Source: Verrucomicrobiia bacterium (lineage in GTDB: Bacteria; Verrucomicrobiota; Verrucomicrobiia; Verrucomicrobiales; Akkermansiaceae). From it: DNA of 64,000 bases. The translations under genes were made by a program, and so were the position numbers. The notes under the pieces are model-generated. The model had not been told where the DNA came from and searched no databases. It was given only the letters and a program-made list of their open reading frames with translations. How positions within the stretch are numbered: the stretch's first letter is position 1; the number at the start of each line of letters is the position of its first letter. Below are positions 1 through 64,000 of the stretch, one piece after another. Location of the stretch: NCBI GenBank assembly GCA_947462875.1, contig CANHQJ010000002.1:62001-126000 (forward strand), written 5' to 3'.

Positions 1-63
1 TTTCATACGTGGAGTCTAGTGAATGTGCCTCGTTAGACAAGGAAGCATTGCAAAATATTCATT

Positions 64-138
64 CGTGGCGGCGCTTTCCAAGCGCCAAGCCCATCTTCGC
101 ATTTTGACTCGGCATGACGCTTGGAAAGCGCCGCCACG
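64..138. repeat. REP-like paired palindrome after aspS
   Basis: Two 21-bp arms, 64-84 and 118-138, are exact reverse complements separated by 33 bp. Each arm region also contains its own small hairpin (GGCGCTT-TCC-AAGCGCC at 70-86; CGCTT-GGA-AAGCG at 118-130). The right arm abuts the aspS stop codon at 139. The architecture, two inverted palindromes next to a gene end, resembles REP/BIME elements. It could also fold into one large stem acting as a terminator for aspS, although no T-tract follows it. Confidence 0.7.
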
Positions 139-1917
139 TCAGGGCTTCTTCGCCGTCGTCTGGATGCGAAGATCACGCAGTTGTTTCGGATCCACTTCCG
201 CGGGCGACTGGCTCATCAGGTCGTTTCCTTTGTTGTTTTTCGGGAAGGCGATGACCTCGCGGATCGAGTGCTCGCCACAGATCAGCATCACCAGACGATC
301 CAAGCCCAGGGCCAGACCACCGTGCGGCGGAGCGCCGAAACGGAAGGCATCGAGGATGTGGCCGAATTCTTCCGCCGCCTGCTCCTCGGAGATGCCGAGG
401 GCTTTGAACATCGCGGATTGCAGCGGGGCCTCGTGGATCCGGATGGAGCCGCCGCCCAGCTCGTGGCCGTTCAGCACCACGTCGTAGGCATTCGCACGCA
501 GATCAGTGGAGAGTTCACCTTTGAGAAGTTTCTCCTCGTCTTCCTTGATCGGACGGGTGAAAGGATGGTGCACCGCGACGTAGCGCGAGCTCTCTTCATC
601 GAACGCAAGCAAGGGAAACTCCGTAACCCACAAGAAATTCAGCTCGGTGTTGTTTTCTAACAGCTTCTGCATTTCGGCACAGGCGAGACGCACGCGTCCG
701 AGGATTTCGCAGACTTGCTCCCACGGGCCGGCGCCGAACAGAATGAGGTCGCCGGTCTCGATGTTGAGAGCTTCTTTCATCGCCGCGATTTCGCTCTCGC
801 TGAGGAACTTGGTGATGGGCGAGCGCCAGGTATCCACGGTTTCGCCGCGCACCTGGATGTAGGCCAGGCCCTTCGCGCCATGCTGGATCGCGAGCTGGGT
901 GAGCGCCTCGACCTGACCGGTGCTGATGTTCGAAAACCCTTTGGCGTTGATCGCCTTGATGACGCCACCGGATTGCAGTGCGCCGGAGAATACCTTGAAG
1001 GTCGATTCGGCGAATACGGCACCGAGGTCGGTGATGTGGTAGCCGAAACGACGGTCCGGCTTGTCCGAGCCATAGATGTCCATCGCCTCGCGCCAGGTCA
1101 TGCGCTCGAAGGATGTCGGAATTTCCACGCCTTTGGCCTCGCGGAAGATGCGACCGATCAGACCCTCGACCAAGGCGAGGATGTCTTCCTGACCCACGAA
1201 CGAGGACTCGATATCGATCTGGGTGAATTCCGGTTGACGGTCGGCACGCAGGTCTTCATCGCGGAAGCACTTGGCGATTTGGAAGTATTTTTCGATGCCC
1301 CCCACCATCAGCAATTGTTTGTATTGCTGTGGGGCCTGGGGCAATGCGTAGAAACTGCCGGGCTGCAGGCGCGAAGGCACGAGGAAGTCGCGGGCACCCT
1401 CGGGCGTGGACTTCGACAGAATCGGCGTCTCGATTTCACAGAAACCCTGTTCGTCGAGGAAATCGCGCGTGCTTTTGGTGACACGGTGGCGCGTGCGCAG
1501 GTTGGTCGTCATGCGCGGGCGGCGGATGTCGAGGTAGCGGTATTTCATGCGCAGGTCTTCGTTCGACAATTCCTTGTCGAGCTGGAAGGGCAGCACGTCC
1601 GCCTTGTTGATGATGTTCAGGGCCGTGGCGATGATCTCGATTTCGCCCGTGGCGATTTTTTCGTTGGCCGTGCCCTCGAGACGCTTGGATACGCGGCCCG
1701 TGACCTGGATCACGTCCTCATCGCGCAAGGTGTGGGAAATTTCCGCCAGTGCCGCATTTTCCTCCGGGCGGAATACGACCTGGGTCAGACCCTCACGGTC
1801 GCGCAGGTCGGCAAAAATCACGCCGCCGTGGTCACGTGCCGAATTCACCCAACCGATCAAAGTCACGGTTTGATCGATGTCAGAAAGGCGGAGTTGATTG
1901 CAATGGTGTGTGCGCAT
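139..1917 (-). CDS. aspS: Aspartyl-tRNA synthetase
   Basis: This is a cytosolic class II aminoacyl-tRNA synthetase that charges tRNA-Asp, or tRNA-Asp and tRNA-Asn if the organism uses the indirect Asn route. The 592-residue length fits the bacterial type. An N-terminal OB-fold anticodon-binding domain (about 1-110, with GWVNSARDHGG) is followed by the catalytic core. The core carries motif 2 (FRDEDLRADRQPEFTQID) and motif 3 (GGLALGLDRLVML), with the bacterial GAD insertion between them. The start ATG at 1917 gives the expected N-terminus and no upstream extension is needed. The gene is divergent from the methyltransferase gene and ends against a paired palindrome. Which of the two specificities applies (discriminating or not) cannot be decided from the window. 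Confidence 0.97.
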   Translation of the reverse strand: MRTHHCNQLRLSDIDQTVTLIGWVNSARDHGGVIFADLRDREGLTQVVFRPEENAALAEISHTLRDEDVIQVTGRVSKRLEGTANEKIATGEIEIIATALNIINKADVLPFQLDKELSNEDLRMKYRYLDIRRPRMTTNLRTRHRVTKSTRDFLDEQGFCEIETPILSKSTPEGARDFLVPSRLQPGSFYALPQAPQQYKQLLMVGGIEKYFQIAKCFRDEDLRADRQPEFTQIDIESSFVGQEDILALVEGLIGRIFREAKGVEIPTSFERMTWREAMDIYGSDKPDRRFGYHITDLGAVFAESTFKVFSGALQSGGVIKAINAKGFSNISTGQVEALTQLAIQHGAKGLAYIQVRGETVDTWRSPITKFLSESEIAAMKEALNIETGDLILFGAGPWEQVCEILGRVRLACAEMQKLLENNTELNFLWVTEFPLLAFDEESSRYVAVHHPFTRPIKEDEEKLLKGELSTDLRANAYDVVLNGHELGGGSIRIHEAPLQSAMFKALGISEEQAAEEFGHILDAFRFGAPPHGGLALGLDRLVMLICGEHSIREVIAFPKNNKGNDLMSQSPAEVDPKQLRDLRIQTTAKKP

Positions 1918-1951
1918 GGTTGGTTGGGTGGACGGGTGTTAAAGACTGAAA

Positions 1952-1979
1952 ACACAAAAAAATCAATGGATTTTTGTGT
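1952..1979. repeat. Inverted repeat between divergent aspS and methyltransferase genes
   Basis: Perfect 9-bp arms ACACAAAAA (1952-1960) and TTTTTGTGT (1971-1979) surround a 10-base loop. The repeat lies 35 bp upstream of the aspS start, in the shared promoter region. It could be a leader hairpin, an operator, or an intrinsic-terminator-like attenuator. No regulator can be assigned. Confidence 0.45.
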
Positions 1980-2063
1980 CGTGAGAGCGGTAAGCCCTTT
2001 CTGCCGTAGGTTCGTCGCCGCTGGGCTTGACAGGCGGGACCGGAACTCGCTGAATCCTTCGTC

Positions 2064-3326
2064 ATGCCGCGCACGTTTTCCCTCATCGAGACCTTTCATC
2101 GGGAAATGAGGGAGTTTGCCGATTTCGGCACATCCACGACCGTGCTGGAAAAGCCGTGGCAGGGGAGAAACCTGCCTGTCTATGTGAACGAATTCTGGAC
2201 CGCCAAACAGCGCGCCGCCCACTCGCTGCACGAGGTTTCCTATCGCGCCTGCTTCAAGCCGCAACTGCCGCGCTTTTTCATCGAGCGCTTCACCAGCCCT
2301 GGCGAAAAAGTCTATGACCCGTTCATGGGCCGCGGCACCACGTTGTTAGAAAGCGCGTTGTTGGATCGGATTCCGGTGGGCTGTGACGTGAATCCGCTTT
2401 CCGCGCTGCTCTGCCTGCCACGTCTTTATTCGGTCGATTTGAAAGTGATTCAAAAACGGCTGGCGGAAATCGATCTGACGCGTGCGAAGGAAATCCGCGA
2501 GGACTTGAGCGTATTTTATCATCCCGATACCTTGCGCGAGCTCTGCGCCTTGCGTGAGTATTTTTTGGAGCGCGAAACGGCGGGCACGCTGGATGCCATC
2601 GACGCATGGATCCGCATGGTCGCGACCAATCGCCTGACGGGACATTCGGCGGGATTTTTCTCGGTTTATACCCTGCCGCCGAACCAGGCGGTGTCCATCG
2701 CTTCGCAAGTCCGCATCAATGAGAAGCGCAATCAAACCCCCACCGCGCGTGATATCCGCAAGATCATTCTCAAAAAATCCGCTTCCTTGCTCAAGGATCT
2801 GACGCCCGAGGAAAAGAAGCACCTGAGCCACGTCGGCAAAAAATCCCAATGCCTCACCTCGAACAGCGCGCAGACATCCGCCATTGCCAGCAACAGCATT
2901 TCGCTGGTGGTCACGTCGCCGCCGTTTCTCGACATCGTGCAATACGATCAGGACAACTGGCTGCGTTGCTGGTTCAACGGCATCGACTCGAAAGCGGTGC
3001 CGATCTGGCAACTGCGTCATGCCGATGCCTGGCAGGAGGCGATGAGCCAGGTCTTCGTCGAGCTGGCGCGTGTGCTGCGCGACGGCGGCATTGTGGCGTT
3101 CGAGGTCGGTGAAGTGCGCAATGGGAAAATCCTGTTGGAAGATCTCGTGCTCCCCGCAGCGACAGCGAGCGGTCTGCAACCGTTCGCGATCCTGATCAAC
3201 GACCAGGAGTTCACCAAAACCTCCAACTGCTGGGGCGTGGACAATGCGAGCAAAGGCACCAACACCAATCGCATCGTGCTGCTGCAAAAAGCGCCCGCCC
3301 CCACGCAGCTCGAACTCAGGATTTAG
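2064..3326 (+). CDS. Orphan DNA methyltransferase (N6-adenine or N4-cytosine type)
   Basis: This is a predicted S-adenosylmethionine-dependent DNA amino-methyltransferase of 420 residues. Motif I appears as DPFMGRGTT at 85-93 and the catalytic motif IV as TSPPF at 284-288. Motif I lies about 190 residues before motif IV, so the order is not the one usual in beta-class enzymes, where the DPF.GSGTT block is C-terminal. The segment between them may hold the target recognition region. No restriction endonuclease gene is adjacent: the neighbours are aspS (divergent) and a protease (convergent, 16 bp away). A role as a solitary epigenetic methylase is therefore plausible. An internal ATG at 2106 is an alternative start. 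The base modified and the site recognised cannot be read from the sequence. Confidence 0.8.
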   Translation: MPRTFSLIETFHREMREFADFGTSTTVLEKPWQGRNLPVYVNEFWTAKQRAAHSLHEVSYRACFKPQLPRFFIERFTSPGEKVYDPFMGRGTTLLESALLDRIPVGCDVNPLSALLCLPRLYSVDLKVIQKRLAEIDLTRAKEIREDLSVFYHPDTLRELCALREYFLERETAGTLDAIDAWIRMVATNRLTGHSAGFFSVYTLPPNQAVSIASQVRINEKRNQTPTARDIRKIILKKSASLLKDLTPEEKKHLSHVGKKSQCLTSNSAQTSAIASNSISLVVTSPPFLDIVQYDQDNWLRCWFNGIDSKAVPIWQLRHADAWQEAMSQVFVELARVLRDGGIVAFEVGEVRNGKILLEDLVLPAATASGLQPFAILINDQEFTKTSNCWGVDNASKGTNTNRIVLLQKAPAPTQLELRI

Positions 3327-3342
3327 TCAGACGTATGTATCA

Positions 3343-6300
3343 TCACGGACTCGTCGCGTGGTATTGCATGCGCAGGAAACCGCGTGGTGCCGTGCTCGGG
3401 AAACGCACCTCGATGGTTTCGACTCCCTCGACCGTGGAAATGACCCGTTCCTGAAGACCCGGCGCATTCCACTGCGTGAGATCGCGCGAGGCCTGGCTCA
3501 ACACCGTGCCGCCATTCACCGCACCGAGATTGCGGGTATAGAGACAACGCAGCATTCCTCCTTCCATCGTAACGGGACTCATGCCGCGTGACCGCGCATC
3601 GAGAGGATGAGAAGAGTGCAAATACTCCTGCCAGTTTTTCAAACCATCGCCATCCGGATCCTGATTGTCACCGGAGACCGCGGCGTCCGCCAACTGGGCG
3701 GAGGAAAAATGCCGGCTCTTCCATGTGGCCACCGGCAAGATGAAATGCGCTGTGATCACCTTCGGCTCGTTCATCACGACCGATGTGGCAACCTGGGTGG
3801 ACGAGACATCGTCCGACCAATGAGAAAACTCCCATCCCGAAGCGGGCGCTGCGGTGAGAGACGCGGATGCTCCCAAGGCATAACTGCCCTGATCCGCGAC
3901 ACCGTCCACACTTCCCGCACCGCGCACAAACACCTGCAAGGTGGCACGGTTGGAGAAATTCGCCGCCAGCGTTTTATTCCCATCCATCAGAATCGTGATC
4001 TGGTTGTTCGGGCTATAACCATCGCCGCTCCAGCCGGTAAAGGTCGCCCCCTTGCCCGCGGTGGCGGTGAGCGAAACCTGAGCCTTGTGCGGATAACGCA
4101 TCGCCGCAAAGTCCCGATTCACCTGGCCGTTGCCATTCGTCAGCACACTGAAACTCCACTCCGGAATCGTGATGGAGGGGGTATCGCTGAAGGCTGTGTT
4201 GTTCGGCAGATTGTTTTCGACAATGCCGGAATCATTGCTCAAAACCAGAATCACATAATTGGCACCTGTTCGCAAATCATTGGGTAGCGTGAAACTGACA
4301 GGATAATCCGCCGTTCCTCCGGGATTCGGCATGGCGCCTATCAGGGGACAGATACCTAACGGAACGCTCTTGCCATCGCCGAAGTAGCGGTTCTTTGCGA
4401 GCCAGGCCGTTACTTTCCACGAGCTATCCACGGGAATCGTGCGGCCGAAGTTCGTGACTCTCACATTGGTTGTTAACAAATCACCTACTCCCATGGATGA
4501 AGCATTGAGGTTGGGTATGGTCAGCGCGAGGTCGTTGAAGTTCAGTTCCGCAATGTAGGAGGATGCGAAAATGAAGATGCGACTGCCAAGATTTTCCGAA
4601 AACTGGATATTGTTGAATTCCGACGGCACTTCGCTCCAACTCATTCCCTGCTGGTTCGATTTCCAGGTCCGGACGGGATAATACGCGCTGCTCGAAGGAA
4701 CAAAGCCCGTGAAGCCTTCCGGTGTGTGGTGGATGTCATAGTCGTTATTTCCCGAGCCCGCACTGATGTTGGCTTTGCTCCAGGAAGTGCCCGTGCTGCT
4801 GACAAACGTACTTTCACCTCTCTGCCAGATCAGGATTTTTCCATGGGCCATCAAAACTTTGACCTGGGAACTGGAGTTGAAAAATCCGATCGTTCCGTGA
4901 TTCTGGAGTATGCCGTCATCGCCCAGACTGAAACCCGCATAGGGAGTGTTGAATCCGGCGGTTGCCGCGCCGATGATCACCCACCTCTGGTTAAACCATG
5001 CAATGGCGGCCCCGCGTGGCATTCCTGTGATCGGGACGACGCTCCATGTGAGAGCTCCATCGGTGGAACGCAACAGTGTGCCATCGCTTGCCAACAACAT
5101 CCACACCGATCCGTTCCACGCCATATCCACCCATGTTTTCGCAGGCAAGCCCGTCACTGACGTGAAGTTCATGCCATTGGTCGAACGGTGAAGCATGGTC
5201 GGATTGGAAAAGCTGCCTTCCGTCACAAGCATCTCGGTGTTGCTGGCCACCACCTTGTGATACGTGTTGGAACCGGATGGGGCCAGGCCGTTGACAGTCG
5301 CGTTCTGCCAGGTAAGTCCGTTATCGGTGCTTTGCACAAGCGTCTGTTGTCCGCTTACAACGATGCGTCCGTTGATCTCCGCGATGCTGCGCCCGATGGA
5401 TTGGCTCGAAGTAGCCGTTGGCACGCCGCCCGGAAGTGATTGGCTCCATACCGCGCCATCCGCCGATGTCCAGACTCCGCCCGTATTGTCGATGACAAGG
5501 AAAACGGAATCGTTAGCCAGAACTTTCGAGAAAGTGTTAGGCATGCCTGGTGTGGAAATCGTGGTCCATGACAGGCCGTTGCGACTGGTAAGCAGGCCGT
5601 TATTGGCACCCTGGGCGACAAACAACCCGCGGGCATATGCCATTTTCCCGTTCTGGATTCTGTGTGTCATGGCCTGCCACGCGCCACCGCCCGCCGAAGC
5701 GTGCGACAGGCTGTTGCTTGTGCCCACAAACAACAAACCGCCGGCATGGGACACGGCAGGCTGCGCGCTATCGGTGAAAGGCAGCGCCTGTGCGCTCCAC
5801 GTGAGTGCATCCTCGGACCGGAAGATCTTGTTCACACTTCCCGTGGCAACAATCTGAAACAATCCATCGGCAAAAATCCCTTTCGAGTTATAGCGGCTGA
5901 CTCCGGCCAGCTGTGTGATCGGTGCCCAGTTGAAGCCATGATCGGTGGTCCGTTGGAAGCCTTCCAGATAGCCCGATGCGCCGATGATCACGCCAGTCCC
6001 GTTGGTCAAGGACCACTCGAGGTATCCCTCCTCGCTCACCGCCCCGGTCTCCCAGCGGAGACCGTCCGTGGATGTCATGATGCTGCCTGTCACCGTGCCC
6101 TGCGTCTGATAGGCGGCGATGAAGATGCCCCCGCTGAATCGAACCGGTTCCCTTACCCAATAACTGGTACGATTGGGCTGGAAGTGTGTCCAGTTGACAC
6201 CATCCCGGGTCGTGATGATGCCGCCATTGTCGAACTGGATCACGAGCGACCCGTTGCCCGATGTGATGCCGTAAATCGTATTGGCAAAACTGGGAATCGA

Positions 6301-9300
6301 GACACTCTGCCAGCTTTTGCCATCCGTTGATCGATAGACGTTGCGCTGGTTGGATGTGTAAAAAATACCGTCCATCACAGTAACGTGGGTGTGAGGTATG
6401 TATGCGATGCCCTCCCGGCTGGTCAGCGAATTGCGGGCCTCCGGCGCCGTCACATTCAGCCGGATCGCATCGATCTGACGGAGCCCTTGGGAGTCCCGGA
6501 CGCGCACTGTCACCGTATGACCGTTGAGATTGGTGGCGTTGACAAAAAATTGGAATTTGTTGCCGGATCCGGAGACAACCAACTGACCATCGAGATACGC
6601 GTCATACGTTGCGGTTCCGTCTTCCTGATCGGACAATGTTCCCTCGATGCCGATGCGGGATCCGATCAGATGCGTGCTGGATGGTTGAGGAGAGACAATG
6701 GCCACCTGCGGTGCGTTTCGCCCGGCATGAGCGGAACCGGTTTGGATGATGCCGCCGTTTTTCGTGATGGCGATCAGCTGCCCCTGCCCCACGGCAATGT
6801 CGACAATCTTCGCAGGTGCGAACCCGCGGAACCAGGTGATGCCATCCGAGGAATAGTAAAGGTTCTCATTGGTCCCCAACAACACCAGCGAATTGTTGAA
6901 GGCTACCACGCGTTTGATGAAATTGTTGTAATGGCCGCCGGGCAGGCCGCTGGGAGTAACGCCGGTCCATGAGGTTCCGTTCGTGCTCCGTGCGGCGTTG
7001 ATGCTCATGGGAAAGGAATTGCTCTGGTAGACACACCAGGTGTTGGCTCCCAACACGGCGAAATGCGTGTTGCTTCCGGTCAAATTGGTGTTCGTCCAAC
7101 TCGCGCCGTCGGTGGAAGTGTAGATCGCGGCGGCGGACATGGATCCCACACCGGAGAACCAACGGTTGCCCACGGCGGCGAATTTCGAAGTGGCGCTCAG
7201 AGTGAGCGGAAAAGTGGCGGCCGACCATGTGGTACTGCCGGCAAGGCGGTTCAGCATAGAGGAATTGCTGCTGCCGGGAGTGGAAATCGCCAGAGCATTG
7301 CCGTTGGGCAACTGCCCGATGAATGTGATGTTGGGGGCCACACCGATGTCATCGGCTGGACTGAGCCGGTAGTCGAAGGGATTGTGCCCGGAATAGATCG
7401 CGGTCTGGTATTCTTGTGTCGCGTAGTATTTGCCAAACGCACTGCCACTGGAAACGAGGTTGAGTGAACTCAGGGGATTCGTCATTTTCCATGTCAGTCC
7501 ATCGCCCGAAACGTGGTCCTGAACCGAGCTGGAGGATGAATTGCTGGTGCGGGCGATGAACAGGTTCTCCGTGAACTCCAGTGTTGAGAGAGTCGGCACC
7601 ATCTGATTCGGAATGGCAACGTCATAAGGCCCGTCTGCCAAACCGATGCGACCCTTGTCCGTTCCGTACAGCAGCTTGTTTCCGAAAGTGGCCGCGGCGG
7701 TGAACAAGTGCGAATTGGCCGGCTTCAGATTGCGTGTTTTGTAACTGCCCGGATGATCGTAAAACACCAGCATCTGGGATCCGCTGACAAAGGCCACCAG
7801 TTCGTTTCCGTTGCTCGCAAAACGACAGGTGTCGGAAAACGGGGTGCTGCCCTGCGGAAAATAGCTCCAGTTGTCACCATCCGCGGACGTGTAATTGGCG
7901 TAGGTGCTGAACAGATGGAACTTTGTGCCATCATGGTATGCGGTATTGGGATATCGCCCGTTGGCCGGTTCGCCTTCGGCCTGGGTTTCATACTCGCGCC
8001 AATTGATTCCGTCGGTGGATTTGTGATACCGATAGCGGAAAGTGCCGCCGGAACTGCTCGAGGCAAGCACCAGTTTCGAACCGTTGCTGGCTATGAGTCC
8101 TCTGCCTGTCATGTCAACGAGCTGCCCGCCGAGGTTGGTTGTCTTGAGACGCGTCCAGGCTGTGCCATTGGTGGAGCGCAAGTATTCGGCGCCTGAATGA
8201 TTGTAAGCAATGAAACCGCTGCCAAAGGGTGTGAGCTGCGTTTGGCCGGGGTTGATCGTCAGTGTGAATCCCGTGGCGCTCGAGATCGTCCAGGTGGCTC
8301 CATTGTTCGTGGAGGTTGCCGCACGAAACTGGTTGTCCGGGTTTACTCCCAGACACATGAACAAACTACCGGCCTTGGCAATCGAACAGGCGGAAAATCC
8401 CTCGGGAAATACGGTTTTGTTCCAATTGATCCCGTCAGTGGAACGCAACAGATTGGTCGCGGATACGGCGAACGCCTCACCACCGTATACCTTGATGTCG
8501 GTAATCGCTGCGTTCGTCACGCCCGGTCTGCGCCATTCCCATCGGTCCCATGGAGATGCGATCACCGAGAGGGAGAATTCCGCCGTAGCAGTACCCGCGG
8601 AATTGGACGCCGTGAGACGGTACGTGCCGCTGTCCGCCGCCGCCGGCGAAGGGATGCTGAGTGCGGTGCCGGAACCGCCGATGGACTGGCCGTTTTTGGT
8701 CCATGTGTATGTGAGCGGCGTTGAACCGGAAAAATTGGCGGAGAAAGTGATCGCCGTTCCCGCGGCTACAGCCTGATTGCCGGACGACCATAGGAGCTTC
8801 GGAGCGATCTGACGTTCACTCAGGGTGGCACTTTGGCTGATTACGGTGTTTTCAGCGCTCCAGATATGCACCTTGTAGTTGCCCAAATCTTGCAAACGCA
8901 CCGGGTCGATGACAAGGTTCGAGGAAGTCTGGCCGGGTATGGCTTGATCGTTGAGGAACCATTGGTAGCTGAGATCCGTATTGCTGAGCGCGGATACCTC
9001 GAAGACGGCTCGTTTGCCGAGTTCTACTGCCACGGGTACGGGCTGGCGCAGGATGGTGAGTGTGCCGCTGCGGAAGCCGTTGAGGGTGATGTCGCCGGCG
9101 GCATCTTCGCGGAAGCTATCCACGGCGATGTGATACGTCGTGCCTGCTGTGGCGGCAAATTGCACCTGGCTGGTCCAGTCGAGGGAGTTGCGGTCATCGT
9201 TGGCGGCGATTTCCGTTAGACTGCTCGTGGAGCTGCCGGTGTAAACGGCCATGACGGTATCAAAGGCGCTACCGCGGGTGTTCAGCGTGACGTTCATGTT

Positions 9301-11457
9301 CGTGGGGGCCGTCCAGCGCCACCATACGGATTTCCCCTGTCCGCCTTTGGCATGAGGCTGGTTTTTTTCGAAGGGCTCGGAAGTGGCGCTGCGGTTGTTG
9401 CTGGTCACGGAAAAGATTTCACCATTCACGATGGTGGCATCGGCAAACATGTCGTTGGGCGGTGTGAGGCCGTATTTCACCAGGAACAGCTGTCTCGTTT
9501 CGTGATTCGTCGCGAGCAGGATCCGGTATTCGGTATCGGCTTTCGAGGTGAAGGTGAATTTCCGGTTGAAACCTCCGAAGAGATCGCTGATTTGGAGCAG
9601 TTTCAGTTCGCTTTGAACGGATCCCTCGTAAATCACGACGGAATACCAGGGGACATCGGAATTGAAATCAAGCGTGACGAGGCCGCTGTGCGGAGTGCGG
9701 AACGCAAACCACAGGCTTTTGGCCGATGGACCGCCGATATCGAAGAGGTCATCGCTTGTCTCACGCGTGGCCCCCTCATTCGAGCCAACCCATTCCCCGT
9801 AGTATCCGTCAAACCGATAGGCGGTGGCAAAGGCATCCGCTTCCGGTGGCGTGGCGGCGCTTTCTAACAATTTGGCGAGGTTCAAGCGACCTCCCGTCTT
9901 GCATCTCGAGGAGAGAGAGGAAATTTTATCCACCGAGGCATAGAGACGGCGGATCAGGCCACGCACGTTTTCCGTGGGAAATTGCGCCATGGCCAGCGCG
10001 AGGGCACCGCTGACGTGAGGGGTCGCCATGGAAGTGCCGTTGAGCGACTTGTAAGTGGTGTTAGATCCGATATAGGCGGACCAGATGTCACTGCCGGGTG
10101 CGGCGATATCGACGGAATTCCGACCAAAGCAGGAGAATGTGGAAAGCGCATCCGCCGAGGTGGTGGAGGCCACGGAGACGATGGTATCGAGATCGTAGCT
10201 GGAAGGATAGTGGGGGGTGGAATCATTGTTCGTGGAAGAGTTCCCCGCCGCGGCGACGAAGGGAATGCCGGCATCACCGCAGGCCTTGATGGCATTGTAG
10301 AGGCTCTGGCTGAAGCCGCCGCCACCCCAACTGGCGCTGATGATGTGGGCTCCGTTTTGCCTGGCATAGTTGACGGCGCGGATGGAGTCCGAGGTGCTGC
10401 CGCCATTGGGCCCGAGGAAACGCACGCCCATGAGTTTGACCTGCCAGGCCACACCGGTCATGCCGATGCCGTTATTGCCGCGACCACCGATGGTGCCGGC
10501 ACAGTGCGTGCCGTGGCCGCCTACGTCCATGGGGTCGTTGTCGCTGTCATAGGCATCGAAGCCATAACTGCCATTGGTAGGGTGCGTCCACATGTTTGGC
10601 AGTAAATCTTGGTGATTGTATTGGATTCCCGTATCGGTGACAGCCACGACGATCGATGATGCATCCGTGCGCACATCCCAGGCTTCCGGCGCATCGATAT
10701 CGGCATCGGCCTTCGTGCCGGCGGCACTGCCGGGGTTGTGCAGGCCCCACATTTTCCCCTGACTATAAGCGGGATCGTTCGGCACGAGGCAGGGGAAAAC
10801 GATGTAATCAGGCTCGGCATGATCGATGAATTCCTCCAGCGCGGCGATGTCGCGCGCGGCGATCTTCTGGTCATCGGCTTGTGCGAATGCAGGCAAGGCC
10901 GCGAGCACGAAAGAGCCTTCCTCGATGGCGCGGATGGTGTAGCCTTTTTCGAAAATGGCGGCGGCGGCGCGTTGGGGATCGGCCCCTGGCTTGAGCCCGA
11001 TCATGAGATGATCCGCTACCGAGGCGCGGAGCAGGGTGACTGTCTGCTTGCCTGTGGCGGGATCGGTGGAGATGTCCTCCTCGAGACGCAGGAGGGGATA
11101 CTTGAATTTCGCCTCAACGATGCGAACGCGCTGGCGTCGCGCGAGTTTTTCCGGCGCATCCGTCCATTGCTCTGAAACCACACGCTGAATGGTGTGGAGC
11201 AGGGGATGACGGGGATCCAGTTCAGCCACCGCGAGTACTGCCGCTGCTGGAGGAGCAAGTGCCGGGGTGTTTTCAGCGGTGGGAGTGGAGGGTTCCGCTT
11301 CTGTCATGGCAGAGCCATCAGCACTGGGGGATGGAGGCTTGGCATTGTTATCACCTGCTTCTAAAACCTCTGGGCGCGGGCTGAGAAACAACATGAATAG
11401 AACTACGGCCGCCAAGCCGCAAAGTAAAAGAGGGAGAGTGCGCGTAAACGGCTTCAT
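3343..11457 (-). CDS. Giant secreted subtilisin-like protease with BNR/kelch-like repeats
   Basis: This is an exported serine protease of the S8 (subtilase) family, 2704 residues long from the chosen start. An N-terminal hydrophobic segment (about 8-26) follows MKPFTR. The catalytic triad is intact: Asp275 in VAVTDTGI, His315 in GHGTHCAG and Ser476 in NGTSMATPH. After the protease come pre-peptidase C-terminal-like segments, an Ig-like region (about 800-965), and a very long region (about 975-2300) with repeated R-S-T-D-G-x-x-W units typical of BNR/photosystem-II-stability-like propellers. A CARDB-like domain (about 2310-2430), two InlB-type repeats (about 2440-2570) and a DPDGDGLKNWQEYL calcium-binding-like segment close the chain. 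The start at 11457 was preferred because it gives a clean signal sequence. Longer in-frame starts at 11484 and beyond approach or overlap the divergent gene. The substrate is unknown. Confidence 0.9.
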   Translation of the reverse strand: MKPFTRTLPLLLCGLAAVVLFMLFLSPRPEVLEAGDNNAKPPSPSADGSAMTEAEPSTPTAENTPALAPPAAAVLAVAELDPRHPLLHTIQRVVSEQWTDAPEKLARRQRVRIVEAKFKYPLLRLEEDISTDPATGKQTVTLLRASVADHLMIGLKPGADPQRAAAAIFEKGYTIRAIEEGSFVLAALPAFAQADDQKIAARDIAALEEFIDHAEPDYIVFPCLVPNDPAYSQGKMWGLHNPGSAAGTKADADIDAPEAWDVRTDASSIVVAVTDTGIQYNHQDLLPNMWTHPTNGSYGFDAYDSDNDPMDVGGHGTHCAGTIGGRGNNGIGMTGVAWQVKLMGVRFLGPNGGSTSDSIRAVNYARQNGAHIISASWGGGGFSQSLYNAIKACGDAGIPFVAAAGNSSTNNDSTPHYPSSYDLDTIVSVASTTSADALSTFSCFGRNSVDIAAPGSDIWSAYIGSNTTYKSLNGTSMATPHVSGALALAMAQFPTENVRGLIRRLYASVDKISSLSSRCKTGGRLNLAKLLESAATPPEADAFATAYRFDGYYGEWVGSNEGATRETSDDLFDIGGPSAKSLWFAFRTPHSGLVTLDFNSDVPWYSVVIYEGSVQSELKLLQISDLFGGFNRKFTFTSKADTEYRILLATNHETRQLFLVKYGLTPPNDMFADATIVNGEIFSVTSNNRSATSEPFEKNQPHAKGGQGKSVWWRWTAPTNMNVTLNTRGSAFDTVMAVYTGSSTSSLTEIAANDDRNSLDWTSQVQFAATAGTTYHIAVDSFREDAAGDITLNGFRSGTLTILRQPVPVAVELGKRAVFEVSALSNTDLSYQWFLNDQAIPGQTSSNLVIDPVRLQDLGNYKVHIWSAENTVISQSATLSERQIAPKLLWSSGNQAVAAGTAITFSANFSGSTPLTYTWTKNGQSIGGSGTALSIPSPAAADSGTYRLTASNSAGTATAEFSLSVIASPWDRWEWRRPGVTNAAITDIKVYGGEAFAVSATNLLRSTDGINWNKTVFPEGFSACSIAKAGSLFMCLGVNPDNQFRAATSTNNGATWTISSATGFTLTINPGQTQLTPFGSGFIAYNHSGAEYLRSTNGTAWTRLKTTNLGGQLVDMTGRGLIASNGSKLVLASSSSGGTFRYRYHKSTDGINWREYETQAEGEPANGRYPNTAYHDGTKFHLFSTYANYTSADGDNWSYFPQGSTPFSDTCRFASNGNELVAFVSGSQMLVFYDHPGSYKTRNLKPANSHLFTAAATFGNKLLYGTDKGRIGLADGPYDVAIPNQMVPTLSTLEFTENLFIARTSNSSSSSVQDHVSGDGLTWKMTNPLSSLNLVSSGSAFGKYYATQEYQTAIYSGHNPFDYRLSPADDIGVAPNITFIGQLPNGNALAISTPGSSNSSMLNRLAGSTTWSAATFPLTLSATSKFAAVGNRWFSGVGSMSAAAIYTSTDGASWTNTNLTGSNTHFAVLGANTWCVYQSNSFPMSINAARSTNGTSWTGVTPSGLPGGHYNNFIKRVVAFNNSLVLLGTNENLYYSSDGITWFRGFAPAKIVDIAVGQGQLIAITKNGGIIQTGSAHAGRNAPQVAIVSPQPSSTHLIGSRIGIEGTLSDQEDGTATYDAYLDGQLVVSGSGNKFQFFVNATNLNGHTVTVRVRDSQGLRQIDAIRLNVTAPEARNSLTSREGIAYIPHTHVTVMDGIFYTSNQRNVYRSTDGKSWQSVSIPSFANTIYGITSGNGSLVIQFDNGGIITTRDGVNWTHFQPNRTSYWVREPVRFSGGIFIAAYQTQGTVTGSIMTSTDGLRWETGAVSEEGYLEWSLTNGTGVIIGASGYLEGFQRTTDHGFNWAPITQLAGVSRYNSKGIFADGLFQIVATGSVNKIFRSEDALTWSAQALPFTDSAQPAVSHAGGLLFVGTSNSLSHASAGGGAWQAMTHRIQNGKMAYARGLFVAQGANNGLLTSRNGLSWTTISTPGMPNTFSKVLANDSVFLVIDNTGGVWTSADGAVWSQSLPGGVPTATSSQSIGRSIAEINGRIVVSGQQTLVQSTDNGLTWQNATVNGLAPSGSNTYHKVVASNTEMLVTEGSFSNPTMLHRSTNGMNFTSVTGLPAKTWVDMAWNGSVWMLLASDGTLLRSTDGALTWSVVPITGMPRGAAIAWFNQRWVIIGAATAGFNTPYAGFSLGDDGILQNHGTIGFFNSSSQVKVLMAHGKILIWQRGESTFVSSTGTSWSKANISAGSGNNDYDIHHTPEGFTGFVPSSSAYYPVRTWKSNQQGMSWSEVPSEFNNIQFSENLGSRIFIFASSYIAELNFNDLALTIPNLNASSMGVGDLLTTNVRVTNFGRTIPVDSSWKVTAWLAKNRYFGDGKSVPLGICPLIGAMPNPGGTADYPVSFTLPNDLRTGANYVILVLSNDSGIVENNLPNNTAFSDTPSITIPEWSFSVLTNGNGQVNRDFAAMRYPHKAQVSLTATAGKGATFTGWSGDGYSPNNQITILMDGNKTLAANFSNRATLQVFVRGAGSVDGVADQGSYALGASASLTAAPASGWEFSHWSDDVSSTQVATSVVMNEPKVITAHFILPVATWKSRHFSSAQLADAAVSGDNQDPDGDGLKNWQEYLHSSHPLDARSRGMSPVTMEGGMLRCLYTRNLGAVNGGTVLSQASRDLTQWNAPGLQERVISTVEGVETIEVRFPSTAPRGFLRMQYHATSP

Positions 11458-11609
11458 GTGCGATATTGCCATTGTATGAGCCATGAGAATCGAGTCAACC
11501 AAATTGATCTCCGAGTCGCGCCCGCACAGATGGTCTGCTAGGATGGGATAGTGCGAAGTTCCCACAGAAGATGCTTGAAAACCCGCCGTGACGCACCTAA
11601 GACACGGGC

Positions 11610-12833
11610 ATGTCACATGTTCTCATCATCGGAGCGGGCGGAGTCGGAAGTGTGGTCGCTCACAAATGCGCCCAAGTGCCCGCCGTTTTCACCAAAATCA
11701 CCCTCGCCTCGCGCACCAAATCGAAGTGCGATGCCATCGCCGCCTCGGTGCTGACCCGCACGGGCGTGAGCATCGATACCGCCGCGATCGATGCCGATGA
11801 TGTGGCCGCGACCACGGCCTATCTCCAATCGCTCAAGCCTGACCTCGTGCTCAATGTCGCGCTGCCCTACCAGGACCTGCCCCTGATGGATGCCTGCCTC
11901 GCCGCCGGGGTGGATTACCTTGACACCGCCAACTACGAGCCGCCCGATGTGGCGAAGTTCGAGTATTCCTGGCAGTGGGCCTATCAGGAAAAATTCACCC
12001 AAGCCGGCCTCTCCGCCTTGCTCGGTTCCGGCTTCGATCCCGGCGTGACGAATGTGTTCACCGCCTGGGCGCTGAAACATCACTTCGATGAAATCCACAC
12101 GCTCGACATCATCGACGTCAACGGCGGCAATCACGGCCACGCCTTTGCCACCAACTTCAATCCGGAAATCAACATCCGCGAGGTGACCGCTCCGTGCCGT
12201 CACTTCGAGAACGGGGACTTCGTGGAAACCCCGGCGATGTCTCAGCACCAGGGCTTCACCTGTCCCGATGGCGTGGGCAGCTTTGAAATCTACCGCATGT
12301 ATCACGAGGAGCTGGAGTCGCTGGTGAAACACATCCCCACGATCAAACGCGCGCAATTCTGGATGTCCTTCTCGCCGAACTACCTGAAACACCTGGAGGT
12401 GCTACAAAACGTCGGCATGACCCGCATCGATCCCGTGACCTACAACGGCGTGGAGATCATCCCGTTGCAGTTCCTCAAGGCCGTGCTGCCGAATCCCGGC
12501 GACCTCGGCGTCACCACCAAGGGCAAGACCTGCATCGGCAACATCATCACCGGGCTCAAGGATGGCAAAACGAAAGCGATTTATATCTATAACATCTGCG
12601 ATCACGAAGCCTGCTTTGCCGAGGTCGGCTCCCAGGCCATTTCCTACACCACCGGCGTGCCCGCCATGATCGGTGCGAAACAAATGCTCGAAGGCACTTG
12701 GCGCAAGCCGGGCGTCTGGAACATGGAGCAGTATGACCCGGATCCCTTCATGGCCGATCTGAACGTGCACGGCCTGCCCTGGCAGTTCATCGAACTCACC
12801 CCAGAGCAAGCGGCGAGTTTTACCGTGGCGTAA
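11610..12833 (+). CDS. Carboxynorspermidine / saccharopine dehydrogenase family protein
   Basis: This 407-residue NAD(P)-dependent oxidoreductase has an N-terminal Rossmann fold (VLIIGAGGVGSVVAHKC at 4-20) and the catalytic saccharopine-dehydrogenase-like C-terminal domain (GSGFDPGVTNVF, then DVNGGNHGHAFATNFNPEIN). Length and motifs fit carboxynorspermidine dehydrogenase, which reductively condenses aspartate semialdehyde with a diamine in the alternative (nor)spermidine pathway. The usual partner, carboxynorspermidine decarboxylase, is not adjacent here, so the pathway assignment rests on family resemblance. A true lysine-pathway saccharopine dehydrogenase is less likely at this length and with these motifs. 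The gene is divergent from the giant protease. Confidence 0.85.
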   Translation: MSHVLIIGAGGVGSVVAHKCAQVPAVFTKITLASRTKSKCDAIAASVLTRTGVSIDTAAIDADDVAATTAYLQSLKPDLVLNVALPYQDLPLMDACLAAGVDYLDTANYEPPDVAKFEYSWQWAYQEKFTQAGLSALLGSGFDPGVTNVFTAWALKHHFDEIHTLDIIDVNGGNHGHAFATNFNPEINIREVTAPCRHFENGDFVETPAMSQHQGFTCPDGVGSFEIYRMYHEELESLVKHIPTIKRAQFWMSFSPNYLKHLEVLQNVGMTRIDPVTYNGVEIIPLQFLKAVLPNPGDLGVTTKGKTCIGNIITGLKDGKTKAIYIYNICDHEACFAEVGSQAISYTTGVPAMIGAKQMLEGTWRKPGVWNMEQYDPDPFMADLNVHGLPWQFIELTPEQAASFTVA

Positions 12834-12885
12834 GCAAGGCTGGGGCCGTCTCTTTCCGCTTAGCGGGATAAGAGGGTCCCTGCCC

Positions 12886-13278
12886 TCATGGCACGCGGAA
12901 TTTTTTCTTGGAGGAGGGATCCAACGCCAGTGAGCCGGAGCGCAGTCCGCGCACGTCCATGACGTTGTAAGGAGCATACGGGCTGATCACTTCTCCCGGC
13001 GTGCGGGTTTTTTCGGCATAGGGATAGTCGTTCGCGGCAGGTGCCGTTCCCCGATAGGGATCCGCTGCCGCCCGCTGGTTCTCCTGCATGGCGGCGATGC
13101 CCGCGCCAAGCCCCGCGCCGAGCGCGGCTCCTGTGATGGCGGCCTCCGAGTCCCCACCGGCCACAGCCCCCAGAGCCCCGCCAGCCAATCCGCCCAGGGC
13201 GGCACCTTGTTGTTGATGCGGTGTGCAAGAGGCCAGTAGGCCAGCCAGAAGGGCGACGTGGAGGAAATGTTGTTTCAT
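12886..13278 (-). CDS. Glycine-zipper lipoprotein
   Basis: This is a small envelope protein of 130 residues. It has a lipoprotein signal peptide with lipobox L-A-S-C, cysteine at 18. Directly after it comes a glycine-zipper stretch (about 26-64; GGLAGGALGAVAGG and GAALGAGLGAG) like that in YmgG/OmpA-associated small lipoproteins. The C-terminal half is proline-rich and unassigned. It lies 52 bp downstream of dsbD on the same strand and may be co-transcribed. Glycine zippers often mediate membrane association or oligomerisation; no specific role can be given. Confidence 0.75.
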   Translation of the reverse strand: MKQHFLHVALLAGLLASCTPHQQQGAALGGLAGGALGAVAGGDSEAAITGAALGAGLGAGIAAMQENQRAAADPYRGTAPAANDYPYAEKTRTPGEVISPYAPYNVMDVRGLRSGSLALDPSSKKKFRVP

Positions 13279-13330
13279 AGACTGGGGGTATGACGACTCA
13301 ATCGCGCGAAAGATTCAAGCGCAGAGAAAA

Positions 13331-15427
13331 TTATTTTTCCTCGGGCACCTGGGTTTCTTTGCGGAACAGATCGAGCAGATAGCCGGATGTGAGCACCTCC
13401 GGCGTGATGATGGGATCTTTATCGGGCACATACAGCACGTTGACGGGAATGGCCGTGCGGTCGAGTTCTTCCAGCTTTGCCTCGATTTTCGGATCCGGCT
13501 TGGTCTTATCCGCCTTGAGCGCCACGATGCCGCGTTCTTTCATGAGCTGGATCACTTCCTCGCTGTAGGCATTGCGTTTGTTCACCTGGCAAGTGAGGCA
13601 CCACTTCGCGGTGAAGTCCACATAGACCGGCTTGCCTTCCTCTAACAATTCTTCCACGCGCTCCTGCGACCACGTTTCCCATTCGACACCCTTTTTAATA
13701 CTACCTGCATAGTAGATGCCGCCGATTGCGAAAAGCAGCGCCACCATCGTGGCATACACCCGCACTGGTTTCGGCTGCGCGTAGGTGTTCCATCGCCCAT
13801 AGATCCAGCAGGCCAAGCCCACGGCCGCGAGGCCGAGGATCGGGTTGAGCATGTTGTCCAGCTCGATCAATCCGGTGTAGACCCACAGCAGGTAGCCGGC
13901 GGTGGCAAAGAGCAGAAAGGACATGCCTTGTTTGAAAGTCTCCATCCAGGCTCCCGGGCGCGGCAGGTAATCGACCAGTTTCGGAAACATCGACATCAGC
14001 AGATAGGGAAAGGCCAGTCCCAGCGCCATGACGGTGAATGCGGTGAAAAACTGAATGGGCGGCAGCACGATCGCGGCACCGATGGCGGCACCGAGAAACG
14101 GTCCCGAGCAGGGCGTGGCGACGATGGTGGCGAGGAAACCCGAGAAAAACGATCCCTCGAGACCCTGCTTGCTCTGAAGATTGCCGCCCACTCCCGTGGC
14201 CGAGGTTCCCATTTCAAAGACGCCGAAAAGATTCATCGCCATGATGAACATCAGCATCATCAGGCCGAGAACGACGAAGGGATTTTGCAACTGATAGCCC
14301 CAACCGAATTCCTCGCCGCCCGCCGCTTGCCGCGCAGCGAACAAAATGCCGCTCAGCGCCCAGAAGCTGATCAGCACCCCTGCGGTGAATGCCAGGCCAT
14401 GCAGGATGATCTTGCGCTTGTCCTGGCCGGATTGCTGCACGAATCCGAGAATCTTGATGCCGATCACCGGAAACACACAGGGCATGAGATTGAGAATCAG
14501 TCCACCGAGAAACATGCCGAACAGCACGGGGAGGAATTTTGCGAAAGGCAGCGGTGGGGCAGGGGCCTTGGTGATGGCGGTGGCTGGCACCGTCACGACG
14601 TGTTCGCCGCTGGCATCGGTGTAGCGCAGGATGCCCGAGAGCGATTTGGCGGGCTCCGTGGCCACTCCATTGAACAGCTCCTTGCGCGTTTTCAGATCGA
14701 TGACGAAGTCCCCGCCCTCCGCACGCGCGCTCATCGCGGCGAGCGGCGCTATCATGTTCTGGTCGGCGATGAAATGAGCCTTTTCCATTTGCTTTGCACC
14801 ACTGATGTGGAGGGACAGAGCCGCGCCGTTTTTGATCACCTGAAATGTCAGGTCGCTTTTTTTCGGATGACCGGCGCGCGCCTTGGCGAAAGCGGCTTGC
14901 TGCGCCGGATCCAGTGCGCTTTCCGCCGCCACGGGCAGGGAGATCGTGAAGCTGGCCTTTTCATTTTTGCAGGTCTCCTTGCAGATCTGCCATTTCGCAT
15001 CCGCGGAGATCGTGATGGTGGTGCCGATCAGCGAGGTATCCGCTGGCACGGTGATTTCCGTGATGAAAAACGCCTCGTCCTTGGAGTAGGTGTAGGCTTT
15101 TTCCGGATTGGTGTCATCCATTTGGAAAGGTGGCTCGCTGACGTGGGGGACGGGCCATTGCATGTCACCTGCCGTGAATCCTTTGGGCAATTTCCACGTG
15201 ATGGTGGGGCTGTCCTCGATGCCGCCGGGATTGCGGTAGTAGGAGTGCCATCCCTCGGGATGCGTCATTGCCAGAGCCACGGCGAAGGTTTTGCCGGGTG
15301 CCACCGTTTTGACTTCACTGACCAGGACCGATTGCGATTTCTCCGCCTCTCCCTCGCCGCCGATCAGGCTATCGAACTGGGCGTGGGCGAAAAACGGTAG
15401 CAACAGGAGAAAAATGAGAGTGCGCAT
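13331..15427 (-). CDS. dsbD: Thiol:disulfide interchange protein DsbD (ScsB-like)
   Basis: This inner-membrane protein of 698 residues passes reducing equivalents from cytoplasmic thioredoxin to periplasmic substrates. A signal peptide (MRTLIFLLLLPFFAHA) leads into a DsbD-alpha-like periplasmic domain (about 25-270) containing QICKETCKNE. A multi-span membrane domain follows, with the two redox cysteines in LMPCVFPVIG and ATPCSGPF. The C-terminal thioredoxin-like domain (about 600-698) carries the CxxC motif as WCLTCQ. All redox cysteines expected of the family are present. Possible clients here are the System II cytochrome c maturation pathway at 35-39 kb and the CxxC-bearing peroxiredoxin-like protein at 46.7 kb. 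This link is an inference. Confidence 0.93.
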   Translation of the reverse strand: MRTLIFLLLLPFFAHAQFDSLIGGEGEAEKSQSVLVSEVKTVAPGKTFAVALAMTHPEGWHSYYRNPGGIEDSPTITWKLPKGFTAGDMQWPVPHVSEPPFQMDDTNPEKAYTYSKDEAFFITEITVPADTSLIGTTITISADAKWQICKETCKNEKASFTISLPVAAESALDPAQQAAFAKARAGHPKKSDLTFQVIKNGAALSLHISGAKQMEKAHFIADQNMIAPLAAMSARAEGGDFVIDLKTRKELFNGVATEPAKSLSGILRYTDASGEHVVTVPATAITKAPAPPLPFAKFLPVLFGMFLGGLILNLMPCVFPVIGIKILGFVQQSGQDKRKIILHGLAFTAGVLISFWALSGILFAARQAAGGEEFGWGYQLQNPFVVLGLMMLMFIMAMNLFGVFEMGTSATGVGGNLQSKQGLEGSFFSGFLATIVATPCSGPFLGAAIGAAIVLPPIQFFTAFTVMALGLAFPYLLMSMFPKLVDYLPRPGAWMETFKQGMSFLLFATAGYLLWVYTGLIELDNMLNPILGLAAVGLACWIYGRWNTYAQPKPVRVYATMVALLFAIGGIYYAGSIKKGVEWETWSQERVEELLEEGKPVYVDFTAKWCLTCQVNKRNAYSEEVIQLMKERGIVALKADKTKPDPKIEAKLEELDRTAIPVNVLYVPDKDPIITPEVLTSGYLLDLFRKETQVPEEK

Positions 15428-15481
15428 GACGGAATCGTATGCAGGAAAAACGATTCCACAATCCTGATTTATTTAAGAATC

Positions 15482-16552
15482 TCACAGCGCTTTGGCAGGT
15501 CCTATCGTTTCGCCGTTGATGAACTGCGCGCGGGTGAGCGTCTCGCGGCGGTCTTCTTTTCCTCGCGCCACGTTGTTGGCCCAGGCTGTGACCCGCCTTA
15601 TGACCGCAGCCTGATCCCAGCGAACGCGAGCTACGGACGGACGGCACCATTCCAGGGCCGGGTCTGATTCCATGCTGACCAGTGACACATCCTCCGGCAC
15701 GCGCAGTTGTTTGCGCAGGAGTAGCTGCTGGGTTGCGACGAAAAGCCTGAGTTCGTCCACGATCAGCGCCGTGGGCGGTGTGACATCGAACAGCATCTCC
15801 AACTGCGTTTGAAATCCATCCATGCCATCCTCCCAGTCCGGCAAGTGATACGGCCCCGGCTCGATCCCATGGGCGGCCAGCTCGGCGAGAAAAGCACGCT
15901 CCGGCGCTCCGGGCACGGGGCGCCTGCGATCCGGCCGACAGAGCATGACGATTCTGCGGTGCCCGCTTCCGATGAGTCGCCGGGTCGCTTCCACCAGTGC
16001 CGGCGATTTGTCCGGTCCCACGCTGGCCATGCGTACGCCGCGGCGCCGTCCGAACAGGGCGAAAGCGGGCATGGGCAGAGTCGCAAACCATTCCGTCACT
16101 TCTCGTGGAGCGGAGCAAACGATCCATGCATCGGCTTCCGTTTGTTTCACCAGCTTCGCCACCCGCCTGACGTTCATGTCCATTTCCAAAAGCGAAGTGT
16201 TGGTGAAAAACGCATCATGCCCCACCTCCCGCAACTCGTGAGCCACCTCGGAGAAAATGCCTCCGCGGAGGCTCGAACTCTCGTAGGATAAAATGGCGAT
16301 CCGGATCTGTCTCCTGCGCGCGCCCTGAGCATTCTCCACGATGCGGCGTTGCCTGCCCGCTCCCTGGTCGGCAAGCAAGCCCTCCGTCTCCAACTGGCGC
16401 AACGCATCTTCCATGCTGGAAATCCCCACATCGAACAGCCGTGCCAGTTCGTTTCTGCCCGGCATCAGGCCGCGCCATTTTCCATTTTCGATTTCGTTCC
16501 GCAAGTGCGCCACGATCTGATCGGATACGGATAAAATTTTCAGCTTGCTCAC
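15482..16552 (-). CDS. GntR-type DNA-binding / LacI-type sensor hybrid transcription regulator
   Basis: This 356-residue regulator has an N-terminal winged helix of the GntR type (about 1-70; VSDQIVAHLRNEIENGKW, then PGRNELARLFDVG with D-A-L-R-Q-L). It is joined to a periplasmic-binding-protein-like sensor domain of the LacI/GalR type (about 85-345; RIAILSYES at the start, SGHRRIVMLCRPD in the middle, VPEDVSLVSMES near the end). Such hybrids usually sense a sugar and control neighbouring carbohydrate genes. The GTG at 16552 was chosen because the winged helix starts just after it; a longer reading from 16654 would run through the palindrome at 16563-16581. The likely targets are its own gene and the divergent cluster from 17 to 28 kb. 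Confidence 0.85.
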   Translation of the reverse strand: MSKLKILSVSDQIVAHLRNEIENGKWRGLMPGRNELARLFDVGISSMEDALRQLETEGLLADQGAGRQRRIVENAQGARRRQIRIAILSYESSSLRGGIFSEVAHELREVGHDAFFTNTSLLEMDMNVRRVAKLVKQTEADAWIVCSAPREVTEWFATLPMPAFALFGRRRGVRMASVGPDKSPALVEATRRLIGSGHRRIVMLCRPDRRRPVPGAPERAFLAELAAHGIEPGPYHLPDWEDGMDGFQTQLEMLFDVTPPTALIVDELRLFVATQQLLLRKQLRVPEDVSLVSMESDPALEWCRPSVARVRWDQAAVIRRVTAWANNVARGKEDRRETLTRAQFINGETIGPAKAL

Positions 16553-16562
16553 AAGCGCTATG

Positions 16563-16581
16563 CTGCATGAAAAGCATGCAG
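16563..16581. promoter_or_regulatory. Palindrome next to the regulator start, candidate operator
   Basis: Perfect 7-bp arms CTGCATG (16563-16569) and CATGCAG (16575-16581) are separated by AAAAG. The site lies 10 bp upstream of the GTG start of the GntR-LacI regulator. The position suits an autoregulatory operator; a short leader hairpin is the alternative. Confidence 0.45.
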
Positions 16582-16706
16582 GGTAAAAGAAGATTTTTCT
16601 TTCGACGATGGTGCGGAATGAAAGCAAGGTAGGCGAAGTCTTTCCGCCTTTCACATGCTAATGATTACCGTCAAATTCTGATCCAGTCTTCAACCGATAC
16701 CATCCC

Positions 16707-16909
16707 ATGAAACTCCGCTCCTATTCAAGAATTTCGCACTCACTCGCCTCGGCGTTTGCCGCTTTGCTTGCAACCCGATCCCTCACTGCCGTCACCCCAT
16801 TTTGATACCTATATCCGCTCATCAATTCATTTGCAGCACAACCCTCACAGTGCTTCAAGACTCGGATCCGAAGAAATTCGCCCGTCTCAAAGCCACCGTG
16901 ACTGAATAA
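16707..16909 (+). pseudogene. Remnant of a beta-repeat surface protein gene
   Basis: ATG at 16707 opens a 32-codon frame with a signal-peptide look (MKLRSYSRISHSLASAFAALLA) that stops at 16803-16805. In a different frame, the bases ending at TAA 16907-16909 encode DSDPKKFARLKATVTE. This closely matches the C-terminal end of the giant proteins in this window (EKQFARLKVTQAP and GKFGRLKVLISP). The two ends of such a gene therefore seem to lie about 50 bp apart, consistent with a large internal deletion. Too little is left to say which subfamily it belonged to. Confidence 0.55.
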
Positions 16910-16961
16910 CAGGAAGATCTGGCGGCATCAGCGGTTTTGCGATCAGCACAAAGCCACGGGT

Positions 16962-17033
16962 TACCGGGGATACATTCAAAAAAGACAACGGAAACAGCAT
17001 CATCTCACAGCAATCAAAAAAGGATTCCCGGTA
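16962..17033. promoter_or_regulatory. Two related inverted sites upstream of the PEP-CTERM gene
   Basis: TACCGGGGAT (16962-16971) and ATTCCCGGTA (17024-17033) match in inverted orientation at 9 of 10 positions. The right copy extends to GGATTCCCGGTATCC (17022-17036), a near-perfect 15-bp palindrome. They lie 60-130 bp upstream of the start at 17093. This is compatible with a pair of operators for the nearby LacI-like regulator, but no experimentally known site was matched. Confidence 0.35.
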
Positions 17034-17092
17034 TCCTTGGTGATTCAACCATTTCGATAAAACGATCACCAGCCGCAACAGCATTCGCAATC

Positions 17093-17683
17093 ATGAAACG
17101 CAAACCATTCGTAAACCGGCTATTGGCCCTATCAGGCAGTTCCCTGCTTGCCGTCTCCTTGAGCCAAGCCGATACCCTCACCTGGGACGCCAACGGCACC
17201 ACGGCGGGGCAAGCCGACGGCGCGGGCACGTGGGATCCCGGCTCCAACTGGTGGGATGGTTTCGCCAATCTTGGCTGGACCTCCGGCGACTCCGCCGTCT
17301 TCGGCCGGGGTGGCGCGGGTGGAGCCGTGTCGCTTACGGAGCCCACCACCGTGGGCTCACTCACCTTTAACTCGTTCACGGGTACCTACACGCTCGGCAC
17401 TGCTGGCCAGACGATCACTCTGAATGGCGGCATCAAAATGAACCTCGGAGCGGGTGCCGCCACCATCAGCAGCCCGGTCACCCTCGGCGCGGCCCAAAGC
17501 TGGACGAACCATTCCTCCGGCCTGCTCACCATCGGTGGGACTGGAAACACCATCATCTCCATCGGCGGGGGCCGCAGTGCGTATTTTCAAGAGGGCAGTC
17601 TGCGCCTCGTGGTGATCCCGGAAACAAGCACCGTTCTGTTAGGCGGGTTGGGCATGCTTGCGCTCATGCGCCGGCGTCGGTGA
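17093..17683 (+). CDS. Short exported protein with PEP-CTERM-type sorting tail
   Basis: This 196-residue exported protein has a signal peptide (MKRKPFVNRLLALSGSSLLAVSLSQA). The start of an autotransporter-associated beta-strand module follows (WDANGTTAGQADGAGTWDPG, later TTVGSLTFNSFTGTYTLG). The tail has the tripartite PEP-CTERM form: P-E-T-S, a hydrophobic segment (TVLLGGLGMLALM) and RRRR. The usual P-E-P is replaced by P-E-T. The body holds only one beta-repeat before a C-terminal portion (GGGRSAYFQEGSLRLVV), so it may be an internally shortened relative of the larger proteins. Proteins with this tail are processed by an exosortase; none is encoded in the window. Confidence 0.75.
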   Translation: MKRKPFVNRLLALSGSSLLAVSLSQADTLTWDANGTTAGQADGAGTWDPGSNWWDGFANLGWTSGDSAVFGRGGAGGAVSLTEPTTVGSLTFNSFTGTYTLGTAGQTITLNGGIKMNLGAGAATISSPVTLGAAQSWTNHSSGLLTIGGTGNTIISIGGGRSAYFQEGSLRLVVIPETSTVLLGGLGMLALMRRRR

Positions 17684-17901
17684 GTTCCCGTCATGCATTT
17701 CCCATGGTCGCTGTGTCCCTTATGCGTTCTATCATGATCATTCCAACGCTCCCGCCATGACTCATGGATTTCCTCCGGTATGCCCGCCTGCCATCGCACA
17801 TCAGAAAACCCCATCAATGATCTGCCGCGCCGGATTGTTCTTGTTTTAAGATAAATCTCTAACATTTCACGCCAATCACCCTCCGAACCACCGCCATTGC
17901 C

Positions 17902-20900
17902 ATGACAAACCAAACGATCCATTCTTTTGCGAAATCGCTTTCTCTCACCGCCCTGGCCTTGATGGCACTGGGCACTAACCGGGTCTCCGCCGCCAGTGCG
18001 AACTGGACCGGCAGCGGCACCGATGCCCTGTGGTCCAATCCCGCCAACTGGAGCGCCACGCCCGTGCCGGGCACAGGAGATACGGCGACCTTCAACGCCG
18101 CGGCGGGAGCGGGAGGTGCGGTGATCGATCTCGGCGCAGGAGTGACCGTGAATACGATTTCCTTTGTCGGTCCAAGTTTTGCCGCTTACACGATTGGCGC
18201 CGGAGCGGTAAACTCCCAGTCGCTGGTTCTCAACGGATCGGGCAATGCGGGTCTCGCTTCTTCGGGAACAGCGACCACCGCACAGATCACCATCAATGCG
18301 GCGATCACGGTCAACAATACCCAGCAGTGGGTGATCAACACAGGTGCTGAACCTTGGATTATCAATGGCAGCGTGACTGCAAACGGGGCCTCTGGTTTGA
18401 CCAGGCAATTGAAAATCAACGGACGCAACACCATATTCAACGGCCTCCTCGCCGACCAAGTCGGTGGGGCCAAGCTCGAAATTTCCGGAGCTAATGCGAA
18501 AACCGCGATTCTCACCAACCCGAACAACAGCTTCACCGGAGGGCTGTATTTCGACAACGGCATCGTGAGCGCAAACTCCATCGGCATGATCGGCAGCAAC
18601 AGTGCGGCAGGTGCGGGCGGAAACTTGACCATGGGCAGCGGTTTCGGCGGTGGTGAGTTTATTTATACTGGCACGGGAAACACGACGGATCGTGTGATCA
18701 GCCTGACCGCAGGTATTTTCCACACATCGACCATCACCCATTCCGGCACCGGCTTGCTGAAATTCACGGGAAACATACTCTCCACCGGCAATTCGGGGAA
18801 ATTCCTGGGTCTGCGTGGCTCAACCGCAGGCTGGGGCGAAATGGCTGGCAGTTTCGGCGATTCTCCCTCGGGCACCACCAGCACCACTGCCGCAGGGGGT
18901 GCGGCGGAAGGAGCCAGCAGCATCATCGTCGCCGACCGCAGAGTCGCCACGGTGGGAAGTTTTGTGACAGGAACAGGGATAGCGCCGGGCACATACGTCA
19001 TTGCAAACACTGTAACCTCGGGTAATAACGGTACCCTGACACTCAGTTCTCCTGTCATCGCACCAGGTGTCGGTAACAGCCAGAGTCTTACTTTCTCCGG
19101 AGTCAATTCCATCACCAAGAGCGGTAGCGGCCGGTGGATTTTGTCCGGTAACAGCACCTTCAGCGGCTTCACCACCATCAGCGGCGGCAACCTCGCGGTT
19201 CACTCCCTCAACAACATCGCCAGCCCCAGCGCTTCCAGCAGCCTTGGCAGACCGACCACGGCATTTCACGGCACCATTGCGATCGGAAGCACTACTACCG
19301 CAGGACAGTTCACCTACCTCGGCAGTGGTGAAACCACCGACCGCATCATCAACCTCGCGGGCACCACGGGTGGGGTCATCCTCGATCAATCGGGCACGGG
19401 CTTGCTCAAGTTCACCAGCGGCTTCACGGCACCGGGAAGCGCCGCTACCGACCGTCGCAAAACGGTGACCTTGCAGGGTTCTAGCAGCGGCACAGGAGAG
19501 ATCGCCGGAGGGATCCCCGACAGCAGTCTCGGCACCGCAGGACAACTTGCGACAGCTCTTACCAAAACCGGCACCGGCACCTGGACCCTTTCCGGATCCA
19601 ACACCTACACCGGACTGACCACGGTCAGCGGCGGCACCTTGTGGATCGATGCCAACACCGGTTCGCTCAACGGCAGCACCGGCACGGCCTTGACCTTCGG
19701 CGGCACCGGCACCTTCCATTACGATGGCACTTCGGCCACGGGCACCAAGGCGCAAAACATGGGTTCGCTGACGTTCAGCGCGGGCGAAGGTACATTGCAA
19801 AACACCAAGGGCGGTTCCAGCAGCAGCACCGTGAATCACGCCAGTCTCGCGGCGCGAGCCGCGGGAGCCACCGGCAATTTTGTCAGTGGTGGCGCAGGCG
19901 ATACGGATAACAAAATTTCCTTCACCACCGCGCCCACGGCCGGTCAATTGATCGATCGTGGTTATTTCTTCAACGGCAGCAACTTCGCCGCCTATGATGC
20001 TGCAGGGTATTTGCGCGCGCTGAACTACGCAACCTCGGGCGGCGATACCAATACGGTCGATGTCGATACCATCACCGCCGGCAGACACGTGAAACTCACC
20101 GCCACACCGGCCGGTCAAAATACCATTTCCCTGCTCTCGCTCAATCTCGCGGGCAGTGTGAACTGGACGCAAAACGCCTCGCAAACGCTCACCTCACCGG
20201 CGATTCTCAAATCCGGCGGAGGCAGCGGCAGCATCAGCGGCGGCACGGCGGTGACCGCGGGCAGTGGCGTCGAATTGGTCGTACGCACGGATGTTTCATC
20301 GGACTCGTTGACCATCGGTGTGCCTCTTACCCAAGGCAGCGGCGGCCTCACCAAGTCCGGCGCGGGCACACTCATTCTGTCCGCTGCGGGCAGCAGCTAC
20401 ACCGGACAAACCCGTATCAATGCAGGCGCGCTGCTGGTCAACGGCACGATCACCGGCAATGGCGCGGCGACGGTGTATACCGGCGCGACACTCGGCGGCA
20501 GCGGCACCCTCGCGGGCGCGGTCACCTTGCAAACCGGAGCCGCGCTGCAGCCTTCCTTGAGCGGCGGTGCCAGCACGCTCACTTTGTCCAGCACCACGGC
20601 ACCGACGCTCAACACGGGCAGCGTTTTCAAGCTGCGCGCGCCTGCCTCGACGATGGACAAAATTTCCAGCAATGCCACTACGCTGAACATCAGCGGTACT
20701 GATCTGGTCATCGATACCACGGGTCTGTTCGGCAACGTGCCCAGCACGACGATCGTGCAGAACGCAGGCACCATCAGCGGATCCTTCCGCAGTGTCACGG
20801 TCACTGGCAACACCGATTACGCCGCCACGCTCGACTACGGCACCGCCGGCCAAGTCAAGGTGGCGCTCACCAACACCCTGTCCGCACCCACGGCGTATCG

Positions 20901-23900
20901 CATTCAGGTGGCCGCCAGCAGCAGCGCCACCGCCAATGCCGGGGATCCCGTCGCGCTGACGGTCACCGCTCTGAATCCCTCCGGTACGGCGCTCACGACG
21001 TTCTCCGGCGATGTTTCCCTATCATTCCACGGTCTCGCCTCCTCGCCTAACAGCACCGCTCCGTTTATCGCCGACAAAGACGGCGTTTCGCGCGCTGTCA
21101 CCGCCAGTGTGGGCACACCAAATGCCACGCTCACCTTCGTCAATGGCGTGGCCACCGTCAGCGGCTCGAACAACGGCCTGCTGACGGCCTGCAACGCCGC
21201 CGTCGCCACGCTTCATTGTTCGGACAGCATCGCCACCAGCGCCAGCGGTACGGGTGCGGGTGGCCTGAGCCTGACCATCGATCCGCTCGGCATCCATGCC
21301 TACTCCGTGACCGCATCCACGTCCCAGGTGACCGGCGTTCCCTTCACCACCACTGTCACAGCGCTCGATACCTATGGAAACATCGTGACCACCGATAGCA
21401 CCACGGTCGTGACCATGACCGGCAGCGGCAGCGCGCAGTTCGACAGCAACGGTGACAGCACCTTCGGAGACAACACCAAGACGCTGAGCAGCGGCACCTT
21501 CACCATCAGCACAAAAAATGATGTGGTGGAAACCATCACCCTCACCGCCACCTCCAGTGGCGGCAAGACCGGCACCTCGGCCTCCATCACGTTCAATCCG
21601 AGTTCGGCCAAGGACATCCTTTCCTTCACCTTCCCCACCTATGGTGCCGCCGTCATCTCAGGCACCAACATTACCAAGACCCTGCCCTTTGGCTCGACAG
21701 TGACGAGCCTTGCCCCCACCTACACCGTTTCCGGCGGTGCCACGGGCGACCCCGTTTCCGGCAGCACGCGGGATTTCACCACCCCGCAAACCTATACCAT
21801 CACCGCTCTCGATAGCTCGACGAAGGTGTATACCGTGACCGTCACCGTCGCTCCGCAACCGACCACCTTCACCTGGGCCAGCGCGACCAATGGCGACTTC
21901 AGTGATGCCGGCAAGTGGACCAACAACGTCGGCGACGGCACCGCGCCTGCATCGGCTGGCTTTGCCAACTACACGCTGAATTTCAACCAAAGCGGCACCT
22001 ACACCGCCACGCACAATCTCAACAACGGTTTCCTGCTGAACCAGGCGAATTTCGCCGGCACTGTGACGGTTGCCGGAACGAATGGCATGACCTTCACCAA
22101 CAATGGAGGCACCTTGCCCACGATCAATCAGAACAGCGCCAACACCGTCACCCTCGGTGCTCCCATCACGATGAGTGCCGACCTCACTTTCGGCGGCAGC
22201 GGGGCGGGTCGGATCAACCTCAACGGCAATGTATCCGGCGCCGGCAAGCTGATCAAGAACTCCGGCTATCGCATGGATGTGACCGGCACCAATAACTACA
22301 GCGGCGGCACCGTCATCAACGCGGGCAGCGTGGTCTTTGGCTCCACATCCAACAGCCTGTTAGGTACGGGAACGGTGACAGTGAACTCCGGAGCCTCGCT
22401 CTCACTCAACGGCAACAACAACCTGACCAATACCTTTGAATTCAACGGCGCGACCGTGACCAACGGCAACAGCTTTTCCGCCAACCTCAACGGGCCGATC
22501 ACGCTGACAGGCAGCAATATCTTCGACCTCGCCACCACGGGCAACATGAGTATAGGCGGTAACATCGGCGGCAGCGGCGGGATCGTCAGAAGAGGTACTA
22601 GCAGCGGCACGATCAACATCACCGGCAACAACAGCTTCACCGGCTCCGTCGCCATTCAGGCCGGCAGCATCACCGTGACATCCCTCAACAGCGTCAGCGG
22701 CGGCACCGCTACCAGCAATCTCGGCGCGCCAACCACCGCGGAAAACGGCACCATTTCCCTCGGTCTCACCACCACCAGCGCCAGTCTCATTTACAACGGC
22801 ACGGGTGAAACCACCGACCGTATTTTGCAACTCACGGGCTCCACGGGCGGTGCCACCATCACGCAGGGCGGCAATGCCTACCTGCCCACCACACGCGGCG
22901 AAACCGGATTGTTGAAATTCACCTCGGATGTTTCGATTCCCGGCGTGGCGGCAGTGGACAATCGCAAAACACTCACGCTCACCAACGCGCCGAAAGCTTC
23001 GACTGGCAGCGTGGTTGGCAAAGGGGAGATCAGTGGCAGCATCGGCGACAGCTTGCAAGGAACCTCGGGACAGACCGCCACCAGCATCACCAAAACGGGC
23101 AGCGGCACGTGGATCCTTTCGGGAGCCAACACCTACAGTGGCACCACCCGCGTCCAAGTTGGCACTCTGGCCATCACGCGACCAAACGCTCTCGGCGCCG
23201 GTCCCTTGGAAATTTCCAGCGGTGCGAGGATGCAGCTCGACTACCTTGGCACCCGCCAAGTGGCGTCGCTCAGCTATCCGAATTTCAGCGGCAGCGGCAC
23301 CTACGGATCCTCCGCATCGCTCGCCACTTTCAAGGACGATGCCTATTTCTCCGGTCCCGGCACGATCACCATCGGTGCGCTTCCCACCAGCGGCGTCGTG
23401 CTGGTTCGCACCAGCGGCACGAATCCCTCGAATGGCGGCGCTTCTGTCACCTTCACCGCCACGGTCACCGGCAGCACTCCCACCGGACGCGTTGCCTTTT
23501 ACGATGGTCTCACGCAGATCGGTTCTGTCGCTCTGAACGGCTCTTTCCAGGCGAGTTTCACCACATCGCTTCTCACGGGTGGCACGCACACGATCACGGC
23601 GGTCTATGGCGGCGATGGAAATAACGGCATCGCCTACTCTGCGGCGCTCTCACACACGGTCAACGATAGCCGTTCCGCCACGACCACCGCGCTGGCTCTG
23701 AGTTCCGGCGGCAATCCCTCGGCCTTCGGGGCCAGTGTCACCTACACCGCCACGGTCAACGGCAGCGCGGCCACCGGATCCGTTGCTTTTTACGATGGAT
23801 CGATCTTGATCGGCACCATCGCCCTCAATGGTTCCTCACAAGCCGCTCTCAGCACCAACGGACTGGCTGTCGGCTGGCGTCCGCTGCGCGCGGCCTACCT

Positions 23901-25605
23901 CGGCGATGCCACCAACGCCCCGAGCGGTTCCAGCACTTTGTTCCACTTGGTCAATCCATCGGCGGGCAACGGCAAAACCAAGGTCTTCATCCTCGCCGGA
24001 CAATCGAACATGCAAGGCAAAGCCGCGGTGGAAATCGGTCGCAATCCGAACAATCCCAACGACACCAATTTCTCCGGTGGTTACGGCAGCCTGCGCCACA
24101 TGCTGAACAAATCGCCGAACCAATACGGCTACCTCGCCGATCCCGCGAATCCGGCGGGCAGCAATCCCGGTTGGATCAAGCGGAATGATGTTTCGGTCAC
24201 CTACTGGAGCGGCGGCGGTGCCAGCGATGTGCCGAATCCCGCCAACCCCGCACGCACGGGCGACCTCGATCCTTTCTTCGGCAACAATGGCGAAGGTCCC
24301 ACCGGTGTCAATGGCCGCATCGGACCCGAGTATTCCTTCGGCCTCGTCGTCGGCAGCCAGTTGGGTGATCCGGTGTTGATTCTCAAGTATGCCTTCGGCG
24401 GCAAGTCATTGGCCGGAGATTTCCGTCCGCCCTCCGCTGTCGCCAATCGCGGCGGCACGGTGGGTGCCTACTACACCGGCATGCTCGCGCGTGTGAGCGC
24501 GGCACTCAGCGCCTTGCCTGCCGACAGTTATGAAATCGCCGGCTTCGGCTGGCACCAGGGCTGGAACGACCGCAGCAGCACGGCCTTTGCCAACGAGTAT
24601 GAAGATAACCTCGTCGATCTCATCCGCGACCTGCGTGCCGCCTGGAATTCACCCAACCTGCCCGTCACCATCGGCACCACCGGCATGGCGAACGCGGATC
24701 AAAGCGCCGATGGCGTCAAGGTCATCAACGCCCAGACTGCCGTCGCCAACTATGCCGTGAGTGATCCGAAATACCTCGGCAATGTCGTCACGGTGGATAC
24801 CCGTCCGTATGACTACGGCAATGATGTGGGGGGCAACAACGATGGCTACCACTGGAACCAGAATGCCGAGAGCTACTTCAATGCCGGCGAGCAAATGGCA
24901 CTGCGCCTCATGACGATTCTTCCGTCGCAAAGTTCCGCCAAGAACATACTGAGCTTCAGCATTCCCGGGCAGCTTTCGTCCAGTATCTCGGGCAACGTCA
25001 TCACCGTCACGGTGCCCGCAGGCATGGATCGCAGGGCGCTCGCACCCAGCTTCACCGTCTCTTCCCTGGCCACGGCCCTGCCGCTGTCCGGTGTGACGCG
25101 CGATTTCACCCTGCCGCAAACCTACACGGTCACCGCGCAGAATCTCAGCACGCAAACGTATACAGTCAACTTCGTCGAGTCCGCCTCGGCCTATGCCACT
25201 TGGGCCTCGACCCATGCCCCTTCCGGCACGGCAGCGGATGATTTCGACGGCGATGGCGTCAGCAATGCCGTTGAGTTCGTGTTGGGCGGTTCGTTAGGTG
25301 TGAACGATCTTTCCCGTTTGCCCGTGGCATCCACCAGAGGCAATGACCTGCTCTTCACGTTCTATCGCGCGCAAAGCTCCATCGATGCGAAGACCAGCCT
25401 GAACATCGAGGTCAGCACGAATCTCACCAACTGGAACGCGGCATCCTCGCCCTATGCCGTGCCGGATGGCGCGGCGGCGAACAATCCCGGCGTCACCGTG
25501 GAAAAAAACAATCCCGCCGCCGGCACCGATAAGGTGACCCTGCGCATACCCATGGGCTCGGATGCCGGGAAATTCGGCCGACTCAAGGTTCTCATTTCTC
25601 CCTAA
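17902..25605 (+). CDS. Giant beta-strand-repeat surface protein with an embedded sialate O-acetylesterase-like domain
   Basis: This is an exported protein of 2567 residues with signal peptide MTNQTIHSFAKSLSLTALALMALGTNRVSA. Many autotransporter-associated beta-strand repeats follow (units such as TKTGTGTWTLSGSNTYTGLT and LTKSGAGTLILSAAGSSYTG). Two larger modules, near residues 430-570 and 1590-1750, are clearly related to each other. Two Ig-like Big_3-type repeats (about 1830-2025) precede a carbohydrate esterase domain (about 2028-2340). That domain has the family landmarks GQSNM (Ser2035), GWHQG (2216-2220) and DGYH (Asp2314, His2317), so it is probably catalytically competent. Two short Ig-like domains with the pattern SSAK-x-I-LSF occur before and after, and the chain ends with a calcium-binding-like DFDGDGVSN segment. 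No beta-barrel translocator is visible. It probably removes acetyl groups from a polysaccharide at the cell surface. Confidence 0.85.
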   Translation: MTNQTIHSFAKSLSLTALALMALGTNRVSAASANWTGSGTDALWSNPANWSATPVPGTGDTATFNAAAGAGGAVIDLGAGVTVNTISFVGPSFAAYTIGAGAVNSQSLVLNGSGNAGLASSGTATTAQITINAAITVNNTQQWVINTGAEPWIINGSVTANGASGLTRQLKINGRNTIFNGLLADQVGGAKLEISGANAKTAILTNPNNSFTGGLYFDNGIVSANSIGMIGSNSAAGAGGNLTMGSGFGGGEFIYTGTGNTTDRVISLTAGIFHTSTITHSGTGLLKFTGNILSTGNSGKFLGLRGSTAGWGEMAGSFGDSPSGTTSTTAAGGAAEGASSIIVADRRVATVGSFVTGTGIAPGTYVIANTVTSGNNGTLTLSSPVIAPGVGNSQSLTFSGVNSITKSGSGRWILSGNSTFSGFTTISGGNLAVHSLNNIASPSASSSLGRPTTAFHGTIAIGSTTTAGQFTYLGSGETTDRIINLAGTTGGVILDQSGTGLLKFTSGFTAPGSAATDRRKTVTLQGSSSGTGEIAGGIPDSSLGTAGQLATALTKTGTGTWTLSGSNTYTGLTTVSGGTLWIDANTGSLNGSTGTALTFGGTGTFHYDGTSATGTKAQNMGSLTFSAGEGTLQNTKGGSSSSTVNHASLAARAAGATGNFVSGGAGDTDNKISFTTAPTAGQLIDRGYFFNGSNFAAYDAAGYLRALNYATSGGDTNTVDVDTITAGRHVKLTATPAGQNTISLLSLNLAGSVNWTQNASQTLTSPAILKSGGGSGSISGGTAVTAGSGVELVVRTDVSSDSLTIGVPLTQGSGGLTKSGAGTLILSAAGSSYTGQTRINAGALLVNGTITGNGAATVYTGATLGGSGTLAGAVTLQTGAALQPSLSGGASTLTLSSTTAPTLNTGSVFKLRAPASTMDKISSNATTLNISGTDLVIDTTGLFGNVPSTTIVQNAGTISGSFRSVTVTGNTDYAATLDYGTAGQVKVALTNTLSAPTAYRIQVAASSSATANAGDPVALTVTALNPSGTALTTFSGDVSLSFHGLASSPNSTAPFIADKDGVSRAVTASVGTPNATLTFVNGVATVSGSNNGLLTACNAAVATLHCSDSIATSASGTGAGGLSLTIDPLGIHAYSVTASTSQVTGVPFTTTVTALDTYGNIVTTDSTTVVTMTGSGSAQFDSNGDSTFGDNTKTLSSGTFTISTKNDVVETITLTATSSGGKTGTSASITFNPSSAKDILSFTFPTYGAAVISGTNITKTLPFGSTVTSLAPTYTVSGGATGDPVSGSTRDFTTPQTYTITALDSSTKVYTVTVTVAPQPTTFTWASATNGDFSDAGKWTNNVGDGTAPASAGFANYTLNFNQSGTYTATHNLNNGFLLNQANFAGTVTVAGTNGMTFTNNGGTLPTINQNSANTVTLGAPITMSADLTFGGSGAGRINLNGNVSGAGKLIKNSGYRMDVTGTNNYSGGTVINAGSVVFGSTSNSLLGTGTVTVNSGASLSLNGNNNLTNTFEFNGATVTNGNSFSANLNGPITLTGSNIFDLATTGNMSIGGNIGGSGGIVRRGTSSGTINITGNNSFTGSVAIQAGSITVTSLNSVSGGTATSNLGAPTTAENGTISLGLTTTSASLIYNGTGETTDRILQLTGSTGGATITQGGNAYLPTTRGETGLLKFTSDVSIPGVAAVDNRKTLTLTNAPKASTGSVVGKGEISGSIGDSLQGTSGQTATSITKTGSGTWILSGANTYSGTTRVQVGTLAITRPNALGAGPLEISSGARMQLDYLGTRQVASLSYPNFSGSGTYGSSASLATFKDDAYFSGPGTITIGALPTSGVVLVRTSGTNPSNGGASVTFTATVTGSTPTGRVAFYDGLTQIGSVALNGSFQASFTTSLLTGGTHTITAVYGGDGNNGIAYSAALSHTVNDSRSATTTALALSSGGNPSAFGASVTYTATVNGSAATGSVAFYDGSILIGTIALNGSSQAALSTNGLAVGWRPLRAAYLGDATNAPSGSSTLFHLVNPSAGNGKTKVFILAGQSNMQGKAAVEIGRNPNNPNDTNFSGGYGSLRHMLNKSPNQYGYLADPANPAGSNPGWIKRNDVSVTYWSGGGASDVPNPANPARTGDLDPFFGNNGEGPTGVNGRIGPEYSFGLVVGSQLGDPVLILKYAFGGKSLAGDFRPPSAVANRGGTVGAYYTGMLARVSAALSALPADSYEIAGFGWHQGWNDRSSTAFANEYEDNLVDLIRDLRAAWNSPNLPVTIGTTGMANADQSADGVKVINAQTAVANYAVSDPKYLGNVVTVDTRPYDYGNDVGGNNDGYHWNQNAESYFNAGEQMALRLMTILPSQSSAKNILSFSIPGQLSSSISGNVITVTVPAGMDRRALAPSFTVSSLATALPLSGVTRDFTLPQTYTVTAQNLSTQTYTVNFVESASAYATWASTHAPSGTAADDFDGDGVSNAVEFVLGGSLGVNDLSRLPVASTRGNDLLFTFYRAQSSIDAKTSLNIEVSTNLTNWNAASSPYAVPDGAAANNPGVTVEKNNPAAGTDKVTLRIPMGSDAGKFGRLKVLISP

Positions 25606-25617
25606 CAATTGATTGCC

Positions 25618-27015
25618 ATGCTGCGCCGATCTTTCCTGTACTTCGCCTTGCTTTCCTCGATGACCGCCGGAGGGCTTTCGCCTGCTGTGGAGTCTAACGG
25701 ATTGATGGGTCAGCGTTTTCTCACGCTGAACACCATCGTGCGGGTGCGGCAGATCGAGGTCACGCGGGATACCGCGCATGGTCCGGATGAGTCGTCCGTT
25801 CACACGCCTGCCGAGGCGCGGGTGTTTCGTGAGACCATCGAAAGATCCTGGCCCGGCGCGCGCATCACCTGGGCCTTCAGTTGGCTCGCGCTGCACGATG
25901 AACGGGCGCAGTACCGTGATTTGCGCGCCTTGGTGGTGAGCTATCAGAAAAAATTCGGTGATGAAATCACCTTCATCCCCGGAGCGTATTTTTCCAACAT
26001 GTACAACACCCGCGAGCAGGTGAACCGCGATCTGCACGAGGGGCTCCAGCGCGTTTCCGCCATCGTGGGTCATGGCTATCGGCCGAAAAGCGTGGTTGCC
26101 GGATTTCTTTCTTCCGACAATCTGCGTTACCTTGCCGAGAAGGAAAACATCCACGTTTGTCAGGGAAATATCTGGAGCCAGTATGCGGTCGATAACGGCG
26201 ATGGCGAGGGCTCGATCAGCTATCCGTATTACCCTTCGCGCGAGCATTTTTGCAAACCGGCGCGTGGTAAAGAGGACTTCATTGATGTGGTGAATCTCGA
26301 TGGCTGGACGGTGGATTTTCTCTGCGCCCGCATTCCCGGCTCGCGCATGGTCGCGGGCGAGCGCTGGCGCAGTCGGCAAGGCGTGGGGCCGATCGAAACA
26401 TTGCTGGACATGGGCACGGAACGCGGCTTGCAGGCGATGATGCACACCACGGCCTCGCATTTCGACGATGGCTTTCAGCGCAATGGCTTCGCCTGGGTGA
26501 CCTGCGGATGGGAGATGGGCTTGGTGGAGGCGCGGAAAATTTACGGTTACGGCGGACGCAATGGCATGGAGGGACTGGAGCTCTGGCTCTCACAAACGCG
26601 CAAGCGCTGGCCGGAGGCGCAGCTCATCACGCAGGGTGAGTTTGGCGAGCGCTGGCGTGCGCAATTCAAAAGCAATGATGCTCTCAACTATCGGTTCACG
26701 CATCGCGGTTGCGGCATCCGCGCGTCTGAGGAAGATCAGGAAATCCGCTGGTTCATGAACCGGGATTTCCGCCTCGCCTTGCTGCGGGACTGGAAAAAAA
26801 ACGATGCCCCGCTGGTGATCGATTTCACCCGCTACGATCTCCCCGCCGCCGAGCCCGCCGATCCGGAGCCCGGCAAACAATCGCGCAACTGGAGCCTGAT
26901 GAATCGCATCAACCAAAAAGGCACTCGCCCGCAGGATCAGCCTGTTCCAATTTCCGCGTTATCCGCAGAGGAGCAGGCGCTCATTCGCAAACACTATCCC
27001 GATATCACAAAGTAA
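25618..27015 (+). CDS. Exported protein, deacetylase/glycosidase-like fold (possibly DUF3863)
   Basis: This 465-residue protein starts 12 bp after the giant esterase gene and has a signal peptide (MLRRSFLYFALLSSMTAGGLSPA). The body resembles the glycoside hydrolase/deacetylase superfamily in layout: an early E-V-T-R-D-T-A-H-G segment, then GFLSSDNLRYLAEKENIHVCQGNIWSQYA, then a tract rich in Trp, Asp and His. From memory it fits the uncharacterised DUF3863 family seen in Bacteroides and Verrucomicrobia; that label is tentative. Tight spacing with its neighbours suggests one transcription unit acting on the same saccharide. Another in-frame start nine bases upstream is possible. Confidence 0.65.
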   Translation: MLRRSFLYFALLSSMTAGGLSPAVESNGLMGQRFLTLNTIVRVRQIEVTRDTAHGPDESSVHTPAEARVFRETIERSWPGARITWAFSWLALHDERAQYRDLRALVVSYQKKFGDEITFIPGAYFSNMYNTREQVNRDLHEGLQRVSAIVGHGYRPKSVVAGFLSSDNLRYLAEKENIHVCQGNIWSQYAVDNGDGEGSISYPYYPSREHFCKPARGKEDFIDVVNLDGWTVDFLCARIPGSRMVAGERWRSRQGVGPIETLLDMGTERGLQAMMHTTASHFDDGFQRNGFAWVTCGWEMGLVEARKIYGYGGRNGMEGLELWLSQTRKRWPEAQLITQGEFGERWRAQFKSNDALNYRFTHRGCGIRASEEDQEIRWFMNRDFRLALLRDWKKNDAPLVIDFTRYDLPAAEPADPEPGKQSRNWSLMNRINQKGTRPQDQPVPISALSAEEQALIRKHYPDITK

Positions 27016-27032
27016 TTTTCTAACGAAATTTT

Positions 27033-28397
27033 ATGAAACGCAGAACTTTTTTCCGCACCAGCACCGCCGCCCTCGCCAGCACAGCGCTTCCTCGTTTCGC
27101 GATCGGCAAGCCGGGCAAATCCGCGAACGGCAAGCTCAACGTCGCTTTCATCGGTTCGGGCGGCTGGATCGCGCGGCAGCCCTACGAGCAAGGATGCGGC
27201 GAGGAAAATCTTGTGGCGTTTTGCGATGTGGACACGGATCGCTGTGCGGAAAACATGAAGAACTGGCGCACCACGCAGCCGTTTTTCCAGGACTTCCGCG
27301 AGATGTTCGACAAGATGCACAAGGAGATCGATGCCGTGGTGATCTCCACGCCGGACCACACGCACTTCGCGGCCACGATGGCGGCGATGGAGCGCGGCAT
27401 TCATGTGTACACGCAGAAGCCGCTCACGCACAATGTCTGGCAAGCGCGCACTCTGGTGAGAGCGCAGCAAAAGTATCAGGTGGTCACGCAAATGGGAAAT
27501 CAGGGGCACGCGGGCGATGGCATCCGTCAATCGGTGGAGGCCTATCGCGCCGGAGTCATCGGTGACGTCAGCAAGGTCTATTGCCGCAATACGGGTCCGG
27601 AACTGGGTGGTCAGCATTTTGCCAATCCCGCCCGCATGCCGCTGCCCGCCATGCCCGTGCCCGCCGGTCTCAACTGGGACCTGTGGCTGGGGCCGGTGGC
27701 GAAACGCGACTATCATAGCGACTACCATCCGACAAAGTGGCGGACGTTTTACGACTTCGGTCTCGGCATGTTGGGCGACTGGGGCTGCCACACACTCGAC
27801 ACGCCTGTGTGGGCGCTCGATCTCGATCCGCCCACGCTGGTGGAATGCCTCGATCGCAAGGATTCGTTAGAGGGAGTCATCCCCGCGGGCAGTCACATCC
27901 GGTATCATTTTTCCGCCAATGCCAAACGCGGGCCGGTGGTTCTCGAGTGGTTCGATGGGCCGCAGGATTGGAGCAAGGCCGGACGCATCGACAAATTCGG
28001 CGCCGAGCACGCGGCGCACCTTGGTCGAGCGTGCTGGATGATCGGGGAAAAAGGCATGATCGGCTGTGGCACCCATGCGGGAGCGCCGCTGATTCTCCCC
28101 GAGGAGTTGCACAAAAACTGGCAAGCGAATCCGCCCGCGCAGGTCATCCCGCGCGTGGCGGGCGGTCCCTTCCGCGAATGGCTGCGTGCGATCAAAGGCG
28201 AGGGTCCGGAGCCGGGATCGAACTTCACCTACGGCGCGCGTCTCACGGAAATCATCCTGTTAGGCGTGCTGGCCCAGCGTTTCAAGACCAACATCGAATG
28301 GGATGCCAAAGCCGGACGCATCACCAACCGTCCCGAGCTCAATGCCTTCATCAAGGAACCCGTGCGCGAAGGCTGGAGCTACGGGGAAACGATCTAG
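27033..28397 (+). CDS. Exported Gfo/Idh/MocA family oxidoreductase
   Basis: This 454-residue NAD(P)-dependent sugar oxidoreductase has a Tat-like leader (KRRTFFRTSTAALASTALPRF), indicating export with its cofactor bound. The Rossmann domain starts at about 35 (VAFIGSGGW, then AFCDVD), and the conserved lysine is in TQKPLTHN. The C-terminal domain has LGMLGDWGCHTLDTPVWALDL, a signature of the family versions common in Verrucomicrobiota and Planctomycetota. It lies 17 bp after the preceding gene, so the three genes from 17.9 to 28.4 kb probably form one operon. The substrate is not identifiable; recently some exported members were found to act as glycosidases by redox chemistry, which would fit this context. 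Confidence 0.88.
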   Translation: MKRRTFFRTSTAALASTALPRFAIGKPGKSANGKLNVAFIGSGGWIARQPYEQGCGEENLVAFCDVDTDRCAENMKNWRTTQPFFQDFREMFDKMHKEIDAVVISTPDHTHFAATMAAMERGIHVYTQKPLTHNVWQARTLVRAQQKYQVVTQMGNQGHAGDGIRQSVEAYRAGVIGDVSKVYCRNTGPELGGQHFANPARMPLPAMPVPAGLNWDLWLGPVAKRDYHSDYHPTKWRTFYDFGLGMLGDWGCHTLDTPVWALDLDPPTLVECLDRKDSLEGVIPAGSHIRYHFSANAKRGPVVLEWFDGPQDWSKAGRIDKFGAEHAAHLGRACWMIGEKGMIGCGTHAGAPLILPEELHKNWQANPPAQVIPRVAGGPFREWLRAIKGEGPEPGSNFTYGARLTEIILLGVLAQRFKTNIEWDAKAGRITNRPELNAFIKEPVREGWSYGETI

Positions 28398-28473
28398 CGG
28401 TCCGCTCACGAACCTTGCGGAGAGAATCGCAAAAGGTTGGCATTTGCCGCGGGCGTGTCGTAGAAAGTCCCGC

Positions 28474-29178
28474 ATGAATTCCGCGCCACCAGATCCGCCG
28501 TATGTGCGCCTTGTGCATAGCATGGAGGAACTGGTGTCCACGCCGATGAGAGATGGAGTCAACGCGCTGTGTCTGAGACGCTCGTTAGAGGGGGATTTTT
28601 CCGAAGTGATCCGTCACCTCAGCGTAGAGCGCGGCATCACCACGCTCGACCGCGACCAATTGCTCGCCCTGCCTGTGAGTGCGGCGGGGAAAGCGGCGAT
28701 CGACTTCATGCTCCGTGACCAGGAGCAGTTGCAGGCGTATGGCTTTGCTCCTGAGATCGATTGCGTCAACGGATACATCGGTCATGACCGGCAAGGCCTG
28801 ATGCGCACGGATGTCTGTTCCTTTCACGTCGATCGTGCCACCGATGTGGCCGATACCTATCTGTGCACCTATGCGGGGGCATCGAGCATTGGCGTGTGTC
28901 ACGAGGATGTCATCCCGCGCGCCCGGGTTCCGGCCGTGCGCAAGGCCTTGCTCGCGGATTTTGGTGGTGAGGATGATGAGAGCTTTCTCGAGTATCTCAC
29001 CGAGAGTTTTTATGACCTGCACTATGATGCGCTACCCGGTGCGAGAACCTTCTGCTTCGGCGTGGGACACCTGTGGCGCATCGCCATCGACTATCCGGGA
29101 AATCCGGTGCCGCCGTGCATTCATCGCGCCCCTGACCCGATCGAGGGAGATCCGCCGCGCTTGATCCTGATCGGTTGA
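28474..29178 (+). CDS. DUF1826 family protein
   Basis: This is a cytosolic-looking 234-residue protein. Features that match DUF1826 as I know it are CSFHVDRATDVADTYLCTY (about 113-131), GVGHLWRIA (about 197-205) and HRAPDP near the end. Family members are often found near zinc-responsive genes in Proteobacteria, but no such context exists here. The start at 28474 is used since the longer reading overlaps the end of the oxidoreductase gene in another frame. Function unknown. A candidate terminator follows the stop. Confidence 0.7.
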   Translation: MNSAPPDPPYVRLVHSMEELVSTPMRDGVNALCLRRSLEGDFSEVIRHLSVERGITTLDRDQLLALPVSAAGKAAIDFMLRDQEQLQAYGFAPEIDCVNGYIGHDRQGLMRTDVCSFHVDRATDVADTYLCTYAGASSIGVCHEDVIPRARVPAVRKALLADFGGEDDESFLEYLTESFYDLHYDALPGARTFCFGVGHLWRIAIDYPGNPVPPCIHRAPDPIEGDPPRLILIG

Positions 29179-29206
29179 GCCGGTGGAAATCGTGAGTCGG
29201 CTTTTT
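29178..29206 (+). terminator. Candidate intrinsic terminator after the DUF1826 gene
   Basis: AGCCG (29178-29182) and CGGCT (29198-29202) form a 5-bp stem with a 15-base loop, followed at once by a short T-run (29203-29206). The stem is short, so the call is weak. It lies between convergent genes. Confidence 0.35.
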
Positions 29207-29264
29207 CAATGTCGGAAAAAAGCTGCGGTCATCCCTTGTCTTCGACGGTAATGGCAGGCGTTGC

Positions 29265-31196
29265 TTATGCTTCGATTTCCCGGGCGGTCTCGTGCATTTC
29301 GTCCGCGATGCGGTGCATGAATTCCTGATAGGTCACGAGCTCCATGCGTCCGTCGTGGTGTTCGATGATCGCGCTGAGGCTTTCCACCCAGTCGCCGGAG
29401 TTCAGGTAGTGGATGTCCTCCACCTGTTTGTCCGCGGGCGTGTGGATGTGGCCGCAGATGATGCCCTGGCAGTCGCGCTGGTGGGCGAGTTTTTGCAACT
29501 GCACCTCGTATTTGTCCACAAAGGAAACGGCGGACTTGACCTTGCCCTTGATGGCCTTGCTGACGGAGTAGTATTCCTTGCCCAGCAGCGCGCGCCATTT
29601 GTTATAGACGCGGTTGATCGCGAGCAGGCTGTCGTAGCCGAAGGCTCCGAGCATCGCCAGCCAACGGTGGTTGGTGGCCACGCTGTCGAAGCCATCGCCG
29701 TGGATGACGAGGTATTTTTTCCCGTTGGGGCTGCGGTGGATGTAGTCCTTCACGATGCGGATCGAGCCGAAGGTGAGGGGAAGGAAGCGTTCGAGGATGT
29801 CATCGTGATTGCCGCGCAGGTAGATCACCTCGGTGTTTTCCTTCTCCATCTTTTTCAGGATGGTGCGAATCACGCGACTGTGCCGGTTTTGCCAACGGGT
29901 GCCGCGCCGCAGCGCCCAGCCATCGATGATGTCGCCATTGAGGATGAGCGTCTCGCAGCGCAGGTGCTTCAGAAAGGATACGACTTCATCCGCCTTGCAC
30001 TCGGGGGTGCCGAGATGGATGTCCGACACAAACACCGTGCGGCAGGAAAATTTCTCCGGCTTGAGGCGCTTGCCCTGGATGTCGAACATCGGCTCGCGCG
30101 TGCGGGCGGATGCCGCGAGGATGGCCTCGAAGCGCTCGACGATGTGATCCCACGACAGCGGCTCGGCGCTGCGTCGCGCGGCTTCGCGCAGGGGGATGAG
30201 AGCGCTCAGGTCGCGCAACGCGAGCACTTGCTCCAGCCAGGCCTTTTCATCACCCTTCGCGACCTTGATGCCGTTTTCTCCGTGACGGATGTGCTGCGCC
30301 GTCGCGGCATAATCGTAGGCCGCCACCACCAGTCCGCTGGCCATGCCCTCGAGCACCACGTTGCCAAAGGTTTCCGTTTCGCTGGGAAAAAGCAAGACAT
30401 CGGCGGAGGCGTAGTGTCGCGCCAGGTCCTCGCCGCGCTGCATGCCGGCGAAATGCACCCAGGGTTGGGCTTTTTGCCACGACTCGCGCAGGGGGCCGTC
30501 GCCCACCACGACAAATCGGGCCTCCGGCTGGGCCTGGTGCGCTTGCTCGAAGGCGCGCATCACCAGCGGGATGTTTTTTTCCGCCGCCACGCGGCCGACG
30601 CTGAGAAAGACCGTTGCCGTTTCCGCGGCGCCCCAGGCCTCGCGCAGGGAAACATCGCGCCTGGCGGGAGAGAACAACTGGGTATCCACGCCGCGGCCCA
30701 GCAAGTGCGCGTGCTTGATGCCCTCGCGCTGGAGCATATCGACCACTTCCTGGCTCGGTGCCATCGTGGCATGGGCGCGGCTGTGAATGTGGCGCAGGTA
30801 ACTCATCGCCGCCGGTTGCAGCGCCTTGAGTTTGTATTGCTCCATGTATTCGTGGAAATTCGTGTGAAATCCCGTGGTCACCGGGATGCCGAGGCCTGAG
30901 GCGACACTCACGGCGGAAACTCCCAGCGGGCTCTCCGTCGCCACATAAATCACATCCGGGCGTTTTTTCAGCCAGCGCTTGCGCAGCTTGAAGGGCCCGG
31001 GCATGCCGATGCGCACTTCCTTGTAGCCGGGCAGGGGGATGGCGGCGATGCTGGTCGAGGAGGTCGATTGATCGCCCGAGCAAATCACCGTGACGCGGTG
31101 GCCGCTGCCGATCAAACCGGCACTCAGCCGCCCCAGTGTCATGGCGACTCCGTTGATGTCAGGAGCGAAAGTATCCGTGATGATGTCGATGCGCAT
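29265..31196 (-). CDS. Fusion: GT4 glycosyltransferase + LpxH-type metallophosphoesterase
   Basis: This single chain of 643 residues has two complete domains. Residues 1-375 are a family-4 glycosyltransferase: DTFAPDINGVAMTLGRLSAGL near the start and the nucleotide-sugar motif ETETFGNVVLEGMASG near 285. From about 385 a metallophosphoesterase follows with SDIHLG (Asp392, His394), NGDIIDGW, RGNHDD and CGHIHTP, all metal-ligand blocks intact. This is the UDP-2,3-diacylglucosamine hydrolase-like type. In other bacteria such genes are often neighbours, so a fusion suggests consecutive steps or shared membrane lipid or glycolipid substrates. The N-terminal domain resembles lipid alpha-mannosyl/glucosyltransferases. 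The substrates are not determined. Confidence 0.88.
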   Translation of the reverse strand: MRIDIITDTFAPDINGVAMTLGRLSAGLIGSGHRVTVICSGDQSTSSTSIAAIPLPGYKEVRIGMPGPFKLRKRWLKKRPDVIYVATESPLGVSAVSVASGLGIPVTTGFHTNFHEYMEQYKLKALQPAAMSYLRHIHSRAHATMAPSQEVVDMLQREGIKHAHLLGRGVDTQLFSPARRDVSLREAWGAAETATVFLSVGRVAAEKNIPLVMRAFEQAHQAQPEARFVVVGDGPLRESWQKAQPWVHFAGMQRGEDLARHYASADVLLFPSETETFGNVVLEGMASGLVVAAYDYAATAQHIRHGENGIKVAKGDEKAWLEQVLALRDLSALIPLREAARRSAEPLSWDHIVERFEAILAASARTREPMFDIQGKRLKPEKFSCRTVFVSDIHLGTPECKADEVVSFLKHLRCETLILNGDIIDGWALRRGTRWQNRHSRVIRTILKKMEKENTEVIYLRGNHDDILERFLPLTFGSIRIVKDYIHRSPNGKKYLVIHGDGFDSVATNHRWLAMLGAFGYDSLLAINRVYNKWRALLGKEYYSVSKAIKGKVKSAVSFVDKYEVQLQKLAHQRDCQGIICGHIHTPADKQVEDIHYLNSGDWVESLSAIIEHHDGRMELVTYQEFMHRIADEMHETAREIEA

Positions 31197-31308
31197 ACGT
31201 GTTTTTCTCGTGGCTATGCGATCATGGCAGACCGCGCATCAGCGACGAGCCATCGGCTGTGACGAAATCGTCACATGGCGGCATCCCACGGGAAAACGGC
31301 GACAGTAG

Positions 31309-31761
31309 CTACCGTTGCTGTTCTTTCATTTCCTGGCGGCGCATCGGCATTTGATCGATGAGCGCGCACCATTGTTTGAGATCGAGGGCGCCGGATTGCC
31401 GGGCTTTTTCGCCACCGTCCTTGCCGATGAGGAGGAAAATCGCGCGCGTTTCGTCTGTGGCGAGGCGGAATTCCTTCCGCAGTTGCGCGGTCTGCTCGGC
31501 TGTCATGCGCACGGTTTGCGGGATGTGCGTGGCGTGCGGGGAGAGATCAATGACTTTCACATGGCGCTCCTCGATCTGCGCGCGAAAGTCCGCCAGCGTG
31601 GCGGAGGTCTGTTGCGCCGCCGCGGCGGTGGGCAGCGAGAGCAGGATCAACCGGTTTTTATCGCGATAAGTCTCGATCGGACTGGCTGACGTCATGGCGG
31701 TGATCAGCCCCCCGATGACGGCCACGACGGGGGTGCGAAATGGGCTGTGAGAGAAAGACAT
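31309..31761 (-). CDS. DUF4174 family exported protein
   Basis: This 150-residue protein starts at MSFSHSPFRTPVVAVIGGLI, giving a signal-like hydrophobic N-terminus. The body has YRDKNRLILLSLPT, then QQTSATLADFRAQIEERHV and IFLLIGKDGGEK, the pattern of DUF4174, a thioredoxin-fold-like family without the redox CxxC. A longer in-frame start at 31800 exists but is less likely since it lengthens the leader. It is divergent from secG. Function unknown. Confidence 0.7.
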   Translation of the reverse strand: MSFSHSPFRTPVVAVIGGLITAMTSASPIETYRDKNRLILLSLPTAAAAQQTSATLADFRAQIEERHVKVIDLSPHATHIPQTVRMTAEQTAQLRKEFRLATDETRAIFLLIGKDGGEKARQSGALDLKQWCALIDQMPMRRQEMKEQQR

Positions 31762-31914
31762 GCGTGCGACAACGGATAAATCAGGTTTACGCGAATGCAA
31801 CTGCGACAGGGCAGGAAAGGCGGAAAGGGGGGGCGTGGCAGGCGGGGGCTCTGCTCAAGATTCTTGAAAACTAACCTTTACAAGTCAGCTTTTGGTCTCC
31901 ATATTCCCGCGCCC

Positions 31915-32448
31915 ATGACTCTGCTTGGTATCAATTTTCTCAATGTGAGCATCACCGCGCTGGTGGTGATCTACGTGTTTGTCTGTTTGATGATGATCCT
32001 GCTGGTCCTGATGCAGCGCCCCAAACAAGAGGGCCTGGGCGCGGCGTTCGGCGCGAACACGACCGATCAATTGTTCGGCGCGCGCACCACGAATGTGCTG
32101 CAAAAAGGCACGGTTTACATGGCGGTGCTGTTTTTTGTGCTGACCCTGACGCTGGCGATTTTGGTGCAGAAGAAAAACCAGATTTCCTCACTGGCCAAGG
32201 CCCCGGCGACCACGGAAGAAGCTGCCGCTCCGGCCGAACAGCCCAAGAGCCTGAGCGAGGAATTGCCTGCTGACACCACGCCGGCTCCTGCTACCACGCC
32301 GGCTCCTACCGAAGCGACTCCTCCGCCCGCACCTGTGGAAACGCCTCCTGCCGACAAACCGGCGGAAGAGAAGCCCGCGGAAGAAAAGCCCGCGGACCCG
32401 ACCGCACCTCAGGCACCGGCCGAGGGAGACAAAACGCCTCCACAGTAA
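31915..32448 (+). CDS. secG: Preprotein translocase subunit SecG
   Basis: This is the small inner-membrane subunit of the SecYEG protein-export channel, 177 residues. Two transmembrane spans (about 8-28 and 62-82) flank the conserved loop LVLMQRPKQEGLGAAFG. After residue 90 there is an unusual low-complexity tail of about 85 residues rich in Pro, Ala, Glu and Thr, ending EGDKTPPQ. Such tails occur in Verrucomicrobiota SecG proteins but are longer than in E. coli. The ATG at 31915 was chosen because the N-terminal span starts there. It heads a run of plus-strand genes. Confidence 0.92.
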   Translation: MTLLGINFLNVSITALVVIYVFVCLMMILLVLMQRPKQEGLGAAFGANTTDQLFGARTTNVLQKGTVYMAVLFFVLTLTLAILVQKKNQISSLAKAPATTEEAAAPAEQPKSLSEELPADTTPAPATTPAPTEATPPPAPVETPPADKPAEEKPAEEKPADPTAPQAPAEGDKTPPQ

Positions 32449-32460
32449 CGCTTTCCGCGT

Positions 32461-33660
32461 GTGAATGCAGAACCTCACAATCCAGGCCGGCCTGCATGGG
32501 CACGGCCTGATTTGTTTCCGGCGGCTCCTCCTGATTCGTGGGGGTATTATGATGGTGCGCAGGGACCTACCGCGGTGCCGGATGAGCAGGCCTTGCGGGA
32601 GGTGCTGAGAAAGGACGTGGAGGAAGCGATCGGGTTGGTCTGGACTCCCGCGCAGGACCACATGGAAGTGCCCGAGGCGGTGCCGGAATTGCAGGAGGCC
32701 TTGCAAGCATCGCGCCTTCTGGCGAGCGAACGGCAATTGCAGCGGCAGACGGGGCAGGTCAAACTCGGCTTGCTGCTGTTTGTGGCGTTTTTGGCCTACA
32801 CGGCGTGGGAGATCATCCAGTTCCGCAAGGTGTTCTCGCCGCTTTCGCTGCTGCTGGACTTGCTGAATACCTCCGCGCCGGCGCTCGGGTTGTTGTTACT
32901 GGTGATGTTCTTCTTATTGCCGTGGTATGAAGCGAAAAAGCGCTGGCGGGAGGTGCGCGCGTGGTCGGCCGAGACGATGCGGGATGCCGCGGATCTGGCG
33001 CGATTCGAGGTCTGGCTGTCGTGGCAGAAAATCGTCGCCACCAAGGTGCTGATGGGCCTGATCGCGGCGACGGCGGCGATGCAGGTGATCTCGGGTAAGC
33101 CCTTTGCGGCGGCCCTGATCCGCGGGGGCGAGGAGCGCTGGCGTTTGCTCACCGCGCCGATGTTGCATGGCAATCTGCTGCATTTCGTGATGAACGCGCT
33201 GGGTTTGCTGTATTTGGGGCGGCGCATCGAGGCGCTGGCCCGCTGGCCGCAGGTGCCGATCGTGTTTTTGTTTTCCGCCTGGCTGGGCGGCGAGTGCTCG
33301 ATGATGATGGGCAAGGGCAGCTCGCTCGGAGCCTCCGGCGGTCTGATGGGCATGCTGGGATTTTTGTTAGTCTTTGAAATCCGTCATGCAAAACTGGTCC
33401 CGCGCAAATCGCGGCGTCGGCTGATCGCAGCGGTGCTGGGGACGGCGCTGATCGGCGTGATTGGCATTCATTTCATCGACAACGCCGCGCACGCCGGTGG
33501 TCTGGTGGCTGGCATGATCTATGCTTTTGTGGTGTTTCCCCGATCGGAAAGTGTGGTGCGCCCCCAGGCGTCGCTCGCGGACCGGATCGTCGCGCTGTTG
33601 TGTTTCGCGGTGCTGGCCTACGCCGCGCTGCTGGCGACACGGGTGATGATGGGTTGGTGA
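32461..33660 (+). CDS. Rhomboid family intramembrane serine protease
   Basis: This 399-residue integral membrane protease uses a GTG start 12 bp after secG. The first 100 residues are soluble, followed by six or seven membrane segments. Catalytic elements are intact: LLHFVMNALG (HxxxN), GASGGLMG with Ser292, and NAAHAGGLVAGM with His344. It cleaves single-pass membrane proteins within the bilayer. Substrates unknown. The long N-terminal cytosolic part is not a recognised domain. Confidence 0.9.
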   Translation: MNAEPHNPGRPAWARPDLFPAAPPDSWGYYDGAQGPTAVPDEQALREVLRKDVEEAIGLVWTPAQDHMEVPEAVPELQEALQASRLLASERQLQRQTGQVKLGLLLFVAFLAYTAWEIIQFRKVFSPLSLLLDLLNTSAPALGLLLLVMFFLLPWYEAKKRWREVRAWSAETMRDAADLARFEVWLSWQKIVATKVLMGLIAATAAMQVISGKPFAAALIRGGEERWRLLTAPMLHGNLLHFVMNALGLLYLGRRIEALARWPQVPIVFLFSAWLGGECSMMMGKGSSLGASGGLMGMLGFLLVFEIRHAKLVPRKSRRRLIAAVLGTALIGVIGIHFIDNAAHAGGLVAGMIYAFVVFPRSESVVRPQASLADRIVALLCFAVLAYAALLATRVMMGW

Positions 33661-33724
33661 ATTGCGGGTTGCTTTGTGCCCGGGATTCGACCACGATGAC
33701 CAAGAACAATTTCCCCATACATTT

Positions 33725-34222
33725 ATGATTCAATGGTACTACGGCACGCAAGGGCAGCAGCAAGGCCCTGTCACGGAAACGGCCCTGCGGCAGTTGATGG
33801 CACAAGGAGTGGTCACGCGCGAGACGCTGGTCTGGCGCGATGGCCTGGCGGAGTGGAAGCCCATGGGAGAAGTGGACGAGCTGCTGGCTCCGCCCCTGGG
33901 CGCGGCGGCGGCGATGGCCTACACCCAGCAGGCAGCCTACGGTACGGTGCCGCAATGTGGATTGGCGATCGCGAGTCTGGTTTGTGGGATTGTGTGTTTG
34001 TTCACCTGTTATGTCCACGGATTGGCGGCGATTCCGGCGGTGATCTGCGGGCACATGGCCTTGAAAAAAATCCGCGAATCAGAATTCCCCATGGCGGGGC
34101 GGGGGATGGCGATCGCGGGACTGGTCATGGGATATCTGGGGCTGCTCATGCAAATCGCGACGTTGGTGGCGGCGGGGTATTTTTACATGGAAGTGAAGAA
34201 GAGTTTTCCTTCGCCTCCTTGA
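33725..34222 (+). CDS. GYF-2 and DUF4190 domain membrane protein
   Basis: This 165-residue protein has an N-terminal GYF_2 domain (about 1-50; WYYGTQGQQQGPVTETALRQ and TLVWRDGLAEWKPM). A DUF4190 membrane module follows with two hydrophobic spans (LAIASLVCGIVCLF and AIAGLVMGYLGLL). This combination is common in Verrucomicrobiota and Bacteroidota, with no known function beyond putative protein interaction at the membrane. The ATG at 33725 immediately precedes the GYF domain. Confidence 0.82.
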   Translation: MIQWYYGTQGQQQGPVTETALRQLMAQGVVTRETLVWRDGLAEWKPMGEVDELLAPPLGAAAAMAYTQQAAYGTVPQCGLAIASLVCGIVCLFTCYVHGLAAIPAVICGHMALKKIRESEFPMAGRGMAIAGLVMGYLGLLMQIATLVAAGYFYMEVKKSFPSPP

Positions 34223-34305
34223 GCGTGAAGTGGGGAGCTGGATCGGGAATGTGAAGCCGAACAGTTACCATCGGAGCGAACCATTTACACTCTGACAGCA
34301 GACAT

Positions 34306-34722
34306 ATGAGCCTATCTCCCAGTCATCGCCCGTGGACTTTGTTATTTCTGCTGGTGATCGTGGCTGGGGTAGTGGCTTTTTTTTTGCAGTCGAAAATCCT
34401 GGGCTGGATGCCGCCCTGCCAGTTCTACCGGTGGACGGATCTGCATTGCCCCGGCTGCGGCGGGCGGCGCTGTGTGATGATGCTGTCGCAGGGCCGCTGG
34501 CTGGAGGCCTTGCGCATGAACGCGTTGGTCATCGTTGTGGGCCTGGGATTCGGCACCTTGATGCTCAAGGAGACCTGGCGCGAGTGGAGCCGGCGCGGGC
34601 AGAGCTTCGCGCTCTCGCCGCGCATGGGCTGGGCGATTGCGATTGCGGTGATCGCCTTCTGGATTTTGCGCAATCTGCCCTTTCCGCCCTTCGTGTGGCT
34701 GGCGCCGGTGCCGGTGGGATGA
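34306..34722 (+). CDS. DUF2752 membrane protein
   Basis: This 138-residue membrane protein has the DUF2752 signature: PPCQFYRWTDLHCPGCGGRRCVMML, then SQGRWLEALRMNALV. Hydrophobic spans flank it on both sides (about 12-32, 73-90 and 107-125). The paired cysteines in H-C-P-G-C-G are typical for the family. Function unknown. It is often a neighbour of DUF4190/GYF proteins, as here. Confidence 0.85.
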   Translation: MSLSPSHRPWTLLFLLVIVAGVVAFFLQSKILGWMPPCQFYRWTDLHCPGCGGRRCVMMLSQGRWLEALRMNALVIVVGLGFGTLMLKETWREWSRRGQSFALSPRMGWAIAIAVIAFWILRNLPFPPFVWLAPVPVG

Positions 34723-34799
34723 ACGCGCGCATGACCGGACGGGTGATTTTTTTGCAATCCTCCCTTGCACGTTGCGGCAAGCAAGGCTAACTCAACGCC

Positions 34800-35390
34800 G
34801 TGAAACGCACTCTTTTTCTGTTGCTCGGTGCTTGTGCCTTGCTGGGATCTTGCAAAAAAACTCCCATGGAAGTGACTTCCACGGAAAAGCGCGGGATCAC
34901 GACGAAGGATCAGGAGGTGAAATTGTTCGCATCGGCCAATGAGCAGTTCCGCGGTAGCTCGACCAGTCCGTTCCAGGACGCCCCTGCGCCGAACTGGGTG
35001 GCGCGTCCCGCGACACAAATCCGCCTGCTGAACTACGCATTCGGTGCCAGCGGCGCTGGTGAGGTGTATGTTTCGCGCTCGCAGGGCTCGGTGCTCGATA
35101 ACGTCAACCGCTGGCGCAAACAATTCCAGCAAGCCGACCTCACGGCCCAGGAACTGGCGGCGCTGCCCAAGGCCACCATGCTGGGCGCGGAGGCGGTGCT
35201 GGTGGAGGCGGAAGGTCTGTTTGCCGGCGGCATGGGCAAGGAGCCTGTCGATGGCTTCGCGCTGGCCGGATATGTCGCGAAGATCGGCTCCGACATCATC
35301 ACCATCAAGATGGTGGGGCCCAAGGACGAGGTGGCGGCGGAAAAGGAAAACCTCAACCGCTATGCCCAATCCCTGAAAGCCGCTGAATAA
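34800..35390 (+). CDS. Lipoprotein of unknown function upstream of resB
   Basis: This 196-residue protein with a GTG start has a lipoprotein signal peptide (MKRTLFLLLGACALLGSC, lipobox cysteine 18). The mature part has no family that I recognise; it contains NWVARPATQIRLLNYAFG and a C-terminal K-x-M-V-G-P-K-D-E-V segment. It lies 42 bp upstream of resB on the same strand, so a role alongside cytochrome c assembly or membrane energetics is possible. This is based only on location. Confidence 0.7.
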   Translation: MKRTLFLLLGACALLGSCKKTPMEVTSTEKRGITTKDQEVKLFASANEQFRGSSTSPFQDAPAPNWVARPATQIRLLNYAFGASGAGEVYVSRSQGSVLDNVNRWRKQFQQADLTAQELAALPKATMLGAEAVLVEAEGLFAGGMGKEPVDGFALAGYVAKIGSDIITIKMVGPKDEVAAEKENLNRYAQSLKAAE

Positions 35391-35432
35391 AACGCACCTT
35401 TCCGACCGTAGTATCATCCTTTCTCCTTCATC

Positions 35433-36677
35433 ATGGCAGACGAATCCTTCAATGTTCCACCCGCCCGACGACAAAAATCGTTAGGTCAGCAGGTGTTTGG
35501 TTTTTTTGCCGGATTCCCGCTGGCGGTGGTGCTGATGCTGATCCTGCTGTTGCAAACGTGGCTGGCGACGCTGGAGCAAGTGGACTACGGCCTTTATGCG
35601 ACCTTGCGGAAATACTTCGATCCGCAGGCGTGGTACATTCTGGGTGAACTGCGCCTGCCGGATTTCATGGGCAAAAAAGCGCTGATGATTCCCATGCCGG
35701 GCGGCTACTGGGTGCTGGGCTTGTTTTTCATCAATCTTCTCTTAGGCGGCATCGTGCGCGCGCGCAAGGGCTGGAAAAAAGCGGGCGTGCTGATCTCGCA
35801 CAGCGGCATCCTGCTGATGATTCTCAGCGCGGGCGTCACGGAGATGACCGAGGAGCGCGGCACGATGGATTTTTTCGAGGGTGAAAGCAGCAACGTGGCG
35901 CAGGACTACTACGAGTATGTGGTGGAAATTTCCGAACGCACCGCGGGCATGCCGAAGGAAGTGCATGTGATCCGCGGCCAGTATCTGAATGATCTGGTGG
36001 GCATCCCGGCACCGGTGCGCACCGTGCGACTGCCGGAATTGCCCTTCGACATGCAGTTCACCCGCTACAGCAAAAACGGACGCGTGATGTCGGTGAACGA
36101 AATGGCTCCTCCCGCCGATGCCCAGACCATCGACGGCTACTACATTTTCGATCGACCGCCGAACAAGGATGCCGAGACAAACATCGCCGCGTGCTACGCG
36201 AAGGCCCTGCCGCGCGCCGGCGAGCCGCTGCCGAGTTTCATCCTCAGTGGCGATGCCTTCCATCCGCACACCATCAAGGTCGGCGAGCGCGTTTTCGTTT
36301 TCCAACTGCGCAAGTTCCTCTGGACCATGCCCTTCACCGTGCGGCTCGACAAGGCCACCGCCGAGTACTACCCGAACTCGATGAAGCCGAAACGATTCGA
36401 GAGCCGCGTCACGCGCATCGAAAACGGCAGCGAGGCGAACGTGGAAATCAAGATGAACATGCCCATGCGCTACGAGGGCCTGACATTTTACCAACGCATG
36501 ATGGGTCGTGAAAATGCACAGGTCGCCAATTCACGACCCTACTCCCAGCTTGAAGTGGTGCGCAACCCCGCCGACCAGTGGCCGAAGTACGCGCTCTACA
36601 TCGTGACGCTCGGGCTGTTCGTTCACTTCCTGCTGAAATTCATCCATTACATCGAAAAGAACACCCGCACCCACTAA
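35433..36677 (+). CDS. resB: Cytochrome c biogenesis protein ResB/CcsB
   Basis: This is a membrane component of System II cytochrome c maturation, 414 residues. It shows the family pattern: an N-terminal pair of spans (FFAGFPLAVVLMLILLLQTWLA near 25-46), a third span around 90-105, and ISHSGILLMILSAG near 125-138. A long periplasmic domain (about 145-380) and a final span (YALYIVTLGLFVHFLLKF) follow. With CcsA it delivers heme to apocytochromes. It lies 8 bp upstream of ccsA. Confidence 0.9.
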   Translation: MADESFNVPPARRQKSLGQQVFGFFAGFPLAVVLMLILLLQTWLATLEQVDYGLYATLRKYFDPQAWYILGELRLPDFMGKKALMIPMPGGYWVLGLFFINLLLGGIVRARKGWKKAGVLISHSGILLMILSAGVTEMTEERGTMDFFEGESSNVAQDYYEYVVEISERTAGMPKEVHVIRGQYLNDLVGIPAPVRTVRLPELPFDMQFTRYSKNGRVMSVNEMAPPADAQTIDGYYIFDRPPNKDAETNIAACYAKALPRAGEPLPSFILSGDAFHPHTIKVGERVFVFQLRKFLWTMPFTVRLDKATAEYYPNSMKPKRFESRVTRIENGSEANVEIKMNMPMRYEGLTFYQRMMGRENAQVANSRPYSQLEVVRNPADQWPKYALYIVTLGLFVHFLLKFIHYIEKNTRTH

Positions 36678-36685
36678 CCCTGACA

Positions 36686-38701
36686 ATGACTGAGATGAAA
36701 TCCATGGTATGGGCGCGCGTCGTGGCCTTCTGCATCATCGCCACGATGCTGGTGTCGCTGTTTGTTTTCATGGTGATCGACATGAACCCGAAGGGCGAAG
36801 TCGTGAAGATCCCCGGTTACAAGGCATGGGAAAAGGAAACCGTGGAACTGATGAACCAGCTGCCCTTGCAGGATGGCGGACGGGTGAAGCCGTTTTCCAC
36901 ACACGCGCAGTTCACCATGCTGCGCTTGCGCGGCGACCGGAAGATTGAAATCACCGATGATGCCGGGGAAAAAATATCGATCAAGCCGACGCAGTGGCTG
37001 ATGGACTGTCTCTTCCGCCCGACGCTCGCGGTCGGGCTGCCGACCTTCCGCGTGGACAACAGCGCGGCGATCGAGGCGATCGGCCTGAAGGCGCTGGGAC
37101 GGCGCGATCGCTATTCCTACAAGCAATTGGAAGACGGAATCCCGAAGTTGTTCGAGCTAGCTCAGTCGTATGAAGGCATCGAGGAGAAACGCCGCGATGC
37201 CGTGCAGAAACAGGTCATCGACCTCGCCTACAACGTCCGCAGTTTCCAGTTTTTGATTGGCTACTTCGGCTTCGCGCGCTCGGGCATCGAGATGAAAGGC
37301 GCGGGTCCCAATGGCGAATCGCGATTCACCGATCTCAGCACCGTGATGGGAACCGCACCGATGATCGCGGACATGCTGAAACAAAATCAGGCATCCGGAG
37401 AGCCCATTCCGCCGAATCTCCAGGAGCTCCTGCAGCAAGTGCTGGATGGCGCGAACTACGCGAAATTCGGCCTCGTCATGCTTCCTCCCGAGACAGCCAC
37501 GGAAAAGGACTGGCGCAGCGCGGGCGATCGCATCATGGACGTGATGACCTCCAAGGCGGCCGACCCGAAAACGGCGATCGAGGAGATCAAGCTGATCGAA
37601 ACGGCCGTGCGTTCCGTCGGTGAATCCGAGGCGGAGTTCCGCCGCCAGCTCCAGCCGCTGGTGAAAAAATTGGCCTTCCGCGCCACGCAGCGCGGCGAGT
37701 ACCGCGCGATCGCCGCGGAGAACCGCTACAACCAGAAAAACCTCATGCTCTATGCGATGATCTGGTTTCTGTTAGGCTTGCTGGCCGCCGGGCTGTACTG
37801 GTTCTTGAAAATCTTCGAGGTGCCGCATTGGATGCAAAAGACGGCATTGGTTGGTTCGCTGCTGTGCACGGTCCTGGGTCTGGGCTACATGATCATCATC
37901 ATTTCCATGCGCTGCTACATCATGTGGCGGCCACCGGTGGGGAACCTGTACGACACGATCATTTTCATCTGCACGGTCGCGGTCATTGTGCTTTTGCTGA
38001 TCGAACGTTTCACCCGCGAGGCGATCGCGGCCACCTTGGCGCCGCTGATGGGCCTGGCGCTGGTGCTGCTGGCGCGACGTTTCGAGGTAGGCGATGCCAA
38101 GGACCACATGGATCCGCTGGTGGCGGTGCTGAATTCGAACTACTGGCTGACCACGCACGTGATCACCGTGACGATGGGTTATGCCGCGGGCCTGTTGACC
38201 GCCTTTTTGTCGATGACCTATGTCTTGCTCGCGGGGCTGGGCTTGGGGCAGAACTTGAAAAAACTGCTCAAGATGGTGACCACCGCCGCTTATGGTGGCC
38301 TGTGCCTGACCTTGTTCCTCTCGCTGGTGGGCACGGTGCTGGGCGGCATTTGGGCGAATGATTCCTGGGGCCGCTTCTGGGGCTGGGACCCGAAGGAAAA
38401 CGGTGCTCTCATGATCGTGCTGTGGTCGCTGATCATGCTGCACGCCCGTTTCGGCGGACTGATCCGCGACTGGGGCTTTCATCTGGCATCGATCTTCATG
38501 GCCTGCATTGTGTCGTTTTCCTGGTGGCATGTGAATTTCCTCGGCGAAGGCCTGCACAATTACGGTTTCACGTCCGGCAAAAACTTCATTTGGTTTTTCT
38601 ACCTCGCCGTGCTGCTCACGATTTTGTTCGGCTTCGTCTTGTGGGTGGTCGAGCAAATCCGCGACGTGCCGGTGAAGCAAACCAGCTCCGATCCTGCATG
38701 A
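36686..38701 (+). CDS. ccsA: Cytochrome c biogenesis protein CcsA (heme handling, WWD domain)
   Basis: This 671-residue membrane heme handler of System II has a tryptophan-rich WWD motif WGRFWGWDPKENGALM (about 566-581). Flanking histidines that usually bind heme lie in TTHVITVTMGYAAG and WWHVNFLGEGLHNYG. The C-terminal half has about eight spans. The first ~350 residues form a large extra soluble domain after a single N-terminal span; such long forms occur in Bacteroidota and Verrucomicrobiota. The start at 36686 follows resB by 8 bp and gives a clean first span. The stop overlaps the next gene (ATGA). Confidence 0.93.
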   Translation: MTEMKSMVWARVVAFCIIATMLVSLFVFMVIDMNPKGEVVKIPGYKAWEKETVELMNQLPLQDGGRVKPFSTHAQFTMLRLRGDRKIEITDDAGEKISIKPTQWLMDCLFRPTLAVGLPTFRVDNSAAIEAIGLKALGRRDRYSYKQLEDGIPKLFELAQSYEGIEEKRRDAVQKQVIDLAYNVRSFQFLIGYFGFARSGIEMKGAGPNGESRFTDLSTVMGTAPMIADMLKQNQASGEPIPPNLQELLQQVLDGANYAKFGLVMLPPETATEKDWRSAGDRIMDVMTSKAADPKTAIEEIKLIETAVRSVGESEAEFRRQLQPLVKKLAFRATQRGEYRAIAAENRYNQKNLMLYAMIWFLLGLLAAGLYWFLKIFEVPHWMQKTALVGSLLCTVLGLGYMIIIISMRCYIMWRPPVGNLYDTIIFICTVAVIVLLLIERFTREAIAATLAPLMGLALVLLARRFEVGDAKDHMDPLVAVLNSNYWLTTHVITVTMGYAAGLLTAFLSMTYVLLAGLGLGQNLKKLLKMVTTAAYGGLCLTLFLSLVGTVLGGIWANDSWGRFWGWDPKENGALMIVLWSLIMLHARFGGLIRDWGFHLASIFMACIVSFSWWHVNFLGEGLHNYGFTSGKNFIWFFYLAVLLTILFGFVLWVVEQIRDVPVKQTSSDPA

Positions 38702-39639
38702 CGACCGATGCGCGCACTTCCTGGCCATGGGCGAAAATTCTGATCGTAGCCGTGCCCGTGTGGTTGCTGGTATCCGGCGGCGTGGGCTTGGTTCTGCATT
38801 TTCACTATCAGGAAAAGGAACGGCAGGAGCAAAAGCACGCGTATCGCAAGGACATCAATGCCAAGAGCCTCGCGGATGATTTTTCCAAAATTTCCTCATG
38901 GGTCGGCGCGCGGCACCATCAGACGGCGGAAGCGCGCTCTGGCTTGCTGCGGATGGCATCGATGATCGAGGGCGCGCTGGGTGTGAACAACATCGGCTAT
39001 GAAGTGACCAAGATGGCGGGCAAGGCGCAGGGCGATTTTACCGCGCCCTTGCTGCTGGCGGATGTTCTGCGCCGCAAGACGAAGGAGGAGATCTGGTTGA
39101 TCGTGCCCTATGACTCGCCGGCTTCCCTGCCGCGTGGCCAGGCCTCGGCCTCGGCGGTGGCGGTGTCCTTTGCCGTGGCGCAGAGCTTGGTCGGTCGCAG
39201 CTTCGAGCGCAACGTGCGTTTTCTCTACGTGCCGATGGCCTATGCCGATGAGCAGGACCGGCTCGATATGGCCGCGCAGGTGCAGCGGGTGATCGCCGTG
39301 CAGGGCGGCGCGATCCAGGTGCTGGTGCTGGGGTCGATGCTGCACGAGGGCAAGCTCACCGCTCTGACGCGCGATGCCCGTCAACCATTGCTGCGCGAGG
39401 CAGCGGATCTGGTCACCGCCAGCGAGGATGCGGAAATTTGTCTGCAGGGAGACGGGGAGTTTTCCTCGCTGCTTTTTGAAATGAACGTGCCGGCCTCCTT
39501 GCTGCTGAAAAAGCCGCTGGCGGAAATGACTGCCGGGCAAGAGGATTCGATGGAGCCCGGGACCGTCGTGTTGGCGCAATCTGCCAGCGATGTCTTGGAG
39601 GTCTTGACGCGTTTGGCAGGTTATTCGCAAAAAAAGTAA
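38698..39639 (+). CDS. Membrane-anchored M28-like protein lacking metal ligands
   Basis: This 313-residue protein starts inside the ccsA stop (ATGA overlap), showing tight coupling. One transmembrane anchor is at about 14-33. The body recalls M28 aminopeptidases: VPYDSPASLPRGQASASAVAVSFAVAQSL takes the place of the usual H-Y-D-S and G-A-N-D-N-A-S-G blocks. Here the zinc-binding His and Asp are absent, so it is probably not a peptidase. Position suggests an accessory role with System II. Family assignment is inferred from a pattern, not certain. Confidence 0.6.
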   Translation: MTTDARTSWPWAKILIVAVPVWLLVSGGVGLVLHFHYQEKERQEQKHAYRKDINAKSLADDFSKISSWVGARHHQTAEARSGLLRMASMIEGALGVNNIGYEVTKMAGKAQGDFTAPLLLADVLRRKTKEEIWLIVPYDSPASLPRGQASASAVAVSFAVAQSLVGRSFERNVRFLYVPMAYADEQDRLDMAAQVQRVIAVQGGAIQVLVLGSMLHEGKLTALTRDARQPLLREAADLVTASEDAEICLQGDGEFSSLLFEMNVPASLLLKKPLAEMTAGQEDSMEPGTVVLAQSASDVLEVLTRLAGYSQKK

Positions 39640-39649
39640 AAAAATTCAC

Positions 39650-39680
39650 TTGCCACAGTCCCCGTTTCTCTTCTATCAAT
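39650..39680 (+). promoter_or_regulatory. Candidate sigma-70-type promoter of tRNA-Ala
   Basis: TTGCCA (39650-39655) and TATCAA (39674-39679) are separated by 18 bp, placing a start near 39686, about 47 bp before the tRNA. Both hexamers fit the -35/-10 consensus at most positions. Confidence 0.4.
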
Positions 39681-39732
39681 CCGCGCGCTCAAAAGAGTGT
39701 CGATGCATTTCTGAGAAATGCATGACGGAAAT

Positions 39733-39808
39733 GGGGTTTTAGCTCAGTTGGTAGAGCACTTGCATGGCATGCAAGGGGTCAGCGGTTCGAATCCGCTAAG
39801 CTCCACCA
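39733..39808 (+). tRNA. tRNA-Ala (anticodon GGC)
   Basis: The cloverleaf can be drawn by hand. The acceptor GGGGTTT (39733-39739) pairs with AAGCTCC (39798-39804), with G-T pairs at two positions. The D stem is GCTC/GAGC. The anticodon stem CTTGC/GCAAG has loop ATGGCAT, giving anticodon GGC. The T arm contains GGTTCGAATCC. Discriminator A and a genomically encoded CCA (39806-39808) end it, for 76 bases in all. It reads GCC and GCT alanine codons. Confidence 0.95.
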
Positions 39809-40006
39809 TTTCCTTCCTTTGGCCCATGGCCGGGGAATTGTTGCGGCAGAAACAACCTCATGCTGCTATTCTGTGTTTTTTACGACCCAGTCGTTTTTGT
39901 GGAAGAAAAAGACACCTGTAGTCGATGTCTTCCGATCCGTTTTCTCACCTAGAGGGCGGGATTCTGACTTGCGCGTCGGAGCAATGCGGTGCATGTAGGG
40001 GCTGTC

Positions 40007-40771
40007 ATGGATCGCACCGTGTTACTGATTTCCACATTGCTCGCGCTGGTTGGCGCGGTGTGGGGGGCTGTGTCGGTGCATCGCGGATCGCGCACCTGGT
40101 GGACCCTGGTATTCATCGCGGGGGCTTTTGTGGCGCAATTGTTTTTTTTGGAATGGCGCGGGCAGATGCGCGGGGCCTGTCCCTTGCGCGATCAGGGGGA
40201 AATCCTGGTGTTTTTGGCGTGGTCGCTGACCTTGTTTTATCTGGTCGTGGGGCGTCCCTACCGACTCTCCCTCGTGGGACTGTTCACGGCACCGGTGGTG
40301 GTGCTTTTTCAGGCGGCGGCGCTGTGGCCAGGGGTGATGTCACTGGATCCGGAACGCTCGGTGGGAGTGGATGCGTGGCGTGAGGCGCATGCGGCGGTAT
40401 CGGTGCTGGCCTACGGGGCCTTCGCGCTGGCGGCGGTCACGGGTGTGATGTTTCTGGTGCTGGATCGGCAGCTGAAAGAGCATCACTTGCAATCCGGGTT
40501 GTTCCGCAACTTGCCACCGGTGCGGGAGTTGCTGGCAGCGGTGATGCGTCTGTTGTGGATCGGCTATGCGCTGCTGACCTTCGGGATCGTGGCCGGGTGG
40601 ATGATGTCGCATCGCGGCGGCTGGTCGCATTTGATCGCGGCGGTGGCGGTGTGGGTGCTTTATGGGATCTTGCTGATGTGGCAGCGGATGTGGGGGCTGA
40701 CGGGACGGAGATTGTCCTTGGTGGCATTGGTGTTGTTTTTGGTGTCATTGGGAGTTTTCGGAGTGGTGTGA
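40007..40771 (+). CDS. hemX: HemX/CcsA-family membrane protein
   Basis: This 254-residue protein with about eight hydrophobic spans belongs to the cytochrome c assembly (CcsA/HemX) family; conserved segments include EAHAAVSVLAYGAFALAAV and GWMMSHRGGWSHL. It overlaps hemA by one base (TGATG), the classical hemX-hemA arrangement. HemX in Bacillus influences glutamyl-tRNA reductase levels. The start at 40007 was preferred over the in-frame ATG 18 bp upstream because the first span begins there. Confidence 0.82.
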   Translation: MDRTVLLISTLLALVGAVWGAVSVHRGSRTWWTLVFIAGAFVAQLFFLEWRGQMRGACPLRDQGEILVFLAWSLTLFYLVVGRPYRLSLVGLFTAPVVVLFQAAALWPGVMSLDPERSVGVDAWREAHAAVSVLAYGAFALAAVTGVMFLVLDRQLKEHHLQSGLFRNLPPVRELLAAVMRLLWIGYALLTFGIVAGWMMSHRGGWSHLIAAVAVWVLYGILLMWQRMWGLTGRRLSLVALVLFLVSLGVFGVV

Positions 40772-41751
40772 TGGAACTGATCTGTGTGGGCTTGAATCAT
40801 CGCACCGCGCCTGTAGAGGTGAGGGAGCTGTTTGCCGTGGCGCCGTCCAAGCTGGGCGAGGCGGCGACCGAGCTGCGCGACAAGATCGGCGTGGAGGAGG
40901 CGGTGGTGATCTCGACGTGCAATCGCACGGAAATCTATGTGTCCGGCGATGCGGGAGCGGTGCGGCAATTGGAGGAACTGTTAGGCGGAGCCGAGCATTG
41001 CTATCATCGCACGCGCATGGACGCGGCGGTGCATTTGTGCCGCGTGGCGAGCGGGCTCGACTCGATGGTCCTGGGTGAGACGGAAATTTTCGGACAGGTG
41101 AAAGATGCCTATCAGGCCGCACTGCAAGCCGGCGTGACGCGCGGGGTGCTGAATCGATTGTTCCAGAAGGTGTTTTCCATCGGAAAAAAAGTGCGAACGG
41201 AAACCGGCATCCAGGAAGGCGCGACATCGATCGGCAATGTGGCGGTGGATCTCGCGGAGAAAATTTTCGGCCACCTCAAGGACAGCGAGGTGATGATTCT
41301 CGGCGCCGGGGAAATGAGCCGCGTCACCGCGCAAAGCCTGCAATCGCGGGGGGCGCGCAGCATTTTTGTGGCGAACCGTTCCTACGATCGCGCGCTGGAT
41401 CTGGCGCAACAAATGAACGGCCACGCGGTGCGTTTCGATGACTGGCAACTGGTGTTGGCTCAGGTCGATGTGGTGATCGGCTCGACCGGGGCACCACACA
41501 CGATCGTGCACAAGGCCGAGGTCGAGGCGGTGCGTCGCAAGCGGAAATTCCGGCCCTTGTTTTTCATCGATATCGCCGTGCCGCGCGACATCGATCCGGC
41601 AGTGGCGGAAATCGAGGAAGTGTATCTCTATGACATCGACACCCTGGAGCAAATCGCCAGCGAAGCGCGCGTACGGCGGGCGAAGCAGATCGAGGTCTGC
41701 GAAGCGATGATCCGTGAGGAGCTCGACAAAGCGAAGTTGCCGGGGCTGTGA
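40771..41751 (+). CDS. hemA: Glutamyl-tRNA reductase, short form
   Basis: This enzyme reduces glutamyl-tRNA to glutamate-1-semialdehyde, the first committed step of heme synthesis. The catalytic cysteine is Cys50 in STCNRTEIY. The NADPH-binding domain begins at about 173 (VMILGAGEMSRVTAQSL) and SGLDSMVLGETEIFGQVK is intact. The chain is only 326 residues and ends soon after YDIDTLEQIASEARVRRAKQIE. The usual ~100-residue C-terminal dimerisation domain of ~420-residue enzymes is missing. The next gene is convergent and 8 bp away, so this is the natural stop. Short forms are, as I recall, known in the Chlamydiae. Confidence 0.93.
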   Translation: MELICVGLNHRTAPVEVRELFAVAPSKLGEAATELRDKIGVEEAVVISTCNRTEIYVSGDAGAVRQLEELLGGAEHCYHRTRMDAAVHLCRVASGLDSMVLGETEIFGQVKDAYQAALQAGVTRGVLNRLFQKVFSIGKKVRTETGIQEGATSIGNVAVDLAEKIFGHLKDSEVMILGAGEMSRVTAQSLQSRGARSIFVANRSYDRALDLAQQMNGHAVRFDDWQLVLAQVDVVIGSTGAPHTIVHKAEVEAVRRKRKFRPLFFIDIAVPRDIDPAVAEIEEVYLYDIDTLEQIASEARVRRAKQIEVCEAMIREELDKAKLPGL

Positions 41752-41759
41752 AGTCTGTC

Positions 41760-42980
41760 TTACTGCGCACTCGGTTGAAAGGTGTTGCCTAACAGTTGGG
41801 CTCGGGCTTGGCCGACGAGGTAGAGGCTGCCGGCGATGAGGATGGAATCCACATGCTTTCGGGCTGCGTCCAGGGCTTGAGCGAACGAGTCGTAGGTTTC
41901 CACGTGGTGTTCGCCAGGTGGCATGGCTTCTAACAATTCCGCATGGCTGAGGGCGCGGGGGCTGTTCACGGGGCAGAGCAAAACGCGGCAGGCGAGGGGA
42001 GTGAGTAACTCTAAGACTCCGCGCACGTCCTTTGAGGCCACGGCGGAAAAAATCAAGGTGGCGAGTTTTTGTGGGTATTGTTGCCGCCAGGTTTCCACTA
42101 ACACGTTTGCGGCATGGGGATTGTGGGCACCATCGAGGATGATGGTGTGGGGTGCGTGCAGAATCACTTCGAAACGCCCGGGCCAGTTGGTGTGGGACAA
42201 GCCGTATTGCACGGCATCGTAGCGCAGGGGGATTTCCGCCGCGTGTAGGGCGGCGAGGGCGACGGCGGCATTCCAGGGCTGGTGGGTGCCGATCAGCGAC
42301 AGCGTGTAGCCGTGCAGGGGCTCCGTGACCACCGTGAGCGGGGCGCGCATTTCATTGGCCTGCTCGGCGATCACGCGGGCGGCATCGGGATCCTGGGGTG
42401 CGGAAATGACGGGCTTTTCGGCGCAGATGATGCCGGCCTTTTCTCCGGCGATGGCGGCGATGGTATCGCCGAGCCACTGCATGTGATCCAGTCCGATGGG
42501 TGTGATCACCGCCACATCGGCAGGCACGGCGGTGGTGGCATCGAGCCGGCCTCCCATGCCGGTTTCCAGCACGATGAGTTCGCATTCTTTTTCCGCAAAA
42601 TAGCGCATGGCGAGCGCGAGCGTGATTTCAAAAAACGTCGGATGCGTTTCCAGCGACTCACAAAGCTCGCGCAGTTCGATCAGGTGGCGGGTGCAGTCCT
42701 CCTCGGAAATTTCCGCCCCGGCGACCTGGATGCGCTCGCGGTAATCGATGAGGTGAGGCGAGGTGAAAAGCCCGGTGCGATAGCCGGAGGCACGGGCGAC
42801 GGCATCGATGAAAGCGCAGGTAGAGCCCTTGCCATTCGTGCCTGCGACGTGGATGACTTTCACGCCGCGAGGAGGAAAGGCCAGATAGCGCCGCAACAGT
42901 TCACGGGGACCATCGAGTCCAAGCTTGATGCCAAACAGTTGTGTGGAAAACAACCAGTGGATCGCCTCGTGGTAGGTCAT
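41760..42980 (-). CDS. folC: Folylpolyglutamate / dihydrofolate synthase
   Basis: This Mur-ligase-family enzyme, 406 residues, adds glutamate to folates and probably glutamate to dihydropteroate. The ATP P-loop is HVAGTNGKGST (about 41-51). Further landmarks are ETGMGGRLDATT, ITPIGLDHMQWLG and LDGAHNPHAA. The start at 42980 overlaps the accD stop (ATGA). It is the last gene of the comF-accD-folC run. Confidence 0.93.
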   Translation of the reverse strand: MTYHEAIHWLFSTQLFGIKLGLDGPRELLRRYLAFPPRGVKVIHVAGTNGKGSTCAFIDAVARASGYRTGLFTSPHLIDYRERIQVAGAEISEEDCTRHLIELRELCESLETHPTFFEITLALAMRYFAEKECELIVLETGMGGRLDATTAVPADVAVITPIGLDHMQWLGDTIAAIAGEKAGIICAEKPVISAPQDPDAARVIAEQANEMRAPLTVVTEPLHGYTLSLIGTHQPWNAAVALAALHAAEIPLRYDAVQYGLSHTNWPGRFEVILHAPHTIILDGAHNPHAANVLVETWRQQYPQKLATLIFSAVASKDVRGVLELLTPLACRVLLCPVNSPRALSHAELLEAMPPGEHHVETYDSFAQALDAARKHVDSILIAGSLYLVGQARAQLLGNTFQPSAQ

Positions 42981-43819
42981 GGGTGCGGGGAAGAGGTCAG
43001 CAGGTAGCCGAGCAGGATGCCGAGCTTGTGGCGCAGGTCCTTGCGGGCGACGATGCCATCGATGAGGCCGTGTTCCATCATGAACTCCGCCGTCTGGAAA
43101 CCGGGCGGCAGGTTCTGGTGGGTGGTTTCCTTCACCACACGCGGACCGGCGAATCCGATCATGCACTTGGGCTCGGCGAGGTTCACATCGCCGATGGTGG
43201 CGAAAGAAGCGGTGACGCCGCCGGTGGTCGGATGCGTCATGACTGAGATGTAGGGCAGGCCTGCTTCGCTATGAAGAGCGAGCGCGCCGCAGGTCTTGGC
43301 CATTTGCATCAGCGACAGCATGCCTTCCTGCATGCGCGCACCGGAGGAGGCGGAAATGATGATGACGCCGCGCTTTTCGGCCGTGGCGAGTTCGATCGCG
43401 CGGGTGATTTTTTCCCCGACCACCGATCCCATCGAGCCGGCGAAAAACTTGAAATCCATCACCGCGATCACGGCGGGCTTGCCCTCGATGCTGAGGCGTC
43501 CGGTGACGACGGCATCATTGAGCTCGGAACTGGCGCGTTGTTGTTCGATTTTTTCCGGGTATTTCGCGAAGCCCAGCGGGTTGGCGGAAATGAGGTCCGC
43601 GTCGAGCTCCTCGAAGCTGCCTTCATCGGCCAGATTGGCGATGCGATCGCGCGAGCCGTAGAGGAAATGATGGCCACAGGGCGGACAGACATTGAGATTT
43701 TGCTTCAGGTCCAGCTGGTGCAGCATGGCCTCGCACGACGGACATTTCGTCCACATGCCTTCGGGCATGTCGTCGCGTTTTTCCTGAGGACGGAGACGGG
43801 GTCTATCGAAAATTCCCAT
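42977..43819 (-). CDS. accD: Acetyl-CoA carboxylase carboxyltransferase subunit beta
   Basis: This 280-residue subunit carries the transcarboxylase half-reaction of acetyl-CoA carboxylase in fatty acid synthesis. An N-terminal zinc ribbon with Cys26, Cys29, Cys45 and Cys48 (KCPSCE and VCPPCG) is followed by the crotonase-like core: SASSGARMQEGMLSLMQMAKT and MTHPTTGGVTASFA. The length is normal. The accD-folC pairing is common in bacteria. Confidence 0.97.
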   Translation of the reverse strand: MGIFDRPRLRPQEKRDDMPEGMWTKCPSCEAMLHQLDLKQNLNVCPPCGHHFLYGSRDRIANLADEGSFEELDADLISANPLGFAKYPEKIEQQRASSELNDAVVTGRLSIEGKPAVIAVMDFKFFAGSMGSVVGEKITRAIELATAEKRGVIIISASSGARMQEGMLSLMQMAKTCGALALHSEAGLPYISVMTHPTTGGVTASFATIGDVNLAEPKCMIGFAGPRVVKETTHQNLPPGFQTAEFMMEHGLIDGIVARKDLRHKLGILLGYLLTSSPHP

Positions 43820-43867
43820 GGTGGTGTGTGTTGGATCGGCGCGGCAGTGGCCTGCTGCGGACCCAGC

Positions 43868-44590
43868 TTAGCCTCTCATGACGGTTACGACAACTATGTT
43901 TTCATGCTGATTCCGGGCCAAAATCTGCGCGCATTCCTGGACCGTGGCGCCGGTGGTGAAGACGTCATCGATGAGGACGATTCCCTTGGTTTCTGCTGGA
44001 TTCAGGCGTTTTCCCGCAGCGGAGAGCGCAATCGCCCCGCGCAGGTTTTGCAGGCGTTGTTTGCGGGTGAGGTGGGTTTGGGTGGGGGTGGCTTTGGTGC
44101 GTTTCAGGGCCGGAACCACGGGCAGGCCGAGCAGCGCGCCGAGGTGGCGGGCGATTTCCTGCGATTGGTTGTAGTGGCGTTCCTGCTCGCGTTTCCAGTG
44201 CAGCGGCACGGGCACGAGCGTCCACCGCTCCTGCAGCGCCTGGGTGAGGCGCGGATCGAGAAATGCCTCGCTCGCGATCCCTGCGAGATCGCGGGCGAGG
44301 TAGAGGCTGCGCTCGTACTTGAGGCCGTGGATGAGGGTGCGGGCGTTGTCGCTATTCCACAACACGGGCCGCGCGAAGCGAAACGCGTAGGTCAGATCGC
44401 GGCAGTTCGGACAGAGGAATTCCGAGCGGATGTTGCCCTCGAACATTTCCCCGCACGACGAGCAAAACGGCTCACGAATGCGAGGCAGGCTTTCATTGCA
44501 TGCCTCGCATAGGTAGCTGCCATCCTGCAGCGGCACCTCACACAGTTCACAGGATGGCGGATAGAGCGCATCGAGCAAGCGATGAAACAT
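43868..44590 (-). CDS. comF: ComF family phosphoribosyltransferase-like protein
   Basis: This 240-residue protein has an N-terminal zinc-binding region with four CxxC pairs (CELC, CEAC, CSSC and CPNC within 14-64). The C-terminal phosphoribosyltransferase fold has the PRPP motif VLIDDVFTTGATVQECA (about 203-219). Family members act in DNA uptake during natural transformation, though many genomes carry the gene without known competence. It lies 48 bp upstream of accD, same strand. Confidence 0.9.
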   Translation of the reverse strand: MFHRLLDALYPPSCELCEVPLQDGSYLCEACNESLPRIREPFCSSCGEMFEGNIRSEFLCPNCRDLTYAFRFARPVLWNSDNARTLIHGLKYERSLYLARDLAGIASEAFLDPRLTQALQERWTLVPVPLHWKREQERHYNQSQEIARHLGALLGLPVVPALKRTKATPTQTHLTRKQRLQNLRGAIALSAAGKRLNPAETKGIVLIDDVFTTGATVQECAQILARNQHENIVVVTVMRG

Positions 44591-44712
44591 CCGCCGCCCC
44601 CACGAAGTGTGTGGAGGTAGCGGTGCCGGTGAGAGGGAATGTTCGGGGGAAGATTTGATGGTCGAAACCTAGCAAAACGACAGCCGTTCCGCATCAAAAA
44701 AATGGCACGAAG

Positions 44713-46515
44713 TCACCATTGCAGGGTGATCCCCGCAAACACCGCCGAGCCGGCGGCGGGGATGGGGGTGCCGCCGAAATCTGAGAGTAGGTACTCTTCA
44801 TCGGTCACATTCTCCCATCGCGCGTGCAGGCGGATGTTTTCCCTGAGCTGATAGTTGGCGTGGAACCGGCCGACGACATACGAGTCGATCGGCGAGCCAC
44901 CCCACGAGTGATCCGATAGGGAATTCAGTCCGACCCCGAGCTGGAGCTTGTCCGTAGCCTGCCAATCCAGCGCGGCGTTGACGTGGTGGCGCGGTTGATC
45001 GCTGAGGCTGCGTGGCAGGTAGGTCCAGGCGATGCGGTAGTGCCAGTCATCGCTGAGGAAACGTCCGTCCACGGCGCTCTCCAAGCCCTCGGTGTGCGTC
45101 TCACCGGGCAGGTTGACGGGCCCGGGCTTGGCGAAGGAATTGATGCGGTCCTCGATGTTGTTATGAAACACCGTGAGTTGCAGACGATGATGCGTGGCGA
45201 TCTTTTGTTCGACGCCGAAATCCCAGCCCACGGCGGATTCCGCTTTCAGGTCGGGATTGCCCGCGCCGAAAGCAGAACCGAAGAGGTCGAGAAAACTCGG
45301 CGCGCGAAACGAGGAGCCAAGGCCCGCCCGCACGATCGTGCCGGTGGCTTTCACCTCGTAGGCGCTGCCGATGCGCCAGGTGCTTTCTTCACCATAAGCG
45401 TCATAGTCTTCCCATCGCCACGCCGCGTAGTTTTTCCAATCGCTCAGCGTTTCCCACTCGATGCCGAGGTGGAAGCCGTAGCGGTCGCGCTCGGCGGCCG
45501 TGCCTATGGTGTTGCGATAGTCGCTGCGGTGCGCGAACACCCCACTTAACAGAATCAGGTTCTCGCGGATGCGCCACTCGTGATCGTTGATCACGTTGTA
45601 GGCCCGCATGTCGGTGCCGTAATTGCCAGGGCTGTAATTACTATCGTAAAATTCCTGGTGGAATCCTGCGATCAGGCTGGTCTTCCAATCCTCGTTGATC
45701 TGACCGTTCAGATAGAATGTCGCCAGCGATCCGTCGAGATAGTCATCGGACGAACCGAGATTGTTGAAGTAGGCATCGAAACCCCGATAGGTCACGCCCG
45801 CCTGCCACTGTTCACTGATCTTTTGCTCCAGGCGCAACGCCGCGCTGCCCTGATAGAAGTTCTGATTCGGAGCATCGTTTTCCGTTTCCTCATAGCCGGC
45901 GGAAAAGAAATACGCCAGATCGTTGGATTCCCCCTGATAGCGGATCGCGGTATTGAACGATTGAAACGAACCGGCTTCCGCGAAGAAGGTGCCCTGCGGT
46001 GCGCCTGTGCCGCGTGCCGTTTCCAGCCAGAGCACGCCGCCGATCGATTCGCCGCCGTAGGCCGCGCCTTGTGCGCCGCGCAGCACCTCGATGCGACCGA
46101 GATCCAGCACCCGCGCCGCGCCTAGCATGTTGCCAAGCTGCGTGGTGGAATCGCTGAGACGTATGCCATCCACCACGAGCTGCGAGTAGGCCGTATTCGT
46201 GCCGCGGATGAACACCGAGCCGAGGGCCCCCGTCTGGCCACCCGTGGAGGTGGCGATCACGCCGGGGGATTCGTTCAGGGCATCGCGCAGCTGCAACATG
46301 CCGCGTTTTTCCAGATCGCGCGGGTCGATCACGGTCACGGCGGAGGCGACATCGCTGGCCTCGCGCGGGGTCCGCAGTGCCGACACCACGATGGATTCCA
46401 ATTCGGTATCGATCTCCGCATGGGCGATGTTCGCCGCGAATAATCCCACCGTACTTCGTGCCACAACGGCACGCCAACTGAGCCTCCCGAGGGAGGTCGT
46501 ATTTTTTTGTTTCAT
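44713..46515 (-). CDS. btuB: TonB-dependent cobalamin receptor (BtuB-like)
   Basis: This outer-membrane receptor has 600 residues, close to the size of E. coli BtuB. A signal peptide (MKQKNTTSLGRLSWRAVVAR through NIAHA) is followed by a TonB box-like ELESIVVSALRTP. The plug domain contains LRDALNESPGVIATS and VFIRGTNTAYSQLVVDGI, and IEVLRGAQGAAYG closes it. The 22-strand barrel ends in a terminal tryptophan. The substrate call is supported by the cobalamin riboswitch just upstream. The ATG at 46515 is 15 bp after the riboswitch hairpin, so the longer frame from 46635 is unlikely. No btuCDF genes are in the window. Confidence 0.88.
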   Translation of the reverse strand: MKQKNTTSLGRLSWRAVVARSTVGLFAANIAHAEIDTELESIVVSALRTPREASDVASAVTVIDPRDLEKRGMLQLRDALNESPGVIATSTGGQTGALGSVFIRGTNTAYSQLVVDGIRLSDSTTQLGNMLGAARVLDLGRIEVLRGAQGAAYGGESIGGVLWLETARGTGAPQGTFFAEAGSFQSFNTAIRYQGESNDLAYFFSAGYEETENDAPNQNFYQGSAALRLEQKISEQWQAGVTYRGFDAYFNNLGSSDDYLDGSLATFYLNGQINEDWKTSLIAGFHQEFYDSNYSPGNYGTDMRAYNVINDHEWRIRENLILLSGVFAHRSDYRNTIGTAAERDRYGFHLGIEWETLSDWKNYAAWRWEDYDAYGEESTWRIGSAYEVKATGTIVRAGLGSSFRAPSFLDLFGSAFGAGNPDLKAESAVGWDFGVEQKIATHHRLQLTVFHNNIEDRINSFAKPGPVNLPGETHTEGLESAVDGRFLSDDWHYRIAWTYLPRSLSDQPRHHVNAALDWQATDKLQLGVGLNSLSDHSWGGSPIDSYVVGRFHANYQLRENIRLHARWENVTDEEYLLSDFGGTPIPAAGSAVFAGITLQW

Positions 46516-46529
46516 CTTGTCTGTTGGTT

Positions 46530-46548
46530 GACCTGAACTCCGCAGGTC
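46530..46548 (-). promoter_or_regulatory. Hairpin between the cobalamin aptamer and btuB
   Basis: Read on the minus strand, GACCTG and CAGGTC form a perfect 6-bp stem with loop CGGAGTT. Its 3' end lies 15 bases before the btuB start. This position suits an expression platform that hides the ribosome site when cobalamin binds. A transcription terminator is less likely as no U-run follows. Confidence 0.5.
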
Positions 46549-46554
46549 ATTCGA

Positions 46555-46690
46555 ACGCATGACAAGGCTGGCGATCTGACTTTTTCCGATTGTTGCCAAA
46601 CGAAAATCACAGTGGCGGTACCGCGCCGGAATCACACCGGCTTCCCCAACAATTTCCTGCCCCGTCCAAGGGCTTCCCTGTCATGTCGGT
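46555..46690 (-). ncRNA. Cobalamin riboswitch
   Basis: On the minus strand the conserved core is plain. GCCGGTG...CCGGC (46641-46625) is followed by GCCACTGTGA, whose B12 box GCCACTG lies at 46616-46610. GTCAG lies at 46580-46576. A closing P1 stem can be drawn between ATGACAGGG (46684-46676) and CCTTGTCAT (46567-46559). The element fits Rfam-type cobalamin aptamers in sequence and order. It lies 40 bp upstream of btuB and probably shuts down expression when B12 is plentiful. The exact 5' boundary is uncertain and could extend further. Confidence 0.9.
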
Positions 46691-46751
46691 TTCCCGACAA
46701 ACGGGGAATATCTTTCTTCCTTGTTGCGAGCAAGAACAAAGCGTGCGCTTC

Positions 46752-49019
46752 TCACGGAGCCCGGTGTTTTTCTAACAAACGAACCGCTTCTTTCAGCAGA
46801 AAATCAGGTTTGGCAAACGGCTCCGCGGCGATGTCCTGCCACAACACGCGGCCTTGGGGATCGATCAGGAAGGTGCCGTGCAAGGGTTTCTTTTCAAAGT
46901 CATCATAGGCGCGATAGGCCTGGAAGCTGCTCTGTGAGGGATCGGCGAGAATGGCGAAGGGGAAATGGCCGCCTTCGGTGTAGGCGTTCTGCGATTCTAA
47001 CAGCTCATTGACCGGGTCGGTGCTGATGGCGATCATTTCGATGCCTGCTTTTTGGAACGCGCGGTACTGGGGTGCGAAGGCGTTGAGCTGCTCGATGCAA
47101 TGCAGGCAGCCGTGGCCGAGGTAAAACAGCACGACGACCGGTTTTCCTTTGAAGCCCGCGAGCGAGATTTCCCGGCCATCGGCCTGGGGAAGGGAAAAGG
47201 CCGGTGCCGGCGGAGGCGTCCAGTGCAGTGGACCTAACGAATCGAGCGGCGGGCGCTGCGAGCCCACATCCGCGCGCGGCGTGGCCTTGTGTCGCCAATC
47301 CGCTGCGGCACCGAATTCCTGGGCGATGGGTGCCAATCGCGCGAAGGGTGGTGCTTCCAGATCGATGTGGGATGAGATGCTTTGCAGCTGGGTAAATGCA
47401 GAGCGTGCTGCTTCTTTGTCGCCCGTGGCGTGGAGGATCTCGACGCGAGCGGTGAGCGGAAGGGTTTGCTGCGGTGCTTCCTCCACGGCTTCTTTCGACA
47501 AACGCAGGGCCTGTTCCTTTTCTCCGATCTGCAGGTGCAGCCGCGCCATCACGTGCTTGGCGCGTCGGATGCCTTTTACGGTGGGAGGCGTGCGTTTTTC
47601 CAACAGAGCCAGGTGCGCTTGCATTTCCTCTAGCAGTTCCTTGTGTTTGCGGATGGGGTCATTCCATTTGCGTCCGGCATCGGCTACGGCTTGATCGATC
47701 TCTTTGCGATTCTTTTTCTCTTTCTGCGCTTTGGTGCGCGCGGCTTCCTCGGCAGCGGATTTTTCGGTTTTGCGTTTCTCCATTTCCGCGGAGAGATCGG
47801 TGCAGAGCTGTTTCAGTTCTGTGAGGTGCCCGAGTGAAAAATGCGCGATGCCGGCAAGTCGCTGCGTTTTGATGATGCTGTCGTCATGGTCCGGAGTGGA
47901 AAAATCACCTGTGGCGAGATCCTTGAGCGCCATGTCCCAGAGCTCGAATTGTTCCAATGTCTCCAAGTGCCTGAGTCGGCCGAAATGCACGCTGGACTTG
48001 TTATTAGAATCGGCATTGAGCGTGGGGTGGCGGGGATTGGCGAGAAGGTCGCGCGAAACGAGCAAAGCCTCCGAACAGTCGCCCATCATCTGCAGATTGC
48101 GGATCAGCCATTCCTGGTTGTGCACGTAGTTGTGAATCTGATCGGGGATGATGCGATGCTCCAGCATCCAGCGGTGATCGACGCGCGACGATGCCTGCTG
48201 ATGCCAGGCGGAGTCATCGTAGCGATGCAGCTTCGAATAGATATGCCCCGGCATGTGCCACATGTGGGCGATCGCGGGAGCGGTGCCGGCGAGCAAGGCG
48301 GCGGAGTCCAGTGCGCGCTCGGCCTTTTCCTGATCCCACAAGTGAATGCGATAGTGATGCGCCGGATGCATGGGGGCTTTTGCGAGCACTTGCTGCAGCA
48401 GCGCATCCACTGATTCATACGAGGTGATCGGTATGCCCAGGCGGCTGAATTGCCAGATGCGGCAGGCGAGAAAGGCCTTCGCCTCGATGTCGTCAGGATA
48501 GGCATGGATGATCCCTTCGATGTCGCGGATGAGCTGGCGGCGTTTTGCGACATCGTCTTTGCCGGCGGCCGTGTGAAAACGATGCTGGGCCTCGATCCAC
48601 ATCGCGTCCTTCTTCCCCGCGTGCTCGCGCAGGGCCATGGCCTTGTTGATGAACTCGGTGGCGCGTTTGGGATTTTCCCAATTCGCCATCGCCATTCCCC
48701 AGAAGGCCATCGCGCAGGTGGGATCCAGCGCGGCGAGCTGGCGAAAGGTGCGCTCGGCCTCGAAATACCAAAAGCCATGGAGCTGTCCGATGCCTTGATC
48801 AAACAGCGCTTGTGCCGCGGGTGATTGGCTCTGAACCGGAAAATGCACATTGCCGGTGCCCGCGATGGCGATCGCCTTCTGGCGCGGGCCTTCATTGAAT
48901 GCCTCGCCCTCATGCGAGTGCCCCGCAGGCACGGCTTCCACCGGATGCTCGGGATCCGCCATGCCCGATGAAGTGAGGAGCGATAGAGACAAAGAAAAAA
49001 TGAACAAGTGCGAAGCCAT
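46752..49019 (-). CDS. TPR protein with C-terminal peroxiredoxin/thioredoxin-like domain
   Basis: This 755-residue exported protein has a signal peptide (MASHLFIFSLSLSLLTSSGMA). The long middle is made of TPR-like helices (about 60-380, e.g. ALFDQGIGQLHGFWYFEAERTFRQ). A charged coiled-coil stretch (about 425-470, KRKTEKSAAEEAARTKAQKEKK) separates it from more TPRs. The last ~150 residues are an AhpC/TSA-like fold with redox motif GCLHCIEQL. It may reduce or relay thiols in the periplasm, perhaps fed by DsbD. An in-frame ATG four codons upstream is an alternative start. The gene precedes btuB on the same strand, separated by the riboswitch. Confidence 0.82.
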   Translation of the reverse strand: MASHLFIFSLSLSLLTSSGMADPEHPVEAVPAGHSHEGEAFNEGPRQKAIAIAGTGNVHFPVQSQSPAAQALFDQGIGQLHGFWYFEAERTFRQLAALDPTCAMAFWGMAMANWENPKRATEFINKAMALREHAGKKDAMWIEAQHRFHTAAGKDDVAKRRQLIRDIEGIIHAYPDDIEAKAFLACRIWQFSRLGIPITSYESVDALLQQVLAKAPMHPAHHYRIHLWDQEKAERALDSAALLAGTAPAIAHMWHMPGHIYSKLHRYDDSAWHQQASSRVDHRWMLEHRIIPDQIHNYVHNQEWLIRNLQMMGDCSEALLVSRDLLANPRHPTLNADSNNKSSVHFGRLRHLETLEQFELWDMALKDLATGDFSTPDHDDSIIKTQRLAGIAHFSLGHLTELKQLCTDLSAEMEKRKTEKSAAEEAARTKAQKEKKNRKEIDQAVADAGRKWNDPIRKHKELLEEMQAHLALLEKRTPPTVKGIRRAKHVMARLHLQIGEKEQALRLSKEAVEEAPQQTLPLTARVEILHATGDKEAARSAFTQLQSISSHIDLEAPPFARLAPIAQEFGAAADWRHKATPRADVGSQRPPLDSLGPLHWTPPPAPAFSLPQADGREISLAGFKGKPVVVLFYLGHGCLHCIEQLNAFAPQYRAFQKAGIEMIAISTDPVNELLESQNAYTEGGHFPFAILADPSQSSFQAYRAYDDFEKKPLHGTFLIDPQGRVLWQDIAAEPFAKPDFLLKEAVRLLEKHRAP

Positions 49020-49132
49020 GCGATTGATCAAGCACCATTGAAAAGCGGTGCGAGATATCTACCGTGCGAGAACGCGTTTTCTTGCATGAGAATGGATTCG
49101 TAGTGAGTTTATTGATGCTGAACGAGTCTTGT

Positions 49133-49155
49133 GTGTCATCAAAATGAGGACTAGG
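49133..49155 (+). promoter_or_regulatory. Shared upstream element, copy 1 (transporter gene)
   Basis: GTGTCATC followed by AAAATGAGGACTAGG lies about 130 bp before the transporter start. Two close copies occur upstream of the beta-repeat protein (53436) and GH92 (60064). The core shared by all is TGAGGACTA. It is not an obvious single -35/-10 pair; an operator or activator site is the favoured reading. Confidence 0.5.
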
Positions 49156-49284
49156 CAGAATGCGATCAAGAGATAAATCTAGTTGAAGTGTTTCCTGCCG
49201 AGAAAGTCAATCATACCATTAAGCATCTCCGCTTTTAGCGGTTGCTTCAGAAAATCATTCTACATATTTCCTTCAAAAAAACCA

Positions 49285-50727
49285 ATGATAAAAACACCAA
49301 TGCGTTCTGATAGTCGATTTGCTTTCATTGCAGTCACCTCCTTGTTTTTTATGTGGGGATTTATCTCCTGCATGAATGATCTGTTGATTCCCAAATTCAA
49401 GGCGGACTTCCACTTGACTCAGTTTCAGGCCAATCTCGTGCAATTTGCCTTTTTCGGAGCCTACTTTATTGTTTCGCTAGCTTATTTTCTGATTTCCGCA
49501 GCCAAAGGTGATCCGATTAACAAGATTGGTTACAAGAACGGTCTCGTGCTTGGTCTTCTCATCGCGGGCATCGGCTGTCTTCTCTTTTATCCAGCGGCTG
49601 AAACCAAGCAGTATGCCTTGTTTCTCGGAGCGCTGATCATACTTGGTTCGGGTATCACGATCATACAGATTGCCGCCAACCCTTACGTCACCATTCTTGG
49701 CCCAGAGGAAACCGCGCCATCACGACTGAACCTCTCGCAAGGTCTCAATTCCCTTGGCTATGTGATCACGCCACTCATCGGCGGTGTCCTGCTCTTCGGT
49801 TCGAAGGACCTGTACACCAGCGCCGGTGGCGTTGATGCGGTCAAAGTTCCGTATGTCGGTCTTGGCATCGCTTTCCTCTTGCTCGCCCTGATTTTTAAAT
49901 TGATATCGCTACCGAGCTTTCGACAGGAAGGTAGAGTCGAATCTGGTGTCAACGTCTTCCGCCATAAACATTTCGTTTGGGGTTGGTTGGCGATTTTTTT
50001 CTATGTCGGTAGTGAGGTGACTGTAGGCAGCATTCTAATAAATTACCTCCAAGACCCCAGTGTGATGGGCATGCCGGAGGAGGCTTCTGCTAAATATCTT
50101 TCCTTTTATTGGGGCGGTACGATGATCGGACGCCTGATGGGAGCTATCTCGCTCAGCAGCATCCGACAGTCTAGAAAATACCTATTCATGATACTCTCCG
50201 CCATCGGCGCTACTGGCGTGATTTTTGCCAACGCGACCTTTAAGGAAAACCTCACTAATGGTCATTTTATTGATCCCGCGGCGATTCTTCCCTATGTCGG
50301 CATGGTGCTGATGAGCTTTGCCTTCTTCGCTCTCGGTCGATCAAATCCCGGAAAAATGGTGGGACTTTTTGCTCTGGTAGCGATGGCGCTCACCGCATTT
50401 TCGATGGGATCGACAGGTGAGTTTGCCCTCTGGTCGATTATTGGAATCGGCTTGTTTAACTCCATCATGTGGTCGAATATTTTCAGTCTCTCGATTCGAG
50501 GTCTCGGCAAGGATACCAGTCAAGGGAGTTCGCTGTTGGTCATGATGATCGTCGGCGGTGCGATCATGCCCTTGATACAGGGCGCGCTGATGGACTCTCT
50601 GGGTGTACGAGCCTCGCTCTCTATCGTCTTGATCGGTTATGCCTACTTGGTATTTTTTGGTTTCTACGGTGCCAAAGCGGACGCACTCACCAGTGATATG
50701 GCCAGAGTGCCCAATGACGGTAAGTAA
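49285..50727 (+). CDS. FucP/GluP-type MFS sugar transporter
   Basis: This inner-membrane sugar:H+ symporter has 480 residues and 12 predicted spans. It has the fucose/glucose-galactose permease signature: FFMWGFISCMNDLLIPKFK near the start, AYFLISAAKGDPINKIGYKNG, and IQIAANPYVTILG. Together with the neighbouring GH92 mannosidase and ROK kinase, mannose or a mannose-containing sugar is the likely substrate; this is inferred. The start at 49285 was preferred over 49183 because the longer leader lacks family similarity. GC content is lower than in the housekeeping region. Confidence 0.88.
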   Translation: MIKTPMRSDSRFAFIAVTSLFFMWGFISCMNDLLIPKFKADFHLTQFQANLVQFAFFGAYFIVSLAYFLISAAKGDPINKIGYKNGLVLGLLIAGIGCLLFYPAAETKQYALFLGALIILGSGITIIQIAANPYVTILGPEETAPSRLNLSQGLNSLGYVITPLIGGVLLFGSKDLYTSAGGVDAVKVPYVGLGIAFLLLALIFKLISLPSFRQEGRVESGVNVFRHKHFVWGWLAIFFYVGSEVTVGSILINYLQDPSVMGMPEEASAKYLSFYWGGTMIGRLMGAISLSSIRQSRKYLFMILSAIGATGVIFANATFKENLTNGHFIDPAAILPYVGMVLMSFAFFALGRSNPGKMVGLFALVAMALTAFSMGSTGEFALWSIIGIGLFNSIMWSNIFSLSIRGLGKDTSQGSSLLVMMIVGGAIMPLIQGALMDSLGVRASLSIVLIGYAYLVFFGFYGAKADALTSDMARVPNDGK

Positions 50728-50738
50728 CGCAAAAGCAT

Positions 50739-51845
50739 ATGGATATCTTCTGTGATTCCAGAGTGGTGATGACGCTCGATGCCGGCGGCACCAACCTCCG
50801 CTTCGTTGCGATCCGTGGTGGCAAGCCTATCACGGATACGATTTTCTTGCCCTCCCACGGGTCCGACTTAAACCAGTGCCTTGCCACGATCATCGAGGGC
50901 TTCCAACGCGTGAAAACACTGTGCCCACAGCCTCCCTCTGCCATCAGTTTTGCGTTTCCTGGTCCGGCTGACTATCCTAACGGAATCATAGGCGATTTGG
51001 GCAATCTTCCCGGTTTTCGTGGGGGAGTCGCCCTTGGGCCCATGCTGGAAGACTCTTTCCACATCCCGACTTTTATCAACAACGATGGTGATCTTTTTAC
51101 CTATGGTGAGGCGATTGGGGGATTCTTGCCTCACATCAACCAATTACTGGAAAACGCGGGCAGCCCGAAACGATACAAAAATCTTTTCGGCATTACGCTC
51201 GGCACAGGTCTCGGTGGCGGTATTGTCCATGATGGACAGTTGTTCACGGGGGATCATTCGATGGCAGGTGAAGTCTGGTTGCTACGCAATAAATTCTATC
51301 CCCAAATGAACGCCGAGGAAAGTAGCTGCATTCGCGCCGTATGCCGAGTTTATGCGGATATTGCTGAAATTCCAATCGAGAATGCTCCGGAACCCAAAGA
51401 CATTTATGAAATCGCTCATGGTCGGCAAACGGGAAACCACAAGGCCGCAATCGATGCTTTCCTTCGTCTCGGCGAATCGGTAGGTGACGTGCTCTGCAGC
51501 GCTTTGACATTGATCGACGGGCTCGCCGTGATCGGTGGTGGAATCTCGGGGGCCTGGACGCTTTTTCTCCCGAGGCTCGTTGAAGAACTCAACAGCACCT
51601 TCACGAGTCCCGATGGAAACAAATTCCGGCGACTCACTTCCGCTGCCTTCAATCTGGAAGATCCCACCAAGTTGGATACCTTTCTCCAAGGGGAAAACCG
51701 CGTTATCCAGGTGCCTGGTAGCTGTCGCAGTCTGGCCTATGATCCACTTCATCGCATTGGCGTAGGCATTTCCCGTCTGGGAACCACCGAGGCGGTCGCA
51801 ATTGGGGCCTACGCCTTCGCACTGCACAAACTCGGTCCCGCGTAG
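50739..51845 (+). CDS. ROK family sugar kinase
   Basis: This 368-residue cytosolic kinase starts 11 bp after the transporter gene. The phosphate-binding motif is LDAGGTNLRFV (13-23); FPGPADYPNGIIGDLGNLPG and GTGLGGGIVHDGQL follow, with the catalytic Asp probably in NNDGD. The classical ROK zinc motif (CxCGxxGCxE) is absent: the equivalent segment reads AGEVWLLRNKFYP. Thus it belongs to a divergent ROK group. Coupling to a sugar transporter and GH92 suggests it phosphorylates mannose or a related hexose. Confidence 0.85.
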   Translation: MDIFCDSRVVMTLDAGGTNLRFVAIRGGKPITDTIFLPSHGSDLNQCLATIIEGFQRVKTLCPQPPSAISFAFPGPADYPNGIIGDLGNLPGFRGGVALGPMLEDSFHIPTFINNDGDLFTYGEAIGGFLPHINQLLENAGSPKRYKNLFGITLGTGLGGGIVHDGQLFTGDHSMAGEVWLLRNKFYPQMNAEESSCIRAVCRVYADIAEIPIENAPEPKDIYEIAHGRQTGNHKAAIDAFLRLGESVGDVLCSALTLIDGLAVIGGGISGAWTLFLPRLVEELNSTFTSPDGNKFRRLTSAAFNLEDPTKLDTFLQGENRVIQVPGSCRSLAYDPLHRIGVGISRLGTTEAVAIGAYAFALHKLGPA

Positions 51846-52029
51846 TCAAGATTACACTTTTTTAATTCTATCGTTAGATACTATTCTTTTTTCTCATCTC
51901 ATGTTCATCGTGAATAATCTACCGCTGCTGATTGCATTACCTTTATGCCAAAGCAAGAAGGCGATGCTCAGATCCCAAGTGGTTCGTTCGATGCTGGACA
52001 CATCGGGCTGAGATTGATAACACTTGGAA

Positions 52030-53390
52030 ATGAATCAAACATTCAGAATTTTGCTCCTGCTATTCTCAGTCATGGTAGTAGTAGCAGATGGGTCGAAAAA
52101 AACGAACCTATGTATTATATACGCTGATGACCTGGGTTACGGGGATGTGTCCACCTATCATGCGTCGGATGCAAGAACTCCGAACATCGATCAACTGGCT
52201 TCCGAAGGAATGACTTTCACTGCGATGCGGTCGAACTGCACGGTGTGCTCTCCGTCGCGCGCAGCTCTTCTCACAGGTTTTTATGCGGATCGTGTGGGTG
52301 TTCCTCGAGTGATTCGCACGAATACCGATGACACGTGGGGTTATTTCTAGCCGGACGTTCCCACGCTTGCCGACGAACTCAGAGAGGCTGGCTATCACAC
52401 CGCGTTGATCGGGAAGTGGCATCTCGGGCTTGAGTCGCCGAACATTCCCAACGAGCGAGGATTTGATGATTTTCATGGGTTTCTGGATGATATGATGGAC
52501 AGCTACACCACTCATCTGCACGGTGGAATCAATTTCATACGGCACAACTCCGAGGTTATCGAGCCGAAGGGTCACGCGACAGACATCTTCACTGACTGGG
52601 CCTGTGATTACCTTCGTCGGCAAGCCACGGCAGCGAAACCGTTTTTTCTCTATCTCGCCTGCAATGCGCCTCATTTTCCGATTGAGCCACCGGCAGACTT
52701 TCTTCAAAAGGTCAAAAGCCGCCTGCCGACACTCGATGAAAAACGTGCGCAAAACGTCGCATTCGTAGAGCACCTTGATGATCGGATTGGCAAGGTGCTT
52801 GCCGCACTGGGGGAAGCAGGATTGGAGAAAATACCATGGTGGTTTTTACCTCTGATAATGGCGGCTCACTCGCTCATACCCAAAGCAATGATCCCTGGCG
52901 TGGGGGAAAACAGGACCACTACGACGGCGGTTTGCGCGTGCCTTTCGTCGCGCGATGGCCGGGTCGAATCCAGCCAGGCTCACTGAGTGACTATCAGGGA
53001 TTAAACTTCGATCTCTTTCCAACATTTCTTGTAATTGCCGGAGTCACTCCCTCTCCCACATTGGACGCGGTCAGCCTGCTTCCTGTCTTCGATGGTGCTA
53101 CGCTCAGCAAGCCGCGTGATCTTTACTTTGTTCGTCGCGAGGGCGGTCTCGGCTACGGCGGGAAAAGCTGCGAAGCTATCATCAGCGACGGATGGAAACT
53201 GATGCAGAATGATCCTTTTAGCAGTATGGAATTGTATCATCTGACAAGCGATCCGTTAGAAAAAGAGAACCTTGTGAAAAGCAATCCCAGCATGGCAGCT
53301 CAGCTAGCAAAGCGGCTGCGCGCTCAGATTCAAATCGGAGGAGCCACACCTTGGCGAAAAGCTTCGCCTGAGCTGAAAAAAATGCGCTAG
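52030..53390 (+). pseudogene. Sulfatase, interrupted by a stop codon and a frameshift
   Basis: The three pieces join into one arylsulfatase (S1 family). Residues after the signal peptide read YADDLGYGDVSTY, then CTVCSPSRAALLTG with the formylglycine cysteine in C-x-P-S-R, then GKWHLGL, and SDNGGS further on. An in-frame TAG at 52348-52350 breaks the first piece just before PDVPTLADEL. In the poly-A run at 52828-52831 one base seems missing: the reading GAG AAA AAT ACC ATG would restore the VVFTSDNGG frame. Two independent lesions make a true pseudogene more likely than sequencing error, although the A-run defect alone could be technical. It probably once desulfated a sugar in the mannoside locus. 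Confidence 0.85.
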
Positions 53391-53435
53391 CACCTAGGTG
53401 AGGATATGACGGGATTATAAATCCCTGATCCGAGC

Positions 53436-53457
53436 GTGTCATCACTTTGAGGACTAT
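53436..53457 (+). promoter_or_regulatory. Shared upstream element, copy 2 (beta-repeat protein gene)
   Basis: GTGTCATCACTTTGAGGACT lies about 128 bp before the start at 53584, nearly the same distance as copy 1. It shares CTTTGAGGACTAT with copy 3 upstream of the GH92 gene. Confidence 0.55.
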
Positions 53458-53583
53458 GCTCTTTTTGGCTCAGCTGTCATGGTCGTCTTGATGAATCGAA
53501 ACGTATGGTTTCGAAACCCAATACTCGGCGTCTGATCGCCACTATTACTTCGTCAACCCAACATCGTAAGCCAAAAACCGACC

Positions 53584-56500
53584 ATGAAACGCAAAAGCTC
53601 GCATTCACTCTTCGTCGCTGCCATGACCCTGGCGGGAATTGTCTTCTCGGCAAGCTCTGCTTCCGCTGCCGCGCTGATTTGGGACATCACACCGGGTGAC
53701 GGCGCGAGCATCACAGCTGGAAGCGGTAGTTGGAATCTCACTGCTGGGAATACGGTTTGGAACAACGCCGGCACGAACGCGATTTGGGGCCATACCTCAA
53801 CTACCGACGGGAGCAACACCGCTACCTTTGCCGGCGCGGACGGCACACTCAACCAGTATGTGGTCACGCTTGGGGCGCAAATGGCTGCCGAATCGATCAC
53901 TTTCAACAGCAGCGGATACCAAATCACTGGTAGCACGCTGGCCTTGATGCCGACGACCACCACAAGCGGCCCCATCACCGTGGCCGCCGGCAAGACTGCC
54001 ACCATCAACTCCATACTCCGCTACGCCCACAACACCGCTGCGTCGGTGGTGGTCGGTTCTGGTGGCGTTTTGAATCTCGGCGGCGGTACTACTGCGGCCA
54101 ACAATCCGCAGTTCGCCTTCACCGGTGCGGGCACAGTCAATATCACGGCGGGCACATACGCATCCAACATCGGTAGCATCGGCAATGCCACCTTCAACCA
54201 GACGGGCGGCACTTACAATATCACGCCTGGAAACGGAGCTGGTTTCAACATCACCAGCACCACCCAAAACGTCGCCTACAACCTTTCCGCCGGCACCTTA
54301 AGTGTGAACGGCAACGCCACGACGGCTAACGGTGTAAGCAACGCCCACTTAGGTATCGGAAACGGAACCAGCACCTTCACATCCACCTTGGCTGTGAGTG
54401 GTGCCGGCATCATGAACGTTGGCACTACTGCCGGCACTTACGGCGAAATTCGCGTCGGAAATGCCATAGCATCCAACGGCACGTTCCAAGTGACGGGTGG
54501 CACGGTCACCGTGGGAACTGGCGCCGTCGGCAATAAGATTTACTTCTTCAAGAACGGATCCAGCGCGGGCTTCACCGCCAGCATGACCCAGTCCGCTGGC
54601 ACGGTGACGACGAACGGCATCCAGTTCGGTAGTTCCACAGGCACCTACGATGCTGGTTCAGCGGCGAACTTGACTCTCAGCGGCGGCAGTCTGTATGTCG
54701 GCGATCGAGGTATCATTCGCGGCAGTGGCACTGCAGCGGAGTCCCTCCCAGTCACCATCAAGCTCCAAGGAGGCACGCTCGGTGCCGATCAGAATTGGAG
54801 CTCCTCGATGGACATGAAACTTGGCGCTGCGACCATTCGGGCACAGGACGCCGCCAGCAACAGTCGCAATATCAGCCTCTCGGGCGTTCTCTCCGATGAT
54901 AGCACGGCGGGAACTCTTACCAAGACGGGTAGCGGTATTCTAACGATCTCCGGCGCAAACAGCTACACGGGTGCGACCACCATCAACGAAGGCACCTTAG
55001 CGTTGGGCGCGAGCAATGTCTTACCGAACGCATCAGCCGTATCTGTGGGAGGCGCTGCTCTCGATGCAGTAACATTTACGGATACCACCGGCACTTTGGA
55101 TGTCACTGGAAGCGCTACCATCAACCTCGGCCTCGGCGCCACACTCGCCTTCGCTGATAGCAGTTCCGTCGATTGGGTTGGAGGCACTTTGACCGTTACG
55201 GGAACCTTTGTTCCTGGTTCGTCCCTGCGTTTCGGCACGACCAATGGCGGATTGACAGCAAGCCAACTCGCTAGCATTTCCATAAGCGGCTATTCCAATT
55301 TCATTTTGGATGAACTGGGTTACCTTACCGTGGGTGATAGCACGCCACCGATCTTGACCAGCATTGTCGACAACAAGAGTGCTGGACCAATCGCAGCCGA
55401 TACCACAGTGACCTATACCGTGACTTTCAATGAGCCCATGAATGTCGCCACGGTCAACGCCGAGGACTTCGATAACGCGGGCACTGCCGGTTATTCGATT
55501 GGTGCGATTGCATCGGTGTCTTCGACTGTTTTCACGGTGCAGGTCACCAACACCACACCGGGCAGTCTTATTCTTCAAATTCCCGCAACGGCCACCATTA
55601 CGGATGCCGTGGGCAATGCGCTTGCTCGTGTGCCCGCTCCGGTCGATGACACCACCATCACTGTGAATTCTTCTCCTGCGCCCGTTCTCCTTGTGAGCAA
55701 TATGGTCGATGACAAGGCGGGGCAGCCTGTCGCTCCTGGCATGGTAGTGACGTATACCCTGACTTTCAGTGAGGACATGGATGCCTTAACATTGGGCGCG
55801 GAGGATTTGAGCAATGCCGGTACAGCCCTTGTGGATATGGGAGCCATTACCGAAATCAGTCCCGGAGTGTTCACCGTGCAAGTTACGCCGATTGGCACTG
55901 GCACACTGCGATTGATGGTCAACGCGGATGCGGAAATTCGGGCGGCTTCCTCGGGTAATGTATTAAACACGAGTGTTGCCATTCAAGATGCTGACACGAT
56001 CACAGTGGGAAATTATCTCTTCTGGGACACAGTGGCAGCAGATGGTTTTGTTTTCACTCCTGGCAGTGGAAACTGGGATTTGCTCTCCCAAAATGCCGTC
56101 TGGAACAATGTTACCTCTAACGTTTCTTGGTCCCAGTCCGGCACGACGGACGGCAGCAACGCCGCCATCTTTGCTGGGGTGGACGGCGCGCTCAACCAGT
56201 ATGTGATCACACTCGGTGCGCAAATGGCCACTGAATCGATTACCTTTCATAGCAGTGGTTACCAAATCACCGGTAGCACGCTGGCGCTCATGCCGACGAC
56301 GAGCACGAACGGTTCGATCACCGTCGCAGCGGCTAAGTCCGCTACGATTAACTCCGCCATCGCATATGCAAACAACAAAGTGGCCAATATAACCGCGAAC
56401 TTGGGCGCTACGCTCAGCCTCGGCGGTGGCGCGAGCAATTCGCAATACCAATTCCTAGGAGCTGGCACCATCAACTTGACCGGCGGCACATACACAGCCA

Positions 56501-59500
56501 ATGTGGGCAAGATGAATGCTGCGACATTCAATCAGAGTGGCGGCACCTTCAACATGAATCTGCCTACCGTCGGCGACGGGCATTATATTGGCTATGATGC
56601 CGGCCGCAGCGTGAGCTTCACCCTGGACGGCAATGCTATTATCAATGCTAACGCATCCGTCGATGCCAGTGTCAATTCATTCTTAGCAATCGGTCGCGCT
56701 GCGGGTAGCGCGGCCTTTACGAACTCATTGAATGTGCAGGGCAATGCCAATTTGAACATTGGCAACGCGGCCAACAGGGCCGGTGAGCTCCTGATTGCCT
56801 TTGATACGATATCGAACGGCACGCTGAATGTGTCGAGTGGCGCGGTTACCGTTGGAACCGGCAAAACTTCCAACCAGATTTACTTTTTCAAGGCTGGTTC
56901 CGGCTCTGGCTATGCTGCTGCAATGACGCAATCTGGCGGCACGGTCATCACCAACGGTATCCAGTTTGGTGGCACTGCGGGCACTTACAACCTGGCATCT
57001 GCCGCTAGCCTGACTCTCGGCGGCGGTAATCTGTATGTCGGTGCGGCTGGTATCACGCGAGGCTCCGCGGCCTCAGATCTGCCCATCAGTATCAAGCTTC
57101 AAGGCGGCATCCTCGGTGCCAATCAAAACTGGATTTCTGGTCTCGATATGAGGTTGGGTGCGGCTACCGTCCGAGCGCAGGACGCGGCTACCACGGCTCG
57201 CAACATCACTCTTTCGGGTGTGCTTTCCGACGACAGTGGCGCGGGAAGTCTTACCAAAACAGGAACGGGTGTGCTGACGCTGTCTGGTGTGAGTGCCAAT
57301 ACCTACACCGGCGCGACAATCGTTAACGCTGGCACCTTGAATCTCGGCAAAGTGAATGCAGTAAGCAGCTCCAGCTCTCTTACCATCGCCAATGGAGCTG
57401 CCTTGGCACTCAGCACGAGTTCCGCTAGCGTTCCTAGTCTTACATTTCAAGGCACAGGCACGCTGAGTTTCAATGTGGCAGACGGTCACGTCCTCACGGT
57501 TGATCAAACCGATGGCGTCACCAACAGTGGCGCGGCTGGTTCCGTGACGATCAACATCAGTGGCAGCGCGCCCGCGAGCGGCACCTATTCGTTGATTGAT
57601 TACACCGGCTCCCTGCAAGGCACTGGCTTCAGTGCCTACGCTCTCGGCAGTGTGCCCGCCGGAAAGAGTTACGCGCTTGCCAATGATACCGTAAACGGCG
57701 CCATACAGCTTGTTGTGACGAGTAACTACACCTGGACGGGCGCTACCGGTAGCGAGTGGAGTACTGCCACGATCGCTGGCTCCAAGAACTGGACCAAAGA
57801 CGGCAGTGCCATTGATTATATGAATGATCTTGGTGTGATCTTCGATAGCACTGCAATCAGCTACATCGTGGATATTTCCGGTGCTGACGTGACACCTCTG
57901 TCGGTTGCTTTTAACAGCGGCACTTATACTCTTCAGGGCACTCATACCATCGCGGGCTCTGGTGCAGTCACAATCCATTCGGGAGCCACCCTCAAACTCG
58001 GATCTTCTGATAAATTGCCCAATGGTGTTGGCGCTGGCAATGTCGCGCTGAACGGCACTCTTGATCTCAACGGTTTTTCGGATACGATCAACGCGTTGAC
58101 CGGTTCAGGCATTGTCGATAACACGGCATCGGCTACCACATCCACCTTGACGATCGGTGCCAATGCTGGCGGAAATTTTGCCGGTTCACTCACGAATACG
58201 ATAGGCACACTGGCGCTGACCAAAATAGGCAATACGGATGTCACTCTGAGTGGAAGCAATACTTACGGTGGAGCCACCACCATCAGTCAAGGTCGACTCT
58301 TCATCGGCGCAGCCAGTGCATTTTCCCCCAACACGGCGGTGGTAGTCAGCAATGGCGCGTCTCTGGTTTTGAATGCTGGTAGCTCACCTGCATTTGCCCG
58401 AAGTATCGCGCTTACGTCCGGATCTAATGTATCGATGCGTCAAACTGCCACTATAAGCAATGTGACACTTCCCTCATCCGGAAACGTCAAGTTCAACTTC
58501 GACGAAGCGGCCACTCAAGCGTTTAGCATCACCACTGCCCAAGCGCTAGCCGGTAGTCTTGATGTCCAAGTCGGCGGTAGCAATGCCTCGGTGGGTAACG
58601 TCACGCTCAATGCCATCATCAGTGGCAGTGAGGGAAGTTTGATCAAGTCGGGACCAGGTCGGTTGATCATACGTGGAGCGAATACGTACGGCGGTGGAGT
58701 CGCGATCAAGAATGGAACCTTGGAAAGTCAGAACACGACCACAACATTGGGCTCCGGCACGGTCACTCTGGGTGGAACTGGTTCGACAGGGGCCACTTTT
58801 CTCACCGGACAAAACAATGCGAATCCATTTGTGATCAATGCTCCCGACAGCGGTAACCTTGTCATTGGCACAAATGGTGGCGGTTCCGTGTTCACGATGT
58901 CTGGCGGAATCACCTTGAATGGAAATCTGACCCTGCAGACCTTTGAGAATGTTGTCAGCGGATCGACAGTAGCCCGGACGATTGTCTCTGGCAATGTGGC
59001 TGGGACTGGCAATTTGTTGCTGAATAATCTGGGACTCGCAGCCAACACCATCTCGTTAAGTGGTAGCAGTGTGAATCATGCGGGAAGCATCACCTTGCAA
59101 GGCACAGCGAGCGGCAACGTCACCATCAGTGCGGCTATTGGTTCGAATGTGACCGCTATCACGCAAAACAGTGCGACCTCGCCACTCGTTCTCAGCGGCG
59201 CGAACACTTACCAAGGCAATCTTGTCGTCAACGCCGGCATCGTTCGAATTTCGAATGCTCCTGATCCGCTCAACGCCAACACCGGTAATGATGCCTCTAC
59301 GGTCACCATCGCTGAGACGGGTGCGACGCTAGATCTCACCTACACAGGCACCGACAAAGTGGACAAACTGGTCATCGGTAGCACTCAGCAAGCGAACGGC
59401 GTGTATGGAAAAGTAGGCTCAGCCTCACCAGTCATTGGCATCCCTCAAATCACAGGGGACGGCACCTTGACAGTTGGAACCGTAACCCCCAGCGGCTTCT

Positions 59501-59862
59501 CTTCGTGGATCACCGGCACATTCGCCAATGGCACGGTTTCGTTAGAGCGACAAGGTCCCAATGACGACTTCGACAAGGACGGTATCAGCAACTTGTTGGA
59601 ATACGCCATTGCCGGTCAGGATCCCACTGTCAGCAATACCTCGATCAGCAGCTTCAGCGCGAATACCATCTCTTTCACCAAGCGCGAGGGGACGAGCGGT
59701 ATCAGTTACGATATCGAAATCTCCACGCTGCTGACCGCCGAGTCGTGGACCACGCTAGCCAAGCCTCCGGTGGTGGAAAGCCCAAGTGTAATTTCCTACA
59801 CCTTCACTCCTGGCACACCAGAGAAACAGTTCGCACGCCTGAAGGTGACGCAAGCACCTTAA
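53584..59862 (+). CDS. Giant autotransporter-associated beta-strand-repeat surface protein
   Basis: This 2092-residue exported protein has signal peptide MKRKSSHSLFVAAMTLAGIVFSASSASA. The N-terminal module (about 30-490) is repeated with clear similarity at about 815-1250. Shared blocks include LNQYVVTLGAQMAAESITF, GYQITGSTLALMPTT and NITLSGVLSDDS (ISL in the first copy). Between the copies lie two SbsA-type Ig-like domains (about 580-810; VTYTVTFNEPM and VTYTLTFSEDM). Many beta-strand repeats follow (LTKTGTGVLTLSGVSANTYTG; LSGSNTYGGATTISQG). The end has a calcium-binding-like DDFDKDGISNLLEYA and the tail EKQFARLKVTQAP. No enzyme domain or barrel was found. It may anchor or capture polysaccharide at the surface; this is inferred from its neighbours. 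Confidence 0.82.
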   Translation: MKRKSSHSLFVAAMTLAGIVFSASSASAAALIWDITPGDGASITAGSGSWNLTAGNTVWNNAGTNAIWGHTSTTDGSNTATFAGADGTLNQYVVTLGAQMAAESITFNSSGYQITGSTLALMPTTTTSGPITVAAGKTATINSILRYAHNTAASVVVGSGGVLNLGGGTTAANNPQFAFTGAGTVNITAGTYASNIGSIGNATFNQTGGTYNITPGNGAGFNITSTTQNVAYNLSAGTLSVNGNATTANGVSNAHLGIGNGTSTFTSTLAVSGAGIMNVGTTAGTYGEIRVGNAIASNGTFQVTGGTVTVGTGAVGNKIYFFKNGSSAGFTASMTQSAGTVTTNGIQFGSSTGTYDAGSAANLTLSGGSLYVGDRGIIRGSGTAAESLPVTIKLQGGTLGADQNWSSSMDMKLGAATIRAQDAASNSRNISLSGVLSDDSTAGTLTKTGSGILTISGANSYTGATTINEGTLALGASNVLPNASAVSVGGAALDAVTFTDTTGTLDVTGSATINLGLGATLAFADSSSVDWVGGTLTVTGTFVPGSSLRFGTTNGGLTASQLASISISGYSNFILDELGYLTVGDSTPPILTSIVDNKSAGPIAADTTVTYTVTFNEPMNVATVNAEDFDNAGTAGYSIGAIASVSSTVFTVQVTNTTPGSLILQIPATATITDAVGNALARVPAPVDDTTITVNSSPAPVLLVSNMVDDKAGQPVAPGMVVTYTLTFSEDMDALTLGAEDLSNAGTALVDMGAITEISPGVFTVQVTPIGTGTLRLMVNADAEIRAASSGNVLNTSVAIQDADTITVGNYLFWDTVAADGFVFTPGSGNWDLLSQNAVWNNVTSNVSWSQSGTTDGSNAAIFAGVDGALNQYVITLGAQMATESITFHSSGYQITGSTLALMPTTSTNGSITVAAAKSATINSAIAYANNKVANITANLGATLSLGGGASNSQYQFLGAGTINLTGGTYTANVGKMNAATFNQSGGTFNMNLPTVGDGHYIGYDAGRSVSFTLDGNAIINANASVDASVNSFLAIGRAAGSAAFTNSLNVQGNANLNIGNAANRAGELLIAFDTISNGTLNVSSGAVTVGTGKTSNQIYFFKAGSGSGYAAAMTQSGGTVITNGIQFGGTAGTYNLASAASLTLGGGNLYVGAAGITRGSAASDLPISIKLQGGILGANQNWISGLDMRLGAATVRAQDAATTARNITLSGVLSDDSGAGSLTKTGTGVLTLSGVSANTYTGATIVNAGTLNLGKVNAVSSSSSLTIANGAALALSTSSASVPSLTFQGTGTLSFNVADGHVLTVDQTDGVTNSGAAGSVTINISGSAPASGTYSLIDYTGSLQGTGFSAYALGSVPAGKSYALANDTVNGAIQLVVTSNYTWTGATGSEWSTATIAGSKNWTKDGSAIDYMNDLGVIFDSTAISYIVDISGADVTPLSVAFNSGTYTLQGTHTIAGSGAVTIHSGATLKLGSSDKLPNGVGAGNVALNGTLDLNGFSDTINALTGSGIVDNTASATTSTLTIGANAGGNFAGSLTNTIGTLALTKIGNTDVTLSGSNTYGGATTISQGRLFIGAASAFSPNTAVVVSNGASLVLNAGSSPAFARSIALTSGSNVSMRQTATISNVTLPSSGNVKFNFDEAATQAFSITTAQALAGSLDVQVGGSNASVGNVTLNAIISGSEGSLIKSGPGRLIIRGANTYGGGVAIKNGTLESQNTTTTLGSGTVTLGGTGSTGATFLTGQNNANPFVINAPDSGNLVIGTNGGGSVFTMSGGITLNGNLTLQTFENVVSGSTVARTIVSGNVAGTGNLLLNNLGLAANTISLSGSSVNHAGSITLQGTASGNVTISAAIGSNVTAITQNSATSPLVLSGANTYQGNLVVNAGIVRISNAPDPLNANTGNDASTVTIAETGATLDLTYTGTDKVDKLVIGSTQQANGVYGKVGSASPVIGIPQITGDGTLTVGTVTPSGFSSWITGTFANGTVSLERQGPNDDFDKDGISNLLEYAIAGQDPTVSNTSISSFSANTISFTKREGTSGISYDIEISTLLTAESWTTLAKPPVVESPSVISYTFTPGTPEKQFARLKVTQAP

Positions 59863-60012
59863 TAATAATCTGATTATTACTAGCGTATCGTTTTTTACTT
59901 AGTAATTGATAGGGATTGATCATCTTTATCTAAGCAACAATACGATCTAACGAATCGCTTTGAGATCTCCGGAACACGTTGATTTTCCTGATCTTTTTCA
60001 GAAAGTTCAACG
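59863..60012. other. Structured AT-rich spacer with two hairpins
   Basis: TAATAAT-CTG-ATTATTA (59863-59879) directly follows the stop of the beta-repeat gene. A second stem lies at 59977-60012, with outer arms CGTTGA/TCAACG and inner arms TTTCCTGA/TCAGAAA that have one bulge. The first may help to end transcription; the second could be a leader or terminator structure. No gene is seen in this stretch. Confidence 0.4.
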
Positions 60013-60063
60013 TTGTTCGCAACACGAGAGTGATGCCGCGATCATGGAATTGGCCTTGCCCAT

Positions 60064-60083
60064 GTAGTCACTTTGAGGACTAT
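60064..60083 (+). promoter_or_regulatory. Shared upstream element, copy 3 (GH92 gene)
   Basis: GTAGTCACTTTGAGGACTAT lies about 80 bp before the chosen GH92 start. The 13 bases CTTTGAGGACTAT are identical with copy 2. Confidence 0.55.
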
Positions 60084-60163
60084 CACGCTGGGAATTTTTC
60101 GATTTGAATGGAAGCGTCTCTGCTACCCCAGAAGCAGGGGAAAACCGTAAGAAAAGAATCACC

Positions 60164-62467
60164 GTGTTGCCTCAACTATTACTTATCAAACGAAAACTTA
60201 GTATTACAGCCAGTATTCTTCTGGTTGCTGGATTACCACCTGTTTACGCCATGCCCGAAGAGGGTAGTGTAGGGAAATATGTCGATCCTTTTATCGGTAC
60301 CGGCTTTCATGGACATACGTTTCCCGGAGCGACCACTCCGTTTGGGATGGTGCAACTCAGCCCGGACACCCGCACCTCTGGTTGGGATGCATGCGGCGGT
60401 TACTATGATGCTGACAAGGAGATATGGGGCTTCAGTCACACTCACCTCAGTGGCACGGGTATCGGCGATTACGGCGATGTGCTCGTGATGCCGTTCACGG
60501 GGAAGATGGGCATCGGTTCAGGAACTCCGAATCGACCCGATTACAGCTATCGCTCCGCCTACGATAAGAAAAACCAGGTAGCAAGTCCTGGATACTACAG
60601 CGTGTTACTGGACCGTTATCAAGTGAAAGTGGAACTCTCCGCGACGCCAAGAGTGGGCATGCACCGCTACACCTTTCCGCAGTGCGAAGAAGCGGGCATC
60701 GTGATTGACTTGAAACACAGTCTACAAAATCGTCAAACGCTGGAAGCATCGATTGAAGTTGTCAACGACCATGAAATTCGTGGATGGAGGCATGTCAAGG
60801 GATGGGCCCCCAACCGACGCATTCATTTTCACGCTGTGTTTTCCAAGCCATTCGTGGCGGAGTTGTATTCGGATGATGCCTTGCTGACGGGCGTGCGTGC
60901 CAACGGCAAGCAGATCAAAGCGAAGCTAAAATTTGCCACGAGCCAGAATGAGCAGGTGCTGCTAAAGGTGGGTATCAGTGCGGTGGACATGAATGGAGCC
61001 AAGGGGAATCTGATGACAGAAATCACCGACTGGGATTTCGATCGCATCGTAGAGACTGCTAGATCCCAATGGGAGAAACAACTCCGTAGCATCCGAGTAT
61101 CTGGCGGTAGCGAGGACCAGCGCAGGATTTTTTATACCGCGCTCTATCACAGCTCCATTTCGCCCAACATCGCGAGTGATGTCGATGGGCGCTACCGTGG
61201 AATGAATCAAAAAATTCATCAGGATTCCACTTACACCAATCACACGGTCTTTTCGTTGTGGGATACCTTTCGCGCCCAGCACCCGCTCTACACCATTATT
61301 GATCCGGAGCGTGACCAACAGTGGATTCGGTCGCTGCTGCGAAAATACGATGAGGGTGGCATCCTGCCGATGTGGGATCTCGCCTCAAATTATACTGGAT
61401 GCATGATTGGGTATCATGCGGTTCCTGTGATCGTGGATGCTTACACGAAGGGCTTGCGCGACTTCGATGTCAAAAAAGCCATGGATGCGGTGGTGTTTTC
61501 CTCGATATACGACGATCAAAAGCCCATTCCCTATCACACCGAGGATGTCAAAAGAGATCTGATGCCGAAGGCCAAACTGTACAATGCCACAGAGCGCTTC
61601 ATACCCGCAGACCAAGAACTTAAGTCGGTATCCAAAGCCCTGGAATTTGCCTACAATGACTGGGCCATCGCGACCATGGCCAAGGGCGTGGGGCGCGAGG
61701 ACATCGCCATGGAATACCACACACGAGCCAAGCGCTACCGCGAGTATTTCGACAAAGAAACCGGTTTCATGCGCGGCAAGAAACGGGATGGCACATGGGT
61801 GACACCTTTCACGCCCACCGACTCCAACCACAACTTGGGCGAATACACCGAGGGCAACGCCTGGCAATGGACTTGGTTCGCTCCTCACGACGTGCCTGGT
61901 CTGATCGAACTCTTTGGTGGCAAGGATTCATTTGCCAAAAAACTCAACGAGCTTTTCACCACAGACTCCACTCTTACGGGCGAAGAGATATCTGGAGACA
62001 TTACCGGACTCATCGGACAATACGCGCACGGCAACGAGCCGAGTCATCACATCGCCTACCTCTTTAACTGGGTCGAGCAACCTTGGCGCACGCAGGAGAT
62101 CGTCCAAAAGATCATGACCGATTTCTACAAGGCGACTCCAGGAGGGATCATCGGTAATGAAGACTGTGGACAGATGTCGGCTTGGTTCATTCTCAGCTCC
62201 ATGGGCCTCTACCAAGTAGCCCCGGGTGATCCGCGGTTTTCTCTGGGCGCCCCTCTTTTTACTGAGGCACGCATCCCTCTCAAGAGTGGTAAAACTTTCG
62301 TGGTGAAGAAGAAAAATGAAGCAAAGCATCATCTCTATGTCCAGAAAGTCACACTGAATGGCAAACCATTGACAGTTCCCTTCATCGACTACGCAGAGAT
62401 CATGTCCGGCGCAGAACTAATCTTCGAAATGGGCGCTCAAAAAACGGTCTTCTGGAAACAGCCATAA
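60164..62467 (+). CDS. GH92 alpha-mannosidase
   Basis: This exported calcium-dependent exo-alpha-mannosidase has 767 residues. The signal peptide runs from VLPQLLLIKRKLSITASILL to PPVYA. N-terminal landmarks are VDPFIGTGFHGHTFPGAT and PFGMVQLSPDTR. The catalytic part has GNEPSHHIAYLF, GGIIGNEDCGQMSAWFI and LGAPLFTEARI, all family signatures. GH92 enzymes remove alpha-linked mannose from glycans and mannans. The GTG at 60164 is chosen since the signal peptide begins there; a TTG at 60104 is possible. The gene carries the shared upstream element, tying it to the transporter and surface protein. Confidence 0.92.
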   Translation: MLPQLLLIKRKLSITASILLVAGLPPVYAMPEEGSVGKYVDPFIGTGFHGHTFPGATTPFGMVQLSPDTRTSGWDACGGYYDADKEIWGFSHTHLSGTGIGDYGDVLVMPFTGKMGIGSGTPNRPDYSYRSAYDKKNQVASPGYYSVLLDRYQVKVELSATPRVGMHRYTFPQCEEAGIVIDLKHSLQNRQTLEASIEVVNDHEIRGWRHVKGWAPNRRIHFHAVFSKPFVAELYSDDALLTGVRANGKQIKAKLKFATSQNEQVLLKVGISAVDMNGAKGNLMTEITDWDFDRIVETARSQWEKQLRSIRVSGGSEDQRRIFYTALYHSSISPNIASDVDGRYRGMNQKIHQDSTYTNHTVFSLWDTFRAQHPLYTIIDPERDQQWIRSLLRKYDEGGILPMWDLASNYTGCMIGYHAVPVIVDAYTKGLRDFDVKKAMDAVVFSSIYDDQKPIPYHTEDVKRDLMPKAKLYNATERFIPADQELKSVSKALEFAYNDWAIATMAKGVGREDIAMEYHTRAKRYREYFDKETGFMRGKKRDGTWVTPFTPTDSNHNLGEYTEGNAWQWTWFAPHDVPGLIELFGGKDSFAKKLNELFTTDSTLTGEEISGDITGLIGQYAHGNEPSHHIAYLFNWVEQPWRTQEIVQKIMTDFYKATPGGIIGNEDCGQMSAWFILSSMGLYQVAPGDPRFSLGAPLFTEARIPLKSGKTFVVKKKNEAKHHLYVQKVTLNGKPLTVPFIDYAEIMSGAELIFEMGAQKTVFWKQP

Positions 62468-62568
62468 ACCATATATAAAGTTGATTGGTAATAATGTTAC
62501 GAACAATATAGATTCTCGAATGCAGGAATTAACCTATTTTTATAGTTTTGTTCTTTGCCTCCATTCTA

Positions 62569-64000
62569 ATGAAAGCCCGATCCACTTATCACCGCGGTAG
62601 AAGTCATCATCTCATCGCCAGCAATCCTGGGTTTACCCTGGTCGTGACGATATCGCTGTTGGTTTTATTGACGGTCATCGCACTAGGAATGCTTTCCCTC
62701 ACCTCTGTTAGCCTTCGCAGCGGTTCGATGTTCGCGGCGCAGAAAAAAGCGCAGGCCAATGCACGCATGGCGCTTGTCTTCGCGTTGGGCGAACTGCAGA
62801 GCGAACTGGGGCCAGATCAGCGCGTCTCGGCGTCCGGTGGTCAGCGACTCGAGGACGGCGACAAGTCTGGTGGAAATCACTGGACAGGCGTATACGATTC
62901 ATGGCGGGCGAGCGACGAAAATAGGCCAGAGCCCGTTTTCAGACGGTGGTTGATTTCTGGTGCGCCTGAAGTGGTCGTCGATCCTAATGCTCCGAAAGAA
63001 GCCGCATCAGGAGTAAAAAAAATCACACTCGTGGCGTCCGATGCCGAACACAATGCGGTGGATGCAGAAATCACGGATCTGCCCGCGGGAGGCATCGCCT
63101 GGTGGGTAGGGGATGAGAATATGAAAGCCAAAATGGGCGGAGTTGTGGAGTCGACTGCCGATGTCACAGTGGCGCGCGCGCGCATGCAGGCCGCGCCGCG
63201 TGCGGGGCACGAGGTGTTTTTTGGCAACATGGTGGCAGCGGATGATCCGATCATGGATCGGTTGTGTTCGGGGAAGACCATCGATCTGGTGGGAAAACCC
63301 GAGAAGGCGATTTTTCATGATGCGACCAGCTTCTCGTTAGGCTTGTTGACCAACGTTCGCGGCGGCGGACTTCGTAAGGATTTGAATTTTCTTCTTGAAG
63401 CTCCCCAACCGAATCCCAACACACCTGAGGTGGCTCCGCTCTATTCGGTTGGCACTACACCGGGCATCAACCTAGGAGAACTATGGGTCGATCATAACAT
63501 CTGGGCGGAGATCGTTTATCCTTCGAATCCACCCCGACACGCTGATGGTAGCACGATTCCGTCCGGCATGCCCATTTTGGTATGCACTGACATCAAAAGT
63601 GATCCGTTCCTCTTATACAAGCACCTGCCCCGCTTGCAGTTGACGCTTCTTTACTCACTGATCAGTAAAAGCAGGATGGTCGGAAATGTGAAGCAATATG
63701 ATCTGTTTCTGGTGGCTGACCCCGTCTTTACTATTTGGAATCCGTTTGATGTCACACTGCACGTCCCCGCATCTGCTTTTGCTACGTTCAAAAGCTGGGC
63801 CATTCCCTATGACTTGAATCTCAGACTAGAAAATGGCCCTCTTGGGAGTAAAACGGCATTTACCCGCTCGATCAAACAACTCTCTAACAATCGGCTCTTC
63901 TTTTTTTATGGCCAACTCGGACGAGGACAGAGCTTGGTGATGCGTCCGGGAGAGGTGCAGGTCATCGCTCAGGGATTCGGCGAAAAAATCAAAGAAGTTC
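62569..64000 (+). CDS. Verru_Chthon cassette protein A-like, prepilin-type leader (partial)
   Basis: Start ATG 62569; open for 477 codons to the window edge with no stop. The N-terminus has a prepilin-like leader with NPGFTLVVTISLLVLLTVIALGML and then AQKKAQANARMALVFALGELQ, the hallmark of the PilX-like A protein of the Verru_Chthon cassette. The middle contains WWVGDENMKAKMGG and DPVFTIWNPFDVTLHVP. The function of the cassette is unknown; pseudopilin-like export is assumed from the leader. The partner genes (B, C, D) would lie outside the window. It is 101 bp downstream of the GH92 gene. Confidence 0.82.
   Translation, partial: MKARSTYHRGRSHHLIASNPGFTLVVTISLLVLLTVIALGMLSLTSVSLRSGSMFAAQKKAQANARMALVFALGELQSELGPDQRVSASGGQRLEDGDKSGGNHWTGVYDSWRASDENRPEPVFRRWLISGAPEVVVDPNAPKEAASGVKKITLVASDAEHNAVDAEITDLPAGGIAWWVGDENMKAKMGGVVESTADVTVARARMQAAPRAGHEVFFGNMVAADDPIMDRLCSGKTIDLVGKPEKAIFHDATSFSLGLLTNVRGGGLRKDLNFLLEAPQPNPNTPEVAPLYSVGTTPGINLGELWVDHNIWAEIVYPSNPPRHADGSTIPSGMPILVCTDIKSDPFLLYKHLPRLQLTLLYSLISKSRMVGNVKQYDLFLVADPVFTIWNPFDVTLHVPASAFATFKSWAIPYDLNLRLENGPLGSKTAFTRSIKQLSNNRLFFFYGQLGRGQSLVMRPGEVQVIAQGFGEKIKEV

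Follow-up and report, generated by a model that had tools for sequence, protein, structure and literature searches.

A conserved inverted repeat in a verrucomicrobial glycan locus and its predicted NarL-type regulator

In the 64,000-nucleotide stretch of DNA analysed here (the window), genes for a sugar transporter, a giant surface protein and a GH92 enzyme are preceded by nearly the same short element. This raises the question of what the element is and which protein, if any, would act through it on all three genes.

Three copies of one element and the genes they precede

The core TGAGGACTA is found exactly at positions 49145, 53448 and 60074, in a longer near-identical stretch beginning at 49133, 53436 and 60064, which bears out the three near-identical copies named in a preliminary description of this DNA. 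The element covers 21 bp and has one orientation at all three genes. The first predicted operator copy, TGTCATCAAAATGAGGACTAG, lies on the forward strand at 49134-49154 (arms 49135-49141 and 49145-49151; E 3.2e-4 with the R1 profile). Copy 2, TGTCATCACTTTGAGGACTAT, lies on the same strand at 53437-53457 (arms 53438-53444 and 53448-53454; E 7.9e-7 with R1 and 1.8e-5 with R2), as does copy 3, TGTAGTCACTTTGAGGACTAT, at 60063-60083 (arms 60064-60070 and 60074-60080; E 1.0e-4 and 0.0016, respectively). Copies 1 and 2 have GTGTCATCA-nnn-TGAGGACTA in common. The sharing between copies 2 and 3, previously put at 13 bases, is real, but it extends over 16, TCACTTTGAGGACTAT.

A matrix made from the three copies, and thus trained on the same sites that it scores, gives them 33-37 bits and the next place in the window 15.2, in agreement with the earlier view that there is no other clear copy in the window. 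A scan of the genome and of relatives, proposed in the preliminary description, finds the extended form TCANNNTGAGGACTA only three times in the whole genome, always in the window, and the element recurs in other species. The R2 profile search at E<=0.05 gives three sites in this genome, namely copies 2 and 3 and a degenerate site outside the window; copy 1 is absent from the matches at this threshold. From the 26-mer to the start codon we measured about 131 bp for the transporter gene (ATG 49288), 124 bp for the surface-protein gene (ATG 53584) and 78 bp for the GH92 gene (GTG 60164, a start chosen by us), close to the 80-130 bp first described.

The genes described next are all on the forward strand. 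The MFS sugar transporter gene (49288-50727; Pfam MFS_1) has orthologues with an upstream site in genomes G003, G150, G187 and G216, and with the palindromic form of the site in G193. A ROK-family sugar kinase gene (50739-51845; Pfam ROK) belongs to the same operon. It is followed by a sulfatase gene whose reading frame is broken into three (52024-53390; the pieces match Pfam Sulfatase and SGSH_C); in G216, an uninterrupted sulfatase of 454 aa comes after the MFS and ROK genes. The second target encodes a giant PATR surface protein of 2092 aa (53584-59862; Pfam PATR), and the third is the GH92 gene (60164-62467; Pfam Glyco_hydro_92 and 92N; mechanical reading-frame start 60104), whose orthologue in G003, 84% identical, also has the element upstream. 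Its conserved neighbour encodes a large prepilin-like protein of 1127 aa (62548-63999, extending past the window end); this family (cluster c2) is present in 7 genomes, and the in-window part of the protein has no Pfam match.

The designation of this region as a probable mannoside locus is supported by the GH92, MFS and ROK genes and by a phosphomannose isomerase, found in one congener only; GH99-like genes, with scores just under the cut-off, add weakly to it. Sulfatases, absent from the preliminary description, are abundant at the locus. The predicted substrates of the regulon are mannose-rich, probably sulfated sugars.

Form, conservation and position of the element

The element is an imperfect 7-3-7 inverted repeat, in which the centres of the two 7-bp arms lie 10 bp, i.e. 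one helical turn, apart; in copy 3 the arms agree at just 5 of 7 positions. The 3-bp spacer was found in all 64 sites of a gap-free alignment, and 15 of 26 columns are invariant among 14 sites, other species included; the tail ACTAT is fixed. The R2 profile search detected sites in 27 genomes, and in other species the element precedes orthologous and related genes. In more distant relatives the imperfect dyad is replaced by the perfect palindrome GTCCCC-N5-GGGGAC. An ORF start is faced by 65 of 73 sites, as compared with 37 of 73 on the opposite side and 732 of 2000 random places.

Beyond the conserved block of about 20 bp, the flanks carry little information except for a weak -10-like peak at a fixed spacing downstream of the element, the height of which was reached in none of 500 shuffles. 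Single-site -10 scores are weak for the window copies. The dyad is located at about -44 relative to the inferred start, upstream of this peak, and such a position suggests a site for an activator. For activation rather than repression the weak -10-like signal is our single indication.

A candidate regulator and competing explanations

Two genes on the reverse strand, 7-10 kb beyond the window at the distal end of this locus, encode a NarL/LuxR-type response regulator (G000:C2:133088-133720) and a sensor kinase (G000:C2:133737-135623). The element had been regarded as a regulon marker for an unknown regulator; this view is supported, and the pair (G000:C2:133088-135623) provides a candidate. 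The regulator has a receiver domain (Response_reg) and a C-terminal GerE helix-turn-helix, both above Pfam cut-offs, and it aligns over its length with NarL (1a04, E 2.9e-33), its nearest solved relative. In the adjoining kinase, HisKA_3 and HATPase_c are both above the cut-off and a Y_Y_Y region is present. DesK ranks near the top of the fold matches for the kinase part; the 50 matches listed for the kinase model cover kinase parts only, with none for the sensor. Nine gene families are common to at least three of the loci's genomes, and, as judged by Pfam, none of them apart from the regulator/kinase pair is a DNA-binding system. No element was seen before the regulator operon itself in this genome.

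Sites and kinase also occur together. The R1 profile, whose training sites had been collected independently of the kinase, detects sites at E<=0.0042 in 12 of 260 genomes; the kinase, at an identity of at least 55%, is likewise present in 12 of 260, and both occur in 11 (Fisher p 1.9e-17, a value that overstates independence because the genomes are related). Among 238 genomes outside the R2 training, seven have the kinase, and these include all five in which sites were detected. Every one of the seven genomes carrying the palindromic form has the kinase. Haloferula sp. BvORR071 and Luteolibacter marinus NBU1238 are two relatives in which the locus combines the kinase with the palindromic operator. 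When 80 kinase-homologue loci were ranked, sites were present at 10 of the 12 best-matching and at none of the other 68. In G160 a site is present and the kinase was not found; in G181 and G256 the kinase is present and no site was found. The kinase cut-off of a 28-genome count was fixed after the list had been viewed.

We consider it probable (about 0.85) that the NarL-type response regulator is the regulator of this operator and that a local alpha-mannoside/sulfatase regulon of these relatives of Akkermansia is thereby activated. Binding, phosphotransfer, ligand and activation are what we infer in the following scheme. The kinase would sense a periplasmic mannose-containing, probably sulfated, oligosaccharide through an all-beta domain and phosphorylate the response regulator, a dimer of which would occupy both 7-bp arms. 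Bound at about -44, the dimer would activate the adjacent weak promoter, so that uptake (MFS, ROK), surface capture (the PATR protein) and hydrolysis (GH92, sulfatases) could be switched on jointly.

The same regulator might bind the site as a repressor or with a mixed effect, as NarL, in the excerpts of PMC4549865, represses frdA and activates other genes depending on position. The dyad at about -44, upstream of the -10-like peak and not over the inferred start, argues against this, and we regard such an effect as improbable, albeit the best of the alternatives that we graded. Slightly less probable is that a different locus-borne regulator uses the element as its operator, for instance the ROK protein in the role of a repressor. 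The ROK family includes repressors that respond to sugars, and the gene lies within the locus and adjoins the MFS gene; but the protein has a ROK domain only, with no helix-turn-helix family in Pfam, it was found in 5 genomes of the shared-family comparison versus 27 genomes with sites, and the nine shared families contain no further DNA-binding one. The element may instead be bound by an unlinked regulator that happens to have the same genome distribution.

The preliminary description had further considered an alternative sigma factor. A promoter of ECF type would agree with the fixed orientation of the element towards the gene and with the fixed ACTAT tail, and an ECF-like sigma gene was seen by eye in the G180 and G187 loci. 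However, the conserved block is one dyad, too short for normally spaced -35 and -10 boxes (a pair with about 16-17 bp between them is not found inside it); the dyad turns into a perfect palindrome in relatives, the -10-like peak is separate and downstream, and there is no sigma gene among the nine families. A sigma factor promoter is very unlikely.

With one mismatch, the 9-mer core is found 4 times in the window versus 5.2 expected, and the exact 9-mer 10 times in the genome versus 20 for the reversed control; the bare count is weak evidence, uninformative alone. Preceded by TCANNN, the 9-mer occurs in this genome only as the window's three copies (control 1), and the probability that three of ten random positions fall inside 11 kb is 0.0026. 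The relaxed dyad, with up to three mismatches, gave 381 matches in the genome versus 156 for the reversed control, an excess taken as a composition effect; at zero mismatches there are none besides copies 1 and 2. Despite this lack of enrichment of the bare 9-mer in window or genome, chance resemblance of the three copies is hardly credible, since the element is kept across genera before different genes with unrelated flanks, and an order-wide scan with the palindromic form gave 15 matches, spread over 7 of 288 genomes, and none for the control.

Divergence, significance and comparison with known systems

A more tentative proposal, to which we would give somewhat less than even odds, concerns the history of the NarL-type system. 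It would represent a distinct glycan-sensing two-component branch within the organism's family, with a 7-3-7 operator. In the clade of the window, the glutamate at position 183, at the start of the recognition helix, would have been lost (E to P or A) and the operators would have drifted from GTCCCC-N5-GGGGAC to GTCnTC..TGnGGAC, with the core targets (transporter, GH92) kept, so that the regulator and its scattered operators would have diverged together while the regulon persisted. The apparent co-divergence of recognition helix and operators would be a compact natural case in which to study regulator-operator co-evolution.

Members of the Verrucomicrobiota play an important part in degrading complex sugars, which are often sulfated. 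Our searches of the open-licence PMC literature listed no operator or regulon described for glycan loci of this phylum. Now that a candidate regulator can be named and sites of a predicted 21-bp operator are available from 27 genomes, control of these loci becomes directly testable, and the operator can be used to search for target genes across species, unlinked ones included.

Several known systems resemble the proposed one in part. TCS07 of Streptococcus pneumoniae, from another phylum, exerts two-component control of host-glycan degradation, with GH92 mentioned in the excerpts of PMC7075642 and PMC9603416. The CrbS/CrbR acetate system of Pseudomonas and OsdR/DevR, as excerpted in PMC5715377 and PMC5069765, are LuxR-family systems with inverted-repeat sites obtained through comparative genomics, but their kinases, targets and site sequence differ from those described here; in the OsdR consensus, AGGGCCGATCGGCCCT, the G arm comes first, in the reverse of the sense seen in our element.

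The HTCS_Man alpha-mannan regulons of Bacteroides (BT2628, BT3302, BT3786; excerpts of PMC3878776) place mannosidase and uptake promoters under locus-encoded two-component control with a periplasmic sensor, as is proposed here. According to the same excerpts, each HTCS is one hybrid polypeptide that carries an AraC-type domain and acts at direct repeats. None of these three traits is found in the system described here, which has its kinase and regulator as two proteins, a GerE domain and an inverted-repeat site.

NarX/NarL of Escherichia coli shares with the candidate system the receiver and GerE domains and the inverted 7-bp arms. The NarL operator is 7-2-7, with a 2-bp spacer, while our element is 7-3-7, and a 3-bp spacer is unusual for a NarL-type operator; the outer bases are TA in the NarL site and GT here. 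NarL serves genes of nitrate respiration, whereas the element precedes glycan genes and the kinase has a Y_Y_Y region. In the excerpts of PMC4549865, the NarL site of napF lies at -40 to -49, and the engineered NarL site TACCCCTAAAGGGGTA resembles the palindromic form of our element in its CCCC...GGGG sense.

Three copies in the window and their conservation

According to the preliminary description, a shared stretch precedes the genes of a sugar transporter, a giant surface protein and a GH92 enzyme, and these gene identities were borne out by Pfam, which assigned the three products to MFS, PATR and GH92. Exact TGAGGACTA occurs in the window at 49145, 53448 and 60074; set in register, their sequences are TGTCATCAAAATGAGGACTAG, TGTCATCACTTTGAGGACTAT and TGTAGTCACTTTGAGGACTAT, and they lie about 131, 124 and 78 bp upstream of the genes of the MFS transporter, the 2092-aa PATR protein and GH92, respectively. 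The 9-mer count by itself proves little: with one mismatch allowed, 4 copies were found in the window against 5.2 expected, and 10 in the whole own genome against 20 for a reversed control pattern, with TCANNN ahead of none of the seven remaining own-genome copies.

Between the ROK and PATR genes of the window, a sulfatase gene is spread over three frames (52024-52350, 52405-52986 and 52836-53390; overall 52024-53390), and the same place in genome G216 holds an uninterrupted 454-aa sulfatase; the window gene is either decayed or affected by sequencing errors.

The GH92 query matched anything in 11 of 57 relatives. In the congener G003, GH92 is 84% identical to that of the window and is preceded by the element (AGTGTCGTCACTTTGAGGACTATT), a second copy of which lies between a sulfatase gene and a DUF1080 gene. 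Scanning for TCANNNTGAGGACTA gave matches in 51 of 260 family genomes, most genera being near the control level. Ten more places, in addition to those of the window and the two of G003, were fetched, picked from CTTT forms and from members of genera g1 and g13; nine carried the extended element, followed, where the contig was long enough, by MFS, GH92, GH99-like or PATR genes, and the tenth (G004), a position inside a 649-aa ORF, was without it. In a gap-free alignment of fourteen sites, which took in the window's three and the two of G003, 15 of 26 columns were invariant. With a threshold of E<=0.0042, the sequence-only model R1, built from these fourteen, matched 12 of the 260 family genomes; relaxing it to E<=0.1 added seven further ones (E 0.056-0.085). 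Element sites were concentrated inside single loci.

Gene families of the loci and the two-component pair

Protein clustering of the fetched loci (352 ORFs; families counted when common to at least three genomes) gave nine shared families: sulfatases, PATR/GH99-like, prepilin-like, a 235-aa protein, MFS, ROK, GH92 and a two-component pair. From this gene content we infer a sulfated alpha-mannoside as the substrate. This prepilin-like protein (1127-1144 aa), so called from its start (GFTLVVTLSLL), accompanies the locus in 7 genomes, including the window from 62548 onwards and the G003 locus sequence L063:10116-13550, and had no Pfam match. Also in G003, a phosphomannose isomerase gene beside PATR and sulfatase genes is apparently split into two frames (L063:938-1962). 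By eye, genes of an ECF-like sigma factor and a probable anti-sigma factor (clusters c17 and c16) were present only in the G187 (L138/L139) and G180 (L140) loci, where an alginate-lyase-like gene follows them.

The pair consists of a Response_reg+GerE regulator and a Y_Y_Y+HisKA_3+HATPase_c kinase, whose best Y_Y_Y stretch taken alone is below the passing score and whose sensor part is all-beta in the predicted structure (mean pLDDT 83). In the own genome it is located at C2:133088-135623, 7-10 kb past the window end, and beside the giant sulfatase gene adjoining it lies a further site, the fourth, which is degenerate (C2:132996-133018, E 0.0103). At E<=1e-30, the kinase search matched 70 of the 260 genomes; identity reached at least 55% in twelve, of which 11 were within the 12 motif genomes of R1 (Fisher p 1.9e-17, kinship among genomes making such p-values overstate independence). 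The exceptions were G160, with the motif and without a kinase of that identity, and G151, with the kinase, where R1 missed the motif and a broadened matrix gave two sites.

The palindromic form and divergence of the probable regulator

In 10 of 11 loci whose kinase is more distant (39-52% identity), the broadened matrix revealed the element in a palindromic form, of the kind TGTCCCC-G-CTTT-GGGGACTAT; it found no site in the G181 locus. Across 288 genomes of the order, exact TGTCCCCNNNTTGGGGACTA was matched 15 times and the reversed control 0 times; the matches came from 7 genomes, all of which have the kinase, and 0 of the 159 genomes from other families had one. At E<=0.03, model R2, trained on both forms (64 sites, from twenty-two of the genomes), matched 27 of the 260 genomes; two further ones had partial matches (E 0.045 and 0.047). 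Twenty-six of the 27 fall among the 28 with a kinase at E<=4e-84, a cut-off chosen after the list was seen; the kinase match of G132 spans 247 residues only. Of the 238 non-training genomes, seven carry the kinase, including all five that had R2 sites; in G181 and G256 the kinase is present, but the R2 search gave no site. Another control covered 80 loci of kinase homologues in named genomes and gave 23 matches in 10 loci, several of them the same records as trained loci; all 10 were within the 12 best-matching loci, and the other 68 gave 0.

The regulator residue at the beginning of the recognition helix, position 183, is P in the window's clade (A in G212) and E in the palindrome clades; position 194 and five positions outside the helix also split the two groups. 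The E group forms one side of a branch of the kinase tree (support 100/100), thus the changes in the helix and in the putative operator amount to a single event and the association is a correlation only. In G193, which carries the palindromic form, sites still precede MFS and GH92 genes, so these targets were retained; targets differ in other branches, e.g. an alpha-fucosidase in G143.

Several putative operators of palindromic form are remote from the kinase or on another contig (G027:C1:3483267 and 5945748; G139:C9:236552; G218:C13:254623) and are likely unlinked regulon members. G165 has a second, diverged kinase/regulator pair (C1:1667788-1670115) with its own palindromic operator before a DUF1080/DUF7133 fusion gene, which is a duplication with a change of target. 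The same genome bears identical operators about 5 kb apart (C1:1551095 and 1556241), each before a near-identical short prepilin-like gene, a recent duplication within the regulon.

Anatomy of the putative operator and comparison with known systems

The element core consists of inverted 7-bp arms with a 3-bp spacer, one helical turn separating the arm centres. Among 64 distinct sites, a set biased by having been picked by score, arm pairs 1, 2 and 6 were complementary in all 64 and pair 3 in 62; pair 5 was T-A in 21, C-G in 17 and other pairs too. For 65 of 73 sites, the same strand had an ORF start (ORFs of at least 180 codons, called mechanically) no more than 450 bp away, as compared with 37 of 73 on the opposite side and 732 of 2000 random positions. 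The -10-like score of 59 non-redundant sites was highest 18 bp past the 26-mer (a peak of this height arose in 0 of 500 shuffles, and in 1 of 500 for the 15 palindromic sites alone), which places the centre of the dyad near -44 relative to the inferred start. Such a position would suit an activator beside the -35 region, and may be the reason for the fixed ACTAT tail and the fixed orientation.

Among the papers listed in literature searches, none described an operator of such kind in Verrucomicrobiota. By sequence, the solved structure closest to the regulator is that of NarL, which binds 7-2-7 inverted heptamers, e.g. TACCCCTAAAGGGGTA, and at napF occupies -40 to -49 (PMC4549865). The palindromic form is very similar to the NarL site, but it is not classed as one because its spacer is 3 bp. 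A functional parallel is offered by the HTCS_Man regulons of Bacteroides, which involve AraC domains and direct repeats (PMC3878776).

Follow-up and report, generated by a model that had tools for sequence, protein, structure and literature searches.

Verrucomicrobiota MAGs without SusCD have already been published (Orellana et al. 2021, PMC8857213). How polysaccharides and giant proteins pass the outer membrane in this phylum is an open question, and the outer-membrane step has been called open for SusCD-less PUL-like clusters in particular (PMC8857213); in other, freshwater Verrucomicrobia, TonB-based carbohydrate loci have been reported (PMC5615132). A first-pass annotation of a 64,000-nucleotide stretch of Verrucomicrobiia DNA (hereafter the window, lying within a 3.95 Mb genome of 39 contigs) suggested an answer: giant beta-repeat proteins encoded among sugar genes would be the component that captures polysaccharide at the surface for uptake, taking the place of SusC/SusD. 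Does the locus bear this out?

Catabolic genes around a giant protein

The five genes on which that proposal was built were all recovered together by family searches, on one strand, as follows (the last three lines give features flanking the set).

49285–50727 (+): MFS sugar:H+ symporter of the GluP/FucP/NagP type, ATG at 49285, over the NCBIfam gluP cut-off
50739–51845 (+): ROK-family sugar kinase (PF00480; nearest solved relative, the glucokinase 3mcp)
52030–53390 (+): sulfatase pseudogene with its N-terminal CSPSR motif intact, carrying a TAG and a frameshift
53584–59862 (+): giant exported PATR beta-repeat protein G3, 2092 aa (PATR/TIGR02601), with a signal-peptide-like N-terminus
60104–62467 (+): exported GH92 exo-alpha-mannosidase (PF07971/PF17678, TIGR01180)
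62548–64000 (+), continuing past the window end (L035:549–3932): Verru_Chthon-A/GspK-like large pseudopilin-type protein, weak N-terminal matches
44713–46635 (−): BtuB-like TonB receptor with a plug domain (TIGR01779, E 9e-47, below cut-off)
46561–46661 (−): AdoCbl-II riboswitch of the BtuB-like gene (Rfam RF01689, 41.5 bits)

The transporter scored 276.9 bits against the NCBIfam gluP model TIGR01272 (cut-off 202.55), which places it in the gluP subfamily, and 207.8 bits against the fucP equivalog (L-fucose permease), short of the 280.4-bit cut-off. Only 11 bp separate it from the ROK gene, so the two probably form one operon; a scan for promoters and terminators returned signals no commoner than chance. 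The N-terminal (PF17678) and catalytic (PF07971, E 6e-177) domains of the GH92 protein and its TIGR01180 match all exceeded their cut-offs, and its PDB relatives are alpha-1,2-mannosidases. Judging from these families, the symporter, the ROK kinase and the exported GH92 would fit the use of mannosides. The sulfatase remnant is broken twice, by an in-frame TAG (52348–52350) and by a frameshift near 52825–52850. Reading TAG as a sense codon was rejected, since an internal stop occurs in just one of the genome's 61 sulfatases, namely this remnant, and the same gene carries the frameshift.

The first-pass annotation had found neither a SusC/SusD-like pair nor a TonB receptor nearby. The former holds: the cluster contains no SusC-type TonB transporter, and SusD (PF07980) was found in none of 40 family genomes including this one, with a Bacteroides positive control matching. 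The latter does not, given the BtuB-like receptor. This gene, whose plug domain is the nearest to the locus of eight genome-wide, lies 2.6 kb upstream of the sugar locus and is not part of it; its BtuB-like sequence and the AdoCbl riboswitch ahead of it make it look like a receptor for vitamin B12 rather than for sugar. Since the whole family sample is without SusD, its absence from the locus carries no information. As in published Verrucomicrobiota PUL-like clusters, glycoside hydrolase, sulfatase and symporter are co-located here with no SusCD; those clusters feature GH29 fucosidases, whereas the window combines GH92, a GluP-type symporter and a PATR giant (PMC8857213).

Directly 3' of GH92, the first-pass annotation had missed the pseudopilin-like gene. 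It does not qualify as Verru_Chthon cassette protein A, reaching ~20 of the 332 bits of TIGR02600 over the first ~60 positions, and its N-terminal match to NF037980 is likewise below cut-off. The Verru_Chthon cassette was rejected as a common partner of the giants: with one of ten A-like loci genome-wide close to a giant, it appears to be a local feature. Our literature search found no paper naming Verru_Chthon, nor one linking the autotransporter-associated beta strand with Verrucomicrobia.

Giants and carbohydrate genes in relatives and across the genome

A similar grouping had been described at 16–28 kb, in which the following features were found.

15482–16654 (−): GntR/LacI-type regulator
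17902–25605 (+): giant G2, with PATR repeats, Big_3_5, a SASA esterase domain and a terminal CTD (see below)
25609–27015 (+): DUF3863/DUF3864 protein, uncharacterised, a relative of PDB 3lm3
27033–28397 (+): GFO/IDH/MocA oxidoreductase

The regulator, the giant with its SASA domain and the oxidoreductase are thus present as described; the DUF3863/DUF3864 protein, previously called deacetylase/glycosidase-like, is not recognisably either. G2 and G3 each contain five PATR stretches over the curated cut-off. Within G3, residues 31–515 and 812–1296 form an internal duplication (55% identical), and family searches found no carbohydrate-binding domain of known type in it. The PATR repeats might suggest type Va autotransporters; however, the giants end in a CTD or in PEP-CTERM instead of a C-terminal beta-barrel, leaving this reading next to no chance. 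For G2 and G3 it is refuted, as the beta-barrel translocator domain is missing, no barrel family having been found in either.

Compared by GH92, the nearest named relatives are MAGs of the Akkermansiaceae. On four Akkermansiaceae-level contigs (L081–L084), a GH92 gene 82–84% identical to that of the window lies 3–316 bp ahead of genes for PATR proteins, mostly G3-like ones. L082 and L084 hardly differ, so fewer than four of the cases are independent. Gene order differs, the giant standing 5' of GH92 in the window and 3' of it in the relatives. On L082 and L083, the same pseudopilin-like gene comes after the giants, and L083 continues with a ~226-aa protein and a CTD-tailed sulfatase, both as in the window genome (L035). 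With PATR giants flanking GH92 in close relatives, the pairing of giant and GH92 is real at this local level. Farther away, Rubripirellula obstinata (L094) and Pelagicoccus mobilis (L096) have GH92 together with FucP and ROK homologues, and Lacunisphaera-type contigs (L086, L087) have it together with FucP, in each case with no G3-like giant. The catabolic core therefore does not need the giant.

The genome encodes ~25 PATR proteins. Its 61 sulfatases were compared with expectations from circular shifts, for which some contig sizes were interpolated: 3 lay within 3 kb of giants (1.9 expected, P 0.31), 6 within 5 kb (3.1 expected, P 0.10), 8 within 10 kb (6.0 expected, P 0.27) and 14 within 15 kb (8.9 expected, P 0.10). 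Within this genome, attraction of sulfatases to giants was thus not significant at any distance from 3 to 15 kb. Around 20 giant units, we also tallied by Pfam the two genes closest on either side, using genome stretches and simple ORF picking. Counted strictly, 5 of ~64 neighbours were glycoside hydrolases or sulfatases (GH92, GH106 and three sulfatases including the remnant) against 0 of 38 controls among the families listed, which cover 25 of 37 control families (P 0.15). A looser count that adds two BD-FAE-type hydrolases and a phosphomannose isomerase gave 8 of 64 against 0 of 38 among the families listed (P 0.02), with categories chosen after the data were seen. One giant (L044) adjoins two sulfatases, and another (L045) a GH106 gene that is broken by an in-frame TAG. 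Elsewhere, giants have MurJ, MraW, AdoHcyase, RNase-type, EF-Tu-type and P450 genes as neighbours.

The first-pass annotation had staked its proposal on a statistical association, across genomes, between giants and carbohydrate genes; within the organism's own genome, none reached significance for sulfatases or in the strict neighbour count. PATR giants that capture polysaccharide at the surface would supply the other outer-membrane route that a family without SusD must have, at the very step called open (PMC8857213), and they do adjoin GH92 in the window and on L081–L084; one carries a SASA esterase inside it, and others sit beside sulfatases or GH106. Set against this are the non-significant sulfatase clustering, the non-significant strict enrichment among the families listed, and catabolic cores that occur elsewhere with no giant; moreover, no binding module was found in G3, no channel protein is co-encoded, and the CTD tail also occurs on proteases and other non-sugar proteins. 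We regard replacement of SusC/SusD by the giants as quite improbable. What stands of the proposal is the GH92–PATR pairing in close relatives; as a rule of the lineage, surface capture by giants would be possible and is unsupported.

A C-terminal domain common to the giants

All three giants of the window, one of which lacks PATR, end in one C-terminal domain (CTD) that the first-pass annotation had overlooked.

3343–11616 (−): subtilase-type exported giant, 2757 aa, without PATR, ending in a CTD
3343–3729 (−): CTD of the subtilase giant (leave-one-out E 5e-15)
25195–25605 (+): CTD of G2 (leave-one-out E 3.9e-30)
59500–59862 (+): CTD of G3 (leave-one-out HMM E 7.6e-11; alignment)

The domain spans ~120 residues, with an Asp-rich DxDxDG loop followed by a predicted Ig-like sandwich. 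The ends of the giants align along W...D.D.DG..N..EY..G..P, then F.R......E.S..L..W and, at the very end, F.RL.V. Leave-one-out profiles (19 seeds each) recovered all 20 seeds, always at the C-terminus (E 2e-6 to 1e-31). Genome-wide, the CTD profile gave 51 matches; among the loci examined, the domain ended at most 10 residues from the C-terminus in 37 of 43 matches and was single-copy in 42 of 43. By a rough hydropathy rule, signal-like N-termini were present in 27 of 34 CTD proteins, compared with 109 of 275 in the background. The end could be seen in 24 PATR proteins: it was a CTD in 18 (one of them read across two loci), PEP-CTERM in two, neither in four and both in none. The CTD also terminates ~20 unrelated exported proteins, its passengers comprising PATR fibres, subtilase, sulfatase, CAP, cyclophilin, sorbosone dehydrogenase-like (GSDH), BNR and pectate-lyase-like proteins. 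The CTD-marked class of exported proteins has about 40 members in this organism.

No Pfam family covers the domain, no NCBIfam model matches the C-termini of the three window giants, and PDB sequences gave no significant match. The nearest description is TSP3_bac (PF18884), which shares the Asp-rich DxDxDG loop with the start of the CTD and matches 2 of 18 members (best E 0.012); it spans a short stretch touching the loop only and does not describe the sandwich that follows. CTD matches occurred in 200 of 289 Verrucomicrobiota genomes, being scarce or missing in several groups with small genomes, numbered 45 in Pelagicoccus and at least 149 in Pontiella, and were absent from three Planctomycetota, eight Bacteroidota and four Vibrionaceae genomes. 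Two AlphaFold models (built with 7–9 sequences) place a beta-sandwich over the last 75–95 residues and leave the first part unresolved; their confidence is mediocre (mean pLDDT 62–64, the sandwich block mostly 60–88). Searches with both models in Foldseek and VIA returned generic Ig-like matches only, none at E<0.001 or Z>=6, and CBM21 folds bore a weak, non-significant resemblance to the CTD model.

The PEP-CTERM/EpsH exosortase system was first seen in Verrucomicrobium (Haft et al. 2006, PMC1569441); like the CTD, its tail sits C-terminally on many unrelated exported proteins, in many copies per genome. It is otherwise dissimilar, the CTD being a predicted beta-sandwich of ~120 aa with no PEP motif, transmembrane helix, basic tail or known partner enzyme. 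The PEP-CTERM arrangement (PEP motif, TM helix, basic tail) was not found in the three window giants, and the genome encodes a single exosortase. PATR proteins use either tail: on L082, two adjacent G3-like proteins end in a CTD and in PEP-CTERM, respectively, and the downstream G3-like giant of L083 ends in PEP-CTERM. Because related giants carry one or the other and never both, the CTD is suggested to be a sorting or anchoring signal of exported proteins, and this exchange is the best argument for such a role.

Cargo proteins of type IX secretion also bear a C-terminal Ig-like sandwich on diverse exported passengers, much as the CTD proteins do here. T9SS itself was rejected: its translocon protein SprA was not found in this genome, in Pelagicoccus or in Pontiella while three Flavobacteriia controls matched, making T9SS unlikely, and the T9SS CTD families did not match the CTD. 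A route that works in a similar way with different machinery is conceivable, the CTD addressing proteins to a hitherto unrecognised pathway of export or surface attachment in Verrucomicrobiota (Kiritimatiellales included), which tens to more than 100 proteins per genome would use, PATR giants and secreted sulfatases among them; we put this forward only tentatively. Alternatively, the CTD might sort nothing and be a module that binds glycans or matrix: an Ig/CBM-like sandwich carrying a Ca-binding-type loop could tether proteins to exopolysaccharide made by the cell itself. The predicted sandwich behind a TSP3-like Asp-rich loop and the faint likeness to CBM21 would fit such a module. Binding modules, however, are as a rule not tied to one position and are often present more than once, whereas the CTD is terminal and single nearly always; it also exchanges with PEP-CTERM, and its fold matches are generic. 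We therefore consider a binding module rather unlikely.

A probable mannoside cluster and a candidate surface tag

We favour, with some confidence, a reading in which a mannoside cluster stands beside a PATR surface fibre that does not substitute for SusCD, and in which the CTD is a surface tag used as an alternative to PEP-CTERM. The exported GH92 would trim mannose from glycans, the GluP/FucP-type symporter would carry the free sugar across the inner membrane and the ROK kinase would phosphorylate it, while the neighbouring sulfatase is decaying. G3, exported and not an autotransporter, would most likely be an adhesin-like fibre attached to the surface or matrix. Its CTD would be recognised during or after export, so that the protein ends up on the cell surface or in the matrix where others use a PEP-CTERM/exosortase tail; we infer from sequence both that the giants lie at the surface and that the CTD sorts proteins.

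Several observations weigh against this reading. In close relatives, GH92 keeps PATR giants as its neighbours; chance adjacency alone would not call for this, and giant and glycan use may be functionally linked; the looser neighbour count, too, was enriched in sugar genes among the families listed. No export machinery is tied to the CTD, the four PATR proteins with neither tail are left over, the domain could bind a ligand or act as a cap, and the models of it are mediocre.

The locus appears to be an ordinary small alpha-mannoside cluster whose PATR neighbour is conserved locally, and giant capture proteins are not the answer that it gives to the outer-membrane question. More informative than the locus itself is the phylum-wide CTD, with its putative sorting role. 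Widespread, covered by no existing model and trading places with PEP-CTERM, it marks out candidate surface proteins across much of the phylum and offers a handle for tracing the export machinery via phylogenetic profiling.

Giant genes in tandem and beside other genes

A 49 kb block of the source genome (G000) is made up exclusively of genes for giant exported beta-repeat (PATR) proteins, the four in tandem measuring 3600-4240 aa. Only once in this genome did we see a TonB-dependent receptor and a PATR giant back to back.

G000:C5:1-49124 (stretches L040-L042): four tandem giants and, where the contig begins, a fragment
L048:395-2512 and 2787-11987: TonB-dependent receptor; 3066-aa PATR giant
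L045:2824-5979 (G000:C10 ~124823-127978): GH106 rhamnosidase-type gene, adjoining another PATR giant

The GH106 gene is broken by an in-frame TAG at about L045:3538, as is the window's sulfatase gene; it is probably either a pseudogene or the product of an assembly error.

Proteins near the GH92/giant locus

At the window end, beyond it (L035) and on a related Akkermansiaceae-level contig (L083), we found:

window 62548 on; L035:549-3932; L083:10116-13550: GspK/Verru_Chthon-A-like large proteins
L035:4703-8917; L083:15088-17124: sulfatase ending in the ~120-residue C-terminal domain (CTD) of most PATR giants

The GspK/Verru_Chthon-A-like proteins (about 1130-1200 aa, prepilin N-terminus) are encoded at 10 loci in the genome, most of them not near giants. 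The CTD-ended sulfatase is kept downstream of the GH92/giant locus in both stretches. CTD matches number at least 149 in Pontiella sulfatireligans (G291), the top count among the genomes seen here.
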